A stretch of DNA of 64,000 nucleotides from NCBI RefSeq assembly GCF_910592395.1, contig NC_088323.1:8866001-8930000 (forward strand), read 5' to 3'. This stretch comes from Lineus longissimus. Lineage: Eukaryota > Nemertea > Pilidiophora > Heteronemertea > Lineidae. Below the pieces are notes generated by a model that ran no database searches, was not told where the DNA came from, and saw only the letters and a list, made by a program, of their open reading frames with translations. Below, in pieces: positions 1 through 64,000 of this stretch; within the stretch, counting starts at the first letter, position 1; every line of letters starts with the position of its first letter. Made by a program: the position numbers and the translations under genes.

Positions 1-60
1 GCGGTGGCGCCCTATAAGTTCAAAATATCGTTTTGATTCACCTTTAACATAACATAACAT
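1..60 (+). repeat. Copy of GGTGGCGCCCTCTA-type short repeat
   Basis: Position 3 begins GGTGGCGCCCTATAAG, followed by AAATATCG and CCTTTAACA. The same order (GGTGGCGCCCTCTA, then an ATCGACAGATTT-like stretch, then CCTTTAACA) recurs near 2252 and 2396, and the leading motif also occurs at 1147. The copy runs straight into the pentamer tail of the neighbouring LINE. Confidence 0.6.
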
Positions 61-82
61 AACATAACATAACATAACATAA
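46..82. repeat. (AACAT)n microsatellite, probable LINE tail
   Basis: About seven copies of AACAT. They stand at the 3' side of the minus-strand LINE fragment that follows, as expected for a non-LTR element ending in a short simple-repeat tail instead of poly(A). Confidence 0.75.
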
Positions 83-1146
83 TTTATTTCTCTCCAAAAA
101 CCCTTTCGGGTATAAGAGGTTACATGATTTAACATTTACATTATGGTGGACCAAGCTGATTAATTCTTTACAAAAACTATGAAAATTGTCTAAGTTTACC
201 CGGGAACATTTAGTCATAATGCGATGGAAAAATTCATGATAAAAAAACCTGAGGTAATTCTTTTAAGTTTGGAAACAACCTTACTCGCATGTGACGAAAA
301 TACGGACACGTAATAAAATAATGAAGTTCGTCTCTTACACAAACCTGGTCACAAAGATCACAAATATTTTCTGCAGTCTCATTTCTATACATTGTGGTTA
401 CTGTTTCTGGGAATTTTATAGATCCAGTACGAAGTTTACAAATACTGACCGTTTGATATAATGGTAATTTTTTAACATAGGGCTCCATATTCAGGTTTTA
501 TTTAAACATTCAATAAATTGTACATCTGAAATCGTTATTTACCTCGTTTCTCCATAGTTGTTCACACTGGTCTCTCATTATCTGTTCAACTACAATTTTC
601 AGTTCTCGTAGGGACAAAACCTCGGGAGTATACCAAATTTGAGTGAGGCCACAGCTGTCTAGAACAGTGTTCACACTTTTACACCAGCCTTGGTTTAAAT
701 AACCCTTGTCTAAATGCTCTGAGTCTGTTCCAAAAAGATAACATTCGCACGGCTATGTGAATCTTCAAAGAGTATCGCCCAAGTTCTCACATTACCATTA
801 CTGTAGGAGTTCTAAACGGTAATCGTAGCAAATATTTGCAAAATTTAACTTGTACACGATCCAGCAACTCGGTGTTTTGGTTACCCCACACCTCACTACC
901 ATATAGCAAAACTGGTGTGACTACTTTGTCAAATATGTCTAGACTCAATTCGACCGTAAGAGAAAGTCTTCTGCACGCTCTCAGTACACCAAACATGGCT
1001 TTCATACCTTTATTATATCTATCTTTTATTGCCCTCGCAAAATTTCCATTATATGAGAATGTTACGCCTAAGTATATGAAATGATCTACCAACTCGACCC
1101 TACCCCCATTATATCTAAATTCCGGTACCTTTAACAGTGACATCCG
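83..1146 (-). mobile_element. LINE fragment: C-terminal end of a non-LTR reverse transcriptase, broken
   Basis: Two minus-strand ORFs give the C-terminal part of a non-LTR reverse transcriptase. The piece at 787-1143 contains FIYLGVTFSYNG and VVTPVLLYGSEVWG, the thumb and post-RT signature of many LINEs. The piece at 234-488 has a zinc-knuckle-like CDLCDQVC...HYFITCPYF pattern. Stops and frameshifts lie between 488 and 787, so no full protein can be made. Endonuclease and catalytic palm are absent, so the copy is 5' truncated. Its 3' end is the AACAT tail on the left and its 5' end abuts a GGTGGCGCCCTCTA motif at 1147. The clade is not resolved by eye. Confidence 0.85.
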
Positions 1147-1333
1147 GTGGCGCCCTCTATGATAATACTAATATATAATAATATTTATTAAATTAGAGTG
1201 CTACAATAACGAATAAAGTCATTTCCTAAGCACTATACAAAATATAATATATAAAGACATAAAATAAGTGCGACAGAAATAAAAAGAGTAGATTTTAATA
1301 CATTATAAAAGACATTTTTGATAAAACAATTGA
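1147..1333. other. AT-rich spacer beginning with a GGTGGCGCCCTCTA motif
   Basis: Starts with GGTGGCGCCCTCTATGA and continues as AT-rich DNA without coding signal. It separates two LINE fragments of different families. Confidence 0.5.
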
Positions 1334-2275
1334 CTAGACATTACTAAAATATTTTATAAGAAGGTTAGTTTTTAGGCGTTTTTTGAATGCATTGGTGTCT
1401 GCAAGCTCGCGAAAAGAGACAGGGAGAGAGTTCCACAGCCTGAGAACCATCACACCAAGACTCCGATCCCCATATGAGCCCTTGGAACGTGGAATGGTAA
1501 GAAGCCATGGATCATCTGAGGACCGAAGCCCACGAGACGGCACACGCAGGCTGAGCAACCCTTACAAGTAGCTGGGACTATCCTCCTGATGCAATTATTT
1601 GTGTGCAATCAGGAGTAGAGCGTAATCTGGTAAAACTTGTATTTCAATTCTAGCTGAAACAGCTGTGAGGACCTTGTACTCAATGCGCGAACTTACGGGC
1701 AACCAATGCAATTCCTTTAAGACGTGTGTAATATGATCCCGCCTCTTGGTCTGGATGAGAAGTCGAGCTGCAGCATTTTGTGCTTTTTGCAGCCGATGTA
1801 ACTCATAATGTGGCAGACCAAGAAGCAGGCCGTTCTGAAAATCGAGACGGGACGTAACCAAGGCATTTATTACACGGGCACATGAGGACCTGTCTAGATA
1901 ACGCCGTATCTTGGAGATTCGACTAATCTGACAGTACACTCCCTGAACACATCTTGACACCTGCATGGACATACACATTTTTTTGTCGAAATGGGCACCA
2001 TAGTTTTTGGCATGAGATGATGCTGAGACAGAGTTTGACACAATCTGGATATTTGGCAAAGGTACCAATTTGGCAAGCTGGCGATTTGGCGCGATAATCA
2101 TGAACTCCGTTTTATCGTCATTACCCTTGAGCTGGTTAGGCTTCAGCCATCTCCTTATATCCCGTACACATGCTTCAGCCTTTGTGATCACTTCTCCTAA
2201 ACCTTCCGAAGATTGAAATATCGACAGATCTCCCTTTAACACTAGAAAGTGACGGTGGCGCCCTCTAGGAATCAA
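1334..2275 (-). mobile_element. LINE fragment, L2/CR1-like reverse transcriptase C-terminus, frameshifted
   Basis: The minus-strand ORF at 1595-2275 contains LVTSRLDFQNGLLLGLP, LQKAQNAAARLLI and DHITHVLKELHWLPV. These form the conserved C-terminal stretch of L2/CR1-type LINE reverse transcriptases. A second ORF at 1334-1558 continues it with GDRSLGVMVLRLWNSLPVS and FKKRLKTNLL, the usual end of these proteins. A frameshift or stop lies between 1558 and 1595. The catalytic FADD region and endonuclease are missing, so this is a 5'-truncated dead copy. Its right edge runs into another GGTGGCGCCCTCTA copy. Confidence 0.9.
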
Positions 2276-2450
2276 ATATCACCATATCCCCCTTTATATC
2301 GACAGATATTCCCATTTGGCAGAGTACCACATCCGGTGGAAATATCGACAAATTTCCGTTTAACAACATACTTTCCCTTTAACATAAGCTACTGGCGGTG
2401 GCGCCCTCTAAGCTCGAAAATCGACAGATTTTCCTTTAACAATAGTTGTG
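2200..2450 (+). repeat. Cluster of short GGTGGCGCCCTCTA / ATCGACAGATTTCC / CCTTTAACA repeats
   Basis: GGTGGCGCCCTCTA occurs at about 2252 and 2396. Variants of ATATCGACAGATTTCC(C)TTTAACA occur near 2218, 2295, 2340 and 2417. The motif order is constant, so these are degenerate copies of a unit of roughly 45-75 bp. GGCGCC at the core is palindromic. Confidence 0.7.
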
Positions 2451-4560
2451 AAGAAAAACTTCAACCGTCATTGGATTGCCCCACCTGGAAAAAATTGGCA
2501 TATGGGAATGTGGGTATGTGGTATGTGGTATGTGGTTTTAGATACAGCCCTTTTTTGTGCATGTGTCTGATTTGTTTACTTCTTATAGCCAAAGCTCTTA
2601 CATAACATGTTGCATTATCCAATTGTATTTATGTTGTGATACTCTAGATTCACCTCTTTAATATCCATGCTTGGGTTGGCTGAATAATTCCATGGTTACC
2701 GGAATATGAATCAAAAACCCTGCCAGGGGTTACAATTACACCGGGGCTACAAATATCCCATACCTTACAAATTCTCCCCTGCTTAAACATGGAGTGGCCC
2801 AATCATGCAAAGGGTCCAAAGGGGAGGAAGCCATTAGTATTCATACCTAGGGTCACTCTGGGTGTTTGCATCACACCTCATTAACCCCATTTAACAATGG
2901 CCTTTGATCTTTAATGGCCTACTTTGGGAAGACCTGTTTTTTTCACAGGTTTTCTAAAAATCCGACCTTTTGGGCAAAGTCGGGGAAAAGTCGGACAATG
3001 TCGTAGAAATGTCGGAAACATCAGGAAAATGTTAGAGAAACCGTTGATAAGTCGGGAAAAGCCTCCCACTGGGGATGTTGGGACCATTTCTTGGGAGAGT
3101 TCCGTCGATTACGGACGAAACACGAACGGGAACTCCGACTCGATTACAAGATCCTCGACCAGAAATCGTTTAAACTTGGATGTTAACTCCAATTTGGAGA
3201 CGATGATCGACTAGGGATCGTTGAAACATGGACGTGTTCTTCTAGTACAACTACAATATTCGAAGTAACTTATATATTGGAGAAGTAATAATCCATACAA
3301 GAAGATTGAATGAATGAATGAGTTGAATAGAATCGAATCGAATTGAATGCCTTTCCCAGGCTTGCCCTGGGTTTATATACTCGCCAGCAGCTCGGAATGA
3401 CTTGGTTATCAAGTAAGGTTTCCTTAATGATCTCCTGCTCACAGGTGGTTGGAATACGCTCCAGAGCTGTCTTACAACCAAATGAGGTAGAGTCAGCGGC
3501 CTATGTACTAATTGAGGAGAGCCTAAAAATATATTTTCTCACGAATTCCGGACCTTTTGAGGTGTTGACGCATCTTTCGAGGTGCTGACGCATCCACAAG
3601 AATCAACAAGTTTTATGTTTAACATTCCAAGATAAGAGATAAATAACATGTACCTTTGAGTTAATAGTTAATAACAAATACATGTACATACCTTTGAGTT
3701 TACAATTAAGCTTCTGTGACAGCCAAGATTATACATCAAAATAACTCTTGTCTGTACTCCACTGTTACAGACGTAATCTCCGACTCGATGGCGATAATCG
3801 ACTAGAGATTTTTGAAACACGGAGATGAACTCCGTGGCTCAATGACGAAAATAAACTGGGTAACACAATCTGGTGTAGAGGTTGATAATGTCACCCAGGA
3901 AAAGGTCTCCAGCTACATTGTATTCTGATGGATTATATCATAATGCAGGCCATGTTAAAGCGCACAAAAGGATCCTTTACCTGGACATTCTAGATCTATC
4001 CGTCGACATTTCACGCTTCTCCATCCACTAAAATTCCGTTTGGAAATACAATTTAATGTCCCAATGTCGCTTGAAGGTTATTGCACTGGGAAAAAGAAAG
4101 AGTGATAGCCTGTTATGCAATCACCCGTTACCCCTTCCGTTGACTTAATCAACTGCCAGTGCGACCAGTACGATTATTTATGCTTGAACGATATTACGTG
4201 CGAATAACATAATTTTGTGTTTGAATGACCAGCGTGACAATGGTTGCTGAGCAGCAGCCTGCAAAAGCTGGACACTACAGTCATAAATTCACTCAGACTA
4301 TGACTACAAAAAACACACAGTGCGCCCCCTCTTGCATTTCTTAGATTTGCAATAATATTAATCAAAGCGAACATTTTGACAAGGAAGACGATGCAAGCTG
4401 AAACCTCCGAATAACGCTTTCTTTCAATTTCAAAATCCAACTACATGTACTTCTGTTCAATGGCAAACAAAGTTTTGTGCTCCTGTTTCTTTCCATCAAT
4501 CCTCTTTCATTTTATGTCATAAATATCAGGCAGTGTGTTGCACCAGAAAGGTTAATCTCC
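2451..4560. other. Non-coding stretch with short dispersed repeats
   Basis: No convincing coding region. GTCGG(G/A)AA-type words recur at 2975-3060. A roughly 30-bp phrase around CGATGATCGACTAGGGAT-TGAAACA at 3200-3230 recurs diverged at 3788-3818. A GAAT/GAATC-rich run at 3307-3348 looks like the simple-repeat tail of a minus-strand retroelement. Confidence 0.5.
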
Positions 4561-5624
4561 GTGTTTACTATTACAACATCGATGGTAAAGTTTTCGCAAA
4601 GGTGACCAGGTCTTGGACCTTGGTGTTGTAGTGATAAGCGACCTGACTTTCTCTTCTCACATCAGTGCTATTGTTAAGAAAGCCAATCAGACATGGGCTA
4701 CGGTGCGGCGGGTCTTCGATAAGAGAAAACATCCTAGGTTGATGCGTCCTCTTTTCGAATCTTTGGTCAGGTCTAAACTTGAATATATAAAATACTGCGT
4801 CATTGGATCCCTTCACAAGAGACAACTTGATCAAAACCGAGCGTGTTCAACGCCAGGTAACCAGGCACATGCTTGGTGACCAACAGGATTACAAGGAGGC
4901 TTTTAGCCATGGCGCCACTTTACCACAGGCGGCAAATGTCCGGCTTGTCGTTTTTGTTCGAATGTTTTACCGGTATGGTTGATTTAGACACAACGAATTA
5001 TTTATTTCTTTGAGAAAGGAGAGGTGGGCCTCTTTTTATCCGCTGCCGAAGTTCTTTTAGGACAGAAACTTTTTGCCGGTCTTTTTTAATCGTGCAACTT
5101 ACCGTGCGCGCGCACTGTGCGGCGAGTCTTACCGTGTTTAGGCGATCCGTCCGTGCTTCCTACAATGAGCTATTGACGGGGCGCTTTGAACCGGACAATG
5201 CGTGCACGTGGGTTGGGCGTTGCAGATGTGCTTACTGTCGCTTTTAATTCTAAATGTGTCTGTTCGTGTTATGTTTTATAAGTCCAATATGAGGTTAATC
5301 ACGTTGAAAGGGTTCGAAGGAGCAATTCTAGTGACGGTACTGTATGTTTGTCAGGGGCAGTGACAGTGTTGTAAACTCATTTTCTTCTTCACTTTCTTTC
5401 CTATCCTCTAGGGTTTCATTGGTTGATTATTTCATTTTATATAATAGTTTTAAGAGGCTCCTGTTATGGGTCTATGACCCCTCTGGGCGACTCATGAGTG
5501 CCATCATTGTGTTCCCTCGTCTGTTGTTATTTTTATGGTCATTATTTGGTTGGTTATCTTTTGTCGCTTGTAATATGGTGTTCAATGAATCTTAAAAAAT
5601 GAAATTGAATTCAATTAAATTAAC
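4560..5624 (+). mobile_element. LINE fragment, reverse transcriptase C-terminus and 3' UTR
   Basis: The ORF at 4613-4879 reads DLGVVVISDLTFSSHISAIV and LVRSKLEY, the conserved post-palm segment of LINE reverse transcriptases. After a frameshift near 4800 the homology continues in another frame (FTRDNLIKTERVQRQVTRHM). Downstream sequence to about 5600 reads like a decayed C-terminus plus 3' UTR and ends in AAAATGAAATTGAATTCAATTAAATTAA, a probable tail. The 5' part including the catalytic site is missing. Family is unresolved; it differs from the two minus-strand LINE fragments. Confidence 0.8.
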
Positions 5625-6267
5625 CATGTCGAGGACAGACTCTCATTTCAAAGATGATCCCTCAAATACGACGACCGTCTTTCAAATAAGTGTCTGTTCT
5701 CGAATTGCTCATAGTGTTTTTCATATCGTTCTGGTCAAGGGCCCTTTGTTGAACTCAGGAATATGACCACATCGCATTTACCAAAATATATTGGAGTTGC
5801 ACAACACTGGATTAATTATCCTTGGGATTAGTCTAACGAATCCTCTTTTATAGTGTAACGAAAAAGTCCGTCAACTATGACACCGCCTGCCACATTACCA
5901 TTAATATTTGTGATCACACTATTACAGTTTTAGTAACAACTCGTCAGCCACGTACTTTATATCTGCCAAAATATCAATGCTTTTCTTAATGCTACGCAGT
6001 CATGCATTACGGTGGCTATTAGAATGCTACGATGACTATTTCGATCTGGCTTAAATATAAAGATTTAGACAAAGATTCTGCTGTGCAAGTTCACAAAAAT
6101 GAACATTAGTAATGAATTATAACACCCAATAACAGGCTGAAGTATAGCATCCAGAGCTGTGCCGTGCCGTATCCGCCTCACCATAGCTTTTTAATCAGCT
6201 AGTTTTTCTCCTGCTTTTCAGCTGTAAAACAAAATAAGCCCGGCCACCCGGGTGCGTTTTTGCTTTT
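5625..6267. other. Intergenic, nothing recognised
   Basis: AT-rich DNA with no coding signature, repeat family or RNA gene that I can support. It forms the 3' flank of the minus-strand ORF that follows. Confidence 0.5.
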
Positions 6268-7365
6268 TTACTGAGTAAATACCTTTGCGGTCATTGGCTT
6301 ACCAGTACCAAATTTGGGCCAGGCAAATAACATTTCATTCGCACCAACAATTAACCAATAATTTGTCACAAAAGGGTCACGTAAGGTTATTAATAGCGTA
6401 TTTCTAGCTTCCACCTCTGTTTCATCGAGGCATGGTCCCAAATCTAGCCTAAACAGAAATAGCGCATGATTCTTATAATTCAACGTGTAGCCCATTTTAG
6501 GAGCCGGTAATGTATTTACGGTGCCAAACTTCGACCGATGAACTTCGATAGCGACGTTATAAGATCCGAGCAAAGACACAATTGCGGATTTTCCAACTTT
6601 TCTGAACAAATAACCACTAAAGTTAATCGAAGTGGATGCATTATACTCGTACGGTTTTTCTAAGATGGTGATGGAATGTGTTCTGGCCGATGATATATAG
6701 AGATAGCAGTTTAAATCACATTGGATATCCTCCAAAATGATGTTATCCATATTATATGAATTAAGTCTGTCAACTTCAGACATAAGAGAGTAGCGCACCC
6801 CTTCTAGGCTTTTAACATACTGAAGTTTAAGAACGAACCCTACATTTACTATATTATACCAATCTAACCAAGATATAGATAGGGTTTTTTCTCTATTCTT
6901 GTGCTTCCGAAATTTGCGAAAGGTCATCTCCAAGAAAACATTCTCACCGCATGAAACCATTTTGAAATATTCGAACGTTGAATTTCTTGGACCGAGACTT
7001 TTCTTCAGTTCATCATACGGTAGAATCAACTCTCGACAATTGCCATTTCCATTCAAATCGAATCGAAATGCTCGAAATTTTTTATAGGCAGATTTCCTTC
7101 CACGACGAGTGGTTACACCTATAACATCATCGCCATATTCGCCAGCAATGTATGTGAGTTCTTTAAAATGAAAATGAGATTTCATTTTAAAATCTCCACT
7201 ATCATCATGGCTAAAGACGTAGACATTACGGTGAGGACTCAAGGAGTAATGAAAAAGAGCCACTGTGACCATGACATTTTTCCCTGTGTGGTAAAAGACC
7301 GATGCCACCCACGGTGGGAACTGGCCATATATCCTTACATCACGGTACGAACGATAGTTGCCCCT
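6268..7365 (-). CDS. Hypothetical protein or terminal exon, family not recognised
   Basis: An uninterrupted minus-strand frame of about 366 codons ends in TAA at 6268-6270. The first 346-codon start would be GTG at 7308, unlikely in an animal. The frame stays open to 7365, where CTAGCAG precedes AGGGGC, a plausible splice acceptor, so this may be the last exon of a larger gene; an internal ATG start at residue 13 of the shorter form is the alternative. The protein is rich in aromatic and beta-prone segments (e.g. FRAFRFDLNGNGN, NYWLIVGANEMLFAWPKFG), has no obvious signal peptide, membrane span or repeat, and matches no family I can name. Length without stops argues for coding function or a recently dead gene. 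Confidence 0.5.
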   Translation of the reverse strand, partial: RGNYRSYRDVRIYGQFPPWVASVFYHTGKNVMVTVALFHYSLSPHRNVYVFSHDDSGDFKMKSHFHFKELTYIAGEYGDDVIGVTTRRGRKSAYKKFRAFRFDLNGNGNCRELILPYDELKKSLGPRNSTFEYFKMVSCGENVFLEMTFRKFRKHKNREKTLSISWLDWYNIVNVGFVLKLQYVKSLEGVRYSLMSEVDRLNSYNMDNIILEDIQCDLNCYLYISSARTHSITILEKPYEYNASTSINFSGYLFRKVGKSAIVSLLGSYNVAIEVHRSKFGTVNTLPAPKMGYTLNYKNHALFLFRLDLGPCLDETEVEARNTLLITLRDPFVTNYWLIVGANEMLFAWPKFGTGKPMTAKVFTQ

Positions 7366-7409
7366 CTGCTAGTTCGGCGTTTTAGTTGAAAGTTAAGATA
7401 TAACATCTT

Positions 7410-10390
7410 CGGGTAATAAATGATAAATAATCTCGATTCATATTACATCTGAGAGATGGCAGACTGTTGCTCTCTAGCTCTTCATTAGATAATCTTCATA
7501 AATAATAATGATGATAATAATTGATTATGTCAATCCATTATTAACGTATAATACCACTTTGGGATTCCCTGAATATAAGAGAGGTTGCGCTCCATTCTGA
7601 TTCCCTTCCCAACCGCCATGGCAATTCGGCGGAATGAATGAAAACTCCGGAATCTGGGGAGACCTAACGGAAACAATATTCAAAGCCAGCCTGGTAAAAC
7701 AACGCGCCTCCCTGTGAGATCTCGTGATATTTAGGTGGTCGATCGCACCGGATCTCGAGCCTTGAAGTGCATTCTTAGTAGTGTTGTCCTATGAAGAAAA
7801 CAGTCCTAACATTCTGAAAGTACCGGGCAGGTTGCATAATTGAAATTGGCAGGTGAGGTAATCAGTGAAATGGGCGCGATTTCATTTTGTATTCGGTGGA
7901 TAAACCCCCATTGATAAAGGTGTGTCAGCCTAATAATTGATCTTGACAGTGATCTATCTCATGTATAGGCTAGGTAACCATTGAAATGTGATGTTGGTTG
8001 GAACAGTGACAGAATATCCCCTTCTATTGTATTGTTGGAACTGTTCAGATCTATCGGTACAGTTGAACAGTTCTAGGCCTGAACAGTTCTGGAACAATTC
8101 CAGTCCACAACCAACCCAATAGCTAGGAGGAATGGTCAAATGACGTTCGAAGTGATTATGAAGCAGCCTTTGTCGACTTCGGCACTGTCACACGAGGATT
8201 GGAGTCCTTCTTAGAGGGATTGCTACACTCACCCCGCACGCAAACAGCTGAAACATGCCCGACGCCATATATTGCCCGCCGAGATATGACACCATATCGC
8301 CCTGGTCGGGATATGGTTGATGGGCATCTGATTATTCCACTCTAAATACCCAAAACTGAATAATCCCCAACAACTAGAGAAGCAATTAAAATTGTCACGT
8401 GGGATGACTGAACAGCCCATGGCCAACGCAGCTGGGATATTCATGTTGCCATACCGCAGACAGACTCAACCAAAAAAAAATATTTTCCTGCATTGATTGT
8501 TTTTCTCTGAATTTCGGATTTTACTTAGAGTTTGTAGGCATAATCTCTGATAAAATCTTAAACAGCAGTGTATATGACATCACCTATAACTTCAGACAAA
8601 TGCTTATTTCATGTTGAAAAGACCTAGTACAATCATGACTTACTTTATGACTATGTCATACCCTGACCTTGGATTTTGGAATTTTAGAACTGTTCTTTTC
8701 AGAGGACAACTCTCGCAGGAATTGAGCCCGAGTGCTCTCGCGTCAGGCCCGAGTAATAGTAAAATAGCGTAAAAGAGAATGACACCAGTCTGGGTGTACG
8801 TACCTAAACTGCAAAAACTACTCTCTAACTCTATTGGCAAAGTTTTCGCATCCTTATATCAATAATTCTTTCATTACTATTCTATTTTTGGAAAAAAATG
8901 CAGTCTGAAGTAATAGAACAAATGTGTATACATCTCAAAGCCTGCATTTGTGGGACAGTCTGCCATCTTTTCTCAAAAATCTTATTCGGCGGCAATTTCA
9001 AGCAGTAGTAACCCAATCTGAGGGTCACCAGATGAGGCCGAGCGCGAGATGAGGCCCCAGTACCAAAAAAGAACGCTGTGATGCTTATCACTCTCGATTA
9101 GTAATCGAACACGCTATTAAACAGTGAATATGAGAATATCGATATTCGATAATTAGTTGTAAATTTGCCACGTTTTGTCTTCTCCCCAACAGAGCCGACG
9201 TGGAAATGGTCCGTCAACAAATATTGCAGGTCATTTTTTCATGCATATTGTTTTTTTCCTGAATGCTTGGTATTCAGTGTGGCTTAAACAATTTGATACC
9301 TGTGAAATAAATATTTATATTATTCTATGTATCAAAATGTTGATATGAAAACATCGATATTCTTAAACTGTTTTTGTAGGCTGTTTCCGCTAAATAGGCG
9401 CCATGGCCCGTTTCGTATTACGAATTTCGAATTTCAAGTGCGCTTTCTGGGTTTTTGACGTTCCACCTCTCACTCCGACTTTATCTCCGCGGTTGAATTA
9501 CATTTAAAGTTATCTAGTAATATATTCAGTGAATCGACGAACGTTTTCATAGTCATTCCATCTGCAGCAGTGTTTTTGAAATTCCCAAATTGGATCGGTG
9601 GAAAAAATTGATACAACGAAGTGGTTTCCAAGTTGCAGTCAATAACTTGGAATACGACTTTATTATATACACTTGAGGCAAATTTCTGGAATTCAGAAGT
9701 AATTTGTGCAGGTATACGTAATTTATCACTGTGGCAAGTTTACCAGTTCAGTTGAGTCGAAGTAATCACCAGACGACTGTAATTCACCCACAATGTTGAA
9801 GTGAAGGTGTAAAATTTTAATCCTCATTCGAACGAGAATTGGGTTTCTTTTTCAACAGCGACATTGGTACTAAAGTTCAAATTCGATTTCATTGAATCGT
9901 CCGAGTTTCATATTTAGTGTACACGATCCATCGCCTTAGTCGAGCATATTCCTCGCTTTTGCGTATACGTGTATTTCATAGGCATCGCATCGGCCAATCG
10001 TACGAGTCATAGGTATCACGACTGTTGAAGAAAATTCTAACAATGATGGGCGCGATGCCGGCGTGGAGGATGGATATCGTTGCATTGAACGAGTCATTCA
10101 AACTACCTGTAGTTATTCCTCACATACTTGATATACTTAATATGCTATGTGAGGGAGACTGGCTTCATTTGCCCTTGAAGGCAAACAGTCCAGGACTAAC
10201 ATAATTCTTATATCAAACCGTGCAGTACACGGGATCGTCAGTCAGGCAAAAGCACAGATAAGGACACAAAACCTGACCAACAACGGATCGCGAGCACCGC
10301 CGTACCGGCGTTTAACTTGTTGTACACGTAACAACAGCAAATAATGTCTTTATTGCAAAATTGGTTGCGAATATGAAAAACTGAAATAAT
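7410..10390. other. Non-coding stretch, about 3 kb
   Basis: No coding region supported. Around 8040-8110 the word GAACAGTTCT/GAACTGTTC recurs four times within 70 bp. The rest is AT-rich DNA with only short ORFs lacking family resemblance. Confidence 0.5.
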
Positions 10391-10479
10391 GGGTGATATG
10401 AATAAAGACTACATTTACGCTTGGCCTTTCTGTACAAAATTGAAGTAAAAGCATTTTCTAGCCTTTATTCATATCACCC
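10391..10479. repeat. Perfect 17-bp inverted repeat, 55-nt loop
   Basis: GGGTGATATGAATAAAG at 10391-10407 is the exact reverse complement of 10463-10479. The right arm contains the stop codon (TGA, minus strand, 10474-10476) of the PAN-like exon, so the hairpin would sit at the end of that coding region and in its 3' UTR. No flanking duplication is evident. Confidence 0.85.
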
Positions 10480-10790
10480 TTTGGTTACCTGCTTTTTCCA
10501 AAGCTGATGTCCTGATTTCCGGTCACGGCAATTCCAGCCCTTGGTAGCAGCTTCCTTGCGAAGATGACAGGTTCCCGCTTGATCATGGCCATCATGGTCG
10601 TTCAGATAGGTGGTCGAAAATGCAACACACCTCTGAATATTCGAGCACGCTACGCCACATCGAAGAATTGACTGAATTCGTAAGATTGCATGAGTTAAAT
10701 TATTACCGGTTCCACTAATGTGCATTGTCATGAAATGGAATGAGGAAAACACTAAACTTGCTGAAGCTCTGTCCATGTTAGTCAACACGT
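10474..10790 (-). CDS. PAN/apple-like domain, probable 3' terminal exon
   Basis: The minus-strand frame ends in TGA at 10474-10476 and is open up to 11046. Its last 80 or so residues contain SILRCGVACSNIQRCVAFS and TCHLRKEA. The C-x3-C-x5-C-AFS...TCHL pattern is that of PAN/apple domains, extracellular disulphide-bonded modules that bind proteins or carbohydrates. Upstream residues (before about 10790) are low-complexity and probably intronic, so I treat the 3' part as an exon; its exact acceptor is not certain. No other exon of the gene is recognised in the window. Confidence 0.5.
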
Positions 10791-11947
10791 GGAATAGTCC
10801 CCATCTAGTCATGGATTGCATAAAATCTGTCTGCGAACTCTTGATTGGACGACCTGCTTTCTCAAGATAGTGATGGTGCCATGGCAAATTCCACAGACAA
10901 AACTTTCCATACCAAAGCTTTAAAGAAAATGGCATCAATGTTATATAGAATCTAAATGTGTATAGAATATGTAAATAGGTTTTGTGAATGACACCCTTAC
11001 TATATGAACGAGTTAGATATATATTTTTAGTGGATTTGATATACATAAAGATTCTATATAACTTAAACTTAACTTTTTAAATCCTACATGAAAAACCTAT
11101 ATAACACCTATTATATCATCATATAATTCCGGATCAATTTAGAATTTATGAAGTTCTATGACGATTTTGTATTTACTATAATTGTTTTCCTGGGAAAAAG
11201 TAACGCGTTTCTCTATTGATTTTTCTTTCGAGAAATATTTAGCCTGTGACTTTTTCTTAACATTCACAAATACACTATATGGCTAAAAGGAATTTACTAG
11301 TGTCATCTACATCTACTTGTACATGTTGTAGTTGTCTAACCTTCAAAACATTTCAGTCGAGCTAATAATACAGTTAATGTCCTAGGATAGAGTCACCCGT
11401 TTTTATGCACTTACAATCATGGATGTATTTAACGTCATTGGTCTTACAGAACCATGACCTATATCGTCATGATAACAAGATTAGATCGAGTAGGACACTT
11501 TTTTTGGTGTGTCTGTGTGCGGAGGGGGTCATTTAAGACTGCTAACACCAGTATGTCAACATATGTCCTCGTCCACAGACCAAAAGGAGCTTAATTTGGC
11601 AATGACTCCTCAATAGCGAACAACAAAGAAAATAATACATGTATGTCTGAAATACCACACCGACAAATGATTGACAGATAGCATCTCAGCACGCATCCAT
11701 TCAACAAACGTTTTGCTGGTACCATCCAATTAATCCGATTAAGGTACCGAACGTCCGTTATGTTGACGTGCTTGATTTATGCTCACGCGTTTTCAACTTG
11801 AAATGGAGACCCTTGATGTCTGTGTCACAGGTCCATCTCATTACATGCTTTGGAATAGCCTTAACAGTCACATTTGAAACATCACGTATACATTCAGTAG
11901 ACGGATAAAAACAGAACTTTACAGAAAGTACATCGGGCACAGATGTA

Positions 11948-13105
11948 CAGAAGGCTCATCCTAGATTCAAAATCCGAAATCCGAAAGTCCAAATCCGAAA
12001 TTTGAAATCCAATGTTAACCAATCAGAGACAAGCTTACAAAAAGGTAAGCGTTCATTTCATACCAGTATAGCGGACATAGCCCAATATTCATGTAGACCG
12101 GTGAAGGGTCTGTATTGACAATGTTATCAGTCGAAGGACTGTGCTGGCGGTTCTACTATATGTCTACACAATACTGCTCGTTTCAGTATGAAATTGACAA
12201 AGGGCCGGTTGCTCAGCAAATTTAATAATGGTACATTTTTTCATACTATCGACACCAAATTTTGATTGGAAAAAGCCACCCTTTCCTTCGGTTGGGGGGG
12301 GGGGGGGGGGGGGGGGTCATGCTAGTATATAATTTGATAGGTTGCAGCACTAATCCATTGAAATGCACGGGAATTGGCAGAGCGGCGGGAAAGAAATGGT
12401 CTGAATCTCAATCTTACTGTTAGGCTCCGGTTTGGCCCGGGCAAACCCCAACCCCACTTAAAAACGTATCCATGTCCTCTATTTTGCCTTGGAATACTGA
12501 GAAACAGTCGTTCGAGGCGAGATAAGATCGATCTGCTGTCTGGTAAAGTTTTTGTAAATCTCAATGCATTCTTGACGCAATAATGAATAGAAAATAAAGG
12601 TCAAATATATGGCTTATAAGCTTTTGCATCAAATTGTAGTTATAACCCTTGCTAACACTATTATGCAATTCTTTTCAGCAAAAACACATTTTTCCTGTGA
12701 ATACAGAAAACTGACCTCCCTCACAAAAAATGAAAAAACAAAAAATGTCACATCCCGACCGGGACTCGAAAACACCCTCCTTCCATCATGTCTCTGAGCT
12801 AGCTAGGCTAGCATGTACAATAGGGAAAAAAGCAATACCTTTGAACTATTTTCAATTCATCTTCACGTTAAGAATGCATTTTGGTATACTAAAAATTTCA
12901 CCAGTCACTTGTTGAACTTATCTTGTTGATACAATATAAACGCAGTGTCGATTTCGGTCATTTGCATTCATCTGAGCTAAAAATGAAATGTTACACGAAA
13001 TCTAATTGGTTTTGATATTTTGTAAGCTTTCCTCTCATTGGTTAATATCATATCTAAAATTTCTGATTTCTGATTTCGAATTTCGGATTTCAGATGAGCC
13101 TTCTG
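11948..13105. mobile_element. Foldback/TIR element, 1.16 kb, non-autonomous
   Basis: The ends are CAGAAGGCTCATC at 11948 and GATGAGCCTTCTG ending at 13105. Imperfect terminal inverted repeats of about 90 bp follow (11948-12042 and 13018-13105), sharing AAATCCGAAAT-type runs, TTAACCAAT(C/G)AGAG and AGCTTACAAAA. No transposase is encoded and no clear target duplication is seen. It lies in the left arm of the long inverted repeat and is missing from the right arm, which shows it as an insertion. Confidence 0.75.
12294..12316 (+). repeat. Poly-G tract, 23 G
   Basis: An uninterrupted run of 23 G inside the foldback element. Homopolymer length in the assembly may be unreliable. Confidence 0.95.
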
Positions 13106-14545
13106 CGCTCATCAGTAAATGAAATCTTTTCGGCAATGTATTATAATGCTATGAATTGCTATTGAAATCTTATCTACACACTAATCATTATGCCCTGATA
13201 TAACATGTATAATGCTATCGGCTAAGCCTGCAAAATGCACCGCCAGTTTGTCCTATGGATAGCAATCAAATTTGAAAACATGCATGAATTGGTTTTGTGC
13301 GTTCACCGCAAAGTAACCAGCTCTTTCTTTCCTTGAAATTGAGTGCATATAAAGTTATATTGTCCATGTTACCAGATTGACTGGTTATTTTAGTATATTC
13401 ACCAATAAGGGCGCATTTGTGCAGTTTTATTTTCATGCAGCCACAATTCCCTCGTCAGCACCATCGATCCAGGGCGTTGGAAGACGATATTGCTTCCCGA
13501 CGACCAGGTGTGACCTTTTCAGGGATAATATCATAATTGGCGAACCCAATCACGTCACTTCATGAAATATATCAAGACAAGCACATTTCGGTAACGGATT
13601 ATTGATGATTTAATTCTGGAAGTGACTTTTTTAAATACATTTGTATCACAAATCATTGTTTCAAAGAAAAATTCGTTAGCGTCTTTCTTTTTGCAGAACT
13701 GAGAGTTTTGAAAACTCAACCAATAGCCTCCTTGGTTGTGTTGAAATGCAGCATTTGCATGCCACGAGTGTCTCAAATACATTTGTGTAAAAATTACATA
13801 TGCTGATCTGCAGCCAGTGGTTACCCTAAACATTCGTCGGTCAAATAAAATGCCCGACACAACCACTGAGACAAGTTCTGGTTTTATGGAGCCACATGTA
13901 ATTCGGAACAATATTTACCAAAGGTAAAAAGTACACCAACCATTAACCATGCGAAAACAATAATTAGACATATCGCTCTTCACTTGGACAACATTTGCCA
14001 AAAGTAAATCAGTTTTACAGTAGTTGATGACGTCATCTCAAATTTTAGTAACTGAAAAATAGGAATTTTAGAATTAAAAATCAACCGGCGCGGGTTTTGA
14101 TGGAATTTTGGCAACACTCGGATCCAATTCCGAAGTACAGTTAGCCTCTTTCATGATCAACGCTCCGTTGATGTGGCTTTGGTGGCGGGGAAAACGGCCG
14201 ACCTGATATCGAAAACAATCGTTTTCCCCCACAACATCAGAGCTTGATCCGCTACAAGATGCGCTGATCAGGATAACGGTGAATTACAAAACCAGCATGT
14301 TTAGTCACCTCTCTGCTCTGGCGTCCCTTGTAGCTCTGCTGTAAAACATCCAATAGATCGTGATGACATGATTACTAAAGTTCTAACAAGATAACGTTTA
14401 ATCAATAACAACACCACTAGTGTCAATAATTGTATCTGGTAAAATTGATTAAAAGAAAACAACGCATGAGTATGCTTATTTTGACATCAATTGCTTTGCA
14501 AATCGATATCATGGAATAGAATGCTGCCCCATACGCGCCATTTTC

Positions 14546-16052
14546 ACGTAATAACGTAGCTATTTGCGATTCAGATCATTGAACCTAATACAAAGCAAAC
14601 TAGTGATTTTTGTCACTGCTACCTCTTGTATGGAGAAAGCGCAGGGCCGCAGGTGGCCTCATCGAATTGACCAAACGGACTACACTGGAATGGGCTGAAA
14701 CGTGATAATTTCGGGGCGGCTGGTGATATGACCGCACTGTTCCGAACAAGACTTACCGATAATAGGTCTGTTCACGTTTATTTGTTGGTGAATTTGGCAA
14801 TGTTATTACATTCTTAGTGGTGGTGTAGTGCTTTGTTGCAGTTATGGGTTTGATTCCGTTAGGTTTTCTTTCATACATTTCCGCCAATCTGCACTAGAGA
14901 GCTAAATCTTATCACCGACTGAGATGCAACACCATGTAGGCCCTACACCACACCCCGGCAGTGTGGTAGTAGTGCAATGGAGTGGTCCGCTGCCACTGCT
15001 TGGAATGGCCGCCATTGAGTGAATATGCTGAAATGGCACATCCCCGTAACTATTGGACATGTTTGACTTTTGCTTCTTCTATTAAAAAATTCAAAACATG
15101 TTCAACTTATATATTGCATTTCACGTCTTTGCGTCCCTTTCTACTGATCATGAAACGAATAGATTGTTGGTGGTGCTAAATGCGGACTGTACTCGTAATG
15201 AATGAAAAACTGCCGTGTGATAAAGTTTCTTCGTATAGACGATGATTCGAAGCGCGGTGATTCGGCCCTTTAAACAGTTTAAATCGGTTCAAAACAGATA
15301 TGGTAATACATGTTCACTTGATAAAAACAGGGTTACATTACAACATATCCAACGATTTTAAGTAAATCTACACATTTATGGTATTTTCTTCAAGCATTCT
15401 TGCTGCATACAATTACTTACGTCAGAAATGCAACACATGTGTAATGTAATGGAGATGAAAGAGTAAATCTCATCCTGGGTGCACCTTGTCTGAGGTTGAA
15501 ATTAATATGCAAACCACGTATAATCTCGTGCCAAATATTGTCTCCATTTTCCTTTAAAATGTTTATCAATATGGATTTAATACAGAAAAATTATCGGTTT
15601 TTTTTGTTGGGGCTCATTGTACCAGTTGAAAGTTTGATTGTGATCTTTTTTGATCCAGATTGATGATATCATCATGTTGATGCCAGCACAACAGGTAGCA
15701 AGTCAGTATATGTAAAAAGCATCAGTCCAGCCTCCCAGCCGCGAGCGGCTGCATATGAGTACCCATCTTTCCTATGTTTTATAGCCATGCCATAGGTTAT
15801 TTATATGTAAATAGTGTCAGAGGCCTACATACGAGACGACAATGACACATCTGGTAGACGTTGTCACATCATGATTTGATGTCACAACTTGTTGAAATCA
15901 GTTCCTTTTGTAATAAAAACCGAAATAACCTAGTATGCATTTTCCTATTAATTTAGACTTACTATTACTCTACACTTTCTAGTAAAGTATGTAAAATCTG
16001 TAAAGTCTGTACACTGGTATTTAATGACAAAATTAATGCTATTTAAATAGAA
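14546..16052. other. AT-rich stretch between inverted arm and virus-like block A
   Basis: No coding region supported. Sequence becomes markedly AT-rich toward 16 kb, matching the composition of the gene block that follows. Confidence 0.5.
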
Positions 16053-17062
16053 ATGGTTACCCCATTTAAAAAAGTGATCAGGTATTACCCATTGGCAATA
16101 CAACATAAGGATATGTTTACATATGACTTTTTTAACTTTGATGTTTGTGTTACCCCTAATAGTTTTTTCACTCTAAAAGAATTTAACATAACTCCTGGGT
16201 TAATACGTTTGAAAAATAGTAAGGATTATCTAAGACTGATTAATACTCCACTATCGTTTTATCAGAATCAATTTAACCTGGCTGTATGGTTTGCAACAAC
16301 TGGTTGTGGGATTTCAATTAATGACCATTTAAACCACAGTAATACGATGATAAGATCATTTTACAGATTTCACGCTTATTATCAAATTTGTAAAATCATG
16401 AAAAACTTGCAAATTCCTTTACCAGGTAAAACATTTTTTAATGAAGTTAACAATAACATAAATCGTAATAAACTAGGACAGTTATTGAGTGAGTTTCAGC
16501 TAAATGATGAATATGATTTCTCAGTGTTTGAAAGTAATGAGGGGTGGACTTCCTGGAGTGTACCGGATTACGACCTGAAGATAACAGATCCAGGTTATTA
16601 CATCAATAACTCGGAAATTAATTATTCTTTAATGAAAGTTTATGAAAACAAAATGCCCCCAATGTTTAATGAAGATTGGGATGCCGGTATGGTTAATTTC
16701 AAATTCCCAGATATCTGGATTAAGTATTATGTTAATCAACATAAAAATGTATTTGATGTGATAAAAAAAAACCATGTCGAACATATCAACAGTTTATGAC
16801 TCTTAAATCATCAGGTTTTTCAAATCCTGGAATACAGAGGTTGAATGATTCGATCAGGACATATGTTTACTGTCTTTTGGGATCACATGGAGAAACTAGA
16901 ACACCAATAGTTGGAATACCCGGGACAGAATTAGATGCTCAGATGGAGTTTAAAAAGCTGCTAAAAGATTCGATACATAAATACCCTGATATTCCGACCT
17001 CAATTCTAAGATACCAGAATGCTGTTACCAAAACACATACAAGACTAGATTTTGTAACATGA
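16053..17062 (+). pseudogene. Virus-like block A, gene 1: structural-type protein, one frameshift
   Basis: Two plus-strand frames, 16053-16799 (248 codons) and 16796-17062 (88 codons), read as one protein split by a frameshift in or near the A9 run at about 16760-16770. Landmarks are GCGISINDHLNH, FYRFHAYYQICKIM, and in the second part QRLNDSIRTYVYCLLGS and LDAQMEFKKLL. From memory, without a search, this pattern belongs to an uncharacterised family found in virus-like integrated elements of cnidarians and other aquatic invertebrates. A structural (virion) role is inferred only from the company it keeps. Codon use is strongly AT-biased relative to the flanking BEL element. The copy is broken and presumably inactive. 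Confidence 0.6.
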
Positions 17063-17089
17063 CCTGGTCTGTACATCATAAGGTCAAAC

Positions 17090-17426
17090 ATGGTTCTAAA
17101 TGTAGGTAAGATAGATAACTACAATAATAACGTCTTGATAGCTCCAGGTAATGCTCAACCTGGTATTAATGATATCAATAAGAAGAAGATAGTAGCAACA
17201 CCACTAATGGAAGGAGATAGTGTTAAGAAAATAAAGGTTACAACTAATGTTGATAAAGTTAAGGATCCTCCTTTTAAGACCCCTGTAGAAGAAATAGACA
17301 GAATGATATCAGAACTAGTACTGATGCTCCTATTAAGGAAATTGTTACTCCTTTCACTATTAAAAATGACAATGAAACACATAGTACAATTAAGTTCATG
17401 CTGTATGCAGTCTCTGGAGCATTTAT
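17090..17426 (+). pseudogene. Virus-like block A, gene 2: small protein with C-terminal membrane segment, frameshifted
   Basis: Starts 28 bp after gene 1 at ATG 17090. The first roughly 70 codons are polar (GDSVKKIKVTTNVDKVKDPP). A frameshift near 17305 moves the natural continuation to another frame, which ends with a hydrophobic segment, KFMLYAVSGAFIVFMIM, and a stop at about 17426. The intact form would be a short single-pass membrane protein of roughly 110 residues. Function is unknown; gene order and compact spacing resemble a viral gene cluster. Confidence 0.5.
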
Positions 17427-17543
17427 TGTTTTTATGATTATGTAATAACAAACAAAAATATGTGATAACAAATTATGTGATAATAAAATATGTGATTTCT
17501 GATTAGATAATTTCTGATTAGATAATTTCAGAAATACTAAATA

Positions 17544-18856
17544 TGTATGAGGGAGGTGAAGATTTTGAAACTGAGGGAACGGATGATTTTAGAACAACTG
17601 ATACTAGTAACGAAATTTATGATACTTACAATAAACACCGTGATGATAATACAAGCTTGGTGTAAGTAATAGAAGTAATTTAATTACAGATAATTCATTT
17701 ATTGACACACCAGAAATAGCAAAAGTTACTGATGCAGAACTTGAGACAAAATAATCAAATTACGAAGATATTGAGGATAAACGTGTTAAAGCATTGAGTA
17801 AATCAAAATGGAAATATGTCAGTGAAGACTTGAATAATCTAGTATTACATTTACATATTAATGGCGATGTTCTGTTTTACTATCCAGACGGTGCTGAAGT
17901 TAAAATTTGACACAAAACCAAAGAGATAAGGCAATACAAAATTTTACTCCTAACTATAACGATGTTGCATTATCTTTAACTAAAAAGAATGGTGAATTCT
18001 ATGCTGAAAGTACATTAAGAGATAAAATTGGTACAACAATTTTTAACAAGATTAAAGATTTTATTGGAAGTAATAAACCAGAAGCTATGGTAGGAGATGA
18101 ACCAGAATTTTATTACACCATCAACAGTGCCTATGGAAGGACCAGCATCTGTAATACAACCTCTAGTATCAGGTGAAACACAGACAGTAATCGATAAAGT
18201 TATTAAATCAACCAAACCAATAGATAGGTTTATTGATGCAACTGATGATGAACTTAAAGAATTAGGTTTCACAGAATATGCATTTAGGGAACTTAGAGGA
18301 TTAAAAAAGCTGGTGATAATCTTGCTACAGTAAAAATGAAAAAGGATATGCAGATAATGGAACTAAACGAACAGCTTGAAAATTTACAAAGAGACTATGT
18401 AAACTAGGTAGAAGAAGATGTTGGAAAAATAGAAGAGCTGAAAAAAGAAATAACTGAACTAGAAGACAAACTGGATGAGGAAAAGGCAAAGGTATGGCGG
18501 ATTGACAATGAGAGGGAGTCACAAACTGAAAGAGCTAAACGTTTAATAAAAGATGTATTAATTAAACCAGATTCAACTATTTCACTAAAGGATAGAATTA
18601 AGTTACTTTTCAAGAGTGAAGGTTTAACCATTGGTGCCATAGTATCATCTGTAGTTATGATCTTCACAACTCTTGGTTTTATTATCAGCACCGCTCTTAA
18701 ATCTGTCCCTAAACCTCCACCACCAGGACCTAAACCAGGACCAGAACCAGGACCAGATCCTAAACCAGACCCTTAACCAAAACCGTCAATACCAGATCAA
18801 GTAAAAGAAGGTCTCAATAACTTTGGTGATTGGCTTAAAGGCACAAAGTTTCTGTA
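17544..18856 (+). pseudogene. Virus-like block A, gene 3: coiled-coil/membrane protein, several breaks, truncated
   Basis: Coding character runs from ATG 17544 to 18856 but needs several frame changes and crosses in-frame stops (e.g. near 17667, 17753, 17908, 18176, 18407, 18776). Ordered landmarks are an acidic N-terminus, KSKWKYVSEDLNNLVLHLHI, ATDDELKELGFTEYAFRELR, a long charged coiled coil (KIEELKKEITELEDKLDEEK), a hydrophobic span (GAIVSSVVMIFTTLGFIIS) and a proline-rich PGPKPGPEPGPDPKPDP linker. It then stops at NNFGDWLKGTKFL; from memory, related proteins continue with further hydrophobic segments. The truncation lies next to the BEL retrotransposon, suggesting disruption by insertion. 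Confidence 0.55.
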
Positions 18857-19304
18857 AGTTGAAGATCGGTAGTTGTAAGGCCCATTTTAGGCATTCTTGC
18901 ATGGTTTGGTGATGCCGTTTTCATAAGGACACGCCCATGACGCTTTTCCAGTTTTGTCTTTGGCAGGTTTTTATCACCCCACTTTCCATGTAAAATATTT
19001 CTCTTTGTGACCAGTAACTATACTAAATGTGCCCAAGGTTCACGTCAGTATTATTCATTTAACCCTCTATGGCCTGTTCATGATTCTGGTTCATGATCTA
19101 CCCTACAATATAGGCCTAATTGGCTGTATGCAATCCTAGTGCATGTAGTTCGAAATGCTTCTCATAGGGGGCAACACCTCCTGGACGTCTCAAGACACCA
19201 CTGACTTCGGTTGTGACTCGTGTTGATTGTTATTGTTTTGTCTTATAATTGCTGGCTGTAATTCATGTGGTTTGATTACCTGTTGATGTTATCATTACTT
19301 ATGT
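18857..19304 (+). other. Leader region of the BEL/Pao element; no 5' LTR identified
   Basis: Lies between the truncated virus-like gene and gag. I could not match it to the candidate 3' LTR region (25471-26700), so the 5' LTR is missing, very diverged, or unrecognised. TATTTGCAG just before 19327 resembles a splice acceptor. Confidence 0.4.
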
Positions 19305-20681
19305 TTGTTCACTGTTTGTATTTGCAGTGAACCCTCTCCTGTTGATGAAGAAATAAAGAAGACAGAGGTGTTTCATAACTTGGGAAATTTTTGTCCACGC
19401 TTTAGATTTCAAGCCTACATAAAGTTCAAGAAACTTGACGACAACATGTACACCACGAGGTATCAAGCTGATAATTGGGCGACATTGGATGAAATCGGGC
19501 CTGAGGTTTCGGTGAGTCAAGCTGGAACTGGTGGATCCGAGATCGGGGCCAGACGTGCTGAGCTCGAGGCAGAGTCCAAGATGCTGAAAATTCTTCATGA
19601 ATTACGGGCAAGGCAGCTAGCGGTCAGGCAGCAGAGGCGACGGCTTGAGATGGAGCTCGAGCTGGAAAAAGAGGATGAACGTCTTGCTCAGGAGGAAGAA
19701 GAATTGCAAGTAAGGATGGAAATGGTAAAACTCGACGCCCAGGCACGGGGGCGGGGCAGTACAGCTGCCAGTAGAACAGCTGCCAGTAGATCGTCTGTCT
19801 CGTCGTCACAGAGACAGGGTAAGGATACTGGTAACCACATTGAGCTTAGTAATTATGTTGAGAAGCCTGAGTGTGCAGTTTTTCTACTTGATATTAGTGA
19901 AACTAGTGGCAGTGAACCGTTAGTGGATAAGAAGGCTGACACTCCACTAAGCCCAGGGGCACAGGAGTGGGTCAATCGGGGGCCCCTCCCCAGATCATGG
20001 CCGCAGGTACGTGGCTCAGCAGACTATAGTAATAATGATGTAGGGTATGGTGTGCCATGGGCTCAGAGCCCATACAATCTTGTCAGATATACCACTCCAG
20101 ACCCAAATCTAGCTTTGTCTGTGGGTTCAGTTGTGGCGACGAATCACAACGTAATGAATAATTCAAACCTTTCGACGAACAGTGCTGAGTTGAGGCAAAT
20201 GTTGGACATTATTCAACTACCAAAAGCAGAGATAATGTACTTCGACGGGGATCCTCTGAGGTACCACCTCTTCATAAGATCCATCGACAACGCTGTGGGA
20301 AGGGCCCACGTAGAGGACAACGCGAAGTTGAATAGACTATTACAGTATTGTAAAGGTAAAGCCCTTACTGTTATTGAGTGCTGTGCCATGATGGACCCGA
20401 GCAAAGGTTATGTGAAGGTCAGGTCCCTGCTACAAGAGAGATTTGGAAGCAACCATGTCATTGCTGAAGCCCGGATTTCGAAGGTGACTGAGGGTCCAGT
20501 CATAAAACCCTCAGATCATAAGTGCCTGCAGGGCTATGCTGATGAGCTTCAAAGCTGCCAACAAACCCTTGAGGCAATGGGGAGAATTGCCGAGGTCGAC
20601 ACTCAGCGCTCGATGGCTGGTACGACTGGTGGACAGATTGCCCTTCTGGTTACAGCAAAGATGGAGGAAGAGGGCTGTTGA
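19305..20681 (+). pseudogene. gag: BEL/Pao gag, N-terminal part
   Basis: A 458-codon frame; a likely protein start is ATG 19446. It has a highly charged coiled coil (RRLEMELELEKEDERLAQEE), a Ser/Arg-rich linker, and a capsid-like region beginning LPKAEIMYFDGDPLRYHLFI. That region matches the P-F-x-G-D-P gag motif of Pao-type elements; KGKALTVIECC and RSLLQERFG follow. Near 20620 a frameshift sends the frame to a stop at 20681, while the true continuation lies in the frame at 20536-21669. Confidence 0.9.
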
Positions 20682-21669
20682 TACTTTGGAGGCGACGGGA
20701 GCCTACCCCAGGATAACAGACTTAATAATGTTCACAGCCAAGTCGGCTAGAGAAGCCAACGATCCGATGTTTGGGGTAAAGGCATCTGGTGCCAAAGCAG
20801 GTGCTGGCAATGGACACAGTCAGGGTGATAGGAACGACCGAAACAGATATCGAGGAAAGGGGACCAGCTTCAACACGGCGATGTCCCCGAGTGTTAGTGA
20901 TGTTCAGGCGATGAGGCAAACTAAGAGTTCACCTAGCGGTGGTGGCACACCTGGTGGTGCACTCTGTCCAATGTGTGCTGGCAGTCACAGCCTATTTGGC
21001 TGCCAGAAGTTCAAGGATGCCAAGCCCGAGGATCGGCTCAAGTTCACACGAGGTAAGCGGCTTTGTGATAACTGCTTGAAAGGGGGACATTTCGCTGGTG
21101 ACTGTAGAGTAGATCGCCGATGTATAGTGTGCAACAAGAAGCACACTAAGTTCCTACACATTGATCATAAACCACCTGCATCAACTCCGAGGGTGACTAC
21201 GCAAGTGGAGACGGCCATAAGAGGAGCCGAAAATGCTGAGACTACAAATACAGGGAGCAATGCCTGGATTGGGAAGCCGGCCATAGGGGCCGGGACCGCC
21301 AAAATAGCCCAGCCGATTATCCCGGTGACTATACGAGCCGCTGCTGCTGATCGATCGATAAAAGCTCATGCTTTGTTGGATTCCGGCTCGACTAACACCT
21401 TTTGTACAGAAGGCCTGTTGAGGGAGCTTGGAGTTCAGGGACAGGAAACGACCATGTCACTCACCACCCTCATCGGTGAGAATAAGGGGACAACGATGAT
21501 GGTAGCTGCCCTCGATGTTTCCAGTGCCGATGAAGACAATGAGATACACATACCATCGTGTTACGCCTTAGGTACCAGGCTTCCCGTCTTGCAGGGTAGT
21601 AGGCCCTTTACCGCTAAAGAATTAAATGCGAGCTACCTTGTGCTGATTTGTCCGATGTTAAATTGCTGA
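20620..21669 (+). pseudogene. gag-pro: BEL/Pao gag C-terminus with zinc knuckles, and aspartic protease
   Basis: Continues gag after the frameshift (LPFWLQQRWRKRAVDTLEAT). Cysteine-rich knuckles follow: CPMCAGSHSLFGCQKF, CDNCLKGGHFAGDC and CIVCNKKHTKFLH, the cluster typical of BEL/Pao. Around 21370 comes a retropepsin site, HALLDSGSTNTFC, with the catalytic D-S-G. The frame ends at 21669 and protease homology continues one frame over. Confidence 0.9.
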
Positions 21670-22070
21670 TCGGTCAGGACATGCCAGAAGCCCTAGCGCC
21701 CCTGGATGTACGAGTAGGGAACAAGGGTGACCCCTATGCCACCCGCACCCGACTAGGATGGGCCCTTAACGGATCCATGGGTATGCATGGCCATGACAAG
21801 GCGGAATGCAACTTCATATGCCTGGATACGACCCGCGACGCCAGGTCGGAAAGCCAACTGAAGAAGTTTTGGGAAGTGGAGAATGAGGTGATGCTGGACG
21901 ATCAGCCAGCAATGTCCGTATACGACCAGCAAGCCATAAAGATCTGGGCAGACTTTAAAGAAGGTGACCACTTCCAGTTAGCGATCCCATTCAAACGTGA
22001 AACCCCAGGACTGGCAGACAACTTCGTTATGGCTGAACGTATGCCCAGTATGCTGGGGAGGCGCCTGTAG
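21648..22070 (+). pseudogene. pol: BEL/Pao protease to RT linker
   Basis: Contains KLLIGQDMPEAL and RTRLGWALNGSMG, the conserved D-x-P-E...T-x-L-G-W motif joining protease to RT in BEL/Pao polyproteins. It ends with a premature stop at 22070; the next frame resumes almost at once. Confidence 0.85.
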
Positions 22071-22079
22071 TCGAACCCA

Positions 22080-23354
22080 TAGCTATACAAGAAGTACAGT
22101 AGGGGCATACAGGATCTGATAGACAAGGGGTATGCGGAAATCGTTCCATCAGAAGATGCACAGGGGCCGGAGGGAAGGACCTGGTATTTACCGCACCATT
22201 CTGTCTTCAATGAGAAGAAGCCAGATAATTGCCGCATAGTGTTCGATTGTGCGGCCAAATTTCATGGCTTCTCCTTAAACGATATTGTACTACAAGGGCC
22301 AGATTACAACAACAGCTTGATAGGAGTCCTGTTACGCTTTCGCCAAGAACACGTCGCAGTGAAAAGTGACATGGAAGCAATGTTTCACCAGGTGCGCGTT
22401 AGACCAGCAGACCGAGATGTTTTGAGGTTCCTGTGGTGGCAGGACGGTTATCCAGCAAATCCTTCAGTGATATGTAGGATGATGTCGCATGTGTTTGGTG
22501 GGATTTGGTCGCCGAGTTGCTGCGGTTATGCGCTGAGGCAAGCCTCTGGAGATGCCTTAGCTGCAGGTACATTCAATCCAGAGACAATCAATCTGATCAG
22601 AAGATCCTTCTATGTAGACGACAACCTCTGTTCTATGAAAGCTGTGCCTGAGGCTACCAGAGTAGTCGAGGAGATGAGGGCGATTATGCGTGACTCCGGT
22701 TTCAACCTCACCAAGGTGCTCAGCAACTTCCGAGAAGTCTTGGAGACAGTACCTATGGAGGCAAGGGCTGCAGGAGTGAACGAAGTGGAGATCGGGAGTA
22801 ATCTGCCCAGTGATAGAGCTCTCGGGATGCAATGGTGCGTCCAAGAAGACACGTTTGGTTTCAAGATCTGCATCAAAAGGAAACCCGATACAAGAAGAGG
22901 AATATTGAGTCTAACCAGTTCGGTTTTCGACCCGTTAGGATTAGCATCTCCCTGCACACTGACAGCTAAACACATTCTGCAAGAGTTATGCAGGATTGGG
23001 CTAGGCTGGGATGACACTGTACCGGGAGTAATACGAGAACGCTGGCCGAAATGGGTTGAGGAGCTGCCTAGGCTGGAACTCTTGGACAGATGTTTATCTC
23101 CATCAGAATTTGGTACAAGGTCGAGGTTGGAGCTGCACCACTTCAGTGATGGCTCGCTGGTGGGCCACGGAGCAGTCTCATATCTGAGGATAGTCAATGG
23201 AGATAGCGATATCCACTGTACGTTCGTCAAGGCAAAAGCAAAGCTGAATCCCATGAAGGCGATGACGATACCAAGGGTTGAACTTACAGCAGCCGTGGTG
23301 ACTGTCAAGCTGAATAAGATGCTGCGTAGAGAATTGGACGTAGATATTGCATAG
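22080..23354 (+). pseudogene. pol: BEL/Pao reverse transcriptase and start of RNase H
   Basis: The frame is open from about 22080 (the first reported start is 22239) to TAG at 23352. It has RIVFDCAAKFHGFSLND, KSDMEAMFHQVRV with the first catalytic Asp, and FYVDDNLCS at 22606-22632 with an intact YVDD. SVFDPLGLASPCTLTAKHIL, the BEL/Pao hallmark, follows, and then the RNase H start HHFSDGSLVGHGAVSYL and PRVELTAAV. The single TAG at 23352 lies in frame with the downstream piece, where a short RNase H segment also seems missing. Confidence 0.92.
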
Positions 23355-23363
23355 TCATACAGC

Positions 23364-23858
23364 ATGCTGGTCCTGAGGTACATCCATAGCACAGATCGTC
23401 GCTTTCACACCTTTGTTGCAAATCGGGTGGCAGCCATCCAGTCTGAGATAACGCCGAGCCAGTGGCGTTACGTGAACACGAGCGACAATCCGGCTAATGA
23501 TACATCGAGGGGCCTTGCTGCTGGTGAATTGGTAGGATCTCAACGATGGATACGGGGACCAGAATTCCGATGGTCAAAGGAGGAGGACTGGCCTATCCAA
23601 CCTGCTCAAGACGATGTTCAAAAGGAAGACCCTGAAGTGAAGACGAAGATGGCCAACTTTGCTGCTACTGCCGTGGCCAAGCATAAGACAATGGGTTTGG
23701 ATCGGCTGTTGTCAAAATGCTCGTCATGGCATCATCTCAAGAGAGCAGTGGCATGGATACTCCGGTTTAAGTCATTCCTCCTTCAGAAAATACGTCAACC
23801 CAATGAAGAGATTCAGTCTGGCCTAGGCTTGTCAGTCCATGAGCTGAGGCAGGCCTAG
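23364..23858 (+). pseudogene. pol: BEL/Pao RNase H C-terminus and integrase N-terminal linker
   Basis: Same frame as the RT piece, after one TAG. YIHSTDRRFHTFVANRVAAI and WRYVNTSDNPANDTSRGL are the conserved RNase H end of BEL/Pao. It ends at TAG 23856-23858, again in frame with integrase. Confidence 0.9.
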
Positions 23859-23912
23859 ATTGAAATAGTCAAATACGTACAGAAGATAAGTTTCGCTGAG
23901 GAGATCCAGACG

Positions 23913-24857
23913 TTGAGGGTGGGTAAAGCCCTGACGAAGTTCAGTCGGCTGTACCTGCTTGATCCTGTGATGAGCCAAGAAGGTGTCATTTGTGTTGGTG
24001 GTCGACTGAAGTATGCACCAATACCTGAAGAAGCAAAGCATCAGATGTTGTTACCCAAGCTTCATCCAGTCTCCACCTGTATCGTTGGATTCTACCATGA
24101 GCTCTCCTGTCACGTCTTGTCTCTGGTCCGTCAGAAGTTTTGGATAATCGATGGGAGACGAGTCGCTGCCAAGGTGGGAAATGACTGCATGCTATGCAGA
24201 AAACTGAGAGCATCGCTGCAGAAACCGATGATGGCAGACCTGCCCTGGGATAGGGTCACCCCTGACAAGCCACCGTGGACCTACGTTGGAGTTGACTGCT
24301 TTGGTCCATTCAGCGTCAAGAATGGCCGAAGCATTCAGAAAAGGTACGGATGCATTTTCACTTGTCTATGTCTCCGGGCTATACATCTCGAGGTCCTTGC
24401 TTCAATGGATACAGATTCCTTCCTTAATGCTATGCAACGCTTCATTGCCCGCCGCGGGAAACCTGCCCGAGAACGGTCAGATAACGGCTCGAACTTCTCG
24501 GCCGGAGAAAGAGAGATGCGTCGATCAGTAAAGGAATGGAATCAGCATCAGATTGAGACATTTCTGCAACAACGTGATATTGAGTGGCAGTTCAACACCC
24601 CCACAGCGTCCCACATGGGGGGAGTATGGGAACGTCAGATACGTTCCGTCCGGAATGTTCTCCAAGTCATCATGATCGAGCAGACAGTTACCGATGAACA
24701 GCTAACCACGACATTCTGTTCAGTCGAAGCCATCATCAATGGGCGTCCACTCATTCCACTATCGGAAGACCCCACAGATCTCGAGCCAATTACGCCAAAC
24801 CATCTGCTACTACTCATGTCGGGTCCCTATCTACCCCCTGGTAGGTTCGTAAGGTAA
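23913..24857 (+). pseudogene. pol: BEL/Pao integrase
   Basis: Contains GGRLKYAPIPEEAKHQMLLP and an HHCC-type zinc region whose first His pair is altered (HELSCHVLSLVRQKFWI, then CMLCRKL). The catalytic core has VGVDCFGPF, RSDNGSNF and GGVWERQIRSVR, giving an apparently intact D, D, E triad. A frame change at 24857 separates the C-terminal domain. That continues to about 25230 ([26 protein letters not shown]) with a TGA near 25036. Confidence 0.92.
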
Positions 24858-25470
24858 GACATCTACAGGCGTAGATGGCGGCATGTCCAATATATCGCGG
24901 ATTTATTTTGAAGCCGTTGGGTCAAAGAATACCTACCGATACTACAGCAACGTCAGAAATGGTTGGGGCAGGTGGACAATCTCAAAGTTGGTGATTTCGT
25001 CCTGATGAAAGAAGAATCATCTCCGACGAACCTGTGACCACCAGATCGAGTGGTCGAAGTCTTCCCTGGGAAGGACAGCTGTGTGCGCTCTGTTCGTGTC
25101 AAAACGAAATCGACAACACTTACGAGGCCAGTTTCAAAGCTGTGCCTACTCGAATCTGCGCGTAATTGGATTACTAGTATACACAGGACAATGCGCTGTA
25201 ACCTTAGATCAATCAAGGAGTACTTAGTATAACGTGGTTTACAGTACGAAATTCAAATGGAAATCCATCATTGTGCAGTGTGAAACGAAAGCCTTTAGCT
25301 TCCAAGTGGTATAATTTGTTTCTGCATTGTAATGGCACCAGTGTTACCTTCGTTATATGTGTCAAAGGTGACCCTGTTTGGGTTGACGAGATTTGCTACC
25401 TTAGCTCTTTGTGGTGTTTAGTGCTGTTTGAAAAGTTAGCTACTTTGATTAAGCCATGGAGCTTCCAAGG

Positions 25471-26700
25471 GGTGTAGGCGGATCGCTGCTCCGGCTCCAT
25501 GTGCCGTGATATTCATATAATTCGCATCCTTATGCGGTTTGCGCTAATTTGTGATATAGTTATTACATGACACTAATTCGTGTAGAGATTCGATTTCTCA
25601 ATGACTGAGTGCAAGGACAGGCTAATTATCATGTGTGTTTAATCAATAATTGTGCCATTTGTAAGTTGCTTGTGATGATTTCTTTAGAACCTGGCAATTT
25701 GGAGTCTTTCGTGTTTTGTCATCTTTGACTTGGGTGTCATTACTGGTAAATTTGCATGGCTAGGTTCAGCTTATGCCTTTGTTCCAGAGCTGATCAGATC
25801 ATGCAACTTACTGTGTTTTACAGTCATTTAAGACAATTTTGGGTGAAGTTTACCCACAGGCAGTTTTTGCAGAAAACAACTGAGTATTTAATGTCACTTT
25901 TAGAGATGAATCATTTCAAATGATCTTAAAGTAACATTATCATTCTGTAAGGGAAGAAAAAGCAGTACCTTCATTTTTGTACCCAAACCATTACAATCCG
26001 TCCAAAACTGTGGGTGCTTGATCGGGATGCAAATGTTTTTAGATTGATTCAAGCATGTTCGAGTTAGGGTGATTTAATTGTCAAAATACACATATTTTTC
26101 TGTTAGAACTGGTGACCTACTTAGGCTGTGATAAGACCAAGCCTAATAAAGTGCCTTTAGCCCTAATGCTAGGATAAAGTCACCCCTTAAAGGAAGAACG
26201 CATTTCATAAACGTGCCTTTAAAATATCTAGGTTAATGTTACCATTAAGAGTGTTTCAGGTAGTGGTTTTATCCTGTCTTTATTTTATTCAGTTCCTTTA
26301 AACCTGAAGGTAGTCTAGAGTTCCTTTAGTCGCAAGGACTTCGTCCAGGGTAGACGTGGAATCATGTTGCGCTTGATTCAGGAACGGAATAGGCGAAATC
26401 TTCGACGAGAACGGGTATTCAGGGATCGATTCAATCAGCTGGATTGCATGAGAGATGATTTATTCATCAATAGATATCGTTTCCCGAAGAATATATTGTA
26501 GATTCCCGTACGAATTTATCGAAAGTACTCGAGTTTTGTATACAGATCTATCTTCTTTATTCGCTCATTCGGTAAGCGCTGTTGAGACCGTAAAACTGTA
26601 AATATATATAAATACAAGCCTATCGGCGTCTGATTCACAATGTGGTTTGTGAGGAATGTCATAGTCGTCAACAGTGTAGCTTACGTATTTCGAAGACCAG
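25471..26700 (+). repeat. Candidate 3' LTR of the BEL/Pao element
   Basis: Begins TGTAGGCGGATC directly after the purine-rich CCAAGGGG, as an LTR begins after a polypurine tract. A TATATATAAATACAAG box lies at about 26603-26620. The sequence ends near AGTGGAAT followed by TGGCGGCGTCAAATTATTAG, which resembles a primer-binding site. No second copy was found in the window, so LTR identity rests on position and motifs only. Confidence 0.4.
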
Positions 26701-26720
26701 TGGAATTGGCGGCGTCAAAT

Positions 26721-26790
26721 TATTAGTGAAATTTATAATTTACAAATTACAAATTACAAATCGTTTATTGAAACCGTGTAAAAAGTTACA
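26721..26790 (-). repeat. (TTACAAA)n run, probable tail of a minus-strand retroelement
   Basis: ATTTACAAATTACAAATTACAAATC followed by GTTTATTGAAACC. Read on the minus strand it is an (ATTTGTA)n simple-repeat end, as found at LINE 3' ends. No reverse transcriptase was found adjacent. Confidence 0.4.
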
Positions 26791-26845
26791 TTTTACATAA
26801 GATGAAAGTACAATGACCATAAGCATGATGAACTAAATAACTGGT

Positions 26846-27432
26846 GTGACATTGTTGTGGATTTGGTGGTGTGCAGCTGGAGGAGTGGACAATGTCACAA
26901 CCAGGGTTCCTACATTATGTACAGTGGAACCTCCGTTAGTAGACACCTCTCTATTAAAGACAACCTTTCCAATAAGGACACTGGTTTTGGTCCCAAATTG
27001 GTTGTTTCCATTCAATTTTGACTTCTCTAATCAGTCTTTGGGTGTTCCGAATGCTTGACACATTTCGAACATGTTTTGGTTGGAAACAACCCTACAGTCT
27101 TACACTTATGGCTGAATGAATGACAGTGCATTTTCGTGTAAGCTCGGTGACGAAATGCTGCGACACTATTCGTCACCAACATGCTTGATGGGTGGTGCCA
27201 TCTGCACTAAGGACGATGAATTAAATAACTGATGTGACATTGTCGCTGCATTTGCAGGTGTCCACATTGAGGAGTAGATGATGTCACTACATGTACCAGG
27301 GTTTGTACTTTCATATACAGTGGACCTACTTTTTGTGGACACCTTTCTATTGAGGACAACCTCTTTAATAAGGACAGTAGTTTTTGGTTCCAAATTGGTT
27401 GTTTCCATTCAACTCGACTTCTCAGTTTAGGA
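26846..27432 (+). repeat. Two diverged direct copies of a ~190-bp repeat
   Basis: 26846-27035 and 27222-27420 share GTGACATTGT-G, AGGAGTAGA/GTGGA-GATGTCAC, ACAGTGGA(A)CCT, AGACACCT-TCTATTAAGGACAACCT and CCAAATTGGTTGTTTCCATTCAA. The CAGTGGAACCTCC...TATTAAGGACA wording recalls end sequences of Tc1/mariner-type elements, but no transposase is present. Confidence 0.65.
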
Positions 27433-28091
27433 CACCTCTCTGTTAAAACAGCACTTCAGTCCCTGGCTCATTTCTGGAAATTTCATGCTATAGAGCAATT
27501 GGTTCAGCTAAGTGACAAGAACAGTACTATAAGACGGTTTTAAAAAGTTGAAAATTATTCATTTAAATGACATATGAATGGTTCAGCAGTAATTGGCAGT
27601 GTGCATTATGTAATGAAATATGATTTACATAATATAACATTTTTGTGACAAATAGTACAGATGATGGATAAATCGATACAGTGGATAGCTGTTAGAATAT
27701 GCAATACATGCAATAGCATTTGTTTTTATTGAGATTTTGCGAGAACCAAGTGGTATTTTGACAAGATAATAGAAAGCCAATAACACTACAAGAACATGAC
27801 TTCAATACATTGACATTGTAGTACTTGGTATACTAAAAATATTCAAAGATGGGTATCTTGAGTTAAAGTACAAGATGTATGAATGAAGGAGGCACACGGG
27901 TAAGAAATGGTGTCGCTAATGAAAGATTAAAATTAAGACATATCTCTGTATTTCATGTGGTGTACTGACAAATGGTGCAGTTTGTTAGCAATTTTGTACA
28001 TAGTTGGTGTGTCATGTTTATTCATACATCCTGCTATATAAAAGCGAGTGAGAGAGGCATTGTGACATTAGAGTGTTGTATATCTATAGAA
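27433..28091. other. Non-coding, nothing recognised
   Basis: AT-rich sequence without coding, RNA or repeat signature that I can support. Confidence 0.4.
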
Positions 28092-28093
28092 TA

Positions 28094-28283
28094 TGTGACC
28101 CGTCACAGCAAAACCAGGTACATGTCGCACAGAAGATGAGCCTAAATGACACCAGGAGATAATGGAAGAAATTGATGTGCTCATATTTTACAAAAGGCAG
28201 ACAATAGATAAATGAACAAACAGTCCGTCTCAACCTGCCAAGCTCAGAGCGACATGCGCCTGGTTTTGCTGTGACGGGTCACA
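28094..28283. mobile_element. MITE with 35-bp TIRs and TA target duplication
   Basis: TGTGACCCGTCACAGCAAAACCAGG at 28094 is repeated inverted at 28259-28283, extending to about 35 bp each with two mismatches. Both ends are flanked by TA (28092-28093, 28284-28285). A 190-bp body without coding capacity and a TA duplication fit a Tc1/mariner-related MITE. Confidence 0.85.
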
Positions 28284-28499
28284 TATACAAAGTTTACATA
28301 AAACAAGATTTGTATGTTTATTTAGGAGGAGTACAAAAGTTGTATATAAAATGCCGACTTCATAATGATTTATAGGACACAAAATTTGACATGACAGCAT
28401 TTTATAAAATATGAATAATCTATAATGAGAATAATTTTGTAGCACCAATGATTTGAAAATACTGAATTTATTTATTGCATGAATAGAACACAAAAAACA

Positions 28500-29035
28500 G
28501 GATGATTACACGATTGTCACATGCGTGAAATATATTGTCATGGATGGGCATTGGGAACAAAAAGAATTGCTGTTATCAGCTGCATTGGTAGCGATTGCTT
28601 TAGCTGATTTTCAGAAACTGACAGGAATGAGAAGGTTGATATAGTGTTGAAAAAATATTTTTATAACATACATTGCATTCAAATAACACTAAGAAGTAGA
28701 CGAGTACTAATTTCGCACACTTGAAAATATATGGACATTGACTGTCACTGGTAGTGGTAGTAGAGTAATTACATGCCATCAGCAGCACTAATTCAGACAG
28801 TTTTCGCTGTGCTTCAGTAACTGACTGGAATGACTAAGTTTGATTGTGCTGAAATGATACATAATAACGTACATTGCATAAACAAAATGATTACAAGATT
28901 TGTACTGTCTTGAAATATATGGACAGGGACAGTCACTGGAAGTTTGACATGCCATCAGTTGCACTACTCCCGACAGTTTTCACTGTGCTTCAGTAACTGA
29001 CTTGAATGACTAAGTTTGATTGTTCCGTATTTGCC
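28500..29035. repeat. Tandem repeat, unit about 190-200 bp, roughly 2.5 copies
   Basis: Recurrent phrases are TTGAAAATATATGGACA, GTCACTGG, CATGCCATCAG, GACAGTTTTC-CTGTGCTTCAGTAACTGAC and GAATGACTAAGTTTGATTGT. Adjacent copies start near 28612, 28815 and (partial) 29000, with a more degenerate copy before them. Confidence 0.7.
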
Positions 29036-30064
29036 TCCATTTGGATTTTGTGAACAAAAGTTACTAACCTTGTGTAATTGAAGTGTCGATTCGCCTTGGT
29101 CGAAATGATAATACAGTAAATAAATCTATTGAATGTTGCTGAAAAGAAAACATTTACTACGTTAGAAGCCATGTACATGATAACACCACCACCACCATTA
29201 TCAATATCATCACAAGTCAACTGGGGAATATGTGTGATATTTGTTCAAAACTTGCGTATATGGTATTTGCAGGTCTATTGTATTGTAACATATTTTTCAC
29301 TTTCAAAATTAACTTTTTTACTAGAAATTATGAATCAATACTAACCGTAAGAAGCGTGTGAAATTACAGAAGGCCTTCGTCGAAAATATGTAATGTACTT
29401 GTACTCATTCGTGTCATTAAACCTGAAAGCAGCACAGCATAACAGTGAAATTACCGTGACATCAATGGATGTCAAACTAACGTAGTGACGTAAATTTGAA
29501 TTCGAAGTGCACAATTTCACAATTAAGGTTTTGAACACATTGAGAACTGAAAAACTTCATACAAATGCTTTCACACCAATGATATGATTGTGGCGCTCCT
29601 GATGAGGTATCGCCCTCTGCTAAACAGCTTTGGTCGTAACTAGGGTAAATGTTTTTTTTAAGTGATATGAGCGATGCAATACCTTAGTTACCACCAGCGC
29701 CACGTAGCAGTCAATGAAGTTGTGCTGGTACCCCATTAACGTCATGCTTCAAATTTGAAGAAATTAATATTACCTTCATCAAGTACGTAATATTTATACA
29801 CCAGGCCTTTGTCGAAAATGTAGATCTCGAAGTCTAACTGTAATGAAAGAAAACATCAATGTGACAATATGGTCTACTATTTATGAGGGGGAGAACGGGT
29901 ATTTTCGGGACACTGGGATGGGCCGAAAATAACTGTCGGGATTCGGGATAGACACCCTTATTTTAGCGGGATTCGAGACAAGCCGTGTTTTGCGTCACGA
30001 TTCGGCTAAAATTGCATATTGGGAAACGGGATAAGCCTTTTTTCCTAACGGGACGTCGAGACAG
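29036..30064. other. Non-coding; GGGATTCGGGA-rich segment at 29888-30065
   Basis: No coding region supported. A purine-rich stretch of GGGA(T)/CGGGA words at 29888-30050 ends in a 13-C run near 30070. Confidence 0.4.
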
Positions 30065-30125
30065 TTACCCCCCCCCCCCCTTCCCCGTTCCCACCCTCAT
30101 GACATGTAGCATTGATTGTATACGA

Positions 30126-30613
30126 CAATCAAGATGTACAGACCGGGGGAGCTGGCTGTACGTACCCATAAGTCTTTGCGGTAGTCTCGCGCGTACCGGA
30201 TATAACCTATCAAGCTTTTCTCCTTCAGAGAAATACTGCGTTGCGCTCAACTGCCAATTATGCATTAGTCTGGTGGACACGAGGTTGGCCTTAAACTTGC
30301 TTGAAATCGAAAATTTGGACAACACACGTGTACTACAGCGCAAACGGCAGCATTCTGACATATAGAAACATGTGGTCTGATTCTATTTTTACTTGTCATT
30401 TAGTGATCACGCGTCCAACCTCGTATGCAGGGTAATGTGGCTTTCTCATTGGTCGAACGTTAATTTTGTTCACAGCCTTATAAGGCACTTGAGCGCAACG
30501 CAGTATTTCTCTGAAGGAGAAAAGCTTGATGGGTTATATCCGGTACGCGCGAGACTACCGCAAAGACTTATGGGTACGTACAGCCAGCTCCCCCGGTCTG
30601 TACATCTTGATTG
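30126..30613. repeat. Near-perfect inverted repeat, 125-bp arms, 238-bp spacer
   Basis: 30126-30250 and 30489-30613 are reverse complements with one mismatch noted (ATAACCTATC against ATAACCCATC). Both arms contain CGGGGGAGCTGGCTGTACGT and CTTTTCTCCTTCAGAGAAA. The apparent ORFs on both strands here encode the same peptide because of the palindrome, so I do not call them genes. Confidence 0.9.
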
Positions 30614-33160
30614 TAGTATTGTAGGCCTATTGTTACTCACAATCTATTTTTTTGTAATTGATACTGGTAGTATCAATGTGAAATATGCCACACGTTGGGA
30701 GCGTGCAAGGCCTAGTACAATACACCATCATCACAATCAAATATTTCAATAATACACTGTCAACGAGAGTGAATGTTCAACCATCAATCACGTGCATTGT
30801 AGTGTAGCCTACATCCCCCATGACGGCTTGCGCCCCGCTGACACGACGAGCACATGGCTGAGCCAATCCATCGCCTGTAGTACACTACTTTACAAAAATC
30901 GACACCTACTGAAACTTTCACTAATTATTCTCGGAAATGTACTTTATCGTTACATCAATAAATGCACATTCGAATTTCAAAACTACCACTTATTTTTGCC
31001 GTGAAACTGACCTGAGTTATCGAAACACCGTCACTACGAAAAGAGGAAGAAGCAGGTCCGCATTTATCGAAATATTGCTAAATATAATTGTCAAAATGTC
31101 GACCAAATTACCAATTAAATCACAATAAACTTATCAAATGTTCACTCATGTCTTTGGGTGAAAAAATACTGATTTTTCAATCATTCTCAATTTTACAAAT
31201 CACCAATCACAAAAAGAAATAATGATGCAATTACCCAAAATAGATGAGATTTGACCACTGGTATAATTCCGCCATCTTGGATATCGGCATCGTCACCACC
31301 ACTTCAAATTCTAAAGTCTTATTCAGGCCTAATATGTGTCACCTGCTGTGGTAAAATGGCTTGTTTTATCAATAAATAACAAAATATGATCTTTGTAAAT
31401 AAAATCGAAGATCTTCTGGTGTGTTTTTATGTGAATTTATTACGAACTATCAATGCAGCGCAGGGCAGCCATCGTGTTCTCATGCGTAGTGGCGATGCGA
31501 TAGCCATCCGTGGCACTGCTTTTCAAGATGGTGGCAATTGCCCAGTGCTAGAGGCGTTGTAAGGAAAATTGAGAACAGGCCCCTAATGAATGAACTCTCA
31601 ACGATATCGATATATTTTCGTAATTCCAGCACAACTGTTCAACAATGAACGTCCACCGACAATCCCACTTAACGAATATTAATATCAATTCATATCATGT
31701 ATCTTAAAACGCTTTTATTTCATTTTAAAAAGAGTTATCGAGTGAACGATGACCTCCTACCATACCCTCGAAATAAACAGCCAAAATGACCACAAAAACA
31801 CCTTTTTAGAAAAAAAAGCGATTTTTACGAAATAAATGTCATCAGAGACGAAACTAGACACTAATTTAGCTAGGTATGCACAGTAATAGTACCTGAAGTG
31901 ATCGATTTCAAGGAGAAAATACACTGAAAACAACTTTTCAGGAACAGAAATAAGATCACATTGTGAATAATACAGATTCACTATGACTTTGAGATACAAC
32001 TCAGCAGCAAGAATGCCCTATGGCAATAATCTAAAGGTAGACCTTAGCCACAACTATGATAACCGTGAAAGGTTACGAAATTAACGGTATTGCTAAAATA
32101 CCCGATACACAAAGAGCACAGCAGTAGGAAACAACACGAGGCCGAACGGTGCTGCCCTCTGCACTAAGCTGCTGACACTAGAATAGCTGCACGCCTGGTG
32201 GGCACCTAGGAGGCCGAGCCTCAACAAACAACTCATACATGAAAAGTAAGAAATGGCTATCGCTACAAACGGTTTCTACAAGTGCTACAAACATTAATAA
32301 AATATTTACCTCATGGCTGACCTCAATAACTACGAGAAAATACGAAAATAAGCGTTTAAACGGAAGAAGATCACTTCTTCAAGTCTTAAGCACGAAAGTC
32401 TTGGCGGATGCGCCGAAACAAAGCACAACACCAAAACCACGTGTCGTGGCTACAAAACACACGATAACGAAAGAAACTTGGATGTAGATATAAAGATAGC
32501 AACGAGGCCAATTAAATATCAATCGAAAACGACCTAACTAGTCAGTAATCGCTGAAGATAGTTACATGTACTGGCTTGCTCGTCGTCTTTCTGAAAAGTT
32601 TCAAATTTTTTTATAAGTATGAGCATCTTCTGTTTGACCATTATGCTGCTTTTACTATAGTACTTTTACCGCTGTTTCAATATATTCTTCAGCAGATCAT
32701 TACGAGAAAAGCATAAACTCAACCCCGCGCATGCGCAGACGTGACCCGATCTGACCTAATTGGCAGACCAGCCGGTCAATAGAAAATACATTGAGCACGT
32801 AGGTATTGCCATCTCACGGCTTCCAGGGGAACTGGGGGCAAGTTGCCGATAGCAGACATGAAGGATATAATATATATCTATCCCCTGGTCAAATTTCAAG
32901 TAATTTGAAGAAAATTTTAAGTTGAACACATCGACGGTGAAATTTGCCCGATTTTCCAAGCCTAAATGCATTAGAATTGCTTTGAAAAATGGCAAAATTA
33001 GAGAATGTAGTGACTTTGAAGGCTTGTAACTTCGCGCGCGTTGCATGGATTTTAGTTGCCGATAGCAAGTGCAGATGGCGATACCGTATAGAGCACCTCC
33101 ACCAAGTTTTAGCGTATTTGAAGAAACTTCACCGTTGAACATTGGGGTCCTCAAAATCGA
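30614..33160. other. Non-coding stretch with degenerate repeats
   Basis: No convincing gene. From about 32830 a degenerate unit of about 220 bp recurs (AGTTGCCGATAGCA, GTCAAATTT-AAGTA-TTTGAAGAA, GTTGAACA) and leads into the clearer tandem array that follows. Confidence 0.5.
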
Positions 33161-33162
33161 CT

Positions 33163-33645
33163 ATTTTCAGAATGTTGTAATTTCGTCAGAGTCCAAATCA
33201 AGAAAAACCCATTGATTCTTCTTCCTTAAAATGCAACAGGAGCACACTTTACATTACCTTGAGGATGTTTCGGTTGTGTATGGGTGTGGTGTGGACCTGG
33301 CCTGATTACTCCAATGTGTGGTCCTGTTAGCAGGGTGTGGGCCGGGTGTGGCCTGGCCGGGGGGGGGGGGGGGGCGGGGTCGTTATTCCTTGGAAGACCA
33401 TTTTCAGAATGTTGTAATTTCGTGAAGATGATTCGGTGGTGCATGGATGTGGTGTGACCCTGGCCTGATTACTCCAATGTGTGGTCCTGTTAGCAGGGTG
33501 TGGGGTGTGGCCTGGCCGGGGGGGGGGGGGGGCGTTCCTCCTTGGAGGTCAATTTTCAGAATGTTGTAATTTCGTCAGAGTCCAAATCTGGCAAAAACCC
33601 ACTGAATCTTCTTCACAAATGCAACAGGAGCACACTTTACATTAC
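33163..33645 (+). repeat. Tandem repeat with long G-runs
   Basis: TTTTCAGAATGTTGTAATTTCGT starts at 33163, 33402 and 33552. Between them CCTGGCCTGATTACTCCAATGTGTGGTCCTGTTAGCAGGGTGTG occurs twice, each followed by GGCCTGGCCGG and a run of about 14-17 G (near 33358 and 33518). The G-runs could form quadruplexes. Confidence 0.8.
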
Positions 33646-33792
33646 TTGACAATAATCGGGATTAACGCCGCGAGTGCGTGACAATTCCAAACTTGTTGTT
33701 GCGGGATCCATGGTAGCGATTGCGGGCCTCTGATTGGCTGGCGATGTGAACGGTGCTGCCACCTTACGGATAGCGGACTTGCTCCATTTCTC

Positions 33793-34071
33793 CTAATGTA
33801 TAGTTTTTGTGCTTATACTACGGACCAATCCGGCGGCTGGTTGGATTAAACTGCCGATAATCAACCGATTCTGGATGGCACAATCCAACGTGGTTTGTAT
33901 CAACTCCTTCACTTCAAATTCCCATGTTTCGAAATATATTTCATTCGAAGACAGAGATTTTCTACCACTAAATACTTTTAGGCGCATACTCCACTGCCTT
34001 TCCTGTGAACTCATACTTATATCCTTTGTATCCGTCGTTGTATCCATGGCTACAGTTGAGACTGAAAGCAA
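33793..34071 (-). pseudogene. PNMA/Arc-like retroelement gag fragment
   Basis: A 92-codon minus-strand frame contains MRLKVFSGRKS, YFETWEFEVKELI and GSLIQPAAGLVRSI. The FSGR...FE-W...V--L...SL--PA pattern recalls the N-terminal capsid lobe of Ty3/gypsy-derived PNMA/Arc-type gags. Only this fragment is seen; no protease or pol is adjacent, so it is a relic or an exon of a domesticated gene. Confidence 0.45.
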
Positions 34072-34392
34072 ATCGAAAATTATGATTGAAAAATAATTTG
34101 AATGTAAATTAACAATCGATGCAGCAAAAGCGCATGGGAATACAACGAAACTTGCCTACCACTAACTTAGAAAACACCCTCTGAACACTAGCAATAATTC
34201 ATATGCCGATTGCATGCATTGAGCATCAGTGTAACGTAATTAACTACACAGACATAAAGTTATAATCATATACTCACCAAAGCAAAGCAACCACAATGCA
34301 CCAAAAACATGCACACCTATACACAGACATTCATGTTTCGACATGCATGTGCAACAATATCCTATGACAAAAAGTCAGATGAAGGCCTACAG

Positions 34393-35094
34393 TCAAGGAG
34401 GATACCGCGGTGACGTCATATCACGTGATCACGACCCATATTACTGATCGCTATGGCCAATCAGAATCAGTCTACTGACAGCACCAGCGCTGAACATATC
34501 TCCACGTCTCACTGTCTGGTGCGCTCCTGTACACAAAAACACCAATAGACATGAAATATTGCAATACCTAGTATGGATTCTTCCGGTGTAAAATAAAATT
34601 TACAGAGCAGATTAACTTCCACAAATAAAAAAGACGTTTGGCGTTCTAGTGTCCGAAAATGCATGATCTTACATGGGCGCTAACTCGACAAATAGAGGGG
34701 ATCTATGGGGATCTATGCGAGTTTTAGGTCCTACAGGTCTCAAACTTGTAAAATCTGTAAACATGCCTCCAAATCCCATTATGATAATGAAGAGATTGCC
34801 CCATATCTGGGAGACTGTTTTGAAACCATCGCTAATTTTGGAAGATCGGTGCCCGGCTGTTTGGTTCTAAAAACCCTATTTTCCCCCATCAAAACAGCAC
34901 TTTTCATTATTCAAATAATAACTTATTGTCTGAAGACTTATTTCATAGCAGAAAAGTACTAATAACTCTGATTTGATGCGAAAAATCTAACTTTTTTTTA
35001 TGACTTGATTTTCCCTTGGCCGTGGATCGAGTTTGTTTACAATATGCAGCGCCATCTTGGAAAAGCCGTGACGTCACCGCGGTATCCTCCTTGG
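34393..35094. mobile_element. Non-autonomous TIR element, about 0.7 kb
   Basis: GTCAAGGAGGATACCGCGGTGACGTCA at the left is matched inverted at the right end (TGACGTCACCGCGGTATCCTCCTTGGC) with one mismatch, 27 bp each. CTACA, within GGCCTACA, flanks both sides and is the likely target duplication. The interior has no transposase. Confidence 0.75.
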
Positions 35095-35099
35095 CCTAC

Positions 35100-35777
35100 A
35101 CTATAGCATACAAGCCAAAGACAAGCTACTAACATCAATAAAAGGATGTCTGTATGTTATACAACAATGCACTATACCACAGGAACGTACTGTAAATTTC
35201 ACTTACCAAGCCCAACACATAATGTTGCCAGCTCCACAAAAAGCACTTATCTACACAAAATATGACAATAAGCCTAGGTTTAGTTGAAATCAAAATCACT
35301 CACCTGCAATCATGTACTACAAAAGCTGGGGAAAAAACACTATACCTTGAGCGCCATTTGCCCCACGTTGGGCGCCATTTGTAACCAACTGAAAATCGGG
35401 CGGGTCCAATGGAAATTCCCCTGGACGGCTAGCCAAATATTCCAAATTCCCATTCGCAGCAGATATAGATAATTTATTAAAAGAGATTCATTCAGTCCGT
35501 TTATTTTAACCACATTCCAACCCTACATACAGTACAGTACTCATGTACACATATGCACATACACACTACATGCATATAGCCTAGGCCTGCATCATCATGT
35601 ACATGGAAACCATGAAACCGAGCCCACATGTGACTCACTAAAAAACAGAATAAATTGAATTAACCTGATACAATAACCTTTATAATGGTGGTGTATGGGT
35701 GTCGCAGATCCAGGGGAAAGATTGCAGCCCGGTGGTCTGGGTTGGCCGGTTAATAAATTGGGAAAAATTAGAATTTT
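35100..35777. other. Non-coding, nothing recognised
   Basis: AT-rich flank upstream of virus-like block B; no coding or repeat signature supported. Confidence 0.4.
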
Positions 35778-36942
35778 GTGGAGATGAAATTTGGGTGTGT
35801 AGTTTTAGAATTTCCAAGATGGCCAACACCACCTGTGGGAAACCATGTAACTAATTTTAGATATAACTATACAGGTTGTAACAAAAATATTGACCTGGCT
35901 ACAGTCGTGGGGGGGGGGGGGGGCAAAAACATTTCTGTAGTAAATGATTTGGGTCGAAATCTTATTTCAAAATTATCGGTTAAATGGGGAACAGAAAAAC
36001 TTCTTGAAGTTGACAACTACTACTTGTACGCCTCTGATAAAGATTTGTGGTTGACAAATGAGGAGAGGGAAAACAGAGTATTTCAGGGAATCCAAAGTAG
36101 TAACCTCAGATAATTAAGATCTGGTGTGGCTTTCACTGATATTACCGGCGAAACAAATAACGAGAAGATTCTAAAATCGTATTCGACAAGAAGTACACAA
36201 TCCCAATTGACTTTGAATTGCTGTTAACCCACACATCGTTTTACAAATTTCTCATTCAGGGAACGTTATATTTGACATGATCGACCTTGGCACCAAATAA
36301 GGATGTCGTTTTTACTACCTCAACTGCGAATATGAATTATGAAATAAAAAATATATGTGTTACAGACAAGTCAGTTGCGAGACAATTGCTCAATAATTAC
36401 AATTCTGGGTTTTCGGTATTTTACAATTGGATTGATCATTTGAAGACTCTGAGCGTCGATGCAGATACAACTTTGATTAATGAAAACATCAATTATCCAA
36501 AAAGATCCATCAAAGGAATGTTGTTACTATTTGTAACCGCTCATAACGATGGCGCCAGAGAAAGCGAAACATTCGAGTCAGGAATTTCAAATTTGAAAGT
36601 TACACTCGAAGGAATTGCTAATAAACTCTACCCCGAAGGAATGAGGTCACTAGATCAGTGGGAGGAAGTGAAAAAACATTTCATGTCCGAAGACCTTAAG
36701 TAATTTAACTCTTGAAAAGGATTATGGCGATGAGAATCATTTCAGGTTGTGGATGGACTTGCGAGCCACAGAAGATAATAATTTATATTGCAGCGGGAGA
36801 GCGTTAAAATACACAAAAGATGGAGTCCAGTTGGCTATCACAAAAGATGGGACAAAAGGTCCGTACAAAATTAGATATCTTTATTGTTTCAGACGCACAG
36901 TTAAATATTCAATATTCTCAAATTGTAAGCGTCATGCACTAA
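35778..36942 (+). pseudogene. Virus-like block B, gene 1: uncharacterised structural-type protein, multiply broken
   Basis: One protein-like sequence spread over at least three frames. Landmarks are VVNDLGRNLISKLSVKWG and EVDNYYLYASDKDLWL (35778-36113), IPIDFELLLTHTSFYKFL (about 36200-36245), KRSIKGMLLLFV and LEGIANKLYPEGM (36287-36703), LWMDLRATEDNNLYCSG (36747 onward) and a final segment read in another frame to TAA 36940-36942. Frameshifts or stops lie near 36115, 36280, 36703 and 36880; a 14-G run at about 35908-35921 sits within the first frame. From memory, without a search, the pattern matches a family common in virus-like insertions of aquatic invertebrates. A capsid role is a guess from its association with a packaging ATPase. 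Confidence 0.55.
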
Positions 36943-37032
36943 TTTCATTGTATTAGGCGCGGAGCGTGCATTGATTTCCTAATTTTTTGGGGTTTATAAA
37001 TGGAGATAATATACTAGAAAGATAGTCTAAAT

Positions 37033-37236
37033 ATGCTTTACAGAAATTTTGTTTTTTCGGGAATTACGATTGGTTACAGCGTTGTGATGAGGAGGTTTTT
37101 AAAAATGAAAATTGGCGATCCAAGCCAGGCCGATATCAATGAATTTCTAAAACTTGGGTTGGTGGTTACGATTGGTAATTTATCTGCAGATTACTTATAC
37201 GGCACTGGTCTCATCCCACGGAATCCCATGAAGTAA
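37033..37236 (+). CDS. Virus-like block B, small ORF, 67 residues
   Basis: An intact small ORF between the structural-type gene and the ATPase remnant. It carries a hydrophobic central stretch (LKLGLVVTIGNLSADYLYG) that could be a weak membrane or packing helix. No family is named. Its retention in a compact plus-strand cluster suggests that it belongs to the element. Confidence 0.4.
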   Translation: MLYRNFVFSGITIGYSVVMRRFLKMKIGDPSQADINEFLKLGLVVTIGNLSADYLYGTGLIPRNPMK

Positions 37237-37262
37237 ATCCCTTTGATAAATCCCTTTGATAA

Positions 37263-37847
37263 ATGAAAATAATCCAAAGACCCTCATTTTTTTATTTACA
37301 AACCTTTTAATGCTATTATTTCTGGTTGTACAAATTGTGGAAAAATTCACTTTACCTATTTGTTGGGGTTTACTATAAAGGGTATTTCGAAAACATCGTT
37401 CTGTTTTGTCCAACTTTGAACAAAATCAAATATGCAGTCGAGAATGGATTTTCATAGATCGAAACCTCATTGTTATTGATCCCAATCAATGAAAAGTGAC
37501 CTGAATAAAACATTGCTTGCTTCCATGGAAGTTTACAAAGGTTCAAACACAACTTTAATCATTGACAATTGTACTAATTTGCAGGACAGTAAAAGGAAGG
37601 CTAGCGAACTCTGCAACTTGGCGTTTTCGGGAAGACATTTTTTTACGGAATTACTACTTGAGTTATAGTTCAAAAATACAACTCTTTTGTGAAAGACTTC
37701 CGGGAGAATATTCGTATGTTAGTACTATTTTCTAACAAAGATCAAGAGTCAATGAAAATGGCGTTACAGGAAAACGACATAATTCCCAAAAATGAAAGGG
37801 ATGCAATTTTAGATCTCTTAAGAAAAAATAAGTCATCAGTATTTTAG
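37263..37847 (+). pseudogene. Virus-like block B: A32/FtsK-HerA-type packaging ATPase remnant
   Basis: Conserved pieces occur in order across frames. They are a P-loop-like SGCTNCGKI at about 37319-37345; a Walker B-like TLIIDNCTN near 37560, where the second acidic residue is Asn; SELCNLAFSGRHFF; and, in another frame, VQKYNSFVKDFRENI and LQENDIIPKNERDAIL, ending at TAG 37845-37847. P-loop, IIDD-like strand, SGRH and sensor-like Q are the order seen in viral genome-packaging ATPases of the A32-like class. An early stop and frameshifts make it non-functional. It lies about 270 bp from the right arm of the long inverted repeat. Confidence 0.6.
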
Positions 37848-38119
37848 GATTACCTTTTTATTGAGAGGCACTGTATATTAAACAGCTGACCCGTGATAGA
37901 GATAATATATTTTGCATTCATTTAGTAAGATCAAATAAGAATCTTAGAGAAATATGCAACGGTAGGCGCATGCAAATGTTAAGAGTGAATAAAATTGAAT
38001 AAAATATCCAAGTGTTCCACAAATCTTATATGGATGTTGGCCCAGGATCGGAGAGCAGCGATAACTGATTACTGTCGCAGTTGCCTGCGATGACCACCAT
38101 TAACGAGCAATTTATGCCG

Positions 38120-39685
38120 AATGCAATCATGATCTCATATTGCAAAGACCAAAAACAATCGATGTCAAAATAAGCATACTCCAATCATGCATTGTTTTCT
38201 TTGAATCAATCTTACCATATACAATTATTGACGCCAGTTGTGTTGTTATCGATTAAACGTTGTCTTGTTAGAACTACAGTAATCGTGCCATCGCGATCTA
38301 CTGGATGTGTGTGTCACAGCAGAACTATCAGGGACGCCAGATCAGAGAGGTGACTAAACATGCTGGTTTTGTAATTTACCTTTATCCTGATCAGCACAAC
38401 TTGTAGCGGATCGAGCTGATGTTGTGGGGGAAAACGATTGTTTCCGATATCAAGTTGGCCTTTTACCCGCCAATAGAGCGACATCAAGGCAGCGCCGGCA
38501 TAGGAGGCTTTGATCAGGAAAGAGGCTTACTGCTTCGTAATTCGATCTGAGGGAATTGTTGCTAACATTCCGTCAAAAGCCGCGCTGGTTTTCAATTCTA
38601 AAATACGTACTTTTTATAATCAACATTTTCTTCCGATTTTCCATCTTGCTCTTGTCCGCTCACCGGTTTCCCCAGTAGACGATGACGTTATCAATTACTA
38701 TAAAGTTGATTTACTTTTGGCAAAATGTTGTCCAATCGAAGCGCAATCTGCCTAATTATATTTTCGCATGGTAAGTGGATGGCGTACTTCTTCCCTTTCA
38801 TACTTGTTGTGAATAACACATGGTTCCATAAAAACCAGAACTTACTTCGTCGCCGTTGTTTGGGCTGGCATTTGGCTGACGAATGTTTGTAGGTTAACCA
38901 CTGCCTGCGGATCAGCGTATACAATTTTTCACACAAATACATTTGAGATTATGTAAATGCTGCATTTCATCACATCCAAGGAGGCTCTTGGTTGAGTTGC
39001 CAGAACCCTCAGTTCCGCACAAAGAAAGAGGCTAGTGGATTTTTCTTTTGAAACTATATGATTAGTGATACACGTGCAAACGTATTTTGAATATCTCTTG
39101 ACTATTAAATCCTCAGTAATCCGTTACCGAAATACAACATGTTTACTTGTCTTTATATCTTTCATGAAATGACGCGATTGGGTTCGCCAATTATGATATA
39201 ATCGCTGAAGGTCACCCCTGGTCGCCGAAATGCAATATTGGTTTAATGGAAGGATCTGTGACTCACATCTCCATTTCAAGCTGATAATCCGTGAGCATAA
39301 ATCAAGCAAGTTAACATGACGGACTATCTGTACCTTGATCGGATGAATTGGACGGTACCAACAAAACGTTTGTTGAAGAAAAGCGTGGTTTGATGCTATT
39401 TGTCAGTCATTTGTCGGTGTAGTGTTTCAGACATACATGCATTGTTTTTCTTTGTTTCTCGCTATTGAGGAGTCATTAAGCTCTCCTGATGGCAGACAAG
39501 GAAATATGTTGACATACCTTTCTCCAGAAAAACAATTATAGTGAATACAAAATCGTCATGGCAATTTTAGAAGTTTCTAAATTTTAAATAGAATTATAAA
39601 AGGAGCTACATGAATGTTTTTTATGTATAATTTAAAAAGTTAAGTTAAAGTACTTTAGAATATATCTGTGAAATCAACTGAACAT
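38120..39685. repeat. Right arm of the long, diverged inverted repeat
   Basis: Reverse complement of 11035-14545, without the 1.6-kb insertion of the left arm. Good anchors are GAGAGGTGACTAAACATGCTGGTTTTGTAATT (38345), GGTTCGCCAATTATGATATAATC (39181) and GGTACCAACAAAACGTTTGTTGAA (39353). Short minus-strand ORFs here are products of the repeat and not supported as genes. Confidence 0.85.
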
Positions 39686-39689
39686 CTAT

Positions 39690-41490
39690 GTGTAATCCGT
39701 TAGTATTACACATGTACTATATTTTGCCTCGAATTACATTATGTTAATTCGGGTACGCAATTGTCGGGAGTGCCATTCTGACCGGTCAAAGGGAAATACG
39801 TGTTCCCATATGTGTAAATAGTAATACCTGACTCGAAGAAACATTTTTTGTCCATAATTGTAAGTCTCCGATTGCCTATATTCATACGATACTCATGAAG
39901 AACTCGGAGTTGCCGCCTGCTAGGGGTAACATCTTTTGAGGGCTGAGTGAACTATGAGATTTATGTGATTTCGGGACTGTGCAATGTGTTTGTCGATCGA
40001 GTAGTGAATTTGCGAATCGAACTGATTCCTGTGATTTCTTTCTATGTCGTGGATCCGAATGCAGTATATAAGTGTGTCACTGAAGTTCTGGTGCTGGTGA
40101 GATCTTCTTTTCGTCTTCCGAACATTGTTTTGGATAAGTCGTAGATATGGCATGCCGCCATATTGCTGTGAGGATTCTCTTGCATTTTCGTTCCTTTTTA
40201 CATTACGAGCAGTGTTAGGCGGTATGTGTTCGTGCCAGTGTGCCCACAGTACTGTATTTCGATCTGATCTTTGAAAATAAGCGCCTCGCGAACTTTGGGG
40301 GGGGGGGGTGGTGTGGTTATTTCCGCGACGTAGTATTGACGCTTGACGATTGACGGCGCAGTGGACAATATACTTTTTGTTATGCATGTATTGACTATTG
40401 TGACCTTGGACAAGCACTTGACTTGACATTTTCGTTTAAAACTGATTATGAACTTTTGCCTTAATTTGACATAAACGCTTATGCATGATCGTAAACATTT
40501 ATTTGCTTTTCGTTCATTCTGCATGCTATGAATTGACATGATATTGAGGGACCGTCACATCATTTCATAACATATTGATTTTTATATGCAGATAACCTTT
40601 GGTGGGTAATGAAGTATTTTGCTTAGATATCTTTGGTTTTCACGCAGCATGTTTAATGCATACTTGCTTTGCTTTCCTCCTAGCACAGCTTGCATGGTGA
40701 TTATAATTTTGTTGCATAATTTCAGTAGAACAGCTGGTATTATCTTGATAACTTATTATCACAGACATGGTACTACATATCAGTAGTCATTTTGTTTGCA
40801 TGCATGTTTTAGTTGACCACTGATAGGTATAAGCGGTATTTAGTTAACTAGTTACTGTTGTGTAAATGTGAGTGTGAGCCATTTATTTGATGTCAATTTC
40901 TATAAGGGTGAGGAAGTATTGTGAGGAAGGTCTGGATTGTTGATATTGAATTGCAAACTAGTGGATGAAAATTTTAGATTTTGACTTGGTCAGGTCAGTC
41001 CAAATTTATGTGACGTAGTTAGGTTGGACTTGCCGCATTGACGTTGGAATTCAGGTATATACGGATCACTATCAGCAATAGTTTAGTGAAAGATGATTGA
41101 TGAATTTTCAATTGCAGCCTTTCTTTGAGGACCCAAGTTTCAATTTCAGCAGTCATTTGAGGAAATTGATAAACCGATTTTCAATTTCAGCAACCCTTAA
41201 AGGTCATATACGTGTATCAAGGTTTTTTGCCATTTCCTGCTGTAAGACGATTTCAAAAGTGTACCTAACACTTTATACAATACAGAAAACCAAATGCAAT
41301 TAGCTCCATCCATTTTGAAGATATAGCCAATTATGTGTTTGACAACTTGATTACCTGATCAGGCTAGCAACTGGCTTGTTAGAGCCAGGCGGCGGGTTCA
41401 GCAAAAGTTGTGATGTAGATCATGTCATGCAATCATAAAAGCAGGAGGGCCTTAATTAGTTATGCACACCTGGAAGTAATGTGTTTCATT
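39690..41490. other. Non-coding stretch upstream of the THAP exon
   Basis: No coding region supported; a 10-G run at about 40298. It probably holds the promoter and 5' UTR of the THAP gene near its right end, but no specific element can be named. Confidence 0.4.
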
Positions 41491-41494
41491 CACT

Positions 41495-41848
41495 ATGGTG
41501 TATTGTGTGGCTCCGAATTGTGTCAAGGCTAGCACAAAGAACAATCGAATGACGGATGGGACCCATTTTCATGAATTTCCAAAGCCAGTTGAACGAGAGA
41601 GGAGGAAGCTGTGGATTCGGAAGTGCAAACGTTTGGAGTGTTGGAAGCCTGGGCCTTCGGCCAAACTTTGCAGTGATCACTTTATCGATACGGATTATCA
41701 CATGAAGCGGGATATCTGCATCCAACTGAATATTAAATGCCACTTGTTAAAAACAGCTGTTCCATCTGTATTCGATTTGACCAACCCCACTTACATGCGA
41801 CAGCCTCCAAAGGAACGTTCGTTAGCCAAAAAACGTAAACATCAAGAA
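41495..41848 (+). CDS. THAP-type C2CH zinc-finger domain, probable first exon
   Basis: ATG 41495 opens a complete THAP domain. It has YCVAPNCVKA (first Cys pair), HFHEFPKPVERERRKLWI, CKRLECWKPGPSAKLCSDHF (second Cys and His) and the closing AVPSVFDL, the AVPTIF-type box. A basic tail KKRKHQE follows, then GTGAGT after GAA, a good splice donor in phase 0. THAP domains bind DNA and occur in host transcription factors and in P-element transposases. This exon lies 226 bp outside the left TIR of the adjacent P-like transposon, so as mapped it belongs to the host locus. Without splicing it would end after only two further codons. Confidence 0.85.
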
Positions 41849-42064
41849 GTGAGTTGAACACTATTTCATGATTTATACACTGCTGATGCACACAACACTC
41901 ATACTACCCAAATGGCACATGTCATCCACTGTACAGTGGCTACACAACCATGTCAATTGCATTTAATGCCCGAGGCTGCTGAGGTCGGTTGTTATACATA
42001 ATGTGTAGGCCCTATTGGGGCCTGTGATACCGCATAGTGTCTTCTTGTGTTCCAGCCATAGCAA

Positions 42065-42073
42065 GGTGACAGC
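42065..42073. repeat. Target site duplication, left copy
   Basis: GGTGACAGC immediately left of the TIR and repeated at 51757-51765. Because the flanking base can be assigned either way, the true duplication is 8 or 9 bp; 8 bp is usual for P elements. Confidence 0.85.
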
Positions 42074-42440
42074 ACAGGAAGTTGTACCTAGGGGGGCCGG
42101 AGGCCCCTTGGGGCTTGGGGGGCCGAAGGCCCCCTTAAGGGCCGAAGGCCCGAAGGATGGAAACGCTTTTTATGTCATGTGGAAAATGCACTACCGTATA
42201 CGAAGCAGATTTTCGCAAAACACGACCTCACAAAAACACCCCATTTAGGACACAAGATCAAACTTTCTCGCACATAAATCATACTCTACACGATCTATGA
42301 ACACAGAGCATTAGTATGCCACACTGATTTTGTAAAAAATCTTTCCTCTTCGCTCCGAAATTGGAGCTTTTATCAGAAAATCGAGGCGCGACCTGCAACT
42401 TTCAAAAAGTCAAGTTGTAATCGTGGGGAAGACCTTATTC
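42074..42440. repeat. Left terminal inverted repeat, 367 bp
   Basis: Starts ACAGGAAGTTGTACC and ends GACCTTATTC. It matches the reverse complement of 51390-51756 with three substitutions. Its outer 70 bp hold nested GC-rich palindromic words (GGGGCC, GGCCGAAGGCC). Confidence 0.95.
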
Positions 42441-43360
42441 TATTAATACATCGTGACGTCATTCAGTCACATGAGCCAGCGAAAGAAAATAATTGGATAT
42501 CAATTTTAAACGGGTTATCTCGACTCCAGGTATTCATCTCACCACACACTAGTATTTGATTGACAAATTATAACCTGGATACGAGTTTGTTCCTGAAGTT
42601 GAATATTGCGGGAAATTTAAATATTGCGGGATATTGCCACGCGGTGCTACAAGTAGTGTTATCCTTAGTATTTACAATGGACGTGATATCGGACGCATGT
42701 GGCTGGTAAATATCACTTATAAACATGTTTTACGCATCAGAGTTGCGTGTCAAGCATGCTATTCAACTTAGAGTTTGCTTTGAACCACAAACCCATTTCG
42801 ATTTACAGGGTTGTGGTATGTCCTGACAAGGCTTGACAGGCTGGAAATATAAGTGGTTTCATCCAAACCCTCAGCCCCTCAAACTTAAAGAGAGTGTTTG
42901 GTAGCAGCTATAGGCATGCAATATCAATTTGTGCCTAATTTATCCTCGTACGAATATATATATATATATTTAGTATACATTGAGTGCTGAATCTAACACT
43001 ATCAGTGACGACCTGATCCACTAGACGTATTAGTTGTGACGCCATGCATTCATACATGTGTTCATACATAAAATGTTTTTAATGTAATGCACTTACGTTG
43101 CACGGGTGATATTTGACGTCAGATATGGGGCAGAACGATCCTCTCCTTTGACTCGTCAGTAAGAAGAAGTTACGTAGTACATGTAACGTTAGTTCTAACA
43201 CTGTGTTTCAGATCTGTATCCCAGTCGGTTGTGAAACAGGAAAAAAGTGTCCGGTAATAGTGTATAAAGATAAAAACGTCCTAGAGAAGCCACGTCCACA
43301 AATAACTCAGATATTCAAAGCACATAATATGTTCCTCCGATTCTATTCGATGCTGCACCC
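42441..43360. other. Left interior of the transposon; unresolved 5' part of the transposase gene
   Basis: The transposase must begin upstream of 47552, and this stretch is one candidate location. A (TA)n run at about 42955-42971 and a possible acceptor GTTTCAG at about 43211 are visible, but no exon with a recognisable DNA-binding domain was found. Confidence 0.35.
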
Positions 43361-43470
43361 CCCCCCCCCCCCCCCCCCCCCCCACCTACACGCACGCACA
43401 CACGCACACTCTACCTTGATATCTTCCCTTTCCCCTTCCCCTTCCCCTTCCCCTTTCCCTTCCCTTTGCT
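43357..43470. repeat. Poly-C, CA and (CCTTCC/CTTCCC)n simple repeats
   Basis: About 25 C, then CACACGCACA, then pyrimidine hexamers. The hexamers encode the (Lys-Gly)n tail at the end of the helicase-PHD protein on the minus strand. Confidence 0.9.
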
Positions 43471-46400
43471 TGTTTTACAGATCGAGCATGACCAAAACGT
43501 GTTCTGTGACTTGAGGAAAGGTTCTTGTCCGCATATAGATTCACAACCCCAGTGAAACCATCTGTTACACATATCACAGCCGATGCTGTTATCCGAGTCC
43601 TTCAAAACGTCAGATTCATCCAAACATGCCTTGTGGCAGATTGGGCATTTGAATGAGCTGTCATCCATTAGTGGCTTCTTAGGTTTTGAAGACATAGATG
43701 GTTGCACATCCTCCTCTTCCTGGTCTCCTTTCCTTTTACACGTCTTACCCTCCGTTAGGGCCGCAACTTTGTTCCTAAGGGCTAACTTCTTTGTTCTGGG
43801 AATAGCCTCTTTAATGATCTGGGCGGCATCATGTAGGCAAACTTTCGTGTAATGGCTCACAACCGCATTGAAGATGTCCAGCTGAATAGTGGTTACAATG
43901 TCGTCTTCAAGTTCCGTCACCTGAAGGGGTAGGTCCACACCAGAAAATACATCAAACCAGGCCACCAAAAGATTGTCGTCTGCAGCTATACTATTGTCTA
44001 TTACCTGGTGAAGGTTCTTACTGTGTTTATCAAGAGCTGCTTTGTTTAGGAAGGGCAGGAGTCGAAGGTGTAAGTCACAGAAAAAGGCGAAAAGTTTGTC
44101 TCCCATGTGGAATAGCCCATGGCTGGCCTGTTGCTTAAAATCTACGAATTCTAGAGTGTCATCGTCCATTGTATCATTGTGCACGTCCTCCTCAGTCACT
44201 CTCAGCGCGTCTAAAGTCTTGCCCTTCAGGTAGTTAAAGTTCTTTAACTCCGAAATCTTATCACCCGTCGCTGATAATCTTCGTGCGCACTGTGTTGTTC
44301 GCCTGAGTGTTGCGCCTCCAATATATCGGATTTTACTTTTTGCTTCTTTGCTCAAAATGGTAATGTTCTCCACAGACGGTGCTGCACCTCCAGCTACAAC
44401 TCTTTCTGCTTTTGACTTGATGCTTTGTTTGAACAACCACAGTAAAAGTTTACTTGAAAACTTCATTATCGCATCCTTTCGCGACTCCTCTTCACCCGAT
44501 GAGAATAAAGTCTCAACGAGTTCAACAAACTCAGACGATGAACAAAAAGCCAATGTGTCTGTCCACGCTTTCGTCCACTCGCCTGGTCGTCGCATCGATC
44601 CTCTGATGATTTCGGCACATTTAGAGTAGCATGTAGCGGTAAAACCATGCAGGGCCTCACTGTTAGCTTCCATGATGATAGCAGCCGTTTCCGATAGTGC
44701 TGGCCGATCCAAAGTAGTTACGAATTCATCTAGATTGTAGGGAGACTCGATTGTCTCGGCAGCATCGTGCCCCGTTGGTCTCTCCGGAGGCGTCCATTCG
44801 TAGCTGCAAATGAGCATAAGATATATGAATTATCATAATACAATGTTTTAGATGGGCGGAATTCATATAGAAATATAATAAGATAATGGGTTACTTAGTG
44901 TGCTTGGTATAATCAAAAGAGCATGCAATTTCACCATAGGAAAGGAAATCAATCTATAATCGTGTTTTTTTAGTGTCTTTATGTTCATCAAAATTAGTGA
45001 TTTCAGTTTTGTGATTAGTTAATGTGATTGATAATGATAATTCAATCTCACCTTCCACGGCGAACTGTGTCGTTATCAAGGGGGTCGTCTTCGATTGTCT
45101 GCCTACAGCATTCCAGGTCTTGTCTTGGCTGCATGTTTTTGATTTCGGCGTAGTATTCATATACTTCTGGTTTATGACGAAGGGTCCCGTACCTGCTATT
45201 GTAATTTATTATTCTCAAACCAGTCTTTGTGACGGAACGTCCGATGGCAACCCCTAACTGTCCGGCCGTAAAAAACCCGGAGCAGTCGACTTCCACGACA
45301 GGAAGAGTCAAGCCTTGTGCCCGGTGTACAGTGACCGCAAAGGCCAAAAGCAACGGATACTGCCACCGTACAGCCCGTGACTTTCCCTCTCTCCTGTCGT
45401 AGAAGTCAAACATCTCCTGCTCCAAATGAATAAGCCTGCCTTGAATGTCTACGATGGGTCCATCTTCATCTAATCTCTTGATGATGCCTCTTGTTCCATT
45501 GGTTATACCACCTGTAAGGAATTAAATAAATGACAGTAAGGAATTAAATAAATGACAGTGTTGGGTGTACGGTACTACAAATAAACCTGCGTTGGGGATT
45601 GCAGTGAGCTTTCCAAATCGTCAATGTGTGAACACCTTCAGTAAACGTTGATCTCGCAAAACTCACAGTCGTCATTTCGTGTCGGCCTTTAAAACGCAAG
45701 CTAAGTTATATTTTCATGTGATTCCGCTCACCTTTGATATTCCGAATGATGATGACAGGGGCTCCAACCTTGAGATACAGCAATTTTGCCGCTCGTGATT
45801 TTTTCAGAAGACGTGTTTCTCCTGTTAAAGAAAATTATCATAATCATTATTGTAGGATTAATTTAAATTAGCATTTTTTGAGAATGTGGGTAAGATGCTT
45901 TTAATGAACGGGTAAGATCTGACACTGACAGAATTCAATATCAATAGTGGTATCCAGCATGCAGGATGTATGTTCCGATTGACTTGGCTTATTGCTCGTC
46001 CGATTCGAGGACATAGTCACAACCGGATTACTACATTATAATGCTTTTGAATATCAAATACCTTCCGTTATTAGCGGTCTTCGGGCAAGACTCAAGATTA
46101 TTACAATCAATGGGAGACACTTGAAGTAATAACTTGGCCATATCATGGGCCATATCATTAGTTCTAAATGATAATATACTCACCACAGTCCCTCGCTCGA
46201 TATAACTTCATTTCTCCTCTCATCTTTTCTAAACCACGCATGTTGTTAAATTCTACCTCACTCCTTGTGCCGAATAGTTTAACAGGCTCTTTTGAGAGCG
46301 GTCTCCCAAGCTCCTTCAGAAGCTCCTCAGTCTCAGCTGATGGCTGGCCGTCACAAAGTTCGTTTACAGCCTTGATCAGATCGGGCTCGTTTTGTCGCAC

Positions 46401-49400
46401 CACCTTTATTGAAGAAAATACGAAGCAAATTAGCTCTTGAGCATTGTAAAAGCGACAATGGACAACTATAAAAGTTCTGCTGGTGGGTGTGTTGTGACTT
46501 CTTATATAGCCCATCCATAGAGTAATACTAGTATGTTACGGCAGAACAGAAAACAATGTTCGCCAACAATGTTATAGTATGGTAACTTGCACATCCTGAA
46601 ATTTACTTCACATGAAGAACACTCTTTGAACCATCACACATTATGAGAAAAATCCTTACCTGGTTAAGATTAATCTTGTGGGGGAACATTTGTTCGAATA
46701 TAGAAGAAGACAAACAATAACTGCCATCGTCGTCAACAAGCATATTGGGGACAGGAGCAAGCTGCTTGAAGTCACCACTGGCTATGATTTGCATCCCACC
46801 GAAGACCACGTCAGTTCCTCTAACCTGGAAGATAATTTCAATTGAATTATAACCAGGGCCTGGTTGTTCAAAACAAATTTGGTCGCTAACACTGGGTGTA
46901 CTCTTAACTTGGCGTTATCTACCTTCAGTAAAGCCCTTAGAATTAACGCCAAGTTAATGAATCAATGTTCAATGGTTTCTCGAATGGTGACGATGATAGC
47001 ACTAATTACCTTTCGGCATAGAAACTCGACTGTCTCCAGGATATTTCTTGACAGCATGCCAACCTCGTCGATCAGTAACACATCAGTTTCTTTAATTCTG
47101 TTCCTGGCATCCAGAAACCCATCTTTAGTTGCCATATTCTGGACGATCTCGGGCTTTGTGAATCGTCCGTCATTGATGGCTGTCCACCTATGAATCGTCA
47201 TTGCATCCCGAAAATTAGATGCCGCCATACCACTCGACGTTGTAATGGCAACCCTTTTTCCGCTATCACGCAACACCTCGGCAATCTTCCTGGAAAGATT
47301 AAATATTGGTACAAATATAAGTAGCCGACTTTTCAAATATTTGCGTTTCAGCAAGTGAATAAGTGGATTAGCTAATTTCATCAATTGTTTTTGGCCCAAA
47401 CAGGTCACATCAAGGATATCCTTGGTCACATATATGTCTTCTGAGGACAATGTCACAACCACAAATTTGCTGGCGTCGTTCCATACGTTCGATTTTCTGT
47501 AACTCATGCCATCACGTTGTAAACGTATGATTTATTGTTATTATTTTTCAGGATTGTGGTCAACTACAAGGCTTGCGAAGAAACTGACGACAGTCACATA
47601 TACTTTTCGGACATGTACACGGATTACGAACAGGTTAGCTTTTAAAAACTGCCTACGACATAGTTAACATGATTCCGATATTTCCTGACTATAAGAAAGG
47701 TGTAAACTTGACTTAAGGCAAAAACTCAATGAGCTTTTGCTTAAGGCAAAAACACAAAAAGCACCTCACTGCTCTTGTGAAGGAAGTAAGATCACCGGTA
47801 TGAGGTGGTGCTCATCGTAACGTAATCTGAATGTACTCTTGAGAACCCACAAGGCAGTCCCTATCGATTACCTTAAAGAGACTACCTTGTTTTACATACT
47901 AGTATTTGTACACATATTTGATATTGTCAACTATTCCAATTATTATTATTATTGATATTATTATTATTATTACGATTGCAGCACCATTCTCAAACGTCCT
48001 CGTTTCGGCACAGCAAGCTTGTCTTCGCGAAGATGGTGTCTCGAATCTTTCCAAAGATGAAGGTTAAAAGAAAGTCGCAAGGGAGTGTGTACATTTATTA
48101 CGGAATTGAAAAACGTGTCAAAGAAAAGGATTGTGCCGTGGTGGAAAAGAGGAGCTTGAGATGTCAAGTGGGTCGCGACAACTGCGACATCTCCTATGGA
48201 GAAACCGGCTGGAACTTTTTTTGTAGGGGCAAACAGTTACAGGCGGCCGATTTAGAGATTGATTGTTTACTTCCCTATTCCGATGCAAATTTACTGTGCT
48301 TAGGCTATTTATTGTCGACGCAACGTTTGTGCACATCAAGAAGCTCGGTCAATTGTAAGGAGATTCTTTCTGTTTTATCAACATCGGATGTGTGCCCTTC
48401 TTGCCGAAAGTGGAAGAGTTCAAGGGTCTGGCGGGAAAAGATGCTCGAAAGCGGCAAAGAAAACTTACCACCAGCACCAGGTCTAGAGGAAGTTTTTCGA
48501 AACATCAACGCAATAGAGACTGAAGCCTTTGCAGTCCCGGAGCCGCGTGAGCAGGATTATGTGTTCAATCCAACTATTGAACTAACAGAAGAGGACAGCA
48601 TGGACATGAAGGCCATCCTCGAAACTGTAATGCCCCACGCTCCCTCAAAACTAAATGTTCTACTTCAGTCCCAGGCAAATAACTGTAACAATAAAGACCC
48701 GAGAACAAGACGATGGGACCCAAACCTGATAAGTGTCATGCTCGGTTTATATTGCTCGTCGAATCGTGGATATTCCCAGTTGAAGGGGAGTGAGATGTTG
48801 GTCCTTCCCTCACAGCGTCTTCTCCGTTATTACAAAAATATCATCACACAGGAAGCTGGCTTCAACAAACAACACTTACAATGGATGCAAAAAGAAGCCA
48901 AAAGACAGGGTAAATACTGAATTAATTTTTGATGAATGTTCGTGGGTCCAACTCGCACTGTGGTCCAACTGGAGGTCTTCATCAAGAAGAGATGTACATT
49001 GTGAAGTTCCCCAAATACAGGAGTTGTCTTCAGCATTATGTCTTAGGCTACTTAGTTTGAATGAGATGAAATTAACTTAAGTACAGTTACTGTGCTCTAT
49101 GAAAAATGTTAAGATACAAATCCAAATCGATATAGGCCTTCTAGTAACTTGATTCAGATGATACACCCATTTCTTTCCTTTCCAGGTGCATCCGGAATTG
49201 CTTGCCATGGGGGTCTCATTCTCGATGAGATGCAGATTCAAGATGACTTACAGGTAAATAAAACAATCAACATAAGACAGCAATATGAAGACGACATCAT
49301 GAATGGTTGTAATTTTTCCATATTTGGAACATGCTTGTACTCTTAGAAATAAAGGTTTTTGAGCTTGCTTTAGGATTCCCAATTCTAGCCAAAATCCTGG

Positions 49401-51258
49401 AGCCATGGTCTTCTCTAAAATACTAGAGCCTGAAGTATTGGAAATGATGTCCATTTCGTCCTAAAAGTTACATTCCACCGAACTTTTATTTGCCTCGTTA
49501 TATACATGGTACATTTTTTTTCAGTTTGTTAGAAGAGGTTCGCAACTTCAGCTCGTCGGTGCCATCAACGTGGGAGAAGTTAATGATGATATAAGGACGA
49601 TCGTCAATGGCAAAATGGAGATAAAAATGGCAACACACGCCCTGCAGTTAGTGTTTCAAGGATTTCATGGCTTCCGTTGGCCAATCGCATACTTTGCAAC
49701 AGATACGGCAAAAGCATACGAATTAGCGGAAATATTCTTGGAGGCAGTGGATATATTAGACGAGTATGGGTTTTCAGTCGAGTACACTCTCATGGATGGA
49801 GCTTCAACTAACAGGTCTTTCGCTAACATCTTATTTGGTGGTGTTGACCAGATAGCCGCTGAATTTACCATACGGAATATTTTTAAGTCTGAAGGATACA
49901 TCAGCATCATGCAGGATATCAAACATGTCATCAAGAAAGTTCGCAACAACATTGAGTCATCGAAGGCAAAACACAGGGGATCACCTGGACGTTACTTGGT
50001 TCTCGGAGGAAAGGAAATCGTCTGGGAACATTTTGAAGCGGCATTTAAGTTCAATGTTCACAGTGGGCTTAAATATCACAAGGCTCTCACTAAGGAACAC
50101 GTGGAAATAACACCAGCTTCAAAGATGCGCAATAAACTAGCATGTGACGTACTAGATAAGAATATGCTCCATCTAATGGAGCGTTATCAGATGGCTAAAG
50201 CACAGTCAAAAGGGGAAAATGAAATTGATGTCAGTGGAACCATCAACCTACTGAAACAGACGTCTAAAGTGGTAGAAATATTTACGGACGTCAATCGGCC
50301 AATCAGGGATGTGACTGACCCAAGACTTAATATCCTAGATGATGTGGCGACCTTCTTCAAAACGTGGGAGGCGGATATAGCATCAACCAAACTTCTCTGC
50401 TGTAAAAAGAATGCCATGACTGTCCAGACGAGAGAGGATGTTATTTCAGCCATCACAGGATTCACAGGACTGTGTCGCAGAGTCATACCACGCTTGGGAG
50501 TGTCAATCGTCCCCGGTTACTTCAATTCTGATGTGGTCGAGAATATCTTTTGCCAGCAAAGGGGCATTCTCAACGGATTAAACACAAACCCCACGATTAG
50601 ACAGTATGGCCCGGGTATCAATACCATCGTCCTGGGCCACGTCACTGTATCGAGAAAGTCAAATGCTGGCGGAGCACGAGCTCTTCCGTTTAACGCCACA
50701 ACACCCTGTCCTCTCAACCAAACTTGGAAAAGCAAGAAGCTGGCAAAGAACATTCGGGTCTAAATTGTGTTCCTCTAATGTGACCTGCTGTGCATCATGA
50801 AACTAATGGTGTGTCTATATGTACTATATATCTTAAACATAGCCGGAAACTTTGGTGGATAGGTTGTTGCTTGCGGTGAGGTCCACAAACCCTTCCAGAC
50901 AGGAGAATGAGTCTTTATAATACCTCCATGGTCATAGTGACTCATTTGTATATTCTGGAGTTGATAAATTGATATAATTAAAGCCTCTTTCAAGTAAATG
51001 TACATTATATTACCCCAAGAACGTATACTAGTATTATGCATTGATGGAAGTGAAGGTAGAGGAATTATAGTGCTGAGCTGGTGATCAACTTGCCTGGAAT
51101 CACATTTCCCTAAGTCATGTAAGTACCATGTCATTGTTCATTGATATTTACCGCATTAAAAATGTCTTGCCGGTTCCACATTGACCTGTAAGCAACAGAC
51201 TGTGACCCGTTCTTGCTATTTCCATAGCATGGAGCTGTTCTGCATTCAATTCGGACAT
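43411..51258 (-). CDS. PIF1-family helicase with C-terminal PHD-like finger, 904 aa, seven exons
   Basis: Exons (minus strand): 51258-51152, 47289-47010, 46824-46660, 46403-46184, 45821-45732, 45511-45052, 44803-43411. All introns are GT-AG, and the total of 2715 nt is 905 codons with no internal stop. MSELNAEQLHAMEIA leads to Walker A TGQCGTGKT (residues 24-32). Then come motif Ia VAITTSSGMA (49-58), motif II LLIDEVGML (107-115), motif III GDFKQL (146-151), APVIIIRN, and motif VI VTVHRAQG (347-354): a full PIF1-type SF1B helicase core, an ATP-driven 5'-3' DNA-unwinding type. The last exon adds a 460-residue region of unknown fold ending in a C4-type PHD-like finger (CPICHKACLD, IGCDMCNRWFHWGC, WSCSICK) and a (KG)n tail. 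The ATG lies 132 bp inside the right TIR, so its promoter may be in the TIR. Confidence 0.88.
47552..50763 (+). CDS. P-element-superfamily transposase, four exons recognised, 5' end missing
   Basis: Exons 47552-47633, 47982-48909, 49186-49253 and 49525-50763 (TAA) join in frame through GT-AG introns, giving at least 771 residues. The second exon has a Cys-containing region (TSDVCPSCRKWKS) and the P-type lead RRWDPNLISVMLGLYCSS. Exons 3-4 carry the RNase H-like core: LILDEMQIQDDL (Asp codon 49224), YTLMDGASTNR (Asp codon 49795) and SDVVENIFCQQRG (Glu codon 50539), the D-D-E set of P/THAP9 transposases. Between them lies the GTP-binding-type insertion with SKMRNKLA. A THAP domain is not present in these exons; the first base of exon 47552 completes an upstream codon, so at least one earlier exon exists. 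It would cut and paste the element by binding the TIRs. Confidence 0.88.
47938..47971 (+). repeat. (ATT)n microsatellite before transposase exon
   Basis: ATT/TTA trinucleotides ending 10 bp before the acceptor ACGATTGCAG at 47981. Confidence 0.9.
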
Positions 51259-51389
51259 TTTTACAGCACTTGCTTCGATTTAGAATGTTGGCGCGTTTTT
51301 ATCCACACGTGCCGATCACGTGTCGAGGGAATCACACGGGGATTTCGTCTTTCAAGCAACAGCCAATCACATTCATTTTATTTATAGAC

Positions 51390-51756
51390 GAATAAGGTCT
51401 TCCCCACGATTACAACTTGACTTTTTGAAAGCTGCAGGTCGCGCCTCGATTTTCTGATAAATGCTCCAATTTCGGAGCGAAGAGGAAAGATTTTTTACAA
51501 AATCAGTGTGGCATACTAATGCTCTGTGTTCATAGATCGTGTAGAGTATGATTTATGTGCGAGAAAGTTTGATCTTGTGTCCTAAATGGGGTGTTTTTGT
51601 GAGGTCGTGTTTTGCGAAAATCTGCTTCGTATACGGTAGTGCATTTTCCACATGACATAAAAAGCGTTTCCATCCTTCGGGCCTTCGGCCCTTAAGGGGG
51701 CCTTCGGCCCCCCAAGCCCCAGGGGGCCTCCGGCCCCCCTAGGTACAACTTCCTGT
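51390..51756. repeat. Right terminal inverted repeat, 367 bp
   Basis: Inverted partner of 42074-42440, ending GGTACAACTTCCTGT. The three differences from the left copy are one C/T in the outer GC-rich part, one T/A in GC(T/A)TTTAT and one A/G in TGCA(A/G)CT. Confidence 0.95.
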
Positions 51757-51765
51757 GGTGACAGC
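51757..51765. repeat. Target site duplication, right copy
   Basis: GGTGACAGC, identical to 42065-42073. Confidence 0.85.
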
Positions 51766-52089
51766 GACACAGGTCAGTGTCACACCTGAAGTGATAAACG
51801 TTTACATATTTACAAAAAATGATGATTAACACTAGACCAGTTGCCAGTTGCCCTCCTTGGCTTCCCTCAGTCTCAGTGATGATGAGGCCGAGTCCATGAC
51901 ATGGCAGATGGCAAATGTCCTTCAGAGACTGTTCAAATACATACAACCATTGAACCAATACAAAGCCATCCAAGAAGTGCCAGAGCATCAGATAAAGTCC
52001 AATTGTGTATAGTAGTAGTGGATGCATGTCATGATGTAGTGCTGTGTGCATAGAGAACAGAGTGAGAATGTAAACAAAACTTGCCATTT

Positions 52090-52281
52090 TCTGTTGCCTG
52101 CACGTTCAGGGCGTTCATCCTCCACTTCCTCATCACTTTCGTCCGAATGATCACTCTCATTATGATCTAGTGATATCAATGGCTCGAACATGTATGGCTC
52201 AACGTTTAAGTATCCTTCTGTATCGACCAAAACATCCTCAAATTCACTGCTCTCACTCTCTGAACTGTATGCGGAAGCCAT
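52090..52281 (-). CDS. Acidic N-terminal coding exon, function unknown
   Basis: ATG at 52281 (minus) opens MASAYSSESESSEFEDVLVD, followed by a Tyr/Phe-containing stretch and an Asp/Glu/Ser-rich segment (SDHSDESDEEVEDERPERAG). The frame continues to 51988, but after NRKW it becomes hydrophobic and non-protein-like. A GC-AG or weak GT donor near 52088 is therefore likely and I treat this as a first exon. The layout resembles the N-termini of invertebrate proteins whose next exon holds a Cys-rich (P2X7-tail-like) domain, but that exon is not seen, so this is tentative. The P-like transposon is the next feature downstream. Confidence 0.45.
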
Positions 52282-52289
52282 CTTGCTTT

Positions 52290-52998
52290 GTTCTGACTGA
52301 CACGACCTACGTCATCAAAAAATCCCTAGCGGCCACATGTGGAACTAATCTAAAGTTGTGTGTGGTGGGAAATTCAAATAGTTCCAAATTGAAAATTGAA
52401 ATAACTAAATAATGACTTTATTATTAGAATTTTTTTAATGTCTGGGATCTTGTTTTTTTAACCCTCAACATATTTCATGAGTATCAAGCATGTTTTCAAA
52501 CCTTGATATATGACCTTTAAGGAGACCATCAGTTAGTACCTCCTGCATCTCTTATATATATTTGATGTTCAATCAACAACTCTTACTCACATACCTAGCT
52601 TGGATAGGGCTGTATTTATCAGTAGAGGTCATGAAGTCATTAATTATGTATATGAAATGTACCAACTTCTCGTTTGGTTAACAAAATCTTTGCTTTTTTT
52701 ACCTAACAACTTTCTTTAACCCTCCTATAAATTAACCCAAACAGAAATGACGAGAATGTACTGACTGCACAAGACAGTCCAAATAGTACTACATACTGAT
52801 CTGTTAATATCCTCACATACCCTGGTTATATACATAGTCAGTTCAACTTAGCAAAATATACTAGATTTTCAGATGGTTGAATTATAGAACTGGTGACTAA
52901 ATAGTTGGTTAGTTTGTTAGACTATCATTACGGTAGCCTGTAGTATATTTCACATCATATATCTTTAATATTGACTTCAAATATTCATATTTTCTATT
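52290..52998. other. Non-coding; possible LTR/leader of the first gypsy-like element
   Basis: Precedes a gag-like region. No second copy is available to prove an LTR, and no other feature is seen. Confidence 0.35.
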
Positions 52999-54614
52999 AT
53001 GGCCGAGGGAGGCAGTGACAAGCAGGCTACATTTTACGACATAACTGCTATGTTAAAAAGGTTGCACCCTGGTGATCGTCAATTACATATCATCGATGCA
53101 TTGAGTAGCAGTGTGAGCACTGATCGTCAGGGTGCAGAGGAAGAATATGTTGTCATGGAGAAGGTGGGTCGTGTGAACCGAATGCCTCCATTGGAGGAGA
53201 ATATAGAGGTAAAAGATGCTGTGCATCCTTTCTCGAATAGGAATACGGTGCAGCCACCAGTAAGGAGTACCGGTCGGGGGATTTTTGTCATATACGACTA
53301 ATAGGCCCATATCAAATCCGCTTGGGGCAAGGGTAAATGAGGCCTAACCCGGCCGGGGTTAGTGTGCCTCTTAATGATAACCCACCACCCAGTCATGTAT
53401 ATACGAAGGGAAGGGGACTGCCCATGCATAGTACCCTTTCCATGCCCCTTTACCCCCCATAGCGTCTGAGCGGAGACGCTCGGGTTTATACTCAGGTCAC
53501 CATCCTCTTTTTCTGTCGGGATTGAGTCAAGGTATTTTGTTGATACGCCTCATTTACCAAATTTTACGGGCGACAAAAAGTCAGAGGTGTCGTATAGGCA
53601 GTGGAGGGCTGAGACAAAAGGTATCTTACAGGATGTTGGCCTTCCACTGCAAACAATTCTACAGTTACAGTATGGTGATGAGATCAACTCATACGAGGTC
53701 ATTACCGATTTTTTATAGGTTGTTTGGAACTGTCCTGACCTCCGAACAGGTCCTGGCTAAGTTTTACGCTGCATCACAGGAGCAAGACTAATGTGTCATC
53801 GCCTGGGGATGCTGACTACGCGAAATTTTGTCTCGGTGTCCTGATCGATGAGGAATATAAGACGGGAAGATATGCTGCGGCTATTTTACGTCAAAAATTC
53901 GTCCAAAGAGAAGATTTTAATAAACTTCTAGTTTCTGCTACAGCGGTGGAGCAGGAGTCTGGGATAATGAAGTCCAAGTCTGTCAGCCAGCTGTCGCCTA
54001 GCTCTATTGCTCCGGAGGTCGAGAAGATGGACATTATTATTTTGAAGATGATTGTTGCCTTGGAAGGCCAAGTAGCGGACTTGAAAAAAACTCAAGCCCG
54101 CGAAAAGGCGAAAGTCAAGGACACCGCATCTTCTTCAGGTGTGTCCACTTCTTCTTCCGTACCTGTTTTAAATACGTTTGGCGGTAAAGCCAAAGTATAT
54201 TTTCCAGGGAAATGTAATTTTTGTCATAAGAAAAGGCATAAAGTCGCCACTTGTTATCGCCGTATTAATCAGGAAGCAGGCATTTAAACTTGCAGGAACC
54301 CGCGGACGGAAGGATCCGCGGGCGAAAACCGTAAAGCCTCGTACCAATATATACAATGTACTGGTGGGGAAGCCTTCTGAGACTACTGTTGTTTTGGATC
54401 AGAAAGTTGAGTGTTTGGTTGATACCGGTTCTGTTGTTTTAATTGTTTCCTCTTCTTTTCTTGATGATTATTTCCCCAATTTGGAGGTACAACCATTGTC
54501 CTATATCCTGGACATCCAGAGTGCCACTGGAGACAAGCTCCCCTATAAAGGTTTTGTAGAGTTACCTCTTAAAATTGACTCGCTTACATTGGGTATTCTA
54601 TTACTCGTTGTTGC
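52999..54614 (+). mobile_element. Degraded gypsy-like element 1: gag and protease only
   Basis: Pieces of a PNMA/Arc-type gag lie in several frames. They are 52999-53301 (acidic N-terminus), about 53530-53760 (LPNFTGDKKSEVSYRQWRAE in one frame and RLFGTVLTSEQVLAKFYAAS in another), and 53793-54287, which carries the gag C-terminus. The last piece ends with the CCHC knuckle CNFCHKKRHKVATC. A retropepsin follows in the frame 54290-54604 with CLVDTGSVVLIVSSSFL. The element stops abruptly at 54614, where the LTR of a second gypsy element begins. Confidence 0.8.
53793..54287 (+). pseudogene. gag: Gag C-terminus with CCHC zinc knuckle, gypsy-like element 1
   Basis: 164 codons: AKFCLGVLIDEEYKTGRYAA, a charged coiled-coil stretch, a Ser-rich linker and the knuckle C-x2-C-x4-H-x4-C. 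It continues the capsid piece RLFGTVLTSEQVLAKFYAAS just upstream in another frame. Earlier gag segments are frameshifted, so no full gag can be made. Confidence 0.8.
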
Positions 54615-54669
54615 TGCGCCAGTGGTTATAGTAAGCCACTGTTGTAGTAAGCTGTCCCCTAGGGATTAA
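54290..54669 (+). pseudogene. pro: Retropepsin-like protease, truncated by insertion
   Basis: VECLVDTGSVVLIVSSSF supplies the catalytic Asp-Thr-Gly; SYILDIQSATGDKLPYKGFV follows. After about residue LGILLLVV the frame runs into the LTR of element 2 at 54615, so the last 18 codons are LTR sequence and the enzyme lacks its C-terminal flap partner strands and all of pol. Confidence 0.8.
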
Positions 54670-54873
54670 CAGTATGTAATTAGTTGTATGTATATACAGT
54701 CACACTCGTTTGTCTATTATTGTTAACCCTTGTGTAGTATACATTATTGTAGTGTAAAGTTAGTTTATATTCTACCACTGTAGAAGTAAGACGTGTTATC
54801 TTTAGTTGTATTAAAAGTTACTTTCGTGGAACCTTTTTCGTTGGTTGTGTTTTGTGGTGGGATACCTTGTCCA
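54615..54873 (+). repeat. 5' LTR of gypsy element 2
   Basis: TGCGCCAGTGGTTATAGTAAGCCACTGTTG at 54615 recurs at 63910, directly after the purine tract AGAAAAAGAAGAAG there. The right end is set near CCATACTGGCGAGG. TGGCAGCCGGATTACGAACC at about 54885 looks like a primer-binding site (its complement ends in ...CCA). Compared with the 3' copy it has about 65 extra bases after the first 30. Confidence 0.75.
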
Positions 54874-55057
54874 TACTGGCGAGGTGGCAGCCGGATTACG
54901 AACCTTCCGACAAACCGTACCCGTCGTGGAAAAAAAACAACAACAAGACTCTTCTCACAATATACGTGCATGTTCTCACACAACGCCGTGAATACGCACG
55001 GGGATATCAACCGGAATAGAACTGTTACTGTAACCTTACTGTAACTCTGTCGTCATA

Positions 55058-55695
55058 ATGCAGCGTGCACCGAAACAGTGGTGTCTTACTAAGACCGAGA
55101 CAATAAACTCATTCGAAAGTTGGAGACAGAATCTGGTATACACACTGTCCCTAGCTGCTAACTTCGCACCGTTTCTGATAGACGGCAAATCGTGGGGAAA
55201 GAAAACAAAAGCAGCTCCACTCCGTGGCTTCAAAAACGATCCAGATACGGTTGCCGAAGCCAAAAGACGCACCGCAGAGCAGAAAGCCAGCCAGCTAGAG
55301 TTAATGCTAAGTCAAATCGATGTCCTATAATCTCTAGAAACACTATCGTGAAAAACTCGTCTATCGAAGGGATTTGGCAAAAGATCCGCCTCCATTTTGG
55401 TTTCCAGACCACAGGAGGACACTTACTGGACTTTGCCGAAATTCATCTCGAACCCGATGAACGCCCCGAGGACCTATACCAAAGGTTAACCGCGTTCGTC
55501 GAGGACAACTCACTCAGAGCTAACGGCATAACTCATCACGGGGAACAAGTCGGTGAGGACAAAGATCTCAGCCCCACCCTTGAAAACCTCATTGTTCTAA
55601 CGTGGCTGAGACTGATACACCCGGACATGTCAAAGCTGGTAAAACAGAGATATGGCACAGAACTTAGGTCCAGAACTTTAGTATCATTCTATTAA
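55058..55695 (+). pseudogene. gag: Gag of gypsy element 2
   Basis: ATG 55058 opens [20 protein letters not shown], then [20 protein letters not shown] and [15 protein letters not shown], stopping at 55330. The continuation is in the frame 55192-55695 ([40 protein letters not shown]). One frameshift near 55325 separates them. A further C-terminal part appears in other frames to about 55935, with a Cys/His-containing stretch near 55840-55920. Confidence 0.85.
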
Positions 55696-55936
55696 ACCAG
55701 AAATTCCACAAGCTCTGGAATCGTTACTTGATGAGATCCATACGTCTGAAACAGTCAAAGTGATGCGTGCTGATGCATCATGACACTACAGACCGAAACC
55801 AAGTGCCACTCGCCCACCAACCAAAGCAACGAACTATCGGAGCAAATCGTGTCCGCTTTGCAAACAAGCGGGCCTCTCAGAGTATAGCCATTACCTCAGT
55901 GAGTGTCGACACCTCCCCGAAAATGACTGCCGATAC

Positions 55937-56251
55937 ATGGTCAAGGCACGCCAAATAATAGGAGTTCTCGAAAGTGACGTCGACGAGGAGGGCGAACATT
56001 TGCCCTCAATCGATTCGCACACCTACTCGGATGATCTCCGAGACTCGTCCTCAACTGCAAGTAGAATTCGTGTCAGCCAGTCAGACTCACCCTATATCGA
56101 TGCGTTCTATAGTCATTTTAGTACCCGTATAACGATAGACAGTGGCGCTACAGGGAACATGATCAGTCTATCCGCTGTGAAAAAACTAAATGGCGACATT
56201 CGCAATAGCTCTCAATATGCTCATCAAGCAGACGGTTCCTCACCACTTTAA
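55937..56251 (+). pseudogene. pro: Protease of gypsy element 2, 5' half
   Basis: Contains RITIDSGATGNMISLSAVKK, the retropepsin active site Asp-Ser-Gly, and ADGSSPL, after which the Kolobok-like transposon interrupts it. The missing part resumes at about 60195. Confidence 0.9.
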
Positions 56252-56259
56252 ACAGGTAG

Positions 56260-56914
56260 CTGCCATATAAAAGGTGTGGGTTGGGACGAGGCTGGCTTTT
56301 GCCAGTAAGATATTTTTGAATTCAGAGCTCCTGCCATTTGGGCCAGTTTATTCAAAATTACAAGAGTTTGAAAAGGCAGTTTTCAATGAAAAGTTGATAC
56401 ATTTATCATGAAGTTTCATGAAAGCCATATGCCCACTTAGGGTTTATGAGATGGTCTATTTGTCGGAGAAATTAGGTGGGAAAGATTTGTAACTGAAAAT
56501 TTGCTTCATTAATAATGCATAAATGTACTATGTGATAGACAGTTTGAGGTATGATTGGCATGTGGTAAGGCTAAATATGGACATTGTAAACAAAAGCATG
56601 TGACTGTTGTGCAGGAAAATTAGTCCCCTGAAAAAGCATGCAAAATATCCCCCAAAAAATGTGGAAAGGGGCCTACTTTTCATTGGGGGTAGTCCAGATG
56701 TATTCCATGATTTATATTCCACCAAAACATGTTATTATTCACCTATTTATATTATTCACCTTTATGTTCAATTTTATGAAATATCCACTTCAGTCGTGTT
56801 AATCCACTTGCTTTGCATCACATAAAACTAGTGTACTCCTTCACTGAATTCAACACAAAAAAGTCAAATCTAAATCTAAATCCACAATAAATGATTGTTT
56901 AATCCATAGAAGAA
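56260..56914. other. Non-coding left part of the Kolobok-like element
   Basis: AT-rich; no coding region supported. Confidence 0.4.
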
Positions 56915-57595
56915 TTAATGCAAATGATGGCCAACATAGGGAATTCCTGGAGGGTTCGGATACAGTCCCCTAACCAATGTGATAACACAATCAGGGATAA
57001 TTTCCCGGTCACTGGTACAGCTCCAAACAGTCTCATCTTCACCCATATTTTGCAAACTCCTCTGCTTTTTTTGAAGATAGCGATAATCCATCCATGCAGC
57101 CCTGTCCTTGAGCATCTTCCAATACCTCTTATAAAAACCCTTTCTCAAAGTATTGTTTTTTTTCTTCGCTGCTTGACCAGCACCCAACCATCTGGGACGT
57201 TTGGTGGTGACACAAGGACGACAGTAACAGAGTGTACACTCTTCACTGGCAAGGTCCGGCAGAATAAATCCATGCTCTCTTTCTTCATCGTGTCCACCTT
57301 GATTTACAGGGTCCAAGGGAGCCACATTGTTCCCAGCATCGCTGTCATGATCGTCTGAGCTATCCTCCATGTTAGGTCCATCAACTGTAGATGATGATGA
57401 TGGCACAGGTTCAACAGTATCCTGGACTGATTCAGTTCTGATACATTGTATCCCTTTATCCACCATTTGTGGTTCTGCTTCCACTAAGTCCATCCCATGA
57501 AAAGTGAAAATACCTCTTATCAATTCCCTTTCTTCCTCTGTGACATAAATTTGGTATAGCAATTTTTGAGACATGGCAAAAAAGTTAGCATTCAA
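56915..57595 (-). CDS. Kolobok-associated second protein, 226 aa
   Basis: Intact minus-strand ORF, start ATG 57595. The N-terminal third has YQIYVTEEERELIRGIF, then an acidic Ser-rich linker. The C-terminal 100 residues are CTLCYCRPCVTTKRPRWLG, LRKGFYKRYWKMLKDRAAWM and DCVITLVRGLYPNPPGIPYV. From memory, without a search, this Cys-rich C-terminal module is widespread in invertebrate uncharacterised proteins near such transposases. It may be the C-terminal DNA- or metal-binding part of the transposition machinery. The 123-bp gap to the transposase stop could be an intron or true intergenic space. Confidence 0.6.
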   Translation of the reverse strand: MNANFFAMSQKLLYQIYVTEEERELIRGIFTFHGMDLVEAEPQMVDKGIQCIRTESVQDTVEPVPSSSSTVDGPNMEDSSDDHDSDAGNNVAPLDPVNQGGHDEEREHGFILPDLASEECTLCYCRPCVTTKRPRWLGAGQAAKKKNNTLRKGFYKRYWKMLKDRAAWMDYRYLQKKQRSLQNMGEDETVWSCTSDREIIPDCVITLVRGLYPNPPGIPYVGHHLH

Positions 57596-57718
57596 AGACT
57601 GGCTCTAGTCTAAGTGTGTGAGAAAAATCAGAGTCAGCAATTTCATCTACCTAACCCGAGCAATAGAATTGTCCTGAGTCAAGGGGGGATAGGTAGGCCT
57701 AATATAGGACTCCGATTA

Positions 57719-59530
57719 CTACGTATAGAAACTTTGTACCCATTGCTCCCAAATATCTGACCAAAAATTAAATCTCTTTTTCTTTTTGATTTCTCGTCCC
57801 ACCATTCGCCTTGGATTTCTAGAGTCCTTTTCCAGCACAGTGGACGTCACCTCGCTATCTTGGTGCTCATTCCAGTCCAGGACTGACAAGTTGGTTCGGA
57901 TTCGGTAGTTGGCCCTTTCGAATACGATTCTTTTGTTGTGATATTGGAGCAGAGAATTATTAAAACTTTCGACATAATGCGTATCCCTGCATCCAATGTA
58001 AAGATGCGGTGATTTATAAACCAACAGACTGTGAAGATACTTCTTGAGGGCTGCCTCTGCAGGGGCTGAAGATATTTCTCGCTTGCTGGGTTCATAGTCA
58101 TGATCAGACCGACATGGGGACTCCTGATGACAATTGGCATGATTGTTCTTATAGTGCTCAATCACATTATCTATGCTGGCTTTTAGTCTTTCTGTATCCC
58201 CCTCACAGCGTTTGATGCACCAATATATATGAGTTTTTATAGATGCTGACTTATCTGCCAAGTCAACAAACCAATACCTTCCTTCTAAATATTTCCTCCC
58301 CTTTGTCAGTTTCGCCATTCCTTTGGCCACACCCTTTGTCATATGCCAGGTATCTAAAGAAGTAACGGTTGGGGAGCGTTCCACACGGACAAACTTAGTG
58401 ATCGAGGCATTGTTATCATGTGAATGCACTCTGATTGGGACACTCTCTCTGTCAAAATATTCATAGATCCTCCGTGTTCCCACCATTTCGTGCCTTTGAG
58501 TGATTGGATCGTCATCTTTTGAAATTACCTCATTCTGTAGGACCTTATGCGTATTTTCGCACAGGCAGACAACATCAGTAAAGCGGGCATTTTTTCGCCA
58601 ACAATGTCTAGCGTCAGTAGCAATGTCAATACCACCCAAGCCGGTACTTTCAACAGAAGCAGCAATTTCTTCCAACAAAGCATCTGATTTTGACTCCTTC
58701 ACAACTCCATCCGTGACAGGAAGATACGAATCTTGGAATTTAGTAAGTGTCTTGTCTCCCATTTTTCCAATGTCAGCTGCATCACATATACGTTCATACT
58801 GATTCGGCAGGATTCCTGAGACAAAGTAACTATGGGCCATCCTTAGATTCACCGTAAATTTGCCTCCTTCCACATGGGGTGACGTCGATCAATATATGTT
58901 GTGTTTGCCTGTTTGGCAAGTGACATGAAATAGACCGACATGGCCATCTCTTGCAGTTTTTTCCTCCCGGACTGCCATTTTTGATGTACATGTCCTGTGG
59001 TGCAAGCAAACTCGGTCCAACAAATTGTCCAAAGATTGAACTGTCATTAAATATATTGGTGATTTGGTTTCATTCTTCTGGCAGTATTGGTAAGAAGTGC
59101 CACTAGGTTCACTTTGGCATTTATCAGTTGATGATGATGATGCATCTTCGTTGTCCCCCTCAAACGTGTTGTGCAGTTTATAAAAATCGACAAGTTCCTT
59201 CAAAAGCTGGTAATTGGTTATCTTTGAGGCAGTTCCTCCACCAAGATGTCTTTTTATGCCGTCTATGTCATCAAATAGGTTGACTTTTTCGTTTTCAGAA
59301 TTCGCCTTGAATTCTAAGCATCCCCGAACGATAAATGATGTCTTCTGGCTTTTTTCCTTCCTCTTTCGGACTTTCGAAGGACTGTCAGATGGGAATCTCT
59401 TCCTTGGGTTCTCCAAACGCTCCTTTTCTCTCGATCTTACAGGTACAGGAATTGGTGACGGATGTTCATTTGACGACCCTCCAGCAACTGATGCTGAATT
59501 CAGACTTTGAAAGTTTTCTTGTTCAGCCAT
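57719..59530 (-). pseudogene. Kolobok-like transposase with one premature TGA
   Basis: One frame of 604 codons from ATG 59530 to 57719, broken only by TGA at about 58884-58886. The N-terminal 213 residues are Ser/Lys-rich with a basic RKRFPSDSPSKVRKRKEKSQ segment. The catalytic part has GGIDIATDARHCWRKNARFT, VPIRVHSHDNNASITKFV, TSLDTWHMTKGVAKGMAKL, THIYWCIKRCEGD and DTHYVESFNNSLLQYHNKRI. The DGR-like strand, D-x-N, WH-x2-K, W-C-x2-C-x-GD and E-x2-N motifs in this order match Kolobok-type transposases. The rest is intact, so the stop is recent, suppressed, or part of a short intron. Confidence 0.8.
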
Positions 59531-59534
59531 TGTA

Positions 59535-60190
59535 AGATTCAGTACACAGCCTACTATTGCATTATGTTTTCAAAGAATTACCTTTCTCCCCACCTCAAAA
59601 TAAGGGATGGACTCTCCCAATCCTTCCTGCACCCTGATGTACTCAAAAACTGTTATAGTAGCACTTCAAAGACCTTTGGCATCTGGCAAAACCATCCCAA
59701 TCCCATTTTCCCCCAGTAACACACTTTGCCAGCTATCATTTGACTTCCTCAGGTCAAGAGTGCAATGAACTATAAATGATCTATCACCCCACCACCTCCA
59801 AGGAAGGGGGTGTATCATAGAAAATTACTGAAAGACACCAGGATACAGGTATCACCAAGATAGGATGCACATCACCAAAACCTGAGATGACCCCTCAAAA
59901 ACTCAAGAGTCTGTGGGCTAATACTGTACCAGGATATCTCATGTGGAAGACTATCACATAACAGATTCTGCACATTGCCCTTGGTCATAAACCACAAATA
60001 AAACACAAATACTATGTGTGTGAAGAGATGAATTTTATCCAGGAAGTGCACTAAAACCACGTTGTATTTCGTTACGAGTGACGTAGCAACCTATTTATAC
60101 ATGTACCTATCACCAAGACCTAAATACTGCCCACTCCGCTCAGCAGGATATCTACCTGGGAATACCTTAACTCCTGGCCTGGCCACTAGC
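59535..60190. other. Right non-coding end of the Kolobok-like element
   Basis: Holds recurring short words (CCAGGATATCT at about 59930 and CAGGATATCTACCTGG at about 60141; ATCACCAAGA three times) that may be subterminal repeats. No gene supported. Confidence 0.45.
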
Positions 60191-60194
60191 GGTA

Positions 60195-60429
60195 CGTGAT
60201 TGGTGAAACAAGAGTTTCATTCGTTCGGGACAAACAAGAACTCTTTTTTGAAGGACTAGTGATCAAAAACTTGAACGTAGACATTCTGGCCGGGATTCTA
60301 TTCATGGAACATAATGACATTTTAATCAGACCCGCTAAGCATGAAATCAAACTCAGAAATGGTTCAACGTACATTTATGGGCCACTACACGCTGATGCAT
60401 CCGAACGTCACGTAGTACGTCGCACTTAG
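60195..60429 (+). pseudogene. pro: Protease of gypsy element 2, 3' half
   Basis: Continues the interrupted protease with VIGETRVSFVRDKQELFFEG, LNVDILAGILFMEHNDILIR and IKLRNGSTYIYG. Stops at 60429. Downstream to 60900 decayed linker sequence in several frames leads to RT. Confidence 0.85.
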
Positions 60430-60916
60430 GTTCTCCGCGGTCCTGCTAATAGTACAACAATTTGGCCAGGTGAGTTCATTGAAGTTAAACTACCATTAGA
60501 CGATCCAATCGACCGCGACTCCGAATCCGCAATCGAACCTCGCCTAGATTCGAGTCGCTCCGCTGAAACATAGCCGATCCCAGATATCATTACCAGTGTC
60601 GCGGGAAAAATCCGTATCCCAAACATGACAAATGAACCGGTTATGAAAGCGAAAATGAACATCTCTGTCAAATCCGCCATGTTTTGTCCCTGATGATAAA
60701 CCGGCAGGTCTATCAGTCAAAACACCATCTACAGGCCTACCGCAGGCAAACTCCACCAAAAAACACACTGCCAATGTTCGCCTTGACCCAGACGGTATAC
60801 TCCTAACTGACATAGCCGCTAAAAACCGGTCAACTCTAGCTGAGTATGACAGCGTCTTTAACCCTGAATATAAAGGCTATAACGGTGCTTCCGGTCCATT
60901 CGAAGCTAAAGTAAAT

Positions 60917-61771
60917 ATGGGTCCCGTACAACCTCCACAACGAAAGGGCCGCCTACCACAGTACGTCCGCAACCATCTGGTAGAACTCCAGGACAAATTT
61001 GACACACTTGAAGAACAAGGTGTGTTCAAACGTCCTGAAGACTTAGGTATAACTGCAGAGTATCTGAACCCTTCATTTCTAGTCAAGATGCCCAATGGTG
61101 GGTTTCGACTTGTCACAGCATTTGCGGACGTGAGCAGTTACAGCAAACCCTAGCAATCGCTAATGCCTGATGTTGATTCTACCTTATGCCACATCGCCCA
61201 ATGGAAGTATGTCATAACCACAGATCTCACTAGCGCTTTCTATCAAATTCCACTTTCGCGTGATTCCATGAAATACTGCGGAGTATGCACCCCCTTATGT
61301 GGAGTTCGTGTGTATGTCCGATCCGCAATGGGCATGCCAGGCTCAGAAACCGCACTGAAAGAGCTAATGTGCCGTGTCACTGGTCATCTCCTTCAGGAAG
61401 GTATAGTTGCTAAAATAGCAGACGACCTCTACATAGGAGGCGACATTCCTGCAGAACTATGGCTTAACTTCAGAAAGTTCCTGCACGCCCTCCATGTTAA
61501 TGGTTGAATTTGGAACTTGGGTGCCCTTAGAGCTAACCTCCACCGCATTGCTACCCTGAGTAATTGTAACCTCCCCGAACAGGTGAAAGATCTTCGGTCT
61601 TTCATTGGAGCATACAAAGTCCTCGCTCGAGTAATTCCAAACTGCTCTAACGCGTTAGTCGAATTAGACAAGCTTAATTGCAGGGCGCGAGTCAAAAGAG
61701 AAAATCGAATGGTCAGACGATACACGCGAAGCATTCAAAAATGCTCAGAAAATACTAGGATCACACCGTAG
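60917..61771 (+). pseudogene. pol: Reverse transcriptase of gypsy element 2
   Basis: Frames 60917-61153, 61163-61507 and 61517-61771, separated by stops or frameshifts at about 61153 and 61507, read in order. Landmarks are [40 protein letters not shown] (first catalytic Asp), [27 protein letters not shown] (the DD box) and DLRSFIGAYKVLARVIPNCS. Catalytic aspartates are kept; the frame is not. Confidence 0.9.
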
Positions 61772-62054
61772 CATCACGCTACCACGCGCAGAAGACTTAG
61801 TTTGGATCGTTACTAATTGCGCTTTCCGTAACTCAGGCTATCGTGCTACATTGTACGTAACGCACGCAAATAAACTACACCAAGCTGGATTCTTCAGTAC
61901 AAAACTTCGTGATCGACAATCAACCTGGATACCATGCGAGATAGAGGTATTGTCTATTGCAGCTGCGATCAAACATTTCAGTCCATACATCGTTCAGTCT
62001 GAACATAGCACCTGCGTACTAACTGACAGTAAGTCATGCGTACAGGCCTTTTGA
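61772..62054 (+). pseudogene. pol: RNase H of gypsy element 2
   Basis: [20 protein letters not shown] and [12 protein letters not shown] are typical Ty3/gypsy RNase H pieces (S-K-L, Glu, T-D-S-K). Ends at a TGA at 62052. Homology continues weakly to about 62540 in shifting frames. Confidence 0.85.
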
Positions 62055-62559
62055 ATAGTCTGCCGCGGTGAATTTTCGGCCAGTCCCCGTGTCTGTACAT
62101 TTATATCCGTAGTAAGTAGATACCAAGTATCTATCCGTCACGTATCTGGATCCGCAATACTCCAATTAGACTTTGCGAGTCGAAATGCCGCACAATGCGC
62201 AGACACTACCTGTCAGATTTGTAGTTTCATCAGACAAACAGAAGACTCAGTCGTCCGACGTACACCGGTATCCATCCCAGACATAATATCTGGCCAAGCA
62301 AAACTGCCGTATACAGGCAGGACCTTTTGGCTATCAATGCAGTCTAATTGTCCTGATTTGAGGCGAACACATGCCCACCTCAAACAAGGAACCAGACCAT
62401 CTAAGAGGATAACTAATGCCAAAGACATCAAGAGATACCTTAACTCGGTAACAATCTCCAAAGATGGTATTTTAGTTGTCCCTCAAAATGAACCGTTAGC
62501 TGCTACGCGCGAACACATTGTAGTCCCCCGACAAGTCTTGGATTGACTACTAAGCGCCC

Positions 62560-63110
62560 TCCATACCCAGCTAAACCACCCTTCCACCCACCAGCTTAAA
62601 AAAGTCACACACCGATACCTCTTCGCTCTTGACATGGACAAAGCAATAGAACAAGTGGCAAAAGGTTGTCACTTGTGCAATTCACTGCAGCGTACACCTA
62701 AAGTGCTGGTGAAACAATCCACCTGTGAACCACCGGACACAGGTGGCACCTCATTCGCTGGTGATGTAATTAAACGCCATCGGCAACTAATCCTCGTTTT
62801 AAGAGAATGTGTGACGTCATACACCATATCCTCCCTCATAGAAGATGAAAGCCACGAAACCCACTTCGCTCTCATTCGCTTATGCATAGACATGAGACCA
62901 TTAGATGGCCACTGCTGTTATTCGCACAGATCCGGGACCATGTTTCAGAGCGTTAATCAACGATAAACAACTCTCGCACCATAGAATCGCTATCGAGATC
63001 GGAAGAATAAAAAACCCTAAAAAAAATCCCGTAGCTGAGAGACCAATCAAGGCACTGGAATTGGAATTGCTAAAGATCGATCCCCAAGGTGGTTCCGTGT
63101 CATAAAAAGC
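62560..63110 (+). pseudogene. pol: Integrase of gypsy element 2
   Basis: An HHCC zinc region (HPSTHQLKKVTHRYLF, VAKGCHLCNSLQ) starts near 62577. It is followed by GTSFAGDVIKRHRQLILVLR with the first core Asp. After a frameshift near 62900 come [14 protein letters not shown] (second Asp) and [16 protein letters not shown] (Glu). The D, D, E residues persist across broken frames. Confidence 0.85.
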
Positions 63111-63237
63111 TTAGCGTGCGCAACAGCAACCCTGAACGCGCGTATCCGCTCACGAGGCCTATCTGCACGCGAAATGTGGACCCAAAGAGATCAATTCTCT
63201 AACCGACAATTACAATTCTCCGACAACAAATTTATAC

Positions 63238-63789
63238 ATGATCAAAATACCCAACGACACGAAAATCATCAATACAGCGAAAAATCCAAAGCCCCACGAA
63301 ACGAAACGCACAGAGAAGGTCAAGCCTTTAAAACTGGTGCCGTTGTGTCTTTTCACAGATCGCAGCAAGTCCGCCGCCCGTGACCGATATTTCGTTTCAT
63401 CCACGGACGAAAATTGGTGCAACATACGGAAGGTAGTAGGTTCCCAACTCAGAAACGCGTCCTATCGGGTAAAGAAATCAGAGTGTTACAATGTCCCACA
63501 TTCAGAACCACGATATGCGCACAATTACAAACATAAGTCAGATGACATTGATGATGAGGAGTTGGATGCTCCGTGCGAACCACCGGTACCTATTATACCT
63601 AGCGAAATTTCTGCGCCGCTGCCCGCGAACGGCATCACTGAGGCTCGACCTGAAGCCACTAACAGCATCGCTGATGCAACTCCTGAGTTTAGTGTCAACG
63701 CGAATTGTGACGCAAGCGAGACACCGAACATCAATCCCCCTAACACCGAACCAGCGACTCCGTCAAGACGCTCAAGCCGCAACCGTTAG
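63238..63789 (+). pseudogene. pol: C-terminal region of pol, gypsy element 2
   Basis: A 183-codon frame: basic N-terminal half (TKIINTAKNPKPHETKRTEK) with WCNIRKVVGSQLRNASYRVK, resembling the small SH3-like domain after gypsy integrases, then a Pro/Ala-rich tail ending SRRSSRNR. Placed 120 bp before the 3' LTR, as expected for the end of pol. Confidence 0.7.
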
Positions 63790-63909
63790 CAGACCCAGTT
63801 TTTTGGCGAACCCCTCACTAACTTTTGAATAAAGAGGAGAACATTTGAGTTAACTCTTATTAGTATTTAATTGGACCCGTGATATTGGACTATCAGAAAA
63901 AGAAGAAGT

Positions 63910-64000
63910 TGCGCCAGTGGTTATAGTAAGCCACTGTTGGCTTATTATTGTTAGCCCTTGTGTAGTATACATTATTGTAGTGTAAAGATAGTTTATATTG
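63910..64000 (+). repeat. 3' LTR of gypsy element 2, cut by the window end
   Basis: TGCGCCAGTGGTTATAGTAAGCCACTGTTG follows the polypurine tract at about 63895-63909. The rest (TTATTATTGTTAGCCCTTGTGTAGTATACATTATTGTAGTGTAAAG) matches 54715-54765 of the 5' LTR; about 65 bases between are absent. Confidence 0.9.

Follow-up and report, generated by a model that had tools for sequence, protein, structure and literature searches.

A P-superfamily transposon of Lineus longissimus that very probably carries a resident PIF1 helicase gene, nested around its transposase gene

P elements are the model system for studying cut-and-paste transposition and how excision is coupled to gap repair by the host. 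Canonical P elements are about 3 kb long, have short terminal inverted repeats (TIRs) and encode only a THAP transposase, and target duplications in the P superfamily measure 7-8 bp. PIF1-like helicases in mobile DNA are best known from Helitrons, and PIF1 helicases in general occur typically in Helitrons and in large DNA viruses. According to the part of the source drawn on here, the Drosophila P element is 2.9 kb long, with 31-bp TIRs, a THAP domain, an 8-bp duplication and no encoded helicase, and the double-strand break that its excision generates is closed either through homology or through end joining, the Bloom helicase being one of the host factors involved (PMC7776569). Galileo, a P-superfamily element of Drosophila, has TIRs of up to 1.2 kb and a 7-bp duplication with the consensus GTAGTAC (PMC2775673, part of the text).

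Here we describe, from one copy, an element of ~9.7 kb on contig NC_088323.1 of Lineus longissimus, located in a stretch of 64 kb that was analyzed as a whole (hereafter, the window). The element has a P-type RNase H core with the D-D-E residues and TIRs at both ends, and we place it in the P superfamily on the basis of the catalytic core, the TIRs and the duplication. THAP was sought and not found, thus this is not a canonical P element; it is a real, unusual variant of the superfamily, and probably an autonomous cut-and-paste transposon with two interleaved genes (Table 1). With the Drosophila P element and THAP9 it shares the catalytic core fold, the D-D-E residues, TIRs, a short direct duplication and a transposase gene split by introns. 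It differs from the Drosophila P element in size (9.7 kb vs 2.9 kb), in the length of the TIRs (368 bp vs 31 bp), in having two genes rather than one, in an RFX-type winged helix where THAP would stand, in the additional PIF1-PHD gene, and in a duplication that reads as 7 or 9 bp when the ends are symmetric, as opposed to 8 bp. Galileo is similar in its long TIRs and, on one reading, in the 7-bp duplication, whereas the duplicated sequence (GTGACAG in the 7-bp reading vs GTAGTAC) and the hosts differ, and no helicase is mentioned for Galileo in the part of the source used here (PMC2775673).

Table 1 Coordinates of the element's features in the window.
Feature	Position	Strand	Content
Left direct repeat copy	42065..42073	.	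GGTGACAGC; 7-bp reading = 42066-42072
Left TIR	42073..42440	+	368 bp; starts at 42074 if the 9-bp duplication is true
Helicase exon 7	43411..44803	-	Mainly helical region, PHD-like finger, GK-repeat tail, stop
Helicase exon 6	45052..45511	-	Motifs V and VI (TVHRAQGLT, VAIGR)
Helicase exon 5	45732..45821	-	Pif1 2B region begins
Helicase exon 4	46184..46403	-	Gene model and homologue match
Helicase exon 3	46660..46824	-	Motif III (GDFKQLAPVP)
Helicase exon 2	47010..47289	-	Walker B (LLIDEVGMLS)
Helicase intron 1	47290..51151	-	Contains all identified transposase exons, on the opposite strand
Transposase exon a	47552..47633	+	RFX-type winged helix, first part
Transposase exon b	47982..48909	+	Winged-helix remainder, four-cysteine cluster, region aligned to P element HTH
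Transposase exon c	49186..49253	+	First catalytic Asp (LDEMQIQDD)
Transposase exon d	49525..50763	+	Second Asp (MDGAS), insertion domain region, catalytic Glu (DVVEN), stop
Helicase exon 1	51152..51258	-	Start codon, Walker A (GQCGTGKT)
Right TIR	51390..51757	-	368 bp; outer limit 51756 if the 9-bp duplication is true
Right direct repeat copy	51757..51765	.	GGTGACAGC; 7-bp reading = 51758-51764

Comparison of the two 368-bp TIR arms revealed differences at exactly three positions (42108, 42368 and 42398). The initial annotation had likewise reported three mismatches, with a length of 367 bp, and had set the arms against the short TIRs of canonical P elements; Galileo already provides a precedent for long TIRs in the P superfamily (PMC2775673, part of the text). 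The 22-bp TIR tip occurred twice in the window at ≤3 mismatches (0 expected), these 64 kb contained no further copy of the element, and the tip had no match in the collection of viral contigs. The flanking direct repeat is perfect and can be read as 7 bp (GTGACAG, with element ends CACAGG..CCTGTG) or as 9 bp (GGTGACAGC, with ends ACAGGA..TCCTGT), and one copy leaves both readings standing. The duplication of 8-9 bp that had been annotated was perfect as claimed and can be read in the 9-bp form, but 7 bp is also readable and a symmetric 8-bp duplication is absent, as 8 bp would require ends that are unequal by one base. Among 200000 random position pairs in the window, at least seven bases were shared in the duplication register by 32 pairs, and nine bases by 4.

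We considered GC-rich TIR ends as a G-quadruplex or hairpin obstacle that would need PIF1, and rejected this candidate. The motif scan of both ends detected no G-quadruplex motif in the TIRs, folding of four TIR pieces was not markedly above that of shuffles (z = -1.20, 0.96, -1.48 and -0.89), and 24 of 200 shuffles folded as well as the TIR tip; the ends thus give no hint of an obstacle requiring PIF1. Two G-quadruplex motifs are located inside the element on the minus strand (43358-43383 and 43426-43464), near the 3' end of the helicase gene.

The transposase family profile matched a single PDB sequence, that of the Drosophila P element transposase (E 3.8e-28), with which the three catalytic residues (D-D-E) align, in agreement with the P-type D-D-E transposase of the initial annotation. 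Based on fold alignment and Pfam, an RFX-type winged helix occupies the place of THAP. The identified exons of the window transposase had no THAP match in Pfam at E ≤1, and THAP is absent from the 20 Pfam families listed for 29 transposase relatives. The winged helix had gone unmentioned in the initial annotation. A THAP open reading frame (41480-41857) was evaluated as a missing transposase exon and rejected, being outside the TIR, with its place already filled by the RFX domain. The start codon lies in a further upstream exon; the search among exons of <150 nt found neither a start exon nor a start codon, and yielded six weak candidates, none convincing. The fold alignment with the P-type core spans the insertion domain region, and PF21788 (GTP-binding insertion domain) matched 5 of 19 and 4 of 29 alignment members and not the window protein.

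The helicase gene is intact, as had been annotated, with seven exons, GT-AG borders at every intron, and 904 amino acids ending in a single terminal stop. It belongs to the PIF1 family by its helicase motifs and PIF1 2B domain (Pfam and motifs), with the fold taken from the homologue P0002. Exon 1, which is far from the others, is supported by Haliotis P0003 (residues 1-35 vs 51249-51145, 60% identity, E 3e-8) and by Saccostrea P0002 (vs 51270-51145, 45% identity, E 3e-6). When compared with structures, the helicase family profile matched eukaryotic PIF1 (E 3e-95 to 6e-79), bacterial PIF1 (E 7e-64 to 3e-41) and the Helitron protein Helraiser (E 2e-32), as well as PHD structures. The protein has the SF1B helicase fold and motifs of cellular PIF1 (yeast, Candida, human), from which it differs in an extra helical region, a C-terminal PHD-like finger and its location in a transposon. 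The helices of the exon 7 region were read from the predicted structure of P0002. For the middle region (~residues 450-790), the window piece had no Pfam match at E ≤1, and five helicase middle-region pieces gave isolated, scattered matches (best 0.00074, CFAP61_dimer). In the fold comparisons, the structures listed were taken up by matches to the helicase part. The PHD-like finger with which the helicase was said to end is borne out by a C4HC3 pattern, but not by its Pfam PHD score, which at 17.8 bits is under the cut-off of 24 bits, and the window helicase's own Pfam list (E ≤0.01) does not include PHD. The almost full-length Haliotis helicase P0003 has a gene model without PHD.

The two genes are nested, with the Walker A exon of the helicase located beyond the transposase gene and the identified transposase exons enclosed by the first helicase intron. 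The helicase gene lies between the TIR arms from end to end, as do the transposase exons that were identified, which upholds the earlier claims that both genes lie between the TIRs and that a P-superfamily element has its own helicase gene. We assign the helicase to the element from its position, flanked by the TIRs on both sides and enclosing the identified transposase exons; that the helicase is resident in a P-superfamily element is very likely.

To profile the relatives of the two proteins, we searched protein and contig collections. At least 14 proteins related to the helicase were detected in the first search (best 7998 candidates scored) and at least 16, eight of them new, in the profile search (best 7997 candidates scored). 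The named family members are from Saccostrea, two Haliotis species, Pinctada, Argopecten, Ruditapes and one priapulid, and two plant proteins were distant matches. The transposase had at least 45 relatives (best 6518 candidates scored), and those named are from Pinctada, Haliotis, Tegillarca, Sinanodonta, Mytilus, Mizuhopecten and Mercenaria; one sits in a Sedimenticola MAG and probably represents host DNA. The named relatives of both proteins are thus mainly molluscan, and include Saccostrea LOC134261804/LOC134277961, Haliotis LOC125383642 and LOC124136148, and Pinctada FSP39_023224 (uncharacterized). Relatives of the helicase and of the transposase are likely encoded on one contig in Haliotis rufescens. 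The transposase profile, searched with one pattern, had 71 pattern matches in viral contigs and 61 in genome contigs, none of which was confirmed, and the same was true of 58 pattern matches to the helicase middle region in genome contigs. With the helicase profile, at least 189 relatives were detected in viral contigs, of which the best 80 were kept; these matched only up to helicase residue 423 and were thus taken for ordinary PIF1 helicases.

The helicase tree comprised 39 rows (the window, P0001-P0011, P0060-P0064, five others and 17 viral-contig rows), with P0065, vL077 (19 stops) and eukaryotic large-virus helicases left out. Sixteen of the 17 presumed family rows formed one branch (support 100/100), separate from the viral-contig rows and the two plant rows; P0064, which had at first been counted as family, was placed outside. 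The phylogenetic placement of the helicase is thus within a branch of its own, apart from the plant row with a Helitron domain (P0014). The transposase tree (46 rows, quick method) did not resolve the window's close neighbors. Given that the neighbors of the window were resolved differently in the two trees, we do not claim co-inheritance; the trees agree weakly in that each has a scallop and Haliotis within the five rows closest to the window.

The nesting bears on whether the element is a composite of two, in which intron 1 of an older helicase-bearing TIR element or host gene received a P-type element. The identified transposase exons are indeed wholly within one intron and on the opposite strand, but we consider such an insertion very unlikely. 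Inverted repeats (≥12 bp searched) bracketing the transposase within the intron were absent from its borders, with six weak pairs elsewhere, so there is no sign that the transposase arrived separately and later. Also, an outer element with the helicase alone would be without a transposase, and a P insertion lacking TIRs of its own must be old, but the transposase frame is open. It is also improbable that the helicase is a passenger, i.e., a PIF1-PHD gene of the host that was captured by the TIRs of this particular copy and has no role in transposition. DNA transposons can take up host genes (PMC6431247, part of the text), the description rests on one copy, and a pairing of helicase relatives with a transposase is indicated in Haliotis only. 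However, the helicase brackets the identified transposase exons, unlike a gene merely captured at one edge, and simple end-to-end capture would not generate this layout. The reading frame being intact across all seven exons likewise argues against a passenger, as do the facts that the helicase constitutes a separate family with the extra helical region, that the PHD pattern is present in 8 of 18 helicase rows, and that members of this family and of the transposase family are found in one animal group.

We also doubt that the helicase was acquired from a Helitron or a virus. Helitrons and large DNA viruses are where PIF1 helicases would be expected, viral PIF1 models match the helicase fold, and the group adjoining the family in the tree includes the viral-contig row vL004 together with P0013 and P0064, with weak support (92/64). 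On the other hand, the long stem branch of the family (0.7) is without a viral row, in a tree built without eukaryotic large-virus helicases, and the plant rows P0014 (bearing the Helitron_like_N domain) and P0067 are far from the family. The match of the family profile to Helraiser is far weaker than that to eukaryotic PIF1, and the window helicase's list of 24 Pfam families includes no Rep family. Like Helitrons, the element is mobile DNA with a PIF1-type helicase; unlike them, it combines TIRs and a duplication with a D-D-E transposase, a Rep domain was not found, and the helicases are only distantly alike. Judged from its sequence, the helicase does not look Helitron-type.

Overall, a P-superfamily cut-and-paste transposon with a helicase that serves the element is the likely and best explanation. 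The winged helix would bind sites in the TIRs, and the P-type core would pair the ends, excise the element and insert it with a 7- or 9-bp duplication. That the helicase serves the element's own propagation is reasonably probable, and its use in long-tract gap repair is a more tentative suggestion, as is the copy-number gain or donor-gap repair proposed in the initial annotation. PIF1 helicases promote long repair synthesis with DNA polymerase delta, and an element of ~10 kb can regain its donor copy only through long synthesis, thus its own PIF1 could favor full copies. Of the candidate roles of the helicase, the most likely would be to drive long repair synthesis across the ~10-kb donor gap, or replication of the element, and so to favor restoration of full-length copies over internally deleted ones, while the PHD finger could guide it to histone tails or chromatin. 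The nested antisense layout would force both genes to travel jointly, and helicase transcription, running antisense through the transposase, could dampen the transposase, so that one transcript may limit the other.

It is less likely than not that the helicase and its PHD finger act directly in the chemistry or regulation of transposition (end unwinding, chromatin loading or antisense control) and not in gap repair. The PHD finger suggests chromatin reading, as the family profile matches PHD structures, and the antisense nesting permits transcript interference; moreover, with the Drosophila P element lacking a helicase, the need for one would stem from something special to this element. However, P element chemistry runs without an element-encoded helicase in the part of the source used here (PMC7776569), which makes a step after excision the more likely one for the helicase.

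No description of a P element combined with PIF1 was found by title and start of abstract in the open-licence PMC literature, and a catalogue entry may exist; nor did the literature found describe the two families of uncharacterized molluscan and metagenomic proteins as one element. In a pearl-oyster paper, regions that are non-syntenic between haplotypes are reported to be enriched in transposon-related domains, PIF1-like helicase among them, and the term "P element" does not occur in it (PMC9646362).

It is possible, at somewhat less than even chances, that the element represents a P-superfamily lineage widespread in molluscs, in which THAP was replaced by an RFX-type winged helix and a four-cysteine cluster, a PIF1-PHD partner gene became fixed and wrapped around the transposase gene, and the helicase restores the donor copy so that excision becomes copy gain. 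The interleaving explains how a large accessory gene might remain locked to a transposase. If the reading is true, the P catalytic core can swap its DNA-recognition domain, and THAP would not be an invariable component of the machinery. An animal cut-and-paste transposon would then bring its own repair or replication helicase, and the element-borne PIF1 would make the control of donor-site repair by a transposon directly testable.

The whole THAP profile was matched by an ORF that is oriented toward the P-type transposon and lies outside its left TIR, about 215 bp away. This ORF is a piece of an adjacent gene or of an older element, not of the P-type transposon. Further repeats and mobile or possibly mobile sequences were detected in the window (see table). 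The BEL/Pao retrotransposon retains long open frames, with an integrase core match (E = 2.6e-7) slightly below its cut-off. In the LTR-retrotransposon remains, neither the match to a reverse transcriptase (E = 0.004) nor that to an integrase zinc-binding domain (E = 0.0002) reached its cut-off. The Mutator-like transposase and its two adjoining ORFs, for which no Pfam match was obtained at E values up to 0.01, are perhaps another DNA transposon; an acidic ORF on the same strand may or may not be part of this group. The 136-bp inverted pair is possibly a fold-back or miniature element.

Repeats, retrotransposons and ORFs outside the P-type transposon.
Feature	Position	Strand	Evidence
Repeat family, two diverged inverted copies	11036-14497; 38152-39677		several blocks, 76-86% identical
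BEL/Pao retrotransposon	19287-24857	+	PF05380, E = 1.2e-35
Inverted pair, 136 bp	30120-30255; 30484-30619		97.8% identical, spacing 228 bp
THAP-domain ORF	41480-41857	+	Pfam, E = 2e-13
Acidic ORF	51991-52311	-	no Pfam match
Mutator-like transposase and two neighbouring ORFs	57719-58885; 58892-59569; 56918-57604	-	PF20700, E = 2.1e-8 (transposase)
LTR-retrotransposon remains	about 60659-63789	+	weak reverse transcriptase and integrase zinc-binding matches

Among the database relatives, a 460-aa entry from a Sedimenticola MAG (P0052) is a partial P-type transposase of the same family as that of the element, most likely representing DNA of the host mollusc binned with its symbiont.

The Walker A motif is present in the helicase relatives P0002, P0003, P0004 and P0005. 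Four others (P0001, P0007, P0008 and P0009) start just past the point that matches intron 1 of the window helicase, as if a distant exon carrying Walker A might exist there too. Given where these four begin, there is a hint that intron 1 occupies a shared position.
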